Source of the DNA: Liolophura sinensis | Taxonomy: Eukaryota > Mollusca > Polyplacophora > Chitonida > Chitonidae | Length of the DNA stretch: 64,000 nucleotides | Assembly: GCF_032854445.1 (NCBI RefSeq) | Contig: NC_088295.1 | Location: 18,463,385 to 18,527,384, forward strand | Direction: 5' to 3' | Shown: positions 1-64,000 of the stretch, one piece after another | How positions within the stretch are numbered: position 1 is the first letter of the stretch | Layout: each line of letters opens with the position of its first letter | Made by a program: the position numbers and the translations under genes | Notes under the pieces: model-generated | Seen by the model: only the letters and a program-made list of their open reading frames with translations | The model's database searches: none | Told to the model about the DNA's origin: nothing

Positions 1-40
<40 letters not shown>

Positions 41-51
41 TATATATATAT
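1..51. repeat. (AT)n microsatellite
   Basis: Almost uninterrupted AT dinucleotides with one phase slip near position 33. The repeat probably continues beyond the left edge of the window. Confidence 0.95.
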
Positions 52-629
52 TCGGCTTAAGTAACAAAATATCGAATTACTTTTGACTTTTGTAAAATAC
101 ATGTTAATAACGAGAATTTTTGTGCTAGTGTAAGGTTAGTAAGAAGAGATGTGTTATGTGTATGTTAGAACAGACTGATACTTAAATCAGACGTAGCCTT
201 GGTGTAAATGTAATGGTATGAGCAAGGATCCGTCTGCTATAATGAGTGACCCGAATCCCTCTTATAGAGACAGCAGTTCAGACATCTAAGATACCTCTTA
301 TTGGTAGTCTGATCTTATTGGGATTCCCCTGATTGTCGGCATGAGCTGGGAAACTTCACACTGGGACATGACATGATACCTGTGATGCGGAATTTGGGGG
401 ATCCTTTGAATAGGGCAAGAGTTGGGATACTTCCTATTGGGGCATAAAGGGATCCTTTTTATTAGAGACACGAACTGAGATGCCTCTGGATTGGGACATG
501 TTGAAATCATTCTTACTGGGGGCAGAGGTTAGAATCGAGTTAGATAACTGGCAGCATGAGTTTTTCCAATTAGAGGCATGAGCTTGAGTACCACTGATGG
601 AGTTTGGACCCTTCAGACTTTGGATAAGA
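52..629. repeat. Degenerate left flank of the 85-bp satellite
   Basis: From about 230 onward, words such as GGGATACC, GACATGAG and TTGGGG recur irregularly, as in the satellite that follows but too diverged for a fixed period. I read this as the decayed edge of the array. Nothing gene-like is visible, and bases 52-230 hold nothing I can name. Confidence 0.5.
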
Positions 630-3600
630 ACAGGTATCTCATGTTATGGGGATGTAAAGTGGGATACCACTGTTTGGGGGACAGGAGTTTGAACCCTTCC
701 CACCGAGGATATGAGTTAGTATCTCATGTTATGGGGATGTAAGGTAGGATACCTCTGTTTGGGGGACAGGAGTTCGAACCCTTCCCACTGAGGATATGAG
801 TTAGTATCTCATGTTTTGGAGATGTAAGGTGGGAAACCACTGTTTGGGGGACAGGAGTTTGAACCCTTCCCACTGAGGATATGAGTTAGTATCTCATGTT
901 ATGGGGATGTAAGGTGGGAAACCACTGTTTGGGGGACAGGAGTTTGAACCCTTCCCACTGAGGATATGAGTTAGTATCTCATGTTATGGGGATATAAGGT
1001 AGGATACCACTGACTGGGGGACAGGAATTTGAACCCTTCCCACTGAGGATATGAGTTAGTATCTCATTTTTTGGGGATGTAAGGTAGGATACCACTGACT
1101 GGGTTACAGGAGTTTGGACCCTTCAGACTGAGGATAAGAGTTGGTATATCATGTTATGGGGATGTAAGGTAGGATACCACTGTTTGAGGGACAGGAATTT
1201 GGACTCTTCCCACCGAGGATATGAGTTAGTATCTCATGTTATGGGGATGTAAGGTAGGATACCACTGTTTGGGGGACAGGAGTTTGAACCCTTCCCACTG
1301 AGGATATGAGTTGGTATATCATGTTATGGGGGTATAAGGTGGGATACAACTGACTGGGGACAGGAGTTTGGACCCTTCCCACTGAGGATATGAGTTAGTA
1401 TCTCATGTTATGGGGATGTAAGGTAGGATACCACTGTTTGAGGGACAGGAGTTTGAACCCTTCCCACCGAGGATATGAGTTAGTATCTCATGTTATGGGG
1501 ATGTAAGGTAGGATACCTCTGTTTGGGGGACAGGAGTTCGAACCCTTCCCACTGAGGATATGAGTTAGTATCTCATGTTTTGGGGATGTAAGGTAGGATA
1601 CCACTGTTTGAGGAACAGGAGTTTGAACCCTTCCCACTGAGGATATGAGTTAGTATCTCATGTTATGGGGATGTAAGGTAGGATACCTCTGTTTGGGGGA
1701 CAGGAGTTTGAACCCTTCCCACTGAGGATATAAGATAGTATCTCATGTTATGGGGATGTAAGGTAGGATACCACTGTTTGAGGAACAGGAGTTTGAACCC
1801 TTGCCACTGAGGATATGAGTTAGTATCTCATGTTATGGGGATGTAAGGTAGGATACCACTGTTTGAGGGACAAGAATTTGGACTCTTCCCACCGAGGATA
1901 TGAGTTAATATCTCATGTTATGGGGATGTAAGGTAGGATACCACTGTTTGGGGGACAGGAGTTTGAACCCTTCCCACTGAGGATATGAGTTGGTATATCA
2001 TGTTATGGGGGTATAAGGTGAGATACAACTGACTGGGGACAGGAGTTTGGACCCTTCCCACTGAGGATATGAGTTAGTATCTCATGTTATGGGGATGTAA
2101 GGTAGGATACCACTGTTTGAGGGACAGGAGTTCGAACCCTTCCCACTGAGGATATGAGTTAGTATATCATGTTATGGGGATGTAAGGTGAGAAACCACTG
2201 TTTGGGGGACAGGAGTTTGAACCCTTCCCACTGAGGATATGAGTTAGTATCTCATGTTATGGGGATGTAAGGTAGGATACCTCTGTTTGGGGGACAGGAG
2301 TTCGAACCCTTCCCACTGAGGATATGAGTTAGTATCTCATGTTTTGGGGATGTAAGGTAGGATACCACTGTTTGAGGAACAGGAGTTTGAACCCTTCCCA
2401 CTGAGGATATGGGTTAGTATCTCATGTTATGGGGATGTAAGGTAGGATACCTCTGTTTGGGGGACAGGAGTTTGAACCCTTCCCACTGAGGATATAAGAT
2501 AGTATCTCATGTTATGGGGATGTAAGGTAGGATACCACTGTTTGAGGAACAGGAGTTTGAACCCTTCCCACTGAGGATATGAGTTAGTATCTCATGTTTT
2601 GGGGATGTAAGGTAGGATACCTCTGTTTGGGGGACAGGAGTTTGAACCCTTCCGGCTGAGGATATAAGATAGTATCTCATGTTATGGGGATGTAAGGTAG
2701 GATACCACTGACTGGGGGACAGGAGTTTGGACCCTTCCCACCGAGGATATGAGTTAGTATCTCATGTTATGGGGATGTAAGGTAGGATACCACTGTTTGA
2801 GGGACAGGAATTTGGACTCTTCCCACCGAGGATATGAGTTAGTATCTCATGTTATGGGGATGTAAGGTAGGATACCACTGTTTGGGGGACAGGAGTTTGA
2901 ACCCTCCCCACTGAGGATATGAGTTGGTATATCATGTTATGGGGGTATAAGGTGGGATACAACTGACTGGGGACAGGAGTTTGGACCCTTCCCACTGAGG
3001 ATATGAGTTAGTATCTCATGTTATGGGGATGTAAGGTAGGATACCACTGTTTGAGGGACAGGAGTTTGAACCCTTCCCACTGAGGATATGAGTTGGTATC
3101 TCATGTTATGGGGGTATAAGGTGGGATACAACTGACTGGGGACAGGGGTTTGGACCCTTCCGACTGAGGATATGAGTTATGGGGATGTAAGGTAGGATGC
3201 CACTGACTGGGGGACAGGAGTTTGGACCCTTCCCACTGAGTATATGAGTTGGTATCTTATGTTATGGGGATATAAGGTAGGATACCACTGTTTGAGGGAC
3301 AGGAGTTCGAACCCTTCCCACTGAGGATATGAGTTAGTATCTCATGTTATGTGGATGTAAGGTAGGATACCACTGTTTGGGGGACAGGAGTTTGAATCCT
3401 TCCCACTGAGGATATGAGTTAGTATCTCATGTTATGGGGATGTAAGGTAGGATGCCACTGACTGGGGACAGGAGTTTGGACCCTTCCGACTGAGGATATG
3501 AGTTGGTATATCATGTTATGGGGGTATAAGGTGGGATACAACTGACTGGGGACAGGATTTTAGAACCTTCCGACTGAGGATATGAGTTGGTATATCATGT

Positions 3601-3630
3601 TATGGGGGTATAAGGTGGGATACCTCTGTT
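630..3630. repeat. 85-bp tandem satellite, about 35 copies
   Basis: A unit of about 85 bp repeats head to tail. Landmarks in each unit are GAGGATATGAGTTAGTATCT, CATGTTATGGGGATGTAAGG and GACAGGAGTTTGAACCCTTC. Successive GAGGATATGAG words begin at 705 and 790, which fixes the period. Variants alternate (GTTTGGGGGAC, GTTTGAGGGAC, GACTGGGGGAC), and blocks of variants recur, suggesting amplification in multi-unit steps. A few units are shortened, for example near 3170. Stops in all frames argue against coding. Confidence 0.95.
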
Positions 3631-4515
3631 GAGCGCAGATCCTTTTTAATTTGGGAGTGGGAAATGTTAAGCATCACTCTTAGTATGAGTTCTAAATGGT
3701 AGTTCTAGGCTTCAAAACAGATATACGTTTACCAAATGTCAACCAAAGTCGACGTTCCGACTCAATAATGGCAAGACCAATTCCCTAACATAACCACCAA
3801 AAGCTAAGAAAGAAACATAAAGTAATAAATCAGGACGGATTCCTGTTAAATCAGGACGTATTCATACTAAATCAGGACGGATTCATGCAAGAAACAACAA
3901 CGGTTTTCAGTGATATGAAAAAAGACAAGGAATGTTCTAGGCGAGTGAATGAAATCAGTATCTAAATGGTGTACCATGCTAGTTGATAAATGGGCGCTAA
4001 TCAAAACTTATATATCAGTTGCGCTTAAAATGCGCCTTTTCATAGAACTAACTTAACGGCCAAATTCAACATGACGATTACGGCCCCTATTCAAGGGTTA
4101 AGTGGGAGAGTTATACTCATTATAAAACTTTAAAAGGTTAGAGTAAAGGAGTTTGATGGAACATTCTTGACACACCAGTTTTTGCAGTAATAACTGTTGG
4201 CGTTGTTTGAAGTCGTCATTTTACACTGAAAAATCTAGCAAATGCTACAAGGCGAGATATGTATACTCCAAATGCAGAACCGTTGGGTATACTATCCAAA
4301 CAGGATAATGTACAATGTCAAAATTGAAACTATTCCGAAGAAACAGTTTTAGTCTTTGGTGCGCCTTCTGAAGAGTCCTTAATTTTCACTAAACCCAGCA
4401 AATGTGGATGGATATATGGGGTGAATGGGTTTTTTATAGCTAGTAGATCTTCAATTTACCGTTTAGTGAATGAGAACGATCGAGTCTGACGAAGATTACT
4501 CTTAATAATTTCTGT
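3631..4515. other. Non-coding stretch with a small triplicate repeat
   Basis: Between 3826 and 3884 the word TAAATCAGGACGGATTC occurs three times at 21-bp spacing; the middle copy reads GTATTC. Nothing else in the stretch looks like a gene or a known element. Confidence 0.6.
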
Positions 4516-4740
4516 ATATTGTCCCATTCATTTGTGGCCTGGGGTCCTAGATGGCGGAAAGAGTTGCAGTTTCATGCACCAGGTGCCACGAGATGGGATC
4601 CTTCCAGCATGGGACTATATATTGGGAGCATGAGCTGGGATTTTTGCAACTGGGAAGGCTGCGTTTTTAAACCAAAATCAAAACAGAGAAATTTAAAGCC
4701 ACCTTTACCTATTCTTCATCCATACTGTGACTAATTCAAT
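4516..4740. repeat. Isolated degenerate satellite-like patch
   Basis: Words resembling those at 290-640 (GGGATCCTT, GGGAGCATGAGCTGGGA, GGCCTGGGGTCC) reappear here, beyond the right end of the array. I infer an orphaned, decayed piece of the same repeat. The short open frame across it has no recognisable domain. Confidence 0.4.
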
Positions 4741-6454
4741 TTCCGAACAGACTTGCTTGAAAAAAAATATTTTCCTTATCACTCATCGTATTTCTTGAAG
4801 GGTGAAAAATCTCCGTTACTAAAATATACATTCCTGGCCAGCTTTGATTTGTTCATTTGTCTGCAGAGATATGAATGAATGGGTGCGACAAAAAGCAGCT
4901 AATGCAGATATGGCAAATACGTATTCCACAGCGAGTTGCTGGCGAAAGGCGGTTTTGCCAAGTCCTTGGGGAGCAGCAACACCTCAATTATGCCTTCATT
5001 GAGAGACATGTCTCGGGGGAAGCATTTCTCTACGATTGGCTACATTAGGCTTGCCATGTTCGATTCGCTTCAGCCAGCCATTGATCAGCGAGCTATAGCT
5101 GGCTTAGCGTGAGGCCACGGCGCGCTCGCCTGCTTCCGTCCCCTGGTCTTGGCCGTGCTTTAGCCTGACAATTACCAGCATCGCAACACTAATGTCCCTC
5201 ATTATGGTCTCCTGGCTTCCCCAACGCTTAGACATGTTACATAGACTTGACGGGAAATTCGATCAGGTCAGATCAGGCGGGGAAAAAGCAACATGTATTC
5301 ACTCTGCAAAAGGCCTGCAAATAGCCGTAAAGATAATTTTCTCACTCGATGCTGTGTTTTTTTTTCTTTACTACACATTGATAGAGAGAATTAATTTTTT
5401 TTAAGTTTGTCAACGTAGAAACTATTTACACTAACCATTGACTGATCAACACGGCTTGGTACCCCACACTAACTCTTCACTGGACAGCTCAGTGAGACAT
5501 TCGTGAGTGACCACTGGACATCCGATCGCACTCTAATACAGCTTTTAACTTGGAGAGTCTCAGCAGCATCTGTTCATTTCTCAACAAGCTGTTATGACCA
5601 ACTCGATGGGGCGAACTAGGGACAAGGTTTGCCCTACAACATCCAGCTAATATATCAAGCATATTATCTTTTAATTCATTACCTTTCGAGAACATTCAAA
5701 GTATTATATTATAACAGTCATTCTGAGCAATAATGGGAGCAAATACGCTCAATGTTTTTCACATTCTAATCAAGTTTATTAATTTCCTTCGTTGAACAGA
5801 GAGCTTTCAAGCGTATATGGGATTACGTGTGACTTCCTGTTTGGCTAGGCATTTCATAACCACTATATCTGGGAGAAGCCCAGTGAGCCGAGAATCTGGC
5901 GTAGGTGCAAGGCATTCCTTGAAGCCTTTATCGGAAAATATTTAATGAAGCTGTACCCCATCAATTAATCATTCTTTCTTCTGAACACAATGTCCCATTT
6001 GTGGTTAAGGGAGAAAAACCGCCTTGATATGATTTGTAAGAGAGACTGTATCTATAATGAAAACATTCAGGCAAACAAATTGATTCGGAAATTTTGTTCT
6101 GGGTTTCCTGTGATAAATAATCATTTGTTTTGTGGTTTGTGTAACAGCCAACCTCGGCTGCAGCATAGGCATGTTTATGATTGTGAATCTGAATACCGAG
6201 AGATGAATTGTATACAACAGAAAACTGTGCGCAAAAAATGATGCAAAATCTCATGGGAATGGGATAGGATAGGATAGGCTAGAAAAAGCGATTACATGGT
6301 TGCACGCATCAATCAATACACTGGTCAGTAAAACTAACATAATTATAGAATACAAAGATTTTCTGTAAGAGTCTCCAGGGCCTGTAACTGTGCTACATAA
6401 CTATTTAGCACTGCTTACACATTTAGGTATCGAAAATACCAATGAGATATTACG
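4741..6454. other. Non-coding stretch, no gene recognised
   Basis: Bases 5040-5200 are richer in G and C than their surroundings. Short frames lie on both strands between 5960 and 6250 and overlap each other, which is what chance frames do. A GGATA pentanucleotide run occurs at about 6260-6280. I see no domain, RNA gene or element boundary. Confidence 0.5.
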
Positions 6455-6700
6455 ACCAACACACCTGAGAACACGATATTCGGAAACAGAGTGCGGGTGT
6501 AGCACAAACAGGGTCTTGTGTGCAGGAAAAACAAATGGAGTTTTGTCTGACCAACAGACCTGAGAACACGATATTCTAAAATATCTGTATGCAGGGTTTT
6601 ATAGTGTGCAGGAAAAACAAACAGGGTTTGTGTGTAGGAAAAACAAACAGGGTTTGTGTGTAGGAAAAACAAACAGGGTTTTGTGTGTCTTGTCTCATAT
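6455..6700. repeat. Short tandem repeat of about 26 bp
   Basis: The block GTAGGAAAAACAAACAGGGT recurs at about 26-bp spacing from 6608 to 6690, with an earlier diverged copy near 6520. A second word, GAGAACACGATATTC, occurs at 6469 and 6561. The array lies downstream, in transcript orientation, of the choline transporter exon and next to its splice-donor array. Confidence 0.8.
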
Positions 6701-6756
6701 TTCCAAATATGAGAACACCATTAAAATCAGCCAAACGTTCAAACTGAGGTTGTGGA

Positions 6757-7438
6757 CGCCCCGATGGTGAGGATGGCGTTATGAACCACACTCACCTGTC
6801 ATCGTGAACACTCCGACCATCATCCCGATGGTGAGGATGGCGTTATGAACCACACTCACCTGTCATCGTGATTACATCGACCATCAGCCTGATGTTGAAG
6901 ATGGCGTTATGAACCACACTCACCTGTCATTGTGAACACTCCGACCATCATCCCGATGGTGAGGATGGCTTTATAAACAACACTCACCTGTCATCGTGAA
7001 CACTCCGACCATCAGCCCGATGTTGAGGATGGCTTTATGAACCACACTCATCTGTCATCGTGATTACACCGACCATCAGCCCGATGTTGAGGATGGCGTT
7101 ATGAACCACATTCACCTGTCATCGTGAACACTCCGACCATCAGCCCGATGGTGAGGACGGCTTTATGAACCACACTCACCTTTCATCGTAAATACTCCCA
7201 CCACTTTTTCTGATGTCCAGAATGATGTTCTCAGCCACACTCACCTGTCATCGTGAACACTCCGACCATCAGCCCGATGTGGTGAGGACGGCGTTATGTA
7301 CCACACTCACCTGTCATCGTGATTACATCGACCATCATCTCGATGTTGAGGATGGCGTTATGAACCACACTCACCTGTCATCGTGATTACATCGACCATC
7401 ATCTCGATGTTGAGGATGGCGTTATGAACCACACTCAC
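6757..7438 (-). repeat. 64-bp tandem array made of an exon end plus its splice donor
   Basis: Read on the minus strand, each unit carries the last 37 bases of the adjacent choline transporter exon, the donor junction ATGACAG|GTGAG, and about 27 bases of intron ending CATAACGCCATCCTC. The + strand donor words start at 6791, 6855, 6919, 6983, 7047, 7111, 7175, 7240, 7306 and 7370; the true exon's word is at 7434. The period is 64 bp, with two spacings of 65-66. Nine of the ten extra copies keep the GT; the copy at 7047 has AT. Two subtypes differ in the exon-derived part: one codes like MVGVFTMT, as the true exon does, and the other like MVDVITMT. Confidence 0.9.
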
Positions 7439-7613
7439 CTGTCATCGTGAACACTCCGACCATCAGCCCGATGTTCCGGCCGGCTAGCATCACCTCCTCG
7501 CTGTCAGCATTCTTCTCGCTGCTCTTGGACTTCCTGGAAGCCCAGATACCAACAGCCAGGATGAGTAGGTAAAACACAACAATGGCGATGACGCCAGGCA
7601 CGTGCACTGTCAT
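7439..7613 (-). CDS. SLC5A7: High-affinity choline transporter, first coding exon (partial gene)
   Basis: This sodium-coupled choline transporter (CHT1, SLC5 family) would bring choline into cholinergic nerve endings for acetylcholine synthesis. The visible exon codes for the N-terminus. It starts [18 protein letters not shown], which gives the short extracellular end and most of transmembrane helix 1. A cytosolic stretch rich in Lys, Ser and Glu follows, then [14 protein letters not shown] at the start of helix 2. This order matches the known family start, where the next residues would be the TWVGGGYINGT motif. The start codon has a good context (ACC before ATG). The exon ends in phase 1 at ATGACAG|GTGAG, with GT at 7437-7438. 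No later exon can be found between 1 and 6700, so the rest must lie beyond the left edge or be missing. Identification is strong for the exon and unproven for the whole gene. Confidence 0.85.
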
Positions 7614-7769
7614 GGTGATTCCGTCTGCCTCTTGTCACTCAAACTCCAATTCTGTGTGAAACAACGTAGGCTTAATGAATACTATGTTATTTCAAGATAA
7701 TCAGTTGCACATAAAATATGAATTTTGCACCTCCAGTGACACATAAATGCCTCACTATATATATATACA

Positions 7770-7831
7770 TATATATGGTTCACATTTTTTTTAATTGAGT
7801 GAATATATATATGAATGAATATGAATATGAA

Positions 7832-7882
<51 letters not shown>

Positions 7883-8022
7883 ATTCATATCTGCTAAGTC
7901 AAATTTCCCCTCAATTAAAAAAAATGTGAAACAACAAAAATTCATTTTGATGGTTCACATCACAGCTGCTATTCATATCTGCTAAGTCAAATTTCCCCCA
8001 ATTAAAAAAAATGTGAACCATC
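7770..8022. repeat. Inverted and direct repeats around an (AT)n tract
   Basis: The word TGGTTCACATTTTTTTTAAT at 7776 reappears inverted at about 7912-7930 and 8000-8018. The block starting ATTCATATCTGCTAAGTC is directly repeated at 7883 and 7971. A pure (AT)n run of about 40 bp lies at 7834-7874. The layout resembles a foldback or MITE-like element opened by a microsatellite, but no clear target duplication is visible. Confidence 0.7.
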
Positions 8023-11000
8023 AAAAAAGAACAATCGTTCGTGTTTTGGAAGAGAGGAAGAAGTGAGTTCACTTATCATCTGTATTAGCGGTGCATTAGT
8101 CTACAGAACCCTCACAAGGCTTGGGGTTTAATTAAACGTTAAGGCAAACCATACCAAGCTGCTATTGTTCTTTATTTATTCTATTTGCGGACTGTGTAAA
8201 CAGCTAACAAAGTTGCGATGATGTGGCGGCGGGCTGGTCGTTTCCACGGCCTTAACTTCATTTGGAGCTGAAGTTTTCCTGTTATCCCTACAAACCAGCA
8301 TTCCAATCACCGAGATTAAATTTGCCGAGCCCGCCGAAGCACTGACAGTCCTTAATGTTGTAGAGTATAAATTTGCCCGACTATTGGGCCTGTACAGTGA
8401 CTGAGAGCGTCGGGCCGGGGATTGGGTAGAATAATTGGCGGGGTTTATCTGCTGAGAAGGCGTTATGAGCAGAGGTCTCCCTTTCAATCAGGAACAGCCT
8501 CCGTGGACAACATGTAAACACTTAAACAATCCACCTTAAATTAATTAGACGATACTTGGAAGTAAGAAAAAATAAACGTTAATCCTTAACTGTTGTGAAC
8601 AGCGCCACAACGTGACTGCTTAAAAAAGATTTTAACTGCGAAAGTAGGCATCATCAAACCGAGTAGACAGTAATTTCTTACGAAACAGATAGCAATGGTC
8701 GTTTCAACTATTTGCGTCATCTCGCCGTGACCTTCAGAGAGAGTTAGGTATACCTCATTACTGCTTATTATCCCGGTTAACTTTAAGCCAACTCTTTGAT
8801 CAGTGACCACTTATATTTAAATAACCCCAATCAGGAAGCGTGAAAAGTTTCATCAATCAATACATATCATTACTTAACAGAACCTTGACCTTTGATTGGA
8901 ACTCTGCTAGTGTGCTTCTGTCTCCCCCTGGGTAGCTGGACAGACGCAAGTTGCATGCTCTGTGAATGGAAGCGAACCACAATTGTGCATATCATAAACT
9001 GGCAAATTCACAGCCACGCACACTTTCGACCCACAGCATTAAACTATCACAGCTAAAAAAGAGGCAATTATTTGTTTGATTTCAAACATATAAAATATGT
9101 ATAATTCCAACACACAGACGAAAAGGTTCCTGCCTATAGGCCTGTCCATTGCCTTGATATATATATACTAAATTGGCACATATTATTTCATCAATTTTAT
9201 CAACACTACAGACGGTATATACATGCACAATCTATTTCCACGGTAAGACTTAAGCTGAATTTAGACGTTCTACAGGAATATAGCGAACTCTGACTGTTAC
9301 ACTCGAGCAATAACGTTGGGAATACCATCAGCGTTTGTACAGTTAAAAATATGCTTGTGGAAACAATCAGCGCGTTTACTGCTCTGTGATTGGCAATCAG
9401 TCACAGGGTTCGTTGAAACTGGTGTGACCAAATCGTGCGCACTGTAGCATTGGACCGATAGTTTAATTCTTCACTATACAAAGTATGTTTTGTCTGAAAG
9501 GTTCATCAGTGAGACTATTCTTGGATGTTAACCAAGATTGCCCCATATCAGACGTAACCAACATCCAGTTATAAAAGTGTACCATGAATATTTGATAAAC
9601 TTAGTAAAGCGGCTCACAGAGAGAAGGCACTAAAACACGCAAAGCTCAGGCAGAACATTGCACTGGGAACGTTTATCGACCTGTGTCACAGCATCCTCAG
9701 GGAATAGCCGGGTGTCCTTTCAAAGTTGACATATCTATTTTTTTTTTACAGTATGCTCCTTAGGCTACTCGCCTATAGAGGTATTCATATTTAGTGCCTC
9801 GGGTATCTCATACACAACTTATCTGGTATTTGTTTTCCGCCGCCTTACTTCAGTTAACTAAACGTACAGTAATTAAAATTGTCGTAATCCGAGATAGATT
9901 GTCGTGACAATATTTTCAAAAGAGAACGATTTCGTTGGCAAAGTACCATGCGAGTAAATATTTGTCAAATATTATTTTATGGTTGCGAACTCTTCAAGTT
10001 TAACGCCAAACGGCTCGTTATGTTTTACAAGAAAATAAAATGGCGGCGGTCACAACAATGTTGAGGGCCAGGATAAAATATTATTCACGTGTTGTACTTC
10101 GCTTCCATATTTTTAAGCGTATTAACCATTAAGCATAGCAATGCAATACATACAATTAAATTGGAAACGTTATTGAACTCCTGTATCAGTTACCAATAAA
10201 TTTTGCATTTTGTAATTTTAGTATACTACTTTTCAATATGTCTCACCAGGTTCTTATGAAATTCCCTTTATTCAATGAAGCAGGTCGTAGCTTAACTTTG
10301 AACATGTGACATTATTTCGTCTGTGCGAAAACATGATTTCGTCTCTTCAACAATTATATACACCTCGGATTTTAAAACTTTAAACTTTAATGGATTGTGC
10401 AGAACATAGAAGACTATCTTTGTTTACCTAGTTATTAGTAAAACAGTAGCAACGATCAGCTTGACTGGAATGAAACTTGATTTATATTTAAACCATAATC
10501 AATGGATTTGTAAACATGTTTTTGTGAGCGATAACAACGACGGTAAAGCTTTACTGTCATCCCATGTGCGTCACAGTATACTTAAAATACAAAAATAAAA
10601 GAATGTAACAACCTTTGTGAGACCATAAATCAGAAAAGACCACTTGAAGATTATCCAGGATATTTTTGAATCACCACTTCAAACCATTTCTTGCCGTCAT
10701 TACAGATAAAATGTATACAAGCCGTAAGCCTTTCTACGTCAAATTTTATTTCTGAGACCACGATCTACGTGGGTTGGATGTCCCATCAGTCGTTGTATGC
10801 CATGTATTATTCATTCTGTTTATCAGTTTATAGCAGAGAACATAATTTACCCAAAATAGCAAGAGAAGCCGAGTTAAGCAGGCTTGTCGCCTATCGTTAC
10901 CTATTCCCTGTATGTAATTGGCCTAGGTTATAAATCCTGTAGCTTCACCAGAATCAGTCTGTCAGGTGAAAATCTATCAGACAATATCTTGCCCTCATCA

Positions 11001-14000
11001 AGGAAAGCTGTTTTTAAGTCAATTATTGGCACTACATGCCACTCATTACTCTTGCACTTATGCAAGCTAATTTCAAACATGAAGTTTCAGTCCTTTACGT
11101 TTGTCCAGTTTGTTTTGGATCTGCTTCTGTTCGTGGAATCAGACGTCCAATACAGACATCTAGCCTTATCAATTCACGGGTCGAAATAAAAGTATAATAT
11201 ATTACTGAGTGGACCCAAAGGCAATACGAGATATTAAATTAACCATTGAACAAAATGTTTTTGTTTCTCCCGCTAAGGTACAAGCTGGGTCCAACAATAA
11301 ATCACCGCCTATACCAGTGTATTGGTTTAAGTCTTCAATAACAGCTACTCTGCTGTTGCTTATCACGACGCTTAGCCTTGGATTTCGTTGAGATCCCCGG
11401 CGTATAGCCGTGGCGCATGACTGTCGGTTCTGGACGAAACCAATCGGACAAATACCAGTTTATTCTCCGGCGCATTAATTTCGCGAAGTGTGCATTTACC
11501 CAGAGTCAATATTTGCAATCCTTTGGGAGGAAATTTAACAGCAATAACTCAAAGATGATCAATTGCTTACAGGTGCTTTAGTTTCCACCAGTCGTCATTG
11601 GTTTCTGGAAGTCAAAGCGTGCGCGGAATGATTGTGTGGGGTGGGAAAATGCAGAGTGGTGAGTTGGAGTCGGAACACACGGAAGTCAGACGGTTTATAG
11701 CATTCATCAGATAAACAGGTCTTGCGCATGCGCTATATTTCAGAAGTACCATGTACATGGCTACAAAGATTTATTCATAATTTCCACCTCACCAAAATAA
11801 TAAAGCTATTGACTGGAAATCCGAGTGACCTGGAATGCCCTTTAGCCCAAACAAACACACTGATCACAATGAGCTTTTAAAATCAATGGTCTGATATTTG
11901 CTGTCAAAACCGCGTCGCCACGGTCTTCTTCTGATGAATAGAGCGGCCCCTTATGCTAAACCGAATTATCATACTGGATGCGTAGGTGGCACTCTTTGGT
12001 GGAATTCCAACACGCCCAGCAAAATGGCGCAAACACTGGGGTTCTGACATGGGGTGGTCTTTCTGGGAGTTAACAAAGTTAGAAAGCTAGAGTTACCCGA
12101 CTTATAAAATTGGTTCGGGTGCAGTTTATTAACATGGTGTTATATACGGACTTGAAACGGTTTGAGAAAATCAATATTGCCGGCACAGAGGGAACCCCGT
12201 GCCAGAAGGATTGGGTATAGCTTGATTCCAGAAATCCGAAGGAAATCAATACATCAAATAGAAAACCAACACAAAACGCATTGTTAACAAAGGACTTTTA
12301 TCCTGAAGTGGAACTAAGACGGCCCTTGTTCCAAACTATAAGAGCAACGTACCCAAAAACTTATTCATGTAAGATTAGTCACGACAGAGAAAAAGGATTA
12401 GGCCCTGAGAAGATATAAAGAACCATGCCATTGTTTCTCCTTCGGTTATTTGAGCAAGAAACTGAGATCAGATGTCCTCGTAGGGATGATGGAAGCTGGA
12501 TATGTTGACGAAAGAAGTACCCCATCGTTAGAGAATAGATTAACACAAAAAACGCACCGATGATGGGTATATTTCGTACTTTTAAATTTTGTAGTATTTT
12601 ATTACAAGATTCGCCATTGGTTGATTGACTGGTGCTGTATTTCACTAGAACGACTGTATGGCGGATGAGGTATATAGTCGCCTGCATCCGGACATAAGCG
12701 GGTTGGAGGTGGATTCGAAAACTGCGACAACGATCATACAAGTGGTATGAATTGAGCTAGGCAAAGCCGCTGTCAGAGTGAGACATCTAGGAAGCTCTTT
12801 CACCACCCTTTTTACTTTAGCTATTTCCGAGTGGCAATCGCAGCAAAAAGCTAAAGTTATTGTTTATTAGCCAGTTCCAGTATTTCATCAGAGAAGATCT
12901 ATAGCTCCGGAGGTGTTCTTCCCGTCACCATCAGATGGAGCGCAAACCGGCTGAACAGTAAAGCTTAAACCATTATATCATGTCAGATTGTTGACACATT
13001 CTCTGAACAATGGATGTAGTGATCCTACTGAAGAATTGTTGACGGAAGAGAGAGATCCTGGTTAAAATATCCTTGCAACAATCATGGTTTCGCTAAGGCT
13101 TGTATGGCACTACGTGCTCTAAACAGAATACATGGCTTTACACGTCTGCATTGGGTTTCCGTCCTCTAAACTATAATCATTCAATTAATCAGTCATGTAA
13201 GGACAAGTACACATTTCTGATCTTACCCGATGACATCAGAAACTCGGCACTCTTAGGCTATATATCCCATATCGCTGCAGGCGATAGACCGTATGAAGTC
13301 TTTCGCTACTTCAAGTTTCCGTTTAGTCAGTAAGGTTTACAACTTACCTTGTTACAAGAAATGTCTGCCTTTTCCACTCCGTTAAACCCAAAAATTGAAG
13401 CGGAACATAGCCTCGAGTAATAAACCGAACCTCTTCACAAATCACGGAAGTGTCTTAGGAGCTGATCCTGAAAAACAAAACTGAAGCTGAAGACGTTTCT
13501 GGTGGCGTATTGTGAGTGGGGTGTGGACCTCATAGCATAGGTCCAACCAATTCTACCATCAATTCCCAACCCACGCAAGGCTGCAAACAAATGGAAAAGA
13601 AATCAATGGACTCTAGCCAAGCAGGAAATCTTCTCAATTCCCATTGTTATGTAAGAAAAACATGGAGAAATTTTCAGGGAATAAAAGATCGGCCCGGATA
13701 ACCAAGTACTAAAAAATCTGACAGTTTACAATCGCATTAATAGATAATCTTTTTCTTGTTTGGAAACAAATGTCTGATGGTCTGGTCTCCGACACAGCCA
13801 TATCTTCGGAAGCCGTCAAACCTACAGCCGGATATTCGGGCTAATTATTGACAAGTCTTCACTCTCTACAAACTGGCCAAATGAATTAATAATGGAATAC
13901 AACACTAGTCTTAGCCGACAGGAGGCGGAGGTTAAAGGGTAACCTGCATGGATAATTATTGGTTTAAACCTGGAAGGAGTTTGCAACACCAAAGTAATGC

Positions 14001-14526
14001 TACAAGTATTCAATTATGCCTAAAAACACAAAATGATAGACTTGATCAGAACATGACGGAGTATGATTTAAGCAAATAATGCACCATAACATTACTTAAT
14101 TGGCAAAAGTTTAGCTTTATGTGAAAATGTGGGCATTTAGCTGAATAGAACTGGATGGAACATTCCTTAGCTGGAGTAAACGTTTGTGCGAGCTATGAGC
14201 ACATTTAATTTTAAAAAATGAAAAGAACATTAGAAAGTAAAAGCATCATTACCTTCCATATAATTTGCTTATGTTGTGTCTGCGATACTGTCTTTGAGAC
14301 TTTACACTGTAATGTTATCTACTAGGTTTTATTTTTTTTTGGTTTCTCATAAAGGTTTAACTCTGTGTTGCCCAGTTGGATGGAATTGCATGGTATCGAC
14401 TACAACTGTTTGTACCTCTGCACAACAACTCTCGCTTGGACACAAGCAAGCCTGTGAGTTTCAACAAAAAAAAACACACGTCATGCAGCTGATGTTTCCG
14501 ACAGTGAAATGTGCTCCTGAACAGTA
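8023..14526. other. Long non-coding stretch upstream of the choline transporter exon
   Basis: I find no domain-bearing frame, RNA gene or repeat array in these 6.5 kb. The frame at 8176-8487 (minus, 103 codons) is low-complexity and unrecognised; it could be part of a 5' untranslated exon of the transporter. For a minus-strand gene this is promoter and 5' UTR territory. The one notable short motif is the palindrome listed separately at 11724-11733. Confidence 0.5.
11724..11733. promoter_or_regulatory. Possible NRF-1-type site GCGCATGCGC
   Basis: A perfect palindrome, GCGCATGCGC, matches the established NRF-1 consensus, a factor bound at many TATA-less animal promoters. It lies about 4.1 kb 5' of the choline transporter start codon. 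It could mark a promoter for a non-coding first exon. A single 10-bp match is weak evidence. Confidence 0.3.
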
Positions 14527-14723
14527 GTGCTGCGCTAGCACGCTAATCACTCGGTCACGGAGTTTCTTTTTTTTTTTTTAATTGGTGTTTTACGCAGTAC
14601 TCTAGAATATTTCACTTATACGACAGCGGCCAGCATTATGGGAGGAAAGCAGATGGAGCCCGTGGAAACCCACAAGCCCGGGAAGTCAGCATCAGCTGGA
14701 CTTGAAAACATAGCGACCGCAAC
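14527..14723 (-). mobile_element. Two abutting fragments of the tRNA-derived SINE
   Basis: Bases 14527-14563 match the SINE head in reverse (GCGCTAGCACGCTAATC, then TCACGGAG). Bases 14571-14723 are the tail and body of another reversed copy: a T-rich tail, then GGTGTTTTACGCAGTACTC, TTCACTTATACGACAG and GGCCAGCATTATGG. The body runs directly into the 49-bp satellite. The head-then-tail order means these are two insertions. Confidence 0.8.
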
Positions 14724-14739
14724 GAAGTATCAAGTCCTG

Positions 14740-17700
14740 TAATAAGCCATGTATGCAGTTCTCTGGTCACATTGTGCTGATCAGTCCTGTGATAAACCAG
14801 ATGTACAGCCCTTTGGTTACATGACCTGATCAGTCCTGTGATAAACCACATGTACAGCCCTCCGGTTACAGTGTCCGGATGAGTCCTGTGCTAAACAACA
14901 TGTACAGCTCTGGTCCCACTATCCTCACCAAATGTTCAGCTCTCTGGTCACATTGTGCTGATCAGTCCTATGATAAACCACATGTACAGCTCTCTGGTCA
15001 CATTGTGCTGATCTATCCTATGATCAACCACATGTGCACCTCTTTGGTCACACAGTCCTGATCAGTCCTATGATAAACCACATGTACAGCTCTCTGGTTA
15101 CATGACCCCATCAGTCCTTTGATAAACCACATGTACAGCTCTCTGGTCACATAACCTGATCAGTCCTGTGATAAACCACGCATATGCCTGCGTCTGGTCA
15201 CACTGTCCGGATCAGTCCTATCATCAACAACATGTACAGCTCTGGTCACATGACGTGATCAGTCCTATGATAAACCACATGTGCAGCTCTCTGATCACAT
15301 GACCTGATCAGTCCTATGATAAACCACATGTACAGCTCTCTGCTTACATGACCTCATCAGTCCATTGATAAACCTGCAGGGGCCTCCGTGGCTCTGGCCA
15401 CACTGTCCGCATCAGTCCTATGATAAACCACATGTACAGCTCTCCGGTCACATGAACTGATCAGTCCTGTGATAAACCACGCATATGCCTGCGTCTGGTC
15501 ACACTGTCCGGATCAGTCCTATCATCAACAACATATACAGCTCTGGTCACATGACGTGATCAGTCCTATGATAAACCACATGTGCAGCTCTCTGGTCACA
15601 TTGTGCTGATCAGTCCTATGATAAACCACATGTACAGCTCTCTGATCACATGACCTGATCAGTCCTATGATAAACCACATGTACAGCTCTCTGCTTACAT
15701 GACCTCATCAGTCCTTTGATAAACCTGCAGGGGCCTCCGTGGCTCTGGCCACACTGTCCGCATCAGTCCTGTGATAAACCACATGTACAGCTCTCCGGTC
15801 ACATGAACTGATCATGAATATGATAAACCACATGTACAGCTCTCTGGTCACATGACTTGATCATGAATATGATAAACCACATGTACACCTCTCTGGCCAC
15901 ACTGTCCGCATCAGCCCTGTGATAAACAACATGTACAGCTCTCTGGTCACACTGTCCGGATCAGTCCTGTAATAAACAACATGTACAGCTCTGGTCACAT
16001 GACCTGATCAGTCCTATGATAAACCACATGTAAAGCTTTGGTCACACTGTCCTCACCAATCCTGTTATAAACCAAGCGTACAGCTCTCTGGTCACATGAC
16101 CTAATCAGTTCTCTGATAAACCACATGGACAGTTTTCTGGTCACATGACCTGATCAGTCCTGTGATAAACCACATGTACAGCTCTGGTCACATGACCTGA
16201 TCAGTCCTGTGATAAACCACATGTACAGCTCTGGTCACATGACCTGATCAGTCCGATGATAAACCACATGTACAGCTCTCTGGTTACATGACCTGATCAG
16301 TCCTGTGATAAACCACATGTACAGCTCTGGTCACATGACCTGATCAGTCATATGATAAACCGCATGTACAGCTCTCTGGTCACATGACCTCATCAGTCCT
16401 ATGATAAACCACATGTACAGCTCTCTGGTCACATGACCTGATCAGTCCTGTGATAAACCACATGTACAGCTCTCTGGTCATATGACCTGATCAGTCCTAT
16501 GATAAACCACATGTACAACTCTTTGGTCACATGACCTGATCAGTCCTATGATAAACCACATGTACAACTCTCTGGTCACATGACCTGATCTGTCCTATGA
16601 TAAACCACATGTACAACTCTCTGGTCACTGCTGATCAGTCCTATGATTTTATCTATTTATTTGATTGGTGTTTTACACCGTACTCAAGAATATTTCACTT
16701 ATACGACGGTGGCCAGCATTATGGTGGGTGGAAACAGGGCACTGCCGGGGGAAACCCACGACCATCCGCAGACCTATGATAAACCACATGTACAGCTATC
16801 TGGTCACAAGACCTGATCATTCCTATGATAAACCAAATGTACAGCTATCTGGTCACATGACCTGATCAGTCCTATGATAAACCACATGTACAGCTCTGGT
16901 CACACTGTCCGGATCAGTCCTATAATAAACAACATGTACAGCTCTCTGGTCACAGTTTCCGAATTAGTCCTGTGAGAAACCACATGTACAGCTCTGGTCA
17001 CATGACCTGATCAGTCCTATTACAAACCACATGTACAGCTCTCTGGTCACATTGTGATGATCAGTCCTATGATAAACCACATGTACAGCTGCTGATGAAT
17101 CCTTTGATAAACCACATGTACAGCTCTGTGGTCACATGACCTAAACAGTCCTGTGATAAACCACATGTACAACTCTCTGGTCACGTTGTGCTGATCAGCC
17201 CTATGATAAACCACATGTAGAGCTCTGGTCACATGACCTGATCAGTCCTATGATAAACCACATGTACAGCTCTCTGGTCACATGACCTGATCACTCCTAT
17301 GATAAACCACATGTACAGCTCTCTGGTCACATGACCTGATCAGTCCTATGATAAACCACATGTACAGCTCTTTGATCACATGACCTGATCAGTCCTATGG
17401 TAAACCACATGTACAGCTTTGGTCACACTGTCCGGATCAGTCCTATAATAAACAACATGTACAACTCTCTGGTCACACTTTCCGAATTAGTCCTGTGGGA
17501 AACCCCATGTACAGTGGACACATGACCTGAACAGTCCTATGATCAACCACATGAACAACTCTCTGGTCACATTGTGCTGATCAGTCCTATGATAAACCAC
17601 ATGTTTATCTCTGGTCACATAACCTGAACAGTCCTATGATCAACCACATGTACAGCTCTCTGGTCACATTGTGCTGATCAGTCCTATGATAAACCACATG

Positions 17701-18840
17701 TTTATCTCTGGTCACATAACCTGATCAGTCCTGTGATAAACCACGCGTACAGCTCTGGTCACACTGTCCGGATCAGTCCTATCATCAACAACATGTACAG
17801 CTCTGGTCACATGACGTGATCAGTCCTATTATCAACCACATGTGCAGCTCTCTGGTCACATGACCTGATCCCTCCTATGATAAACCACATGTACAGCTCT
17901 CTGGTCACATGACCTGATCAGTCCTATGATAAACCACATGTACAGCTCTCTGGTCATATGACCTGATCAGTACTATGATAAACCACATGTACAGCTCTCT
18001 GGTCACATGACCTGATCACTCCTATGATGAACCACATGTACAGCTCTCTGGTCACATAACCTGATCAGTCCTGTGATAAACCACATGTACAGCTCTCTGG
18101 TTACATGATCTGATCAGTCCTGTGATAAACCACATGTACAGCCCTCCGGTTACAGTATCCGGATGAGTCCTGTAACCTGTACAGCTCTGGTCCCATAATC
18201 CTCACCAAATGTTCAGCTCTCTGGTCACATTGTGCTGATCAGCCCTGTGATAAACCACATGTAGAGCTCTGGTCACATGACCTGATCAGTCCTGTTATAA
18301 ACCACGCGTACATCTCTCTGGTCACATGACCTGATCAGTCCTGTGATAAAATACATGTACAACTCTCTGGCCACATGACCTGATCAGTCCTGTGATAAAC
18401 CACATGTACAGCTCCGATCACATGACTTGATCAGTCCTATGATAAGCCACATGTACAACTCTGGTCACATGACCGAATCAGTCGTATGATCAACCACATG
18501 TGCAGCTCTTTGGTCACACTGTCCTGATCAGTCCTATGATAAACCACATGTAGAACTCTCTGGTCACATGACCTGACCGGTCCTGTGATAAACCACATGT
18601 ACAACTCTCTGGTCACATTGTGCTGATCAGTCCTATGATAAACCACATGTACAACTCTCTGGTCACATGACCTGACCGGTCCTGTGATAAACCACATGTA
18701 CAGCTCTCTGGTCACATTGTGCTGATCAGTCCTATGATAAACCACATGTACAACTCTCTGGTCACATGACCTGACCGGTCCTGTGATAAACCACATGTAC
18801 AGCTCTCTGGTCACATTGTGCTGATCAGTCCTATGATAAT
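14740..18840. repeat. 49-bp tandem satellite, about 80 copies with higher-order structure
   Basis: The unit of about 49 bp (some 45-46 bp) contains TCCTATGATAAACCACATGT, ACAGCTCTCTGGTCACATGA and CCTGATCAG. Length variants lack one TCT. Multi-unit blocks recur: CCACGCATATGCCTGCG occurs at about 15178 and 15479, and GGGGCCTCCGTGGCTC at 15379 and 15730. Both are amplified with their neighbours. Frames running through the array on the minus strand are by-products of the repeat. The array is interrupted by a SINE at 16648-16772. Confidence 0.95.
16648..16772 (-). mobile_element. 5'-truncated SINE inserted in the satellite
   Basis: This is a reversed SINE tail and body (ATTTGATTGGTGTTTTACAC, then GGCCAGCATTATGG). 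It is flanked by the direct repeat CCTATGAT at 16640-16647 and 16773-16780, which is the target-site duplication. The duplicated sequence is part of the satellite unit, so the SINE inserted after the array existed. Confidence 0.9.
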
Positions 18841-21092
18841 AAATCCTATCTGTATCCTATCTTATAAACCTGGTTTCCAAACCCTTTATGTATCCAGTCA
18901 GAGGTCACGTAAGCAGATCTTTAGTCATGTGGGTCTAAAGCTCATTGGTGACAGTCTCAAGAACGGTGAAAACTATACGTTCAAGGCTTAGCGACATTTT
19001 TTTACCAGTCTACTGGTTTATTTATAAACCAGATTGGTTAAAAGCCTGACATCATTGCATCCATAGACCACTGTAAAGGTGGTGCATTATCAGGTGCTGA
19101 GCAGTCCAGTATTACAGCCATTTGATCACCTGGCCAGGGACTGTAAAGTGACAGATCACTTTTAATCAAAGGTGTAACACTTTGGTCACATGGTCGGGAT
19201 CAGTCCCTGGTTGTCACGTGAAAACATTCACTTTCAGACTCGGAAACAGAATCATTAAACTTCCTGGCATCCAATTGTTTAAGTTCGAGTCGTCTTATAT
19301 GATGTTTGCTGGAGATCAATTGATTTCCAGCAATATGGCATACACATCACATGCTTAAAAGTTCGTGGGTCACTTCCCAAAGTGGAGTGATTTAATCCAG
19401 GCGGTCCATTGACCTGTACCTATAAATTTACAGCCTTACCGTGGAAACATTTATCAGCACGGCGTAAACTACAATTAAGTGAATAAATAAAAACTATACC
19501 TGGCCCCAAAGATGAATCCATTGCAAGCCCTTTGTTCCTTAACCCTTTAGTCCCGGTACAGATCAGGTGTAAAGATCTTTGGTAGTAATACCCTCATTAG
19601 TCCAGTGACACAGCATATGCTCTTTGATCACAAAAGCTGGATCAGTTAAGTAATAAAGCACGTGTACAGATTTTTGACTAGGCTGATCACATGGGTGTAT
19701 CGCCGGAATGATCATTCTGACATGGAACGTGGTCGATACATTGTGGATAAGTAGTCACAGATCTCAACGAACTTCCTGCTACTTGACAGACAAACACTTA
19801 CTTTTCATCGCTTTCATTGGGCTTTCTTGTCTTGTCACTTTAGTACGAGTTTACTTCACGGTGGGTATTAATGATTTAATATCTTGACACGTGTCCATGC
19901 ATTCTAAACCCTGCGCAGAGGATATTGATCTATGAGGTGTATAAAGGAAAGCCGCAAAAAGAAACACTCGTCATTGTAAAGCGTCGCTGAATGGGAGCCT
20001 GGGGCCTCTCCAAGCCTAGCGATGTTCGTGTCGGACGGACAGACAATTAAGGTCCATTTAGAGTATCTGCCTGCATCCTGGTACACATCCGATCTGCAGA
20101 GCTGAAGCGTGAGCCGAACACACACAACCTTATTACCAGCAAAGCAGGGTTCACAGCAGCATAATTACGACCAGATATAGCTGAACAGTTCTTCTAGATC
20201 ACACCATCTATACAGAGAGCGGGCCGCCTTAGATTACCAGGATCAAACTCACAAACGATACAGGCTATGACAGGAGTTACCAAGGTGCTGGGTAAAGATT
20301 GTCACCGCCACAAACACATACACAATAAAACCGTTTTTCCAATCACTAGCTGCAAAGGTCTGCATTGATCATTTATAATCAAGTTACAGGCCTTGGCCAT
20401 ATGATTACCAAGATACATGTTCCTTCTCTTAATCCGTAAGCAAGGGATAAATCTAAGGGTGATTCGGGCTAAGGTATTTAGTCTCTGTGGATCAAATGAT
20501 AGCAGTATTTCCATATTCTAAAACTAACATCGCCAGTGACTTTGGACATAACATCACATGTCGTTAACAGAATTAATTAGCCTTTTTAACTCAATGATAA
20601 GGTAATTCTGCTTTCTGTACCAGAACAGAGGAATGAAATTTACGACTGATTTTATCAGATATCTGGTTTGTGCGGGAAAAGACCGAGTTAAGGAGAACAT
20701 AATGATCCCTGACAAAACAATGGTCAATATATACCTGATGGGAAACTAAGAACAGAAACCTAAAACCCTCGTTCCCATGACAACAGCAAGATTGATATGC
20801 CGGTAGGCCTTGAATCTCGATGTAAAAGTTTCAATCAATGTTAATTGTTGTCAATCACGAGGCAGATGAACATGCAGTTCTAGTCGGCATGCGTCTGATC
20901 CTGGCAAAAGGCTAACAGCTATATAATCCCGTCTACAAATTGATGAGGACATCTTGGGGTCACGGAAATACAAATTACTACTTCGTCCATGGATAAAAAA
21001 ACTAATGCCATTTCCCAGAAAATACACGCTTATAACCACTTCCATAAAACCACTCGGCAAGTAATGTGGATACTAGAGTGACAGTACAAGCT
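18841..21092. other. Non-coding stretch with satellite remnants
   Basis: From 18841 to about 19700, scattered words such as TGGTCACATG, GATCAGT and CAGTCC suggest decayed units of the neighbouring array. The remainder, to 21092, shows no coding domain, RNA gene or element end. Confidence 0.5.
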
Positions 21093-21890
21093 GTCTTCAT
21101 TACCAATTATTCCTCATCAGCGTAAAGCTCGGTAGGAACGCCAAGTGCCGCCATATGCGCATTTATCAAGAGTAAAGACTAGAAAATAATTAGCTTTCTT
21201 CATTAAACGTAATAAAGAAAGATAGCGTCGAATGATCTTTGGTCTAAAAAGATGGCATAAGTTAAATCTGTTTTCAGTTAAGATAAACATTACACTTGAT
21301 GAGACAAGAAAAACGCCTTTTTCTGCTTCCTAATGTTTTTCAGGCCTCCTGACCAAATTGGACAGCGATTAAGGGCTAAGGAGTACCACAGTAAATTTAT
21401 TTTTTCAAATCGGAAATTTTAAGAACATATTCCATTTTGTCGCACCACGATCACAGTAAGTAATTCTGTTTCATACGCGTTTTGTTTTACACCGTGTGCA
21501 AGGAATGTTGAGACAAAAGTGACTAAACAAAAGGTCTTCATTACCAATTATTCCTCAACAGCGTAAAGTTCAGAAGGAACGTCAATGACCTTCATATGCG
21601 CATTCATCAGGACTAAGGACACAAACATAATTAGTTTTATTTATTAAACATGATAACGCAAGATAGCCCAAACAAACGGCATAAGTTAAATCTGACCAAA
21701 AAAATCCGTCAACATTTTCTTCGCTTCCTGATGTTTACAGTCCAATTAGTATAGCGATTAAGAATGAAAGAGTGCGACAGTAAATTTCTTCAGTGAACGA
21801 GTCAATCTGGATAAGAGTTTCAAGAAATCGGGAGTTTTAAGAATACTTTTCAGAACAATTCAAGTTAGTATTTCTGTCTCAAATGCGTGT
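21093..21890. repeat. Diverged direct duplication of about 440 bp
   Basis: Two adjacent copies start with TCTTCATTACCAATTATTCC (near 21093 and 21534). Ordered matches follow: CAGCGTAAAG, ATATGCGCATT, GGCATAAGTTAAATCTG, GCTTCCT...ATGTTT, AGCGATTAAG, CAGTAAATTT and TTTTAAGAA. Many substitutions and indels separate them, so the duplication is old. No reading frame is kept across both. Confidence 0.85.
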
Positions 21891-22489
21891 TACTTAGTCC
21901 TCCTGTTTACTCTTTCTCATTTCGCACTCGCTGAGTTTAAGTATAGAAATATTTAATACTAAGTCTAGAGATTCTGTGTCCTGCAATACTGTCAAATGGA
22001 AAGATGCTCATTCTATCGCTAAATATGATCCATGCAAGCTTTGTGAATGTCCAAATACCAACTGAGCATCAAAATGCAGAACACTTGTTAACATACTTCC
22101 CACACCTTGCCTTCACATAAAACGTCCGTTGCAAAAGGATCTAAAGACGTTACTATGCATACAATTATAGCACCAGACACATGAGATACTCTCTCACAAT
22201 ATCCCGACACCTTACCGATTTTTTTTATAAGCAGTAGGCCTATATTTGCAATATATCTAAATTTGCAGAGCATAATACAGAAAAACGCAATATAGGTAGT
22301 AATAACAGTTCCACGTAAAATATGATACCAATGAACTGACTCCTGATTATTTCCACGTCATGCACTCAAGGAAAAGATCAAGTGGTTACACACAGCTTAG
22401 AGAACAGGCTACTTGATGGAAACTGTACAAAAAACATGACATGCATCTGGATTTCCCTCACAGCCCTGTTCACCCATGTCGCTTGTTTT

Positions 22490-22720
22490 TGGAATAATTA
22501 CCTGACGCAATGAGTTCTTGCCTTCGAAACTGAGTTTATGCAGTTTTAATTAATGGATTAGAGATAGTGCTCTAATTACATTTTCCTTACAGAATTACGA
22601 ACTTTCAAGACATGTAGTGTAGAGCTTGTGTTGTTATGTGTCACGTAATCAAAGGTTTGGTCGCGAGTTTTACAGACAGCTGAATATAGGCTACTGGCCA
22701 AAAGAAACAGATTATAACAC
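22490..22720. repeat. Dispersed repeat, second copy at 60980-61190
   Basis: The order of motifs GCAATGAGTT-TTGCC-TCGAAACTGAG, then CAGTTT and AATTAG, then TTTACAGACAG, is shared with the segment at 60980-61190, 38 kb away and in the same orientation. This implies an interspersed element of at least 200 bp. I cannot assign it to a named family. Confidence 0.65.
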
Positions 22721-22894
22721 AGTCGTCGATGCTCTGGTTTTACTCTCTCAGCTGTAAGTCTTTTATACCCATTCAGTTCGTCAAAACAGGACCGTGTGAC
22801 TACATTCCATACAGTTCGCACAAAGCATCCGGTGACTTTCTACAATTAACTTCTCTGAACATGATTATGTGCCTATACATGTGTCCACACATGA

Positions 22895-23760
22895 ACAGAG
22901 GCAGGTATATACATCTCATCCACACAGTTCATCTACAAACAGAACCATGTGACAACATGTCCACACATCTCATCCACACAGTTCATCTACAAACAGAACC
23001 ATGTGACTACATGTCCACACATCTCATCCACACAGTTCATCTACAAACAGAACCATGTGACTACATGTCCACACATCTCATCCACACAGTTCATCTACAA
23101 ACAGAACCATGTCACTACATGTCCACACATCTTGTCCACACAGTTCATCCACAAACAGGATCTTGTGACTACATGTCCACACATGTCATCTACACAGTTC
23201 ACCTACAAACAGAACCATGTGACTACATGTCCACACATCTCATCCACACAGTTCACCTAAAAACAGAACCATGTGACTACATGTCCACACATCTCATCCA
23301 CGCAGTTTATCTACAAACAGAACCATGTGACTACATGTCCATACATCTCATCCACGCAGTTTATCTACAAACAGAACCATGCGACTACATGTCCACACAT
23401 CTCATCCACACAGCTCATCTACCAACAGAACCATGCGACTACATGTCCACACATCTTATTCACACAGCTCATCTACAAACAGAACCATGTGACTACATGT
23501 CCACACATGACATCCACACAGTTCATCTACAAACAGAACCATGTGACTACATGTCCACACATCTCATTCACACAGCTCATCTACAAACAGAACCATGTGA
23601 CTACATGTCCACACATCTCATCCAAACAGTTCATCTACAAACAGAACCATGTGACTACATGTCCACACATCTCATCCACACAGTTCATCTATAAACAGAA
23701 CCATGTGACTACATGTCCACCCATCTCACCCACACAGTTCACTCACAAAACAGGACTATG
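22895..23760. repeat. 54-bp minisatellite, 16 copies
   Basis: The unit is 54 bp with CTCATCCACACAGTTCATCT, ACAAACAGAACCATGTGACT and ACATGTCCACACAT in order. Copies begin about every 54 bp from 22915 to 23725. Because 54 is a multiple of three, long frames stay open by construction, one of 321 codons. At least two frames are open at once, so openness is not evidence of coding. Confidence 0.95.
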
Positions 23761-24390
23761 TGACTTTATTATGAGCAAAGCTTTGTGGATTCATTTCCAT
23801 ACAGTATGTAACACCATGGACATTGGTATTTTCCTAAATTTCCAAACAAACAACTTCATACACGAATCTCAATATGAGCCCAGTCATAAAATAGGCTCAC
23901 AACCCACATCGCCATACTTTTTACGTGCATCTTACAGTATTGGCTGTGCCTACCTTGAAATGCCGTACAACATACATCGTAAAGAGCCTGTGCCCGCATT
24001 TCCAAACAGTTTACGCAATAAACAAGGCCCTGGATTCCTCAATTTCCATGTAAGATGCACGTAAGAAGCATAATCAAACTTTTTCACACATTTTGCATAA
24101 CAAATAAGGTTTTGTGTCCAACTTTCCGTAGATCCTGCATTTTAAACTAATCTCCGTGCCCACCATTATATACATATGGTATAAAAAATAAGGCCCTGTT
24201 CTCATCTTTCCATACATCTTGCATCACGAACTACACTCTGTGTCCACCTTTTGATACATCTTGGGTCATGAACTAGATGCTGTAGCCAAATTTCCATACA
24301 TCTTTCATCATGAACCAGGTGTGATCACCTTTTCACACATCTTGCATCATGCGCAAAGATCTGTGTCTACTCTTTTAAGCTTTGAACAAG
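23761..24390. repeat. Degenerate right flank of the 54-bp minisatellite
   Basis: The words CATACATCTTGCATCATGAAC, CTGTGTCCACCTTTC and close variants recur every 50-60 bp but are much more diverged than the core. I infer an older, unhomogenised edge of the same array. Confidence 0.6.
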
Positions 24391-27300
24391 GTTCTGGACT
24401 CCTATAGGACTTAGGGATTAGCTATGAGCTGAATTGGCATATTGTACATTTTATCTTATACAAAATGATTACCGGTATCCAGAAGATTTCTGTATGGTTT
24501 TGCAGTCAAACGTGTTGCACTAGTATTTTGGTCTTTGCTTAAATACAACGTTAAATGCAAACCTTGGGACCATAGGCCCATGCAAGTAAACAGAAAATCA
24601 CCATATTCTGCTGCACGAAGCCACTGTCAGCAAAGAGACTTCCACGTGATCAATCAATGAATCCAAGTGAATGCAAGACTTCGATTGTGATGTATACGTT
24701 GTACCAAGACAAAAATTCACTAGGAAAGCTAACTATTGACAACATATATATATCTACCGAGTCACGCGTAGTTTGACGATCAATGATTGCCCGGATTAGC
24801 AATTCGTACATGGATACCCCAGCCACCGGCTCCTTATACGGACAAGGTTCCGGAAGGGGCGGAGCTTGCAAGGACTTGGCGAATCTGGTCACATGACTGA
24901 TAAGGACAAGCTGTAAATTTCATTGACAATATATCATACAGTTCAGTCATTTCCATCAGTGACCAATAACTCAGAACTGTTAACAGAACACGTCACCTAA
25001 AACATCAAGCAAAATTTCGGGGTTACGTCTAGCTGATATTGGTAGTAGTCATATTTCATACAAAATTTAGTCAGATCGAAATGCAAGTCTCCATGTCTAG
25101 AGTGTGTAAAGTCTGGCTTTTTAGTAGAATTTCATTCTCATTCCACAGTATAACTGCACTGCATGTCAGTTGCCTTAAATAAATACCAGATCATTTTCAA
25201 CCAATCTTGGTACCTTCTTATTAGTAACAGACGACAAACAGTTACATACAATATTCTGCACGAAACATTCCAAAGAATTTGTGCGTTTTTCGACTGAGAT
25301 TGGTTTTCACAGCGTAGCTAAGATAGGCTGAGACTGAGAAAGCGTGCCTTATGTCGAGGCCTGCGTCCTTTACAGGTTAATCAGGTCCAATGATTGTCAC
25401 AACGAAACCAAGATAATCGAGTTGGTCAATGAGGCCTAATGACATGAATATGGTCACAGGTTGTGGCAGATCGATAACTGGATTTCCGCACCCGAGACTA
25501 ACTACCGTTGCATCTTGGGCATCTACCGTTCTACTTTGACTCCTGTCAAATGACATCTTCGAAAAACTTACCTTCCTCGATGATATATATGCTGGAGAGG
25601 GTGTTGTTCCTGGCGGCTACACTCTAGTGCTGACCTGGTGTATGGTAAAAGACAAGCTTCTAGACTGCCAGCCAAGGGCCTGGTCGACTGTCAGGCATGA
25701 AACATCGGAGGCAGGCGCATTGTCCGCGGCATCAAAGGAAGGAAGCTAGTAGAAGGGTGGTCAGAAGATTGTCGAGGAATCAATCAGCACCGTACAGACG
25801 GTCCAGTCTTCGTCCTTTACGAAACCTTCTATAGTCCTCCACGCAACTCTGCCTTGGCGTAGAAAAGGGTAAATACAGCTTAGGACAACGTCACACGACC
25901 CTGTAATCTGAGGTCACACTGATCCGACAACTTCCTACTATCCACCACGTCTTCTTCATCCGCAATTATTTATCACAATCAATAGAACACAGCAGCCAAA
26001 GGGAGAGGAACTATGGGGGTACCCAGCCGCATACTTGTATACACCTCCTCAACTGTTTGTCAAACAACCAAACAGCAAGTTGCCACAAGTGGGAGGCGGC
26101 ATGTTCCAGCTAGACGAACAATAGCTCAAATCAATCGAGAACACACCCACGTCACGGAGAATCAAAGAGACTGGGCGCCAACAGTTGAGCCAGGCAGCTA
26201 GTAACCGAACTGATCACATGTCCGCGTCAGTATCAGAAAATGACCGACATTGTCACACTTGAAGCATTGGGGTAGTTTTGAGACGTTAAAGGATGCCCAG
26301 TGCTCGTGGATATCGGGCGTTAATGAGTTCTTCTAACACTACCAAATACAATAATTCGCCTGTTTGTCTAGACAATAATACACTATGATTCTGACCTATA
26401 GTGCTTAATGAGCTGACATCTGTCACTCCTCATATCCTATCAGATCCCGAATGACCATAAATATAGTCTTGCATTTACATGAATTAAGTCCAAAAAACAG
26501 AACGTTTGATTAAATCCACCCATGGATTAATTCGCTGACAAGTAACAAGAGAGCAAATTGCAGCCACAAAGCCTCGTTTAACATAGCATGGATTCAGGGG
26601 CAGATAAAACATAAAAAGCTCGGCTTTGATGGATTACAGTTTTATGGATTAACAAGGAATAGTGGCGCTGGGAATGATTTAGCCAGACTGCCTAACAATG
26701 TAATCTTAACTAAAATCAATATCCCCGGGATGAGTTGAGAGCTTAACGAAGGAATCCTACAGGGTAGAACTCAGTCTTGGAACGGACACCGTAGTCCACG
26801 GCTCCAGGCAACTCCAACATTACTTTGAGGGAATTCCCGAATTAGCCATGTGTAAGCGATCTAGTTCCAGTGTTGGCTCATCAACCAGGCAGGCCAGAAC
26901 CAAACCTTCCTCTTTACAGCTAATAAAATACAAGTACGACACTTAGGAGGAAACAGCGGGATATTTAGCAGATGTTCTCTGTTCGCCTCGTTTGTCAAAA
27001 AGAAAACTGGTCATACAACCACGTATACACAGTGGACTATTACAGAAGACAACGTAAGACAACCAGAAGATTAATGTAGTTCGTTTTTCCGCTCAGAGAT
27101 CGATCTTTGAACAAACAGAATGTGGTATTGGGTTAACGGGGGCAGTGTTCTGACAACCGTAACGAAGTCAGAGATGGAAAGCTGGAATGGGCCTATACAA
27201 GCTCTTCGCTATAAACCCATGAATGTATACAGTTACATTATTCTGCCATTCCGCAAATTTAACTGATATCATTACCTATATATCCACTAGGGTTCAACAG

Positions 27301-28565
27301 AAAAGTGTGCCTGTCTTAACATCACTGTGTTAGGGCCTTACATTCTACACATGTACATCAAGATTAAACGATATACATGTATATTTCACGATAGTTTAAG
27401 TCAGTAAAGTAAAATTAGTGTTCTGTCATTATAATAAGTGATCAGTGAATTGTACAATTCACTGTTCTTAAGGGATAAGAAATCTCTTTTAAATGAAAAC
27501 TTTATTGTTAACATTCGCGTATGAACCTTATAGACATTCATTCATGCACCAGCTTTACAAATGATTATTCTTATCTGTCATTACCAAGGTCAAAAACTGA
27601 TGACATTGCAGAAGGTTTAGGAACAGTTATGAAGCTTCTTACACACAAAAATAAAAAAAATGACGACACATAATACAGGATATATGTTGTTGGCATATAA
27701 TTCTCCGCAATGAATATTCCTTGTTTTTAATATTTTAATAATAATAATAATAATAATAATATCTAAAACAAATAAGGTGTTTGCCCCTTGGTGTATTCTT
27801 AAGGACAAAATTATGTATCCGTCATATTTTCAGTACACTGAAGTGGCCCACGTCCAGGAGATGACAAGCTGTAAACTCCATATACACACGAATGCCTCAT
27901 TCCGAGGACAGAGTGGAGTGGTTAACGTCAGCAGAAGCCTGCAAGTCGCTACAGACTTTCTAATCAATTCCACTGTTAATAACTAAATACCGCCTAATGA
28001 CTTTGGGTTATAATGAAGAGACCGCTACTATTGGGGCTGTTTGCCATCGTTTATTGCCTTGTTTGTTTCCCACGTAATCCCAAATAATAGACTCCACTTC
28101 AGGTTTAATTAGCTCAGAGTATAGAGGATAGTGAAGAATGCCATACGGTATGTGTGAGTTTACACAAACCGCAGGTACATGCATGGTATTGCGCATGTCA
28201 GAGCGCTTTGGGTTAAGCACAGAGACAAGAATTTTACTGGATTCACGTGTGCAGCAACTGACTGTGCTTTGTAAGATTAAAGTCAATTCCCATGAACCAG
28301 TGATCGAGTAGGAACTAAGCATCTGGTTGCAATATAGACGTCATTGAACTCGCAGTAACGTCACATAAGCGTTATTAGCGATGTCTGAACAATTTCCAAC
28401 GACTGCTCTGGTCATACGTCATAAATATTTTTAAATGCCCCAATGAAAACTAAAAAAAATGGTTGTTCTCATGTACATTTGTATCAAACCAGCCACGAAT
28501 TCACAAACATTTGATAACTGAGAACATAGTGTAATGTATAAACTTCTACGGTTTATCTTGAAGAG
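24391..28565. other. Non-coding stretch, nothing recognised
   Basis: Apart from an (AAT)n microsatellite at about 27737-27762, I see no gene, RNA or element. The 62-codon frame at 26013 has no visible domain. Confidence 0.5.
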
Positions 28566-28806
28566 AGCGTCGTAAGCGGTAGATCCAGGATTCAATCCCG
28601 ACCACACCATTAAAATCGCCAATGGTACTACATGTACTTAGCTTGCGCTCCGCGTGAGACAAATGGCCAAAACGCTGGTCGACCCATCTCAGTACAATGT
28701 GACTGAGCGGGCGCTGTTTTGGTGTCAGCATGGCGTTCAAGTGTGTCAGCACTGTAAATATGTCGGCATTAGCTGTGCCCTGCTACAGCTGTAGCAGACA
28801 CTGACA
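28566..28806 (+). mobile_element. Second SINE-like element with a pol III B-box
   Basis: GGATTCAATCC at 28588-28598 fits the tRNA B-box consensus (GGTTCGANTCC) and is preceded by a tRNA-like GCGGTAGATCCA. The following body (AATGTGACTGAGCGGGCGC, then GTGTCAGC, GTCGGCATTA) is unlike the main SINE family here. It reads as a diverged tRNA-derived element. No target duplication is visible. Confidence 0.5.
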
Positions 28807-29580
28807 TTATATGGCCAAAATATTGTTGGAAGCGATGGTCAAACATAATCAAACAAAATGTCAAATCTAAGCAGAGAAGACAGTGAAGACACGGAGTATT
28901 CTCCCCTATAACGCATAACTGGCGCGGCAGAGTTATCTGCTCCTGTATCGCTTCAGCTGGAATTTATAATGTTGCATACGCAACTTGCGATTTAAATGGT
29001 CTTAATATTTAAATGCAATAACAAATTATTGGTGGACACCTGGTCTTACCAGGCTCGATGCAATGGGCATAGTACTCAAATGTATGATTATTGGCATCCA
29101 CAGTATACAAGTGAGAAGATTACAGACCCGAGCAAGACGTACTTCACAACTTCCATGATACATGTATATCTATGAAGCCAATTCTAACCAAATTCAAAGT
29201 CGGCGATAACTCTTAAACGTGATTGAAGTTCGATGTTTTAGGAGTACTAACGGTCTAACTATTTCTGCTGTAACAAATATGCAATGGGTTCTACATGAAA
29301 CCGGTAAGTCTTTAGTTTTGGTCACTGGTGGTATACAGGGTATAATGCATCTACAGCCAACAATAATACACAGTTCCTGTTTTAGCTGGATAACGAGGAA
29401 TTTCGAGTAAAATCAAAATTTGACAAAATGTATAAGGAACATAATACTTCTGCGCGGACATACCGACTATATGCATGCATTTACCAATAGACAGCTGTCA
29501 AATGCATTCAGTGCTTAGTCCATAATAAACAAATGACCTCGGTGGCAGAGTAACTAGTGTGTTATCACATCATAATAACT
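28807..29580. other. Non-coding stretch, nothing recognised
   Basis: No domain-bearing frame, tandem repeat or element end is visible. Confidence 0.5.
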
Positions 29581-29792
29581 CAAGGGCCTCTCACCATTGC
29601 GGTACAGCTCTTGCTGGCTTCCCCTCCGATCGTACGTGGGAAGGTAGGGAAGACCTGTTAGCAGCCTGCTGATAGTCGTGGGTTACCAACGTTCTCTGTC
29701 CTGTTCCCTTCCACTCTACTGCTGGCCGCCGTCATATATCAGAGAAATGTTATTGGGTACGGCATAAAACACCAGCCAAATAAATATATGCA
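29581..29792 (+). mobile_element. Old copy of the main SINE
   Basis: Diverged matches run in SINE order: GGGCCTCTCACCATTGCGGT, TGCTGGCTTCC, CGTACGTGGGAAGGTA, GTCGTGGGTT, CTGGCCGCCGTC and GGCATAAAACACCAG, with an AATAAATA tail. The tRNA-like head is missing, so the copy is 5'-truncated. High divergence implies an old insertion. Confidence 0.75.
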
Positions 29793-30483
29793 ATATATCA
29801 CCAGTTTATCACCGCGGAGAAAGAATATGACTGGCTGAAGTGGTTGATACAACACCTCTTTTGAAATCAAGATATTGTACATTAAAGGATTAGTGTCTAG
29901 ATTTAGCTACTGATCCTAATTATAAAAATTATAACCTGTTTAAACTGTATGTTACCGGGATAGCGTCGGAGAAACATAATAAGGAAATCTAGCCAAAACA
30001 ATAGATCTACAGCACTAACAGATCTCCAGGTACGGCTCAGTGAGTGACGCCACAGATGGCCAACCCAAGTCTTGCTGGCCTGTATAAGCTTGGAATTCGT
30101 ATCAAAAAGATGTCATTTTCGAGATAGATTCTAGCTACACAAAAGCAATTATACTGCCGTATCAATTTGAACCTATAGTTGACGATGATGAAGTTCCAAT
30201 TGTTGACACTAACAGATCTGGTCAGACTTCAGATTCCGAGTTTTGAGTTTTGCGTGTCGTGTGTTTATTTTAAGATTTAATATTTATTTACTATTCTTTC
30301 TGAGGGGTTTCGTCAAATGCTTACGTCATACTAACGTCATACTGTACATATGTGTATGACTATGCGCACCGCGTGGAAATCTTGTCCAGTTGGAAGAATA
30401 GAAATGAGTGTGTTAACTTGTAAACTGTCTCCCTTGGCTTACTACTTAATTATTTCATATCCATCTTACGGATATACCATATT
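29793..30483. other. Region 5' of the gypsy relic, possible remnant of its left LTR
   Basis: From about 30143 to 30245 (plus strand) an open stretch reads like a protein C-terminus (residues LPYQFEPIVDDDE, then a stop). I cannot assign it. Bases 30246-30483 directly precede a TGGCGACGAGG word of the kind that often follows a 5' LTR in Ty3/gypsy elements, so they may be LTR. No matching 3' LTR is visible downstream, so this stays an inference. Confidence 0.3.
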
Positions 30484-30553
30484 TGGCGACGAGGTAAGCA
30501 AGAACCTTATGGCTATACTTCCTGATTTTACGCCTTCTTGAGCTGCACTCGAG

Positions 30554-30814
30554 ATGGCTTGTGGGGAGATTGATGCACCCATCCCGTTTCTACCTACTCC
30601 CGGCGAACCGATCATACCCTGGCCGCACTGGAAACGTCTGTTTGAAAATTTGGGTTTTAATATCCAAAGCAGTACTCTATCATGCTATGCAACTTCTACA
30701 GCTGCTAGTTGTCAGTTACCCCTACCACAGGTTATGGTAAGAGAAGCTGTTGTTCATGACTGTAACACTGTAGCTAACATTAACAGTGCTACATCTGTCT
30801 TCAAACTTTCCTGA
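30554..30814 (+). pseudogene. gag-like N-terminal fragment of the gypsy relic
   Basis: The frame opens with an acidic start, then a proline-rich PFLPTPGEPIIPWPHWKRLF, typical of the N-terminus of Ty3/gypsy polyproteins in invertebrates. After about 86 codons it runs out of family resemblance and stops. No CCHC zinc knuckle or protease motif follows before the RNase H segment. It lies just 3' of the TGGCGACGAGG word, where gag is expected. Confidence 0.65.
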
Positions 30815-30960
30815 ACTGTTCTCTGATAAGTTAGGCAAAATTCAAATGTTTACTCATCAGCTTTCAGAGAATGATGTCAATTATTTTGTCTGACATTCAT
30901 GGTTCAGTGTGCTTTTTTGGCCCAGCGGGATTCTAGGCTAAATTTGTTGCTAAAGTTATG

Positions 30961-31325
30961 CTAATGTGAATGCCTTGCGCGAAGTGAACAATACTGAACC
31001 GTATTACTTGACTGACGCCGCAGATAAAACATTTTGCGATATTAAGTCTGTTATTGTTAACAGTCCAGGTCTCGCGTTGTTTCATCCAAACCGCGACGTT
31101 ATTGTTGTTACCACCGATGCTAGTGCGTATGGTATTGGTGGAGTCCTTTCTCAAATTGCTCCAGATGGATCCGAGGTTATGGTAGCTTGTGCATCGCGAA
31201 CAATCACTGCCGCAAAACGAAAGTACTCTGTGGGAGAACGCGAAGCCTTAGCCTGTGTATGGGCTATTGAAGTGGCACATGTATCTGCGGGAAAGACATT
31301 TTATTCTTCGAACAAATCACCATAA
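30961..31325 (+). pseudogene. RT thumb / RNase H fragment of the gypsy relic
   Basis: The segment shows the connection from reverse transcriptase to RNase H. It has LALFHPNRDVIVVTTDASAY with the first catalytic RNase H aspartate in TTDAS, then GIGGVLSQ, ASRTITAAKRKYSVGEREAL with the catalytic glutamate, and ACVWAIE. Palm and finger motifs such as YxDD are missing upstream, and the frame ends soon after, so only one domain survives. The order of residues is diagnostic of Ty3/gypsy RNase H rather than LINE or Copia types. Confidence 0.85.
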
Positions 31326-31608
31326 ATGAAGATATTCCAAGTAATTATTTCGAACTCCTACAGTGGCGTTACACGTCTAGACTGACAACATGCTACAGCT
31401 GAAGATGAGGATCTTACAACCCTCAGTTACCTCCGGATGGCCTGATTCAAGAAACAATTGCCTTTGAACAGTCAGCCATATTTTACACATAAATTGGAGC
31501 TAGCGGCACACGATGATACCGTTTCGTGGTACACATGTTGAAGTGCGTCGGGAAGGTTACTCTGACGAGATCGTTTGAGATAACGGTCCGCAACTAGTAT
31601 CGCATGAA

Positions 31609-31657
31609 TTTATTTACTTATTTCACTGGTGTTTTACACCGTACTCAAGAATATTTC
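31609..31657 (-). mobile_element. SINE tail fragment inside the gypsy relic
   Basis: TTATTTACTTATTTCACTGG followed by GTTTTACACCGTACTCAAG is the reversed 3' end of the main SINE. It directly follows the integrase-like words, so the SINE fragment is younger than, or part of the breakup of, the retrotransposon. Confidence 0.75.
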
Positions 31658-31834
31658 CAGAAGAATATTTCCCCGTTCTATGAAGCAGTAGCTTCTCTTA
31701 GCCGAAAGGGGGATGATGATGCATTGTTTATTCCTGCTGTAGATAATGTACCTGTAGATCCAGTGAATCCTACAGGAACGGTTAACTCACAACCAATTAG
31801 AAACCGTCCAGCCTGGACTGAGGAGTATGGGTAG

Positions 31835-32168
31835 ATAAGTGATTCAATGTTTCATTATTATTCTTAAATGTATGTCCAGTGAGAAATAGCATTACCTTAT
31901 TTCTTATTCGATCAGGATTCCATTCCATATTACGCATCAAGTTACAGTGGCATATGTTAAACAATTGTTGTTATATGTACACATTCAACACATGCTTCCC
32001 TTAAGTTTACAATGTACAGAGATTTGCTATCTGTTAGTTTACAGATCAGTCAATAGTATTTCATTACCACTGTAGGTGCTGTTGTGGAAATCTTTTTATT
32101 TCAACTGTGTTGCTCTCGTAGCTGCCAGCTGTGAACTGGCGAGACGGGTAAGGCAGTGTTTGGTGGGT
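31835..32168. other. Non-coding spacer after the gypsy relic
   Basis: No copy of the putative left LTR is recognised here, and no gene or repeat stands out. Confidence 0.45.
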
Positions 32169-32288
32169 CTAGAATCCTTGGATGCTGTGAATCCACGCCT
32201 TTCTGAGGGGCAAATCGTCTGGTAACTCGTAAAAACTAACCCCATGGTTCTTCGACGACCTGTTTTTAGAACCGTATGCAGAACAGCA
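32169..32288 (-). pseudogene. THAP-like zinc-finger N-terminal fragment
   Basis: The minus-strand frame contains CCSAYGSKNRSSKNHGVSFY, then ELPDDLPLRKAWIHSI. This matches the first half of a THAP C2CH DNA-binding domain: a CCxxGCxNR-type start, the [I/V]SF[Y/H] strand, and the LRKxW helix. The position usually holding the second zinc-binding Cys is Ser (AYGS). The later C-x2-H half and the AVPSIF-type end are missing, and a stop follows. THAP domains occur in host regulators and in DNA transposases, so it may be a transposon relic. Moderate confidence only. Confidence 0.45.
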
Positions 32289-32359
32289 AGTAATTTCGTG
32301 GAGAAGTTCGACGTGCTTGTTGTCACTCGTGTAGCTGTTTAAAAGAGAAGAACACATTT

Positions 32360-33108
32360 ATACAAACTATATCTTTAATGAAAGAGCTATGCAAACTGTG
32401 CGGAACTCTATTTTTTTTACATTTTTTAAAGTTTTCATAAGAGAGGAAAAGGGATTAAACATCGTCATTTTCTACAAAATCCACCGATTCGTGGCACATT
32501 TAAAGTCCCGCTATGTTTTATGGCTTGTCCAATGAAAAGCCTCCTTTCTACCTCTTGAATATTCATTGTGAGGTCAAGGCGCTTAAGGTTTTACTCTTGC
32601 CAAATGTTTAACATGGATTTCCTGTCACGTACGTATATGTACGTATATCGTGATAATTTTAAGGTCTGTAAAAGCCAACGCTAAAGAGAAAGAGTTTGGA
32701 ATGTACTAAGAGGGCCACAACATCATGCCTACATGCGTGGCTGTTGTCTGCCAAAATGTCTGGGATTCCATGTCCTGAAGAGCAACTCGGCAAAGCGAAG
32801 CACGATGACGTATGTAATCTGTTCAGAAGGCGGCGTAAAGGAGACTTCGATGTTCAACAATTAAATACTCAAATAACAAATTCTATTGACACAAAATTTA
32901 GATATTTTATTTAACCTTAAGTATACCTCTTTCATTTAAGATACAGATTGTATAAATGTGTTCTTTACCAATTGGCGAAGCTCCGACATCTCGTAAAGGT
33001 TGGACTTCTACGACGTAATTCGGCGCAGTCTACCGAGTGTTGGCGGGAAAAGGGCATAAAACCAGCCTTATCATCTGGTGATTTTAAATGCCATTTCACT
33101 CAGATTGT
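32360..33108. other. Non-coding stretch, nothing recognised
   Basis: No domain-bearing frame is visible. The small palindromic repeat GTACGTATATGTACGTATA lies near 32630. Confidence 0.45.
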
Positions 33109-33370
33109 CTTTATTTATTTAATAGGTGTTTTACACTATACTCAAGAATACTTCACTTATACGACGGCGGCCAGCATTATGGTGGGTGTAAACTGGGCAC
33201 AGCCCGGTGGAAACCCACGACCATCCGCAGGTTGCTGCAGACCTTCCCACTTAAGGCCCGAGAGGAAACCAGCATGAGCTGGACTTGAACTCACAGCGAC
33301 CGCATTGGTGAGAGGCTCCTGGGTCATTGCGCTGCGCTAGCGCGCTAACCGACTGAGCCACGGAGGCCCC
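33109..33370 (-). mobile_element. Full-length copy of the main tRNA-derived SINE
   Basis: This is the most complete copy. Read on the minus strand it begins GGGGGCCTCCGTGGCTCAGT, with the pol III A-box TGGCTCAGTCGG, then TTAGCGCGCTAGCGCAGCGC. A B-box-like GTGAGTTCAAGTCC follows, then a central part with GACCATCCGC (plus strand). The 3' end reads CTGGCCGCCGTCGTATAAGT and GAGTATAGTGTAAAACACC, with an AAATAAATAAA tail. The direct repeats CAGATTGT (33101-33108) and CAGATTAT (33371-33378) are its target duplication. Confidence 0.93.
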
Positions 33371-33838
33371 CAGATTATTGTAAACTTTTTCTATATTTAG
33401 CTAATATTCATAGGGGGTAGCGAATTATTAATAAATAATACATCTGGACACACATCATTTAAGGCACCCTAGTGGAGTTAAACTATGCAAACGTTCGTGT
33501 TCAACGGCTTTGGCACAGGCGATGTCATAACCTCAAAACTGGAGACTTATTAATGACCTTACATGAAAATGCATAAGAATCAGTTACTTTTCTGCCATAT
33601 AATGGGACCAACTTTCATCACACTGAGTAAATTTTACAATTTTCTCATAAATAAAGCCCGCCATATGAGCAGATCAGAGCGTCACTACAGCGTAAGTTTA
33701 TCTTTAGTTAACAGCTTTAACGCCTCACACGTTGACACCGGTAACTGAGGATTTCACTCCTTCATATTACATTAGTCTGGGTTTGTACTACTAACACAGC
33801 ATTTTGACCAGTTCTTAATTGTATGGATATATGCAAGC

Positions 33839-34040
33839 TTGGGTCTTAACGTCGTGGATATTTTTCAGTCATACAACGACGAGGAGTCATTAGTCCCTGT
33901 TTCCCTGCTCCAACCTCTCAGTGCAGAGCGGCAAGTGATGCACCTAAAAGTACTCTTTTGTCTTTGATCTGACCAAACCTGGGTTTGACCCATGGTCTCC
34001 CAACTTTGAGCCGGACGCTGTAATAAGCATAATAAAGGTC
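33839..34040 (-). mobile_element. Third SINE-like repeat, reversed
   Basis: The left end (TCTTAACGTCGTGG, then TTTTTCAGTCATACAACGAC) resembles a 3' tail seen in other molluscan interspersed repeats. The right end (CCTGGGTTTGACCCATGGTC, then GAGCCGGACGCT) reads as a reversed tRNA-like head with a B-box. A related tail fragment (GAGTGCTTGGGGTTTAACAT) lies near 41777. Family assignment is from recall and uncertain. Confidence 0.45.
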
Positions 34041-35122
34041 TAATAAATTGCAATTAACATCACTGCATTTTTCTTCTACTCAAGCTTGGGTGCCTGACAT
34101 GAGGCCGATATCACCAAACGCTACCCGGCACGTATGTCCATTCGCCAACTACCACACTGTCAAAGCTTGCTCTGGCTTTACACTCCATGGACAGTGATGT
34201 CTTTTATATAACAGCACCTCCAATTCCTTGGCAAATACACGTTATTTTGGCAATACATATGTTTGAGTGTCTCATCATGAAGCTCTGTCTGCTCCAGTTG
34301 CATACTGCACAATAATCTTGAATCACGCCAAGGTCATTTGGGTCAAATTGGTAAGGCAAAATACTAGTAAAATCAAAATCTCTGCCTCAACCTTTGTTTT
34401 CACTGACAGGTACTTGTATAATACAAGCATTTCATTTTCTTAAATTAAGAACAGGATCCCAATGGATACCTAACGCGTTAGTTTAGTTGAATGTTCATTT
34501 CGGTTCGGTTCGGTTCGGTTCGGTTCGGTTCGTGCGGAATTGAAAGATCAACCTGGCCTATTGGTGGGCAGTTAGCAGAAGTACAAAGGGAGGCAGTTTA
34601 GAGTATACGTCCGTGACAAAAAAAAAACATTCAGGCATCTGGATTGAAGGCATAGTTTTAGCCTCCAGGAGGACGTCAATGTCTTGTACGAAGCATCACC
34701 CTGCTCCAGCTGGTCAAGACCAATTCCGAGTGTACCGGCTATAATAATCATTTTTTCAGGTATGTAACACCCTTGAAATCGTAATTGGTACCGATGTAGT
34801 CTGAAACTTGCATCACCAAGTGTCACGCTCAGAGAGAATTCCATATGGTGGTCCCTTACATTAACAAATTAACACTAAATGTAGGCTGACTATAAGTATA
34901 TATAAGTGAACATTTTCCCCTTAAACTAGTCTTAATGCCAATCCTATTGTTTTGGCAAGAATGAACGTATCACGTATTAGTATACCTCTTTACAGGCTTG
35001 ATGCCAGGACATCTGCAAGATATTCCTTTTTGCTGATAATTTGTCAAAGACATTACATCAAGTCCCACGCAGAAAGTTTTCAATCAATCAAGTAATGCAA
35101 ACACCATAAATCCACTTTCTTC
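34041..35122. other. Non-coding stretch with a (CGGTT)6 microsatellite
   Basis: Six perfect CGGTT units lie at 34501-34530. Otherwise this is intergenic sequence 3' of RPL18, with no gene recognised. Confidence 0.6.
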
Positions 35123-35128
35123 TTTATT
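35123..35128 (-). terminator. RPL18 poly(A) signal AATAAA
   Basis: The minus strand reads AATAAA about 40 bases after the RPL18 stop codon, the canonical cleavage and polyadenylation signal at a short 3' UTR distance typical of ribosomal protein genes. Confidence 0.75.
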
Positions 35129-35167
35129 ACTGTGAGTGAAGTGAATAGTTGAAAGTTGAGCGCTGCT

Positions 35168-44598
<9,431 letters not shown>

Positions 44599-44610
44599 TT
44601 TGGACACCGC

Positions 44611-44622
44611 CGGAAGAGGAAG
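44611..44622 (-). promoter_or_regulatory. 5' TOP-like pyrimidine tract of RPL18
   Basis: The minus strand reads CTTCCTCTTCCG a few bases 5' of GGCGGTGTCCAAAATG. Ribosomal protein mRNAs start in such a run, which makes their translation sensitive to mTOR. The exact start base is inferred. Confidence 0.6.
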
Positions 44623-45273
44623 CGCAGAGCGTTATGGGTAATAAATTCGCCTGGTCGATGTTGTAGCAGACGAATTCGTTTCTGATGTACATTAATTCAG
44701 TGATCTTTGTAGTTGCCCACTCTTCCGGGAACATTACAGCAATAAATTACACTTTCAATGTGATTATAAGCGATGGTATGTTGGGAATGTTTTTCCTTAC
44801 AAAGTGTCGCATTACAGAAGCCACTCACTGTCTCACTCCACTCATGTGAGTGTTACCACTCACAAAGTTCCCATGATTAAGGTAAACCCCTCTCACGTGT
44901 TATCCTTAGAAGAACGCGGAATGCAACCAAATTAATAGGGCAGTTAATGCCTTTTTTTATGACTTGGGTCTTTACTGCATCTATATTAGTCTCAGCTTTT
45001 TACAGTGGTAATGTTGCTTTTCCTTTTTATATATACTTGCAGCTGTTCTGCCTTTCTTACTTATTTACGTTGCAGGTGTTTGAAGAACATAATTTATGCA
45101 GTCTTAATTATTTATAATGTTAACTCATAGATAAAACAGCTACTGAAAAGCAGTACCTTTTGTTTTCAGGTTAACACGGCCATTTGATCTCAGATGACAA
45201 GATAGTTTGATAGCTCAAACTTTGACCTTTGTGCTAGTCATGTGACTTCACCAAGCCGTTCGACCATGTAAAG
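44623..45273. promoter_or_regulatory. Shared 5' region between RPL18 and sphingosine kinase
   Basis: The two genes are head to head with about 675 bases between start codons. No TATA box is obvious. CACTCA-type words form a local imperfect palindrome near 44825-44865. A shared promoter is plausible from the spacing but not shown. Confidence 0.4.
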
Positions 45274-45681
45274 ATGGCTACACCCGGCCTGATGGACGTG
45301 GACGATCGGCAAGAGACGTTGTTGTGTGGAAATTTCTCTCTTTTCCCACGAAAAAAGCCTGAATTTCACGTGAGACTTTCGCAAAAAGCCATTTGGTTTC
45401 GTCCAACAGAAGCTGATAACAAGGATGATAAAATAATTTTTACTTCTGATGTGATCGGTTGTCAATGTCGCCAAGGAGCACAGGATGATAGCTCTGCATA
45501 TTTCACTGTCTATGCGTACCCTTTTCGAAAGAAACTGTTTTCTGGAAAGATGACAAGACAGAGACAGTCTATAACTTTTGATATCCATGATTTCGAAAGC
45601 TACGAGGAGAATCGGAAAGTGTCGGCAAAATGGCGCCGTGTTATCTTATCACTAGCGCAGGGAATTAAGGTGACAAAGAAG
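45274..45681 (+). CDS. SPHK: Sphingosine kinase exon 1
   Basis: Starts MATPGLMDVDDRQETLLCGN and carries the family N-terminal module (VRLSQKAIWFRP, RRVILSLAQGI). The best donor is AAGAAG|GTAAGG at 45681/45682 (phase 0), but exon 2 needs phase 1. A weak alternative, GTAC|GTTAAC at 45724/45725, would fit. Confidence 0.85.
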
Positions 45682-48600
45682 GTAAGGGAGGCTCAAACCG
45701 GACCAGTGGTCTGCCCGTCTGTACGTTAACAGCTGAACACAAATAACAGATCCTTACTCACCCATGACATGTACATGCATAAATAACTAAAGCCTCTAGT
45801 GAACTAACTCATGCCAGCCGAGTGTCAGTTAGGCTTTCATGTACAGGTAACATTGATGTAGTTCAGTTATATGTTCAGTTTTCTGATTTGTCTTCATTGT
45901 GTTAACCATGCTGGCATGCTTTCAAATCTAACATTAGACAGTCGATCAGATTTCTTCAGATGTGACAATTAAACATTGACACTTAATTGACTGTTGAAAA
46001 TTTGCTTCTATTTTTGTATTTTCTTGTTTGTTTTGAAAGTAACCACTGCCTACTTAGCAAGATCATATTTTTGCCCTGTTCATTTGCATAAACTGTTGAT
46101 ACAATATGATATTGCATCGCCAGGTGCACATTATGGGTCATTCATCAGGTGATACTGCACAGTGATTTGTGTTTCTGTAGGGATAAAATCCTGTGCTCCT
46201 GTGAGCCATGGGAAACTCAAGGTATTGGTGAACCCACACAGTGGTCCTGGCAAAGCCTTGCAGATTTTCCAGAAACAAGTTATACCCATGTTGGATGAGG
46301 CAGAGATAAAGTATGATTTAATTACAACAGGTGAGTTTGACAGGTCACAATCCAGGGAAAACATTTAGGATGCTAGCATAACGTCATTATGGTTTGATGC
46401 CTTACTCCAGAGCATTTTACATACGCAGTTAGACTCCAGTTTATGCCTAATTAAAGGAATCCGAGGAAGGTCATGCAAGCATATAGAAAAGATTTCCCTT
46501 TGCCAGTTAGATTTGTTTTCTTGTTTCCTTTAATGTTGTAAATTTGTGAACTTTAAGTTTGTCATTCATATTTACTATTTATTGTTCAGATTACAGAAAA
46601 TGAAGGTTATTACAGCTTCCATCCAGTGTTATGTAGGAGGTCCCGGGTTATAGCTAGGATTCTTTACATCTACTAGTTTTTGTAGCATTTATGCAAAACA
46701 TAAAGAATTGGTCAGCCTGTTCTCAGTATAAAGTAACTGTAACTTATCTCTTACAGCATACAGCAAGGTGACTTGCATTTGTGGCCACGTTTGATCTCTA
46801 ACAAAGAATTCCATGATCTCCTCTGGACCTTTAACTGTCTTCGGTGACAAGCTTTTGAGAGAGATCCAACATGGCCAAGAGTACAAGTCGACTATAAGGT
46901 CAGAAATCTTTGTACATGTCATGTTTGGGGAATCCAAAACAATATACTTGTATAACTAAAGACATGCAAACTGTGATTTGTAGTACATGTGCTATGATAT
47001 TTTAACAGAGTATGCTGGCCATGCCAAGGACCTGGTGGGGACCATGGATCTGTCTGAGTGCTATGCTGTAGTGATTGTGTCGGGAGATGGACTAGTGTAT
47101 GAGGTGAACCATGCTTCTTCAGATATTCTCATTATACTAGAAGCTTGTGCAAACATAACCTGGTTGAATGCCACATCAAAATTTACATTGATTTCACCAC
47201 CAGCAACATATTTCTAGGTTTGTATATGCCTTCAACTGCAACAAAAGGTTATTGGCTGATAAGGCATGGTGATATTAATTTACATGTACTTGATCATACC
47301 CTTACAATCATGAGGTGTACACCTCAGTGAGAGGTTATACATGAGATTATGTGGGGTGTATGCCTCATTTACACCTTAGTGTGAGGTATAGATGAGGTGT
47401 ATATCGGGTGTATGCCTCATGTACACCTTAGTGTGAGGTATAGATGAGGTGTACACCCCATCTATATTATCAGAGGTGTATAGGCCATATGCCTATACCT
47501 CAGAAATACCTCAGGAACTTTGAAAAAAATTAACATTTAGAAGATGTACCTCAGGTACACTTTAGAAACTAGAGTTTTTGAGCGGTTTTTTGAACATGAG
47601 ATTATGTGCTTCAAATGCACCTCAGCAAGTTTGAAAAAAAAAAATCAACACTTAGTAGATGTACCATAGGAACTTTGAAAGTTAAAAAAGGTAAATGATC
47701 TACCTCGGGCACACCTTACAGACTTTGAGAATTTTTGAATATAATTTAGCAGTCGTGTACCTAAAGTACACCTCAGCCACTTTTTTAAAGTTTTAAAACA
47801 AGAGATCAGATTTACATATATCTGATATATTTGCCCCTGATTATTCTTAGATGGCTGCCCTGAACAGGGTGCATACATATATTCCAGGCTGTGAGAGAGC
47901 AACCCAATTATGCACTGCTTGATGCTTCTTGGGACAGAATTTGTAACAAGTTTGAGCACATGAACAGTTCGTAATGGCATAGAAAAGGGATAGCATTAAA
48001 TTTTGATCAAGCAGCTAACAGGCCTCACCTAAATGTATATCACTGTTGTTGTTAGTCAGGTGAGATTTAGAGACACTGTAAACGAAGAATAGCATGCACT
48101 TACAAACATACTTAAATTTATTTATAATTTACACAGCCAATATTTAAGTGTTTTGAGCTTCTTTTGTAACAAAATAAGAGTTAAAACACACCTCTACAGG
48201 GTACAACTCCACTGAGGTGTAACATAGATGTACTTGAGGTACTAACTTGCGTAATTGGTAGTACCCCAGATACACCTAAATTATACCTTAGACACACCTC
48301 AGTTCAGATAGGCTTTGTACCCCAGTGGTACACATCAACTGTACCTCAAGTATACCTCCAGTACTCCTTGTAAGGGTAAGGATAGGGACCTACATGTAAA
48401 AGCTTTATAATCATTGATCTTTAGTGTAGTGCACAGTAAAGTAGGCTGTATTGATTGTTGATAACTGCATTTTGATAGTGGCTGTTATCTTTTATTTATC
48501 TTCATTGTCCAAGTCACTTGGTTTCAAAATGGTAACATCAGTGAAAGATATGCACATACAGGTGATGCACTCATACAAGTGTCTGAATTGTAATACACAG

Positions 48601-51011
48601 CTTTCTCTAATGCATATCTTTCTTCATAGTAGTGCATTTTTTATAATTTTTCATGAAATCAGCCCCTAATTTACTAATTTTCTCAGATCTGTGTAAATGA
48701 TTACCGGTACTTCTGTAAAATGTAGTCAGTGAAATAGCAGTATAAACATTGAAATGATGACCCAAGCTTGTATAAGGCAATGTTACATGAGCAGTGATCA
48801 GCAGAATAATGTAGGTTATCACTCACACAGATTTTTGTCTCACCATTCCTTTCTTGATAAACTTTATATGTTTAATTATTTTATGAATTACATATTTGCT
48901 TAAGTTTCATGTTAAATATTGTATACATATATTTCCAGGTTATCAATGGGTTCATGGCAAGAACTGATTGGGATAAAGCTATTAAAATGCCTCTTGGAGT
49001 TTTACCAGGAGGTTCTGAAATGCCCTGTGTTGTTCCATTAACTACTCAGCTGGGTAAATCAGATACCTATAGATTTACTGTGATTGAAAGTTTTTCTGTT
49101 TTAAATGCTAAACATTACAGAAAATATAGCATTTCCACCTAAAACTTTTAAATTATAGACTTTCAGGCAGTGTCTGCAAAATTTTGACCTAGTATTCAGT
49201 CATGCTGCTTACTGTGTTACTCCAGAGTTATTTACCACTTTCTTACAAGCAGTGATCACATTACGTGGGAATTCAAACCTCAAGACCTCTTTGGTGATGT
49301 TTGACAAGTAACGTTAGTAGTTCTGTACTGTTGTATTATTCCATGGTGGTAGTTTTTAAAAAATGTCTTTCCCTTTTTTTCCTTTTCTAGTGAACCAATG
49401 ACTGAAAATATCGTTCTGCATTCCACATTCATTCTGATAAAACACAGAGTACTCCCTATGGATCTTGTCTCTATTGAGACACCCAAAGAAAAGGTGTACT
49501 CTTTTTTATCCACATGTATTGGCTTTATTGCTGATGTGGATTATGAGAGTGAAAAATACAGAAGTCTTGGTGGTGCTAGATTCACACTGGGTGCGCTAAA
49601 ACGAATTATGGGTAAGTGGGATGGTCTTCAGGATGACAGGAGTGAGGGAGACAATGCCTATCTGAACCTTTTATGAAGGATAACAATTCACAAAGACAGT
49701 ATTTTCGAGATAGGTTAATTTATGTACACACCAAACACCGAACAGAAACGTTTTTGAGTGGAGTGTTCTGGGCTAGCGATCTTTGAGCATTTTTTAGTGG
49801 AGAAAAACACCCATAAAGCTTTATACATAAGTGCTCAAAGAGTGAAACATCTTTGACTTCAGCTGATTAATTATTTGTTTATATTGCTCTGCGACTGTCT
49901 GTAGCTTAAGTGTGGAAGTATTATACGCTATCTGAAAGATCTACGCACCAAGTGAAAACTCTTTTTTATTTTACTTTTGAAGTGATGAACTGTTGTATTT
50001 TTCGTTTGTATCTTTCTCCTGGTAGCTCAAAAATGAACATGTTACACCCTACATAAGTATTGCACTCAAGTGATTTGTTGAATGCAGATTTTCTGTTTTG
50101 CCTTGTTCCTAGGACTGAAGACCTACAGGATGAGAGTTTCCTACCTCCCTATAGCAGAATATGAACAAAGTCAGCCCAATGGCCAGCCTGCTGGAGAGAA
50201 GGTGCTAAGAAAAATCAGGAGTTTTTCACTGAAAAGTAAAACAGATAGTTTAAATGCCATTGATTCGAATGGGGTGATTGGGCCAGACATGGTGGGCGAC
50301 AAACTACGATCATACTCTGTCCCAGGTGAAGGGCTAGAGGGTCTGCAGGATCTACAGGCAGGGAAAGAATCAGAGGTTGGTAGTAGAGACAGGAGCCAGT
50401 CTGAACACAATACCATTAACCTTCAGACTGAGGAGCAACTGTTCTCTAGTCTGCTACAGGATAGTCCAGGTACTGAAAGTCAGACAGAGGATTCTGGGGA
50501 CATGAAACCTGGCGATGTACCTCAGGCAAAGATGAGTGCTTCTGAGGATAGTCTCTTCAGTGATAACGGCATCATCCGGGAGAATGTGACTGCTGTGAAG
50601 ACAGGCGACGCTCCAGTCCCCACCCCACTTGTTCCGCCTCTATCTGAGCCTGTCCCAGACAACTGGGTGACGGTGGAGGACGAGTTTATTACAGTAGCAG
50701 CCGTGTATCAGAGTCACCTGTCTAATGACTGTATGATGGCCCCACAGGGGCGCCTCAGTGAGGGCTTTGTGTACCTGACATTATTGAGGAAGGCCGGGGT
50801 GACACGGGGCACCTTGCTCAATCTCTTCTCCTCCATGGCAGAAGGAGCTCATGTGGACTCTCCCCATGTGGAGACCATTAGGGCTCTGGCGTTCCGTATA
50901 GAGCCCCTTTGTAAGGAAGGTGTCATAATGGTGGATGGAGAGATGATAGAGTTTGGGCCCCTCCAGGGACATATACTGCCCCAGCTGGCCAGAATCCTGG
51001 CCATTCGATGA
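45274..51011 (+). CDS. SPHK: Sphingosine kinase (SPHK1/2 family), six exons, one frame break
   Basis: The product would phosphorylate sphingosine to sphingosine-1-phosphate, a lipid signal, using ATP. Coding exons are 45274-45681 (or to 45724), 46181-46330, 47009-47103, 48939-49053, 49391-49611 and 50113-51011. Domains in order are an N-terminal lipid kinase module, then LKVLVNPHSGPGKALQIF, the first strand and loop of the DAGK catalytic fold. Then come SGDGLVYE with the catalytic aspartate, VINGFMARTDW and the glycine-rich motif. CIGFIADVDYESEKYRSLGG and a long acidic insert lie before a conserved C-terminal half (PDNWVTVEDEFITV to VDGEMIEFGPLQGH). The implied length of about 630-640 residues is closer to vertebrate SPHK2 than to SPHK1. 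In exon 4 one base is missing inside GSGNAL, so the deposited sequence shifts frame and stops early in exon 5. The phases of exons 4 and 5 fit only the unshifted frame. Confidence 0.93.
46181..46330 (+). CDS. SPHK: Sphingosine kinase exon 2
   Basis: Acceptor TTTCTGTAG. Codes for GKLKVLVNPHSGPGKALQIF and QKQVIPMLDEAEIKYDLITT, the start of the catalytic fold. Ends in phase 1 at ACAACAG|GTGAGT. Confidence 0.93.
47009..47103 (+). CDS. SPHK: Sphingosine kinase exon 3
   Basis: Acceptor TTTTAACAG. Codes for EYAGHAKDLVGTMDLSECYA, then VVIVSGDGLVYE with the catalytic Asp in SGDG. The motif has Tyr where vertebrates have His. Ends in phase 0 at GAG|GTGAAC. Confidence 0.92.
47299..48376. mobile_element. 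1.08-kb inverted-repeat element in sphingosine kinase intron 3
   Basis: The ends are CCCTTACAA and TTGTAAGGG, each flanked by TA, the target duplication expected of Tc1/mariner-like transposition. Complementarity continues more loosely inside. Words like GAGGTGTA and TACACCTC recur throughout in both orientations (GAGGTGTACACCTCA, GTGAGGTATAGATGAGGTGT and others), so the interior is a dense field of small inverted repeats. No transposase frame is present. Confidence 0.75.
48939..49053 (+). CDS. SPHK: Sphingosine kinase exon 4, with a one-base deletion
   Basis: Acceptor ATTTCCAG. Codes for VINGFMARTDWDKAIKMPLG, then VLPGGS. After that TCTGAAATGCCCTG stands where family logic requires TCTGGAAATGCCCTG (Ser-Gly-Asn-Ala-Leu). 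Read in the shifted frame, the remaining bases give INYSAG and end in phase 2 at GCTGG|GTAAAT, which matches exon 5. Confidence 0.9.
49391..49611 (+). CDS. SPHK: Sphingosine kinase exon 5
   Basis: Acceptor CCTTTTCTAG. Codes for EPMTENIVLHSTFILIKHRV, then LPMDLVSIET, CIGFIADVDYESEKYRSLGG and ARFTLGALKRIMG. Enters in phase 2 and ends in phase 1 at ATGG|GTAAGT. Confidence 0.93.
50113..51011 (+). CDS. SPHK: Sphingosine kinase exon 6 (terminal)
   Basis: Acceptor TTGTTCCTAG. Codes for LKTYRMRVSYLPIAEY, then about 170 residues rich in Ser, Glu, Asp and Gly with no known fold (the SPHK2-like insert), then SEPVPDNWVTVEDEFITVAA, SHLSNDCMMAPQGRLSEGFV and the C-terminal strands. TGA at 51009-51011. Confidence 0.95.
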
Positions 51012-51452
51012 CCAAACAGTGTAAATATTATAATAGAAGAGTGAAGTGGTGTGGAAACCAACATCAGCTGTAAAGATATGACATTTGTGCGTGCCTTTAA
51101 TTTGTAGAGAATATCAGAAAATTTTTTTGATATCATGTAATTTATTCCACATACTAAGTCTTCCTCAGAGATGGTTAGAGTGACCATTCCATTTTATTGC
51201 GAAATTTTCACTATTTTTATACTCCTAGATTAGAAAGCATTTATCAAGATGATATATAAGTGCAAGACTTCTGTGGGAAATCTAAAGTCCCAAGGAAGAG
51301 AATGACACTAAGCGCTTTGGGATGTGTCTCAATCAGAATCATCAGAATCAAATACGTATACAGTGGATTTTTATTAAATTACCATGTCAGATTTTCACCG
51401 GGTTTAGTGTTTGTGTTTCCTGTGATTTGTGTATGACTATATATATGTACTA
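51012..51452 (+). other. Presumed 3' UTR of sphingosine kinase
   Basis: I see no gene-like content. No canonical AATAAA lies close to the stop, so the cleavage site is not located. A transposon-like element begins at 51453. Confidence 0.4.
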
Positions 51453-52383
51453 CTGTAAAGTAATTATTATTCGCTGGGATTTATTTTCGCGGATTTTCTC
51501 CAAAAATGTGTTCGCGGGAATTAATTTTCACGTGTTTAAGAGAATACTGAAAAAAAAAATCTTAAAAATTTTCAAGATATAATATGACCGAAATTATTCA
51601 AGGACGTCAAATAGGTATCATCATGGGTGCCTTTAATCCTCCTCTGTTTTCTGCGGTGTTGCAAATCCTCGTGATCTGGATCAGAGATTAAAACAATGGG
51701 AGATGGATTACTAGTATCACTACGTAAGAAGATTACTTTCGCATCTACCGTGAGCTGTACTCAAATATGTGTCACTTCTTTTTGAACCATTGATGAGTAC
51801 TTTTAAAGGGGCCTGTCATCTTTTCAGCAGTTCAACGCAAAACACATGAATTCACCATTATCGGCGCCAGTCACTCAATCGTTATCAAGCAACACGGTAA
51901 GTTTTGCTTTATTTGCGTTTATTTTCGTCCTCGGTAGCCTGCCAGAAATCCCAAACATTGCCGTAGCTGTCAAACGGCCATTGTGTTGTTGAACACACTT
52001 CACAGTTTGTTAGAAGCTCACCCATTGGACCACAGGAGAGACAGCCAAGAGATAGCGTGTATCAGAGCAACATTCCTTAGAAGCCAACACGTGAAGGTAT
52101 CAACTTTCCTTTCACTTTACCGACTTAGTGAAGACTAATCAAGCTAAAGACGAATGAACTCCCACTTTGTTTTATACCCACCAAGCCTGAGCACCAGAGT
52201 TTGTATGTATTTGAAATATAATTTCCCTTCCTTGCTGTTAAAAAATTTAGCTGGCCTTTCAGCCTGGCAAAGATTTCATTTCATTATTACTACTGGCTGT
52301 AGTATGCGATTCAATATAAGATATTTTCGCTGGAATTATTCTTCGCAGTAAATTATTCACCGCGAAAATTAAGTACTTCACAG
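51453..52383. mobile_element. 0.93-kb TIR element with TA target duplication
   Basis: The left end CTGTAAAGTAATTATTATTC and right end ACTTCACAG form imperfect terminal inverted repeats (CTGTRAAGTA). Both are flanked by TA (51451-51452 and 52384-52385). Words such as TTATTTTCGCGG and ACCGCGAAAAT continue the inverted similarity for about 60 bp. No transposase frame is visible, so it would be non-autonomous. Confidence 0.7.
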
Positions 52384-52385
52384 TA

Positions 52386-54884
52386 TCTGTGTAGCTATCC
52401 TCCTAATCATCTTCATAATTCATTACTCGTTAACGGTGTTGAAGATCCAGTACACGTTTGTTCTGGAATCTGGGTCACAAACACATCCCTAACGCAAGCT
52501 GACCTGATTCATCAGTGTGAACTTACTATAACAGTACACCCATGAAACTACTCTTACTGGGGAATTATAACTGTATGTACGGTACTCAGAAACGGAAGAA
52601 GCATAGGAGCATATCTCCCTCGCGGTGACTTAGGAGATCAATATCCTGAGGTTTGCAGTAATTGTGCATCAGAACATAATTGTTGCTTCAGGCTTGATAC
52701 CTTTGTGCTGGAGTAGGACCCTAATGGCCCACATAGAAGATTAGACTGTACAACGATCTTCTTAGCCTTGTTTGAATGCTTGGTTTTAAGTAAGCATTGC
52801 CTAGAGCTTGGTTTTAACTCCAGTCGTAGTCATCGCAATGCGCACCATGATCATGTATCCTCTCAGGTGTGCACACCATCAAATGCATGTGAATTACTTC
52901 AACTGAAGAGGCTATACTGAGATTTTTGTTTAAAAAATTTCGCTAATCAAATCATAGTGTGTACGTTCGAAAATGTTATGAGACCCGCTTGGAACTACAT
53001 TACCCATTTTGAACAGTAGGCCTAACACGTGCACAGACTAGGATGTTATTGTGTGAACGGTAATAATCTGGGCTATTCTGAAATGATAGGAGTAACTCAC
53101 ATTAGATTTGTGCTGGGTTTTTTGCCAAACATCTCCGGTATGGTTTCCTTAAATGTTCAAAGTTGTTCTTTTCCAGACGTAAATCTTCGCCTCTGATCAC
53201 TGCACTTTATGGTAATTAATGAGCAGGCAACCTTCGTGGTGTATCAGTTCTTGTTTGTACTAAAATCTAATTCTCCAATTTCATGTACAGATAGTATCGT
53301 GGTGTAAGCTTGTGCAAGATTACGTTTTGTTTTATGACAGTCATTTTTCCTTGCAATGAATTTGACATGACATTTTTGTGGCGTCTAGGTATGTATAAAA
53401 TATAGGGTATTTTTTTTATTTAATTGAAAAGTTTAACTTAGTAAAACCACACAACACACAAGGTATATCTAGACTGATGCGATTCTTCAGTAATATAGTT
53501 ACTAGCGAACCCGCAAGAAGAGCAACCATGTAAATATCACCTCTCAAATCCACAGTTAATTAAGTGTATAGCAATTAATGGCACACCATTATTAGTGTAT
53601 TATTAATACACAGCTGGGAGGCCTACTCGTAAATATGCTTGTTTAAACCAGGGTAAACAGGACTATCAATTTGTCATTGAAGGTAAAATGCCCCAGTTTT
53701 TGTTGCACAATGTCAATAGGAGACGAATGAATTCTCTTGTATCTGAACCCTTTTAGAGACAAATCTGGAATACTTGAACGGCAACGATGTATTATCTGTA
53801 CCGGTATAGCATGGTGAGTATATAGCATATCACTTCAGTGTCCTTGAGATTTCTTCATTCTTCAGGTTAGTTTCATGCCATTTTCTATATGTATATATAG
53901 GCTTAACTGCAGATAATTATTACATCTTTTTTTTTTTTTAAGTTGTCATGTGGTTGTGTTGATGACTTCTCTGACAGGCATGTGAACAAACAGGTCATAC
54001 GATATAGGTAGGCTTAAATATGGGGGAAAAGGCTGTTTGTATAGGCGTTTCTGCCTTAGCTGTGGTTGCTACCCTCTTACACGCAAGTTACCCACAATTT
54101 ACGTAGAGCCAGTATGAAAGACTACAACAAAGAGAGTTAAACCATGCAGAGCAGTGGAGACCGTGTGGTAGTTGGCTAATAGTCACATCTATTACAGGTT
54201 AATGCGGCCTCAGTTTGTCAATTTACCTCAGTTAGGATTTTATTGCTCAGATAATATAGTAACTTAGACGCCCCGTAGCACCATGGATGGCTTAAGCTTA
54301 ATTAGGTACAAAAAAGCGTGATGTTAAATTGCAATATACTCGCCGACAATGGTCTATGCCGGACATATAGAACAAATTGATGAGAAAATCCGCCTGTATC
54401 ATCTGCATGTTGCCTGATGCAATGTACTATAGCCTCTTCACGTTCAGGTATAATCATGTTGAGTCTGCCGATCTTGACGGCTTCATTGCTTCCATAAAAC
54501 ATTTAAGCGGATTCCCAACTGAACAAAACTCCCCACCTAGATTACAACCCAACGTCGGCTTACGTCTGTAAGGTTGCTCTTACCCAATCACAGGTGCACA
54601 AAGGTGGGCATTAAGAAATTGCTAATACGTCGAATTGCTGAGGTCGAATAAACGTTCACGAAGACAAAACAATGTCTGGCGAATGATGTCGACCCGTAAC
54701 TTTGAGACTAATTTTAAGGACACGTTTTCATTAAATTTAGCCTTTGAACTCCAAAACTGAGTGCGTGAAGTAAACTCGGTTAATGATTTTCTTATCCAAA
54801 GGCTGCCCAGTTTTTCGTTGTATTAACTGTTGGTAATACGTTATACATTGCTTACATGCCGATGACAGTTGATTGTTTGTACAT
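52386..54884. other. Non-coding stretch, nothing recognised
   Basis: Short frames at 53643, 54302 and 54377 show no domain. There is no tandem array, RNA gene or element end that I can support. Confidence 0.5.
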
Positions 54885-55440
54885 GTACATTGAGCATGTC
54901 CTATATATCGGTGACTGTTGATAGGCATTTATCAAGTCGATGGCTGTTAGTTGTCCCTACATTGATCATGTCCTACATAAATCTGTGACTGTTGATTTGT
55001 TTACTCAGTTCGTTAGCGCGCTAGCGCAGCATGATGACCCAGCAGTCTTTCACCAGTGGGGTCCCTGTGAGTTCAAGTCCAGTTCATGCTGGCTTCCTCT
55101 CCGGTCGTACGTGGGAAGGTATGGCAGTTTCCATCCACAATAATGCTGGCCGCCGTCGTATAAGTTAAATATTCTTGAGTACATAAAAAATAAATTAATT
55201 TGTTTATGTGTTAGGCATTTTTAACGTCGATGACTCTTAGTTGTCTGTACATTGAGCATGTCCTACATAAATCTGTGACTGTTGATTTGTTTATGCGTTA
55301 GGCATTTTTCATGTCGATGGCTGTTAGCTGACCCTACATTGAGCATGTCCTATATAAATCTGTGACTGTTGATTGTTTATGCGTTAGGCATTTATCATAT
55401 GTCGATGGCTGTTAATTATCTATGTTCATTAGGCGTTTTT
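54885..55440. repeat. Degenerate tandem repeat split by a SINE
   Basis: The chain TCGATGGCTGTTAGTTGTC, ACATTGAGCATGTCCTA, ATCTGTGACTGTTGATTTG and GTTAGGCATTT recurs about four times at roughly 90-100 bp when the SINE at 55004-55197 is left out. Looser words (CGTCGATT, GTTGATTGTCT) continue to about 56050. Confidence 0.75.
55004..55197 (+). mobile_element. SINE copy with tRNA-like head
   Basis: Contains TTAGCGCGCTAGCGCAGC, the B-box GTGAGTTCAAGTCC, CGTACGTGGGAAGGTA and CTGGCCGCCGTCGTATAAGT, with an A-rich tail. A central deletion removes the section with the GGTCGTGGGTTT motif. The target duplication is ATTTGTTTA at 54995-55003 and 55198-55206. Confidence 0.9.
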
Positions 55441-55756
55441 TACATGACGATTCTTACATTCCGATAACCTTTGAATGTCTACTCATTAGTCATATCTGAC
55501 TCCTGTTTTGAACTTGTTCTCGCCTCTATATCGGTGGAAAATTGCCGATGTGGCGTATAAGCCATAGCCATTCATTTATTCATCCCCATCCATTAGTCAT
55601 TTCATTCACGTCGATTTTCTACAGAGCCTGCGTCACTCATTTCTGACATGTTGATGACTGTTGACTGTCTGCATGAGTTGTTCATTTTTTACTTGTCAGT
55701 GGACATTGATTTTCTACACATATACTCATTTCCTTTAGGTCAGTTGTCTATGCTTT

Positions 55757-55842
55757 GGCCTCCCACCACAATGCTGGCCGCCGTCGGATAAGTGAAATAT
55801 TTTTTAGTATGTCATAAAACACCAAGCAAATAAATAAAATTA
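55757..55842 (+). mobile_element. 5'-truncated SINE
   Basis: GGCCTCCCACCACAATGCTG, GCCGCCGTCGGATAAGTG and CATAAAACACCAAGC followed by an AAATAAATAAA tail are the 3' third of the main SINE. Confidence 0.85.
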
Positions 55843-57229
55843 TACATTAAACTTTTCTTATGTCGATGGCTGTTGATTGTGTGTACATTACTCATTTCTT
55901 ACACGTTGCTGACTGTCTTTGCCTTAATTCGTACACTTGAATTCGTACAAATTCTTTCAAGTCGATAAATGATTATATATACCTACGACTATTTCTAACA
56001 TTTCAGCAACTGATACCTATTTCTTTCACGTCGATTGCTGGTGATTTGGAGCCATTTCGTCGTGTATGACAATATGTGGATCTATACTCAATTACGTCAC
56101 AGCTATAAACATTTTATTTAGAATTACGTGTAAACAGAATGTTGTTGATACCTAATTTTGTTGATCCTCTTCACTCAGAACTATTGACAGTAGCTTATGG
56201 TAAGTGTAATAAAATTATATTCATTTCAAGCTGAATAATAACATATACATAAAGCGTACCTTAGCAGAATTCACCGATAATCGGTATGAGCTGGATGAAG
56301 AGAAAGACAAAGATGTCCTGTGGACCATCATGATACCATTGTGTATAATCAATGCACAAACTTAGTGACACAACAAGGGTGGAGGGCATAATTTATCTTG
56401 CAGGCTGTTGTTGACAGACACCAGCATATATCCAGATTAATGCACCGTGCATTATTAACATATAAAGTGCAGTTACGTTTGAATTTTGTTTTCTGCATAC
56501 TTGATATAGTATACAACGTCTTGTCAAGGTGATTAAATATGTTTTCATAGGAAAATCTTCCTCTTTTTACACAGGATATTGCATTTTCAGGAAAAATCGT
56601 GCGAGAATTATATAAAATATAGTCCAAAACGCAAAGGATATGCTTTCATCCTGGGAGAAAATTGAAGTTTTGGACAGAAAAGACAATGCACATCATCTCC
56701 GCAATGTCTAATCTTGTATCATATACGTAACATTTGTCCATTGAGAAACAACTAGAGGAACGCAGTGTATAGGTCCACAAATATGGACAGTGCGAATTCT
56801 CCCCTTTCTGCTAGAAAAGGGAATAGTATAATATTGTAACATATCCTTTTAAGAGAGTAGCCCCCCTGCATCTCCTGTACCGAGGGTTCATTCTATGATC
56901 CAGCCATACCTAATTACCTTGTCAGATCTGGATTTCAGTCTACGTATAGGCATAAGTACGCCTGCGTCACATTGTCACTGTACAGACACTAATGGCTTCA
57001 CGGTGTTCAATCAGTGCATTCGTTATATACCGCGGGATTCTAAAAATACTTACAGCACTCTGAACTGTGTATATATGAACAGAACATGTTAGAATGTTTT
57101 GCCAGAGTCCTTGAAGGCACTGACATTTTAGAACGACGCAGGGTTATAACGGGAGAAGCAATTAGCACACATATCTAAAACGCAATTTTGTAATTCGAAT
57201 TTCAAATTCATTCTTTGATTATTCTCAAT
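55843..57229. other. Non-coding stretch, nothing recognised
   Basis: Remnants of the preceding degenerate repeat extend to about 56050. The minus-strand frame at 56349-56627 (92 codons) has no visible domain. Confidence 0.45.
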
Positions 57230-57700
57230 ATATTACGCATTACTTATATATCAACGCTTGATGATTCTCTATAGGCTACATTGCCTATATAATACTTAAG
57301 TGTTGATGCTTATCTACATTACCCGGCATTACTTACATAATAATGTCTGATGATTATCACTACATTATCTATTTTATAGCTAACAACTGTCGATGGTTCT
57401 CTGCATTACCTAATCCATTACGCAATACACATGCGTGTATTTTGATGGTCGGTGATTCTTTACGTGTTATATACGCAGCGCACATGTATTCGATGATTTG
57501 TCATTATACGTTATACCTGAGACTATTATATACAATTATTATGTATATAATAGTCCCAGGATATACACAGTACACATGTATTATACGTTATATTCACTAT
57601 ACACAGGTATGTGTTGTGGCGGTTGGAGATTCTCTGTACGTCATGCAGTACACGAGTATTTTGAGCATTATAGTAATAATGATACACACTAATGCATACG
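57230..57700. repeat. Degenerate repeat with a 13-bp hairpin
   Basis: Variants of GATGATTCTCTAT and CATTAC recur between 57240 and 57430. GGTGATTCTTTACGT and GGAGATTCTCTGTACGT form a second pair at about 57451 and 57625. Inside is a perfect inverted repeat, GACTATTATATAC (57521-57533) and GTATATAATAGTC (57543-57555), with a 9-base loop. Confidence 0.6.
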
Positions 57701-58137
57701 CCATTATGGATGCGCAAACCTGTGCACAGTCGTTTCTAGTGAGTATACAGTGCAGCCATGAAGCTTGTACTTTGTGTCATTAACAGCGTATTGTGCGGCA
57801 GGTGCTCAGAATTGTGTGGTTGTACGCAACACAGTACTGTGCACTAGTCGTAACGTACCACACGTACAAGATAAAGCACAGCACGGCTTGGCTGCTGCTC
57901 TGTACCAAAAGTTTAAACCTGTGTGGTGCTGTTCAGTAGCCGTGCGCACTGTCAAGCGATGAAAGGTTCCTTCTTTAACTTCCGCCATTCGGTGTCACCC
58001 TTCAGGGCTTGACGATTTTTGCCACCTACAGTCCTATAATCACCATCATACATAGGTGAACCAGTCTTGAGTATGCAATAAAATACAAATTCAGTGAGTA
58101 AATAAATTCACAGACACTTCAAAATGAGTCACCATTC
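57701..58137. other. Non-coding stretch
   Basis: No domain-bearing frame or repeat is recognised. It lies 3' of the minus-strand FAXC-like gene. Confidence 0.4.
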
Positions 58138-58143
58138 TTTATT
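58138..58143 (-). terminator. Candidate poly(A) signal for the FAXC-like gene
   Basis: The minus strand reads AATAAA about 65 bases after a stop codon (58205-58207) that ends a possible terminal exon. Confidence 0.4.
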
Positions 58144-58204
58144 TCAAAAACATATAGTCACCATTTTTCAAATGTTACATATTCAACTCTTTGATGAGAA
58201 ATTT

Positions 58205-58290
58205 TCATGAGAATGCTGACTTAAAGAAATCGAACATCTCGTCCAAAGTAGGATATGTGTAAGTACATGTATGATAACGGCTTGCCTTTT
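58205..58290 (-). CDS. Candidate terminal exon of the FAXC-like gene
   Basis: The frame ends YPTLDEMFDFFKSAFS and a stop, with a poly(A) signal 65 bases on. The YP-x-x-DEM pattern resembles the tail that follows the C-terminal GST helices in this family. Acceptor and phase are unresolved: the best AG, CACCGCAG near 58305, gives another frame. Confidence 0.3.
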
Positions 58291-61200
58291 TTGATACCCT
58301 TGCCACCCTGCGGTGAATGAAACTCCAACTTGATCGAAGTCATTATACAGAGGTTACAAGGAGTGTTCTTACTTATGAACAGAAATCATAGCAGATATAC
58401 ATGTAATGAGCATACGGAGTAGAATAACAAGATCATAAATGAGCAACTAATTTAAATCCACTGTTGTTGAGATTGTGTCGCAAATATATCACCTATACTA
58501 CGTTCCAACCAGGGTAATTCACAGTTTTTTTCGGACAATTTTTTATGAATTCAATCACTGAGTTTGCACCTAGTATTTACGATAATATTCAGCGTTCCCG
58601 TCATTCACAGCCCTTTTGGACAATTCCTGATGAGTAGTGCCATTACTTAGCCTGGACCTAGCATTTACGAGAGTATTCGGTCTATGGTCTAGAGTTTTAC
58701 AAGGCTGTTTTGTTTTGACCACAAACTCCGGACTACTGATATCGCATTGTAGGCAGGTTGCTGATAACACCTCCCATCGGCAGGTGCTTGATGAGGTGGG
58801 GTGGCTTTATCCGACCTTCTGTACTAGTACGTTAAATAACTTTGAGTTTGATGTAATAATAAAACACATACATTGGAATTGTTTTTTTTTCTAGAAGCTT
58901 ACCAAATAGCTTAAAGAACTGCCCTTGAAACTTTATTTAAGACATCTTCATATTGTTGAGTGTTTCACCAGGAAGTTAAGCGAACGAAGAGTTGTTCCCT
59001 GCCCATTTAGTTGTTGCCGTTGAATGTTTTTCCGGTAGTAATGCAAGATTCCCAGTCTGGCCAAAACTTCTCCTTCATTCTGCCACAGAAAGACACCAGG
59101 TTTGGACATTTTTCTGGAAGGACAAATGTAGTTGTAAAAGGTTATACCAACATTCCAGCAGTGTAGGTCAACAAGTATATTGTTTATCCGATAGTTTTCA
59201 CTCAGTGGTATTTATTGTTCTGACTGACAGCGAGCTTGTATCAGTCAGTAGAGTGTTGTAGTTGCCGAGTGATTGGTGGGGTGGTACGCTTACATTTGGC
59301 GATATGAATGTCTGTACTCAGTTTTCACCTATATAGTATTACTAATTAACAGCTGCGTGTGGCATCTTCTTCCCTAAAAAAAACCCAGCGAGCTCTTGGC
59401 AGGGATGCCCCCACATTTACATGATACCTGATAATTATGAAATAGGGCAAGTGGAAGATAATCTTGGAGAACACACATGGAAAGACACATATAAGATGTA
59501 AGTCAAATTTGTGCTGGACAATAAAAAGCCTGTGGTTGAATATGGCGTGTTTTGTGCGTGTGTATTGCAATATTCGTAGTGTTGTTGCTTAACAGCGCTG
59601 ACGCTCACGGAAATGGATACTCTGTCAACTGGTTGTAGATAATGAACATTGGCATACTCGTCACATTATCTTGTGCATAGATGTCTAATATGAGGATTCA
59701 GCAACCTGCGGATGGTTGTGGCCAGGGTTTCCGCCGGGCTCAGCCCGGCCCGGTTTCTTCCCACTATATCGCATGCCGCCGTCGTATAAGTGAAATATTC
59801 TTGAGTACGGCGTAAAACACCAATCCAATAAATAAATAAATAATATGTACACGTATACATGTTCTCACCTTTAACAAAAATCTCGTGCGGAGAGCCGGGC
59901 ATGTGCCAGATCATCTGAGAAACCATGCCGAAGACCGTACAGTCTACCTCTGTAGGATGGTCTCCCATGAAGAATTCCTTGTCGCCTATATGAACAGAAA
60001 ATTTAATGACAGCAAATACTGATAACATAATGTACATGTATATAGGTATAGGCCTATAAATCGAGTCTTATTCTGCCAAGGTTGTATTGTGATCAGCTGA
60101 CGACTGTTTTGTGTGACGGTGGTATCTGCAAGAATACGATGTAGGATTTCATTCCCGCTAAAATGATGCACTAGTCTCCATATTTCTAGTGCAATGTTAT
60201 CACGTTGTTGAAAGTCTATCTGTATTTCTTTCTAAAACAATTCAATTCTATGTTACCTGATTCGTGTGCTTATGGAAGCCGGATAAAGCCATCGTCGTAC
60301 CATCGTTCCATGGCGCGAAGCGATGGCAAGAAACTAGCATCGTCCCATCGCTTCGTGCCATCTTGTCATCGTTTTGCATCATCTTCCCACCGGCTTTAGG
60401 GCAAGTGACGTGTTGCATTATGGTACACACATATTATCATTATTACAGTCTTTGAGCCAGTCACATTTATTCAGCCAACTGTAAAATCAGGTACCAAAAT
60501 TGCCTGTCGCTAGTGATACCCAACACCACAAACTTTACACACTGATATGTTAGTTTATACAATTGCAAGGAAAATGCAGTTAGAATAATTTTTCTAATTC
60601 ATAATGTTAAACTCCAGAAGCGTGGTTTCCACACCAAGAACGCATTGCCTCGGGTGACGTCATCATTATTCAAAGAACAAGTGGCATGCCGTGCAATAGG
60701 CGTGGAGAGCAATTTTTTTTTTACAATAGATGCACCAACATGCATGGCGTTTACAAACACCCAACTCTAAAACCATACTGCCGTGAGATCATACATTACA
60801 AGAGATAAAATAAAATTCATGTATGAAGGTTATATACTAAAACGTGCGAACAATGTGAAATATGGATGTGTCAGAGACAAATTTAGATTGAAGTTGATAG
60901 CAGCCTAAGTAACATCGTCAAAACATATAAACTCCCTCCAATATCCAGCATGTCACTGTTTTTTTCAATAATTAATGAGGCCACCTGAGGCAATGAGTTA
61001 TTGCCGTCGAAACTGAGCTTGTATAGTTTAACAATATGAATTAGAAAAAGTGTTTTAACTTTATTTTTTGTGAAAGAATATGGACTCCCAACATATTCAT
61101 ATATATATAGCATGAATTTCAGTAACTATAGTATGCCAAACTTTACAGACAGTTGCATTTAGGTGACTGGCTGAAAGACTATAGTTAAGAATAAACCCTC

Positions 61201-63712
61201 GGCACAAATCCATATGGGTATGTATAAAATATATAAACACATCAGTAGCGGGAAATGAAAGTAAAGACAACAATGCACTGCTCTGGTCACGTGAGTATTC
61301 TTAGCACGCTAGCATCGTACCATCGTGTCATCGCTTCGTGCCATCGTGTCATCGCTTCACATCATCGCGCCATCGCCGGGCGATGGAACGATGGTAGGCC
61401 TACGATAGCCTTTCCCGCTTCCATATGTGCTTGTTTGGCTACCATGAGTAAAGGAAAGAGTTACTCACATTTCGCTTTTAATACAATATACCTACCGAGG
61501 AAATCGGAGAGAGCGGTTATATCCGCCTTGCCGATGGTCCAGATATCCTGAGGGCTGTGACGACCGATGCCGTGTCCCCACATCTCCTTACGGATTGTCC
61601 GCTGTAGAGTTTTGTGACCAGCCACAGTTTGAAATCCTGTGTACGGCAGAACAGATCTGAGAGGGTCCCAGATCTTCGCTGAAAGTCACAGCGCACATAG
61701 ACCAGTACAGATTCTCCTCAGTCATCTTCTGGAAGGCCCTTGCCGTCGCCCTTTCTTCAGGCTTCAGCTTTGCGTTGACATCTATTCCTAATTCCCGACT
61801 CAGGTAGTCTATGGCAAGCTGAGAATCCTCGATCTTCACACCTCTGTACTCAATCCAAGGTGTCTTTCCCTTCCGAGGAAAACTTCGCGGAGTGATCATT
61901 CTACAAATGGCATGTGAGGGATATTAGTTTTGCAGCAAGAAGATAGTTATTTAACAATACTGTCTTAGTCTCTTGCACATCCCTGCACAACTGGAGAGTT
62001 GAACAGACATATTTAAACGCCATCAAAAGATTTGGCTATGTGAAGTTCAGCTGAGATCAGGACTAAAGACGCGATAGCCTGGTGAGAGTCGAACGCGATT
62101 GAGTGTAAAATATCATGAAAATGTCGTTCTTTGTTCTTTGTCACATAAAATGTCGTATGGTCGATTTGTGTAAAATATTGCATAGGCGCGTTGGTCAACT
62201 TTTAAAGTTAAACTGTCGTGTTGGCGCCCAGGCGCTTTGAGGTCAAAGGGCCAAAGCGACATTTTAAACTTCCTTCTGGTCAAAAAAAAAAGATACGCGC
62301 ATGCACACATCTGCAAACTCCTTGCAGATCAGTCACCGGAGTTTGTACTCAGCGAAACTGAAGAAAATCAGGAAAATCCCAGCTGGTGGAATTCACGAAA
62401 GGCGACATTTAAAGATGTCAACCTTTTTTATTTCAGTGACAAAATGTGGGAGAAACGCGCCATTTTACACTAAAATATCAGAGCGACAATGCAACATTTT
62501 AAGTTGCAACACGCGTTGGTGTGTTGTCAGTAAATGTATCTTAAAGTAGAAAACCGCGTCAATTTAAAGTTCTCTTCCCCTTCTGCTCGACAAAGCGATA
62601 TTTTGTTTATCAGAAGTGTATCCAAATAAAGGACGACAGAGCAACAACTTGAATTTTGTAGCAAGGCTACCAGAGAGTCCGCCCGTGTACGAGACACATG
62701 AATACAAAACTTACCGCTCGTGCTACTGTGCGGTTCATGCGCGCTAAACCTGAGCTCAATGCATGCACCACTTTTTAATACATCACCCCTAATACCTTGC
62801 GTCGATGAATTGTCGTGTACCTCGACGGCCCGGCCGAGCGATGGAAACAGTAAACTTACATAAGTGTAAGGCCGGGTTGACCCAGAGCTAGATCGTTGGA
62901 AGCAAATAGCAGGTATGAGGACCACTATCCCAGCCAATCAGGTGAGTGTAACGCTTGTGTTTTCATCCCGGTTGAATGCAAAATCCCCGATAGCTTGCTG
63001 ATAAACCTAACCAAAGGATCGCTTTTACCAACATTAAAATATCTGATCGATAAGGTTGTAGTTCTTTGATCTGTTTGAAAAATTTCAACAAAATGATATA
63101 AGAAATAAAATAATTGAAACAGGATACATTTGTTTTTTATTCTCGTTCCTTGCAGAAAATTATACTAATGAAGGAACAAACACGCGACCTCCATGACGGC
63201 TTAACAAACGACATTTACTATTATATATGTTGGTTTCTAATTTTAAGATCACTAAAGGAGGCTTGCTAATTTGAAGAGAGGAGGTAAGCTGAGTTCATTT
63301 CATCGTAATACTTTTGCCTTTGTTTTAAGATCGAAGAAAATAAACTCCACCTTGTTATCGTCTGGTGTTTAAGTATTAATATTTAAATGTGTGTGCATTT
63401 AAATACTACATTTCTATTGTTTCAAAATTTTAGCGCATTCCTACTATCGTCCAAAAATAATTCAAAACGTCGAAAGGGCTGTCTTAAATGTTACGTTACG
63501 CATATATTACAGATTGTTCGTTCACAGAACAAAAGAGCTCGTTTCGTCAATGTGGCAGACCTACCATGTACGGAATTTTCGCCATCCGCAAAAATGTTTC
63601 CAGTTTGACAGGGAATGGAGATGGACTTGGAGCATGAGGGCCTCTGCCTATCTGGTACAAAACAACCAATGGTTCATCCATATCACTGGAAGTCTTGGAA
63701 TCCGGGTGACAT
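58205..63712 (-). CDS. FAXC: FAXC-like gene (failed axon connections family, GST fold), broken frame, 5' end not found
   Basis: Members of this family carry a metaxin-like GST N- and C-domain and are linked in flies to axon development. Three exons are clear on the minus strand. Exon 63565-63712 holds the thioredoxin-like start (RGPHAPSPSPFPVKLETFLR, MAKIPYM). Exon 61496-61900 holds GKTPWIEYRGVKIEDSQLAI and EENLYWSM, then the MWGHGIGRHS helix and ALSDFLG. Exon 59869-59985 holds GDKEFFMGDHPTEVDCTVFG and MVSQMIWHMPGSPHEIFVKG. A terminal exon ending at 58205 is likely but unproven. The exon phases agree (0, 1, 1). The central exon needs three frame changes to read through. The usual N-terminal membrane segment would lie upstream of 63712; I could not identify it. 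It could be a real gene with sequence errors or a decaying copy. Confidence 0.8.
59690..59845 (+). mobile_element. 5'-truncated SINE in the FAXC-like gene
   Basis: GCAACCTGCGGATGGTTGTG, GGGCTCAGCCCGGC, GCCGTCGTATAAGTGAAATA and CGGCGTAAAACACCAATC with an AAATAAATAAATAA tail. It is antisense to the host gene, just past the donor at 59868. Confidence 0.9.
59869..59985 (-). CDS. FAXC: FAXC-like exon with the GDKEFFMGD motif
   Basis: Acceptor TTCATATAG, phase 1 in. Codes for the late GST C-domain, GDKEFFMGDHPTEVDCTVFG to PHEIFVKG. Ends in phase 1 at AAAG|GTGAGA. The D-x2-x-FG pattern (VDCTVFG) is the family signature here. No frame break. Confidence 0.88.
60262..60405. repeat. CATCG-rich palindromic minisatellite, copy 1
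   Basis: CATCG recurs at about 10-base steps (CCATCGTCGTACCATCG, CATCGTCCCATCGCTTCGTG, CCATCTTGTCATCG). The block starts with GGAAGCCGGATAAAGCC and ends with an approximate inverse, CACCGGCTTTAGG. It lies in an intron of the FAXC-like gene; a relative lies at 61300-61436. Confidence 0.8.
60980..61190. repeat. Dispersed repeat, relative of 22490-22720
   Basis: GGCAATGAGTTATTGCCGTC, GAAACTGAGCTTGTATAG and later CTTTACAGACAGTTG line up in order with the segment at 22490-22720, in the same orientation. Confidence 0.65.
61300..61436. repeat. CATCG-rich palindromic minisatellite, copy 2 (inverted)
   Basis: GCATCGTACCATCGTGTC, ATCGCTTCGTGCCATCG and CATCGCTTCACATCATCG, then an inverse arm (CCGGGCGATGGAACGATGG) and CCCGCTTCCATATGTGC. 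The right end is the inverse of the left end of copy 1 (GTGCTTATGGAAGCCGG), so the two face each other about 0.9 kb apart. Confidence 0.8.
61496..61900 (-). CDS. FAXC: FAXC-like central exon with three frame breaks
   Basis: Acceptor CATTTGTAG, phase 0 in. The first 13 codons read NDHSAKFSSEGK. A +1 base in GGAAGGGAAAGAC (61862-61874) then moves to the frame TPWIEYRGVKIEDSQLAIDY to FSEDLG. A second shift near 61660-61672 leads to LSDLFCRTQDFKLWLVTK, and a third near 61607-61616 (an A run) to LQRTIRKEMWGHGIGRHSPQ and IGKADITALSDFLG. Ends in phase 1 at CTCG|GTAGGT. Confidence 0.8.
61901..63564. other. Intron of the FAXC-like gene
   Basis: GT follows 63565 and AG precedes 61900, giving a 1.66-kb intron. 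The frames inside it, including 136 codons at 62527-62937 (minus), show no domain. No element is recognised. Confidence 0.6.
63565..63712 (-). CDS. FAXC: FAXC-like N-terminal exon
   Basis: Acceptor TTTTCCCTTTGTAG, phase 2 in. Codes for CHPDSKTSSDMDEPLVVLYQ, IGRGPHAPSPSPFPVKLETF and LRMAKIPYM, the thioredoxin-like strand and helix where FAXC proteins have LHQF-RGP-x3-S-SPF-x-LKLE. Ends in phase 0 at ATG|GTAGGT. Confidence 0.88.
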
Positions 63713-64000
63713 CTACAAAGGGAAAACATCTTCAGCAAGTTAGAACCGTGCAATCAGCACCCTGCAATCAGCACGGAAAGTCGGACAGATCTAGAAAGAC
63801 CTCAAGACGGAGGCTCCTTGCGATTTGCCGAAGCTCTAAGGCACGTGGTACTATAACAGCTTAGTTAACGTTGCTTCTCAGCCATTCCTCGCCATGTAGT
63901 AATCCATAGTTAGGGCCCAATCAAAGCGTCTTCTGGAGCTTCCCCATATGATTAAACCACTGACAGAAAGCAGCTTTCTACCTATAATCTCCATTACAAC
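63713..64000. other. Upstream intron of the FAXC-like gene to the window edge
   Basis: Nothing coding is recognised. The exon expected to carry the membrane segment and start codon must lie beyond the right edge or is not recognisable. Confidence 0.4.

Follow-up and report, generated by a model that had tools for sequence, protein, structure and literature searches.

The window analysed here is a 64-kb stretch at C1:18463385-18527384 of a 609-Mb genome (C1 is a 96.4-Mb contig). On its minus strand it carries the first exon of a CHT1 (SLC5A7-like) choline-transporter gene, referred to as gene A, in which the exon end and its splice donor are followed by ten further tandem copies. The reading favoured for this arrangement, with a probability of roughly 0.68, is that a minisatellite born by slippage lies on the exon 1 junction, that the exon-proximal donor wins, that the copies are passengers and that the locus is one case of a recurrent kind.

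Gene A and its 64-bp donor array

The exon at 7613-7439 matched CHT1 residues 1-59 over 58 codons (PDB 8j74, E 7.4e-14). The remaining CHT1 exons lie past the start of the window; 50 kb of adjoining sequence was taken, the exons were located by tblastn and they were then joined. Assembled from the true donor (donor 0) to exon 2, gene A produced an intact CHT1 of 583 aa from eight coding exons, with full-length homology and an intact frame (PDB 9bfi E 6.1e-203, Pfam SSF 1.8e-36). The junction of donor 0 with exon 2 reads FTMT-ATWVGGAYING as in the conserved protein, and this joining of the exons showed that the conserved CHT1 protein would require the first donor.

TRF and the unit table confirmed the claim of the sequence-only reading that ten extra units with exon end, junction and intron start lie directly past the true donor. 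The array of 716 bp (6760-7475, period 64, 11.1 copies, score 1020) overlaps the genuine exon end in sense orientation, with its edge at 7475 within the CHT1 exon and on the same strand. Each of the ten copies consists of the last 36-37 exon bases and the first 27-28 intron bases, spaced 64-66 bp. The first intron bases of the donors are at 7438 (true), 7374, 7310, 7244, 7179, 7115, 7051, 6987, 6923, 6859 and 6795, and the spacings in this order are 64, 64, 66, 65, 64, 64, 64, 64, 64 and 64 bp. GT was kept in nine of the ten copies (10 of 11 units), as had been claimed, the exception being 7051 with AT. Every one of the 11 junctions ends in AG, 10 of them being AG/GT. Eight of the 11 donor nine-mers were CAG/GTGAGT, and the others were AAG/GTGAGT, CAG/GTGAAT and CAG/ATGAGT. 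The earlier notion of many competing donors after exon-like sequence was supported, with seven of the ten copies identical to the true donor over the nine-mer and equal to it in predicted U1 pairing, all eight at -14.6 kcal/mol. The predicted pairing is weaker in copies 4 (-12.6), 5 (-8.9) and 6 (-7.9), the last being the dead donor.

The two coding subtypes described by the sequence-only reading were present, MVGVFTMT in the exon and copies 3, 5, 7, 8 and 10 and MVDVITMT in copies 1, 2 and 9, but this division was incomplete: copy 6 carries the intermediate MVGVITMT, and copy 4 is an outlier (VVGVFTMK) in which 15 of 36 exon-like bases differ from the exon. The jumbled order of the subtypes along the array suggests exchange between units. 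The stretch from donor 3 to donor 4 (7180-7244) holds the 15/36 exon-like changes of copy 4 and 8/28 intron-like changes in copy 3, far above the neighbouring units. Paralogue B and the rest of the 114 kb yielded just short weak second matches to this stretch, and a derivation from either was rejected. With the array as query, the 609-Mb genome gave one match, the array itself, in a search that skipped very common words and so leaves uniqueness unproven.

Table 1. Features of gene A in the window and of the six other exon-end arrays (named by locus)
Feature	Position	Strand	Evidence and remarks
CHT1 exon 1, coding part	7439..7613	minus	58 codons plus one base (phase 1); PDB 8j74/9bfi, E 7e-14; joins exon 2
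Putative 5' UTR part of CHT1 exon 1	7614..7651	minus	Possible acceptor TTTCACACAG precedes; by sequence reading
True splice donor CAG/GTGAGT	7433..7441 (first intron base 7438)	minus	Conserved FTMT-ATWVGGAYING with exon 2; same intron position in paralogue B
Intron 1, window part	1..7438	minus	Full length 8,923 nt; exon 2 lies 1.5 kb past the start of the window
64-bp tandem array, exon end plus ten further copies	6760..7475	minus	TRF and unit table; 5' edge within CHT1 exon
Exon copy of the 7-bp seed CATCGGG	7467..7473	minus	Sequence; its start precedes the exon end by 35 bases
Intron copy of the seed CATCGGG	6760..6766	minus	Sequence; at the array end
Outlier stretch, donor 3 to donor 4	7180..7244	minus	Pairwise table; donor 4 still AAG/GTGAGT
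Lost donor of copy 6 (CAG/ATGAGT)	7046..7054	minus	Same copy has the intermediate coding variant MVGVITMT
In-frame TAA met when the first donor is skipped	7422..7424	minus	Translation FTMTGECGS, then stop
L045, ankyrin			Pfam 1e-10; exon-end donor array
L046, antistasin	2467-4000	plus	Pfam 4e-8; exon-end array, 81-bp unit
L050, DUF3535			Pfam 6.6e-6, 26.1 bits, just below the 26.2-bit cut-off; no PDB match
L055, iron-only hydrogenase C-terminal domain	3544-7319	plus	Pfam 3e-13; exon end copied 94 times, 40-bp unit
L056, DNA-PKcs CC5	3822-4343	plus	Pfam 5e-16; PDB DNA-PKcs 6e-13; six-copy 83-bp array
L057, DNA ligase C-terminal region			Pfam 2e-8; exon-end donor array

Origin of the array and choice among its donors

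The minisatellite would have arisen when a segment spanning the boundary of exon 1 and intron 1 was duplicated in tandem in an intact choline-transporter gene. CATCGGG is present at both array edges, which fits a first duplication seeded by a 7-bp direct repeat with a 64-base spacing. That duplication was probably slippage or unequal exchange between the exon CATCGGG and the intron CATCGGG 64 bases on. Among the explanations offered by the sequence-only reading, a by-product of replication slippage was the best supported. A second tandem choline-transporter gene, paralogue B (L012/L013; 584 aa, eight coding exons, minus strand), is located some 32 to 44 kb ahead of window base 1, in the same direction as gene A and starting about 39 kb farther along. 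An intron of paralogue B occupies exactly the matching position (ATGACAG/GTTAGT) without a donor array, and TRF found one repeat (35 bp x 3.1) in this intron of 5.6 kb. Since the intron position is shared with a paralogue that has no array, the intron is older than the repeat and the array is secondary.

Tandem repeats with a period of at least 10 made up 10.3% of the 114 kb around the gene (25 merged arrays), and one of the eight coding exons of gene A, exon 1, overlapped an array. The same CHT1 intron contains an 85-bp minisatellite at window 599-3630 (30-36 copies, TRF). Other minisatellites of the window have units of 49 bp (about 81 copies, 14942-18839) and 54 bp (about 16 copies, 22911-23765); the latter leaves open a 334-aa frame whose sole Pfam match, Leader_CPA1 (0.00016), is probably a repeat effect. 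AT-rich repeats just upstream of the exon (about 7770-8030) include inverted copies of a CTCAATTAAAAAAAATGTGAA-like stretch and resemble, by eye, a small mobile element. A retrotransposon reverse-transcriptase RNase H fragment was found at 30954-31325 on the plus strand (Pfam RT_RNaseH_2 3.6e-23). Two open frames had Pfam domains, YegS_C at 50082-51011 (plus), which we take to be sphingosine-kinase-like, and GST_N_4 at 61588-61923 (minus), presumably resembling failed-axon-connections proteins.

Splicing would commit to the exon-proximal donor, since donor 0 is made first and closes the only normal-sized exon, and the ten copies would be passengers removed with intron 1. With the putative acceptor AG at 7653-7652, the exon would measure 213 nt with donor 0 against 277-856 nt with later donors. 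The sequence-only reading had expected a distal donor to break the frame usually; instead, with every later donor the first intron bases stay in the message and the same in-frame TAA (7424-7422) is met after five residues, however many units are retained. A slip to a later donor would give one identical truncated product of 63 residues, or a message cleared by nonsense-mediated decay.

No selection on the donor bases was detected within the array, where 3 of 9 sites varied in the donor nine-mer against 32 of 55 in the rest of the unit (p=0.28), nor when the odd halves of copies 3 and 4 were removed (3/9 against 15/55, p=0.70). Across the seven exon-end arrays described below, the donor window ranked from 0.17 to 0.97 among all 9-column windows and gave no signal; the lowest value belongs to L050, whose row was shifted by one column and whose dinucleotide count was dropped. 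The unique changes in the copied exon ends showed no protein constraint either: they comprised 8 of 23 possible synonymous, 11 of 75 possible non-synonymous and 0 of 1 possible stop changes (p=0.096), or 3 synonymous and 6 non-synonymous without the outlier halves (p=0.45). Predicted local accessibility placed the true donor at rank 2/11 and 3/11 in two settings (0.0121 and 0.0153; copies 0.0007-0.0203). An RNA structure masking the copies and sparing the true donor was rejected, as these accessibilities overlap.

The weak acceptor context of the unit AGs and the donor bases, which do not stand out in variability, favour the reading of the copies as passengers. Counting against it are that use of the first donor is deduced from the protein, that predicted accessibility fails to single out the true donor and that, by analogy, IFI6 is reported to use two downstream units besides the first. 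In addition, Reed and Maniatis in 1986, and also Eperon and colleagues, reportedly found that the intron-proximal site is often preferred among duplicated 5' splice sites in vitro; such a preference would predict use of the last copy and also counts against passenger copies.

The array could be an expression brake, with distal donors used at a real rate and the shared stop letting copy number set the fraction of CHT1 messages destroyed. The seven copies that match the true donor exactly, the one stop common to all distal products and the downstream repeat donors reportedly used in IFI6 would fit a brake, but it is unlikely given donor bases without detected selection, a paralogue B without an array and similar arrays in functionally unrelated genes, DNA-PKcs and DNA ligase among them. 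The expression tuning or U1 decoy suggested by the sequence-only reading was likewise unsupported, the variability of the donor nine-mer being no different from that of the rest of the unit. Holding of U1 snRNP by the copies near the start of a long intron, as a guard against premature polyadenylation or a stimulus to transcription, is less credible still and we give it very little weight: the 8.9-kb intron, which contains three copies each of AATAAA and ATTAAA, does have at its head ten additional sites with predicted U1 pairing, weak in two of them, but the 5.6-kb intron of paralogue B manages without an array and conservation of the donor bases was not detected.

Recursive removal is somewhat less remote than such U1 holding, although we regard it as very unlikely. 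Each unit is a 64-nt GT...AG segment with AG/GT at both ends, and copy-to-copy splicing would regenerate a donor and correct a wrong choice to the same mRNA. The junctions, 11/11 ending in AG and 10/11 being AG/GT, agree with this, and two sources report human recursive sites at AG/GT exon ends (PMC10156609) and a Drosophila recursive exon defined by a downstream donor (PMC8605326). The units resemble the ratchet points of these sources in the juxtaposed AG/GT with a further donor after it, and differ from them in a weak pyrimidine tract and ten tandem copies. The pyrimidine fraction before the unit AG was 0.38-0.44, below the 0.56-0.94 of all 14 acceptors in genes A and B and short of what a ratchet-point acceptor would have; moreover, 83% of the 474 AGs scored in intron 1 were equal to or better than the unit AGs, and the units in a presumed LIG1-like gene are mostly CTG/GTGAGT, without AG. 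An assembly artefact is the least credible explanation and extremely improbable: tandem arrays are prone to mis-assembly and the copy number comes from the assembly alone, but the copies differ among themselves, the array occupies merely 716 bp within a 96-Mb contig and similar arrays were present at many places in the genome.

Comparison with known repeat and intron-gain systems

Zhuo et al. in 2007 reportedly dealt with human introns derived from tandem arrays, a closely related theme. The human IFI6 (6-16) minisatellite, also a tandem repeat in which each unit has a donor consensus, is the nearest precedent. The IFI6 repeat unit is 12 bp, whereas the CHT1 unit is 64 bp with 36-37 exon bases, and its later donors would bring a stop. 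Two downstream repeat units of IFI6 are reported to serve as donors, with three mRNAs as the result (PMC4526556).

Intron gain by tandem AGGT duplication has been described under the Rogers model, for ATP2A1 and with 24-bp repeats in fission yeast (PMC4974935), and Drosophila cases of intron gain by tandem duplication have been reported (PMC2891723). The CHT1 tandem copies likewise span AG/GT and give GT...AG segments, but the CHT1 intron pre-existed, as its position in paralogue B indicates, and the copies lie inside the intron in a weak acceptor context. The array is thus not a new intron in formerly exonic sequence. According to De Grassi and Ciccarelli 2009 (PMC2812944), tandem repeats at exon-intron boundaries of human segmental-duplication genes give rise to novel introns. 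The CHT1 minisatellite is similar in its place at an exon-intron boundary and in its potential to alter splicing, and different in that the exon length is kept and the repeats lengthen an existing intron.

Exon-end donor arrays elsewhere in the genome

The genome was searched for a pattern of three MAGGTRAGT at array-like spacing, and the first matches in coordinate order, up to C1:18.47 Mb, were followed up. Among these matches, 15 tandem-donor arrays, the CHT1 array included, were present in C1:0.8-18.5 Mb after merging, and seven of the 15 (CHT1 included) start at, or at most 30 nt from, a coding exon end. For the 14 other arrays, the sequence before each first donor was read and exons were called by Pfam. 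The six other exon-end arrays (Table 1) had 6 to 94 units, and the array edge was within the exon in five of them; the exception was L057, where the array starts about 28 bases past the true donor and the unit is nearly without exon. We take L050 to be a BTAF1-like gene and L055 a CIAO3/NARF-like gene, while L057 is presumably LIG1-like. A coding exon end was not shown at L047 (no Pfam match) or, by reading frame, at L048, L049, L051, L052, L053, L054 and L058. The L053 array starts about 100 nt after an apparent exon end, and L049 and L051 adjoin what reads as a SINE tail.

By consensus, the downstream donors at least as strong as the first numbered 9 in L045, 16 in L046, 3 in L050, 67 in L055, 4 in L056, 29 in L057 and 8 in CHT1, and those of L055 reach 3.7 kb downstream. 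In all seven exon-end arrays the best intronic copy at least equalled the true donor in consensus strength, and two of the arrays had copies stronger than the first donor (nine in L046, five in L057). GT was kept in 142 of the 176 units of six arrays (L050 left out, its columns being shifted by one); L055 had GT in 69 of 94 units and CT instead in 23. The following exon was found for CHT1, PRKDC and LIG1, and the first donor was protein-correct in all three, the next exon lying about 110 nt after the array in PRKDC (L056) and about 0.5 kb after it in LIG1 (L057), in frame with the first donor in both. The DNA-PKcs intron of L056, about 560 nt long, consists mostly of the six-copy 83-bp array. 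A search for the following exon of L055 by the pattern C[ILVM]NGG gave none in the 2.6 kb after the array. For L045, L046, L050 and L055 the homology extends to the first donor, and the full reading frame was checked for CHT1 alone among the array genes. If use of the first donor is real and the copies are equally strong, position or exon context, not strength, must decide. Read-through past the first donor met a stop after 1-14 codons in six of the seven arrays; in L045 and L055 this stop is just past the first unit, and use of the second donor would shift the frame and not meet the stop.

Genome-wide, MAGGTRAGT triplets numbered 1,546 against 328 for the pattern read backwards and CAGGTGAGT triplets 678 against 65 reversed, while AAGGTAAGT triplets showed no enrichment (77 against 69). 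MAGTGRAGT, a scrambled motif with identical composition, had 592 triplets and its own reversal 644; all such match counts are inflated by long arrays, for example L055 with 94 units. Counted as arrays among the listed matches of C1:0.8-18.5 Mb, the donor motif gave 15 and the scrambled motif 3 (p=0.0075), but correction for single-motif numbers (15 against 9) changed this to p=0.087 (Fisher 0.18). The single motifs (15 donor, 8 reversed and 9 scrambled) were counted in 186 kb outside arrays, a rough guide as this sequence was chosen partly for arrays. The controls conflict, and an excess of such arrays over the neutral expectation is unsettled. Going by the rough single-motif counts, real donors may make up roughly half of these motifs. 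Seeding without preference would then place arrays at exon ends about as often as was seen (7 of 15), and we claim no hot-spot. Read cautiously, minisatellites arise widely in the genome, splice junctions included, and those on junctions are tolerated; this tolerance suggests exon-proximal choice among equals.

Titles and abstracts of the literature searched, with partial coverage, held no genome-wide class of exon-end donor arrays. We propose tentatively, at slightly less than even odds, such a class: minisatellites of up to 94 units that repeatedly arise on the 5' splice junctions of conserved genes, with a strict exon-proximal-first rule if the genes still work, and with some cases, such as antistasin, that could nurse new exons. 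A single array such as that of CHT1 has a precedent in human IFI6, and it is the recurrence across genes that would surprise a specialist. Choice among equal 5' splice sites is an old question, usually tackled by artificial constructs of few sites, and the intact CHT1 gene, with eleven tandem junctions and eight identical nine-mers, offers a natural test of it. An exon-proximal-first rule, if true, would be the opposite of the intron-proximal preference reportedly seen in vitro. RNA from one animal would reveal the rule of donor choice directly, for CHT1 and the six other genes.

Finally, the unit length was divisible by three in the antistasin array (81) and the BTAF1 array (66). The 81-bp unit of the antistasin array can be read in frame through some ten units until the first stop, and its copies might be coding; this exon end could represent the birth of a repeat-domain exon.
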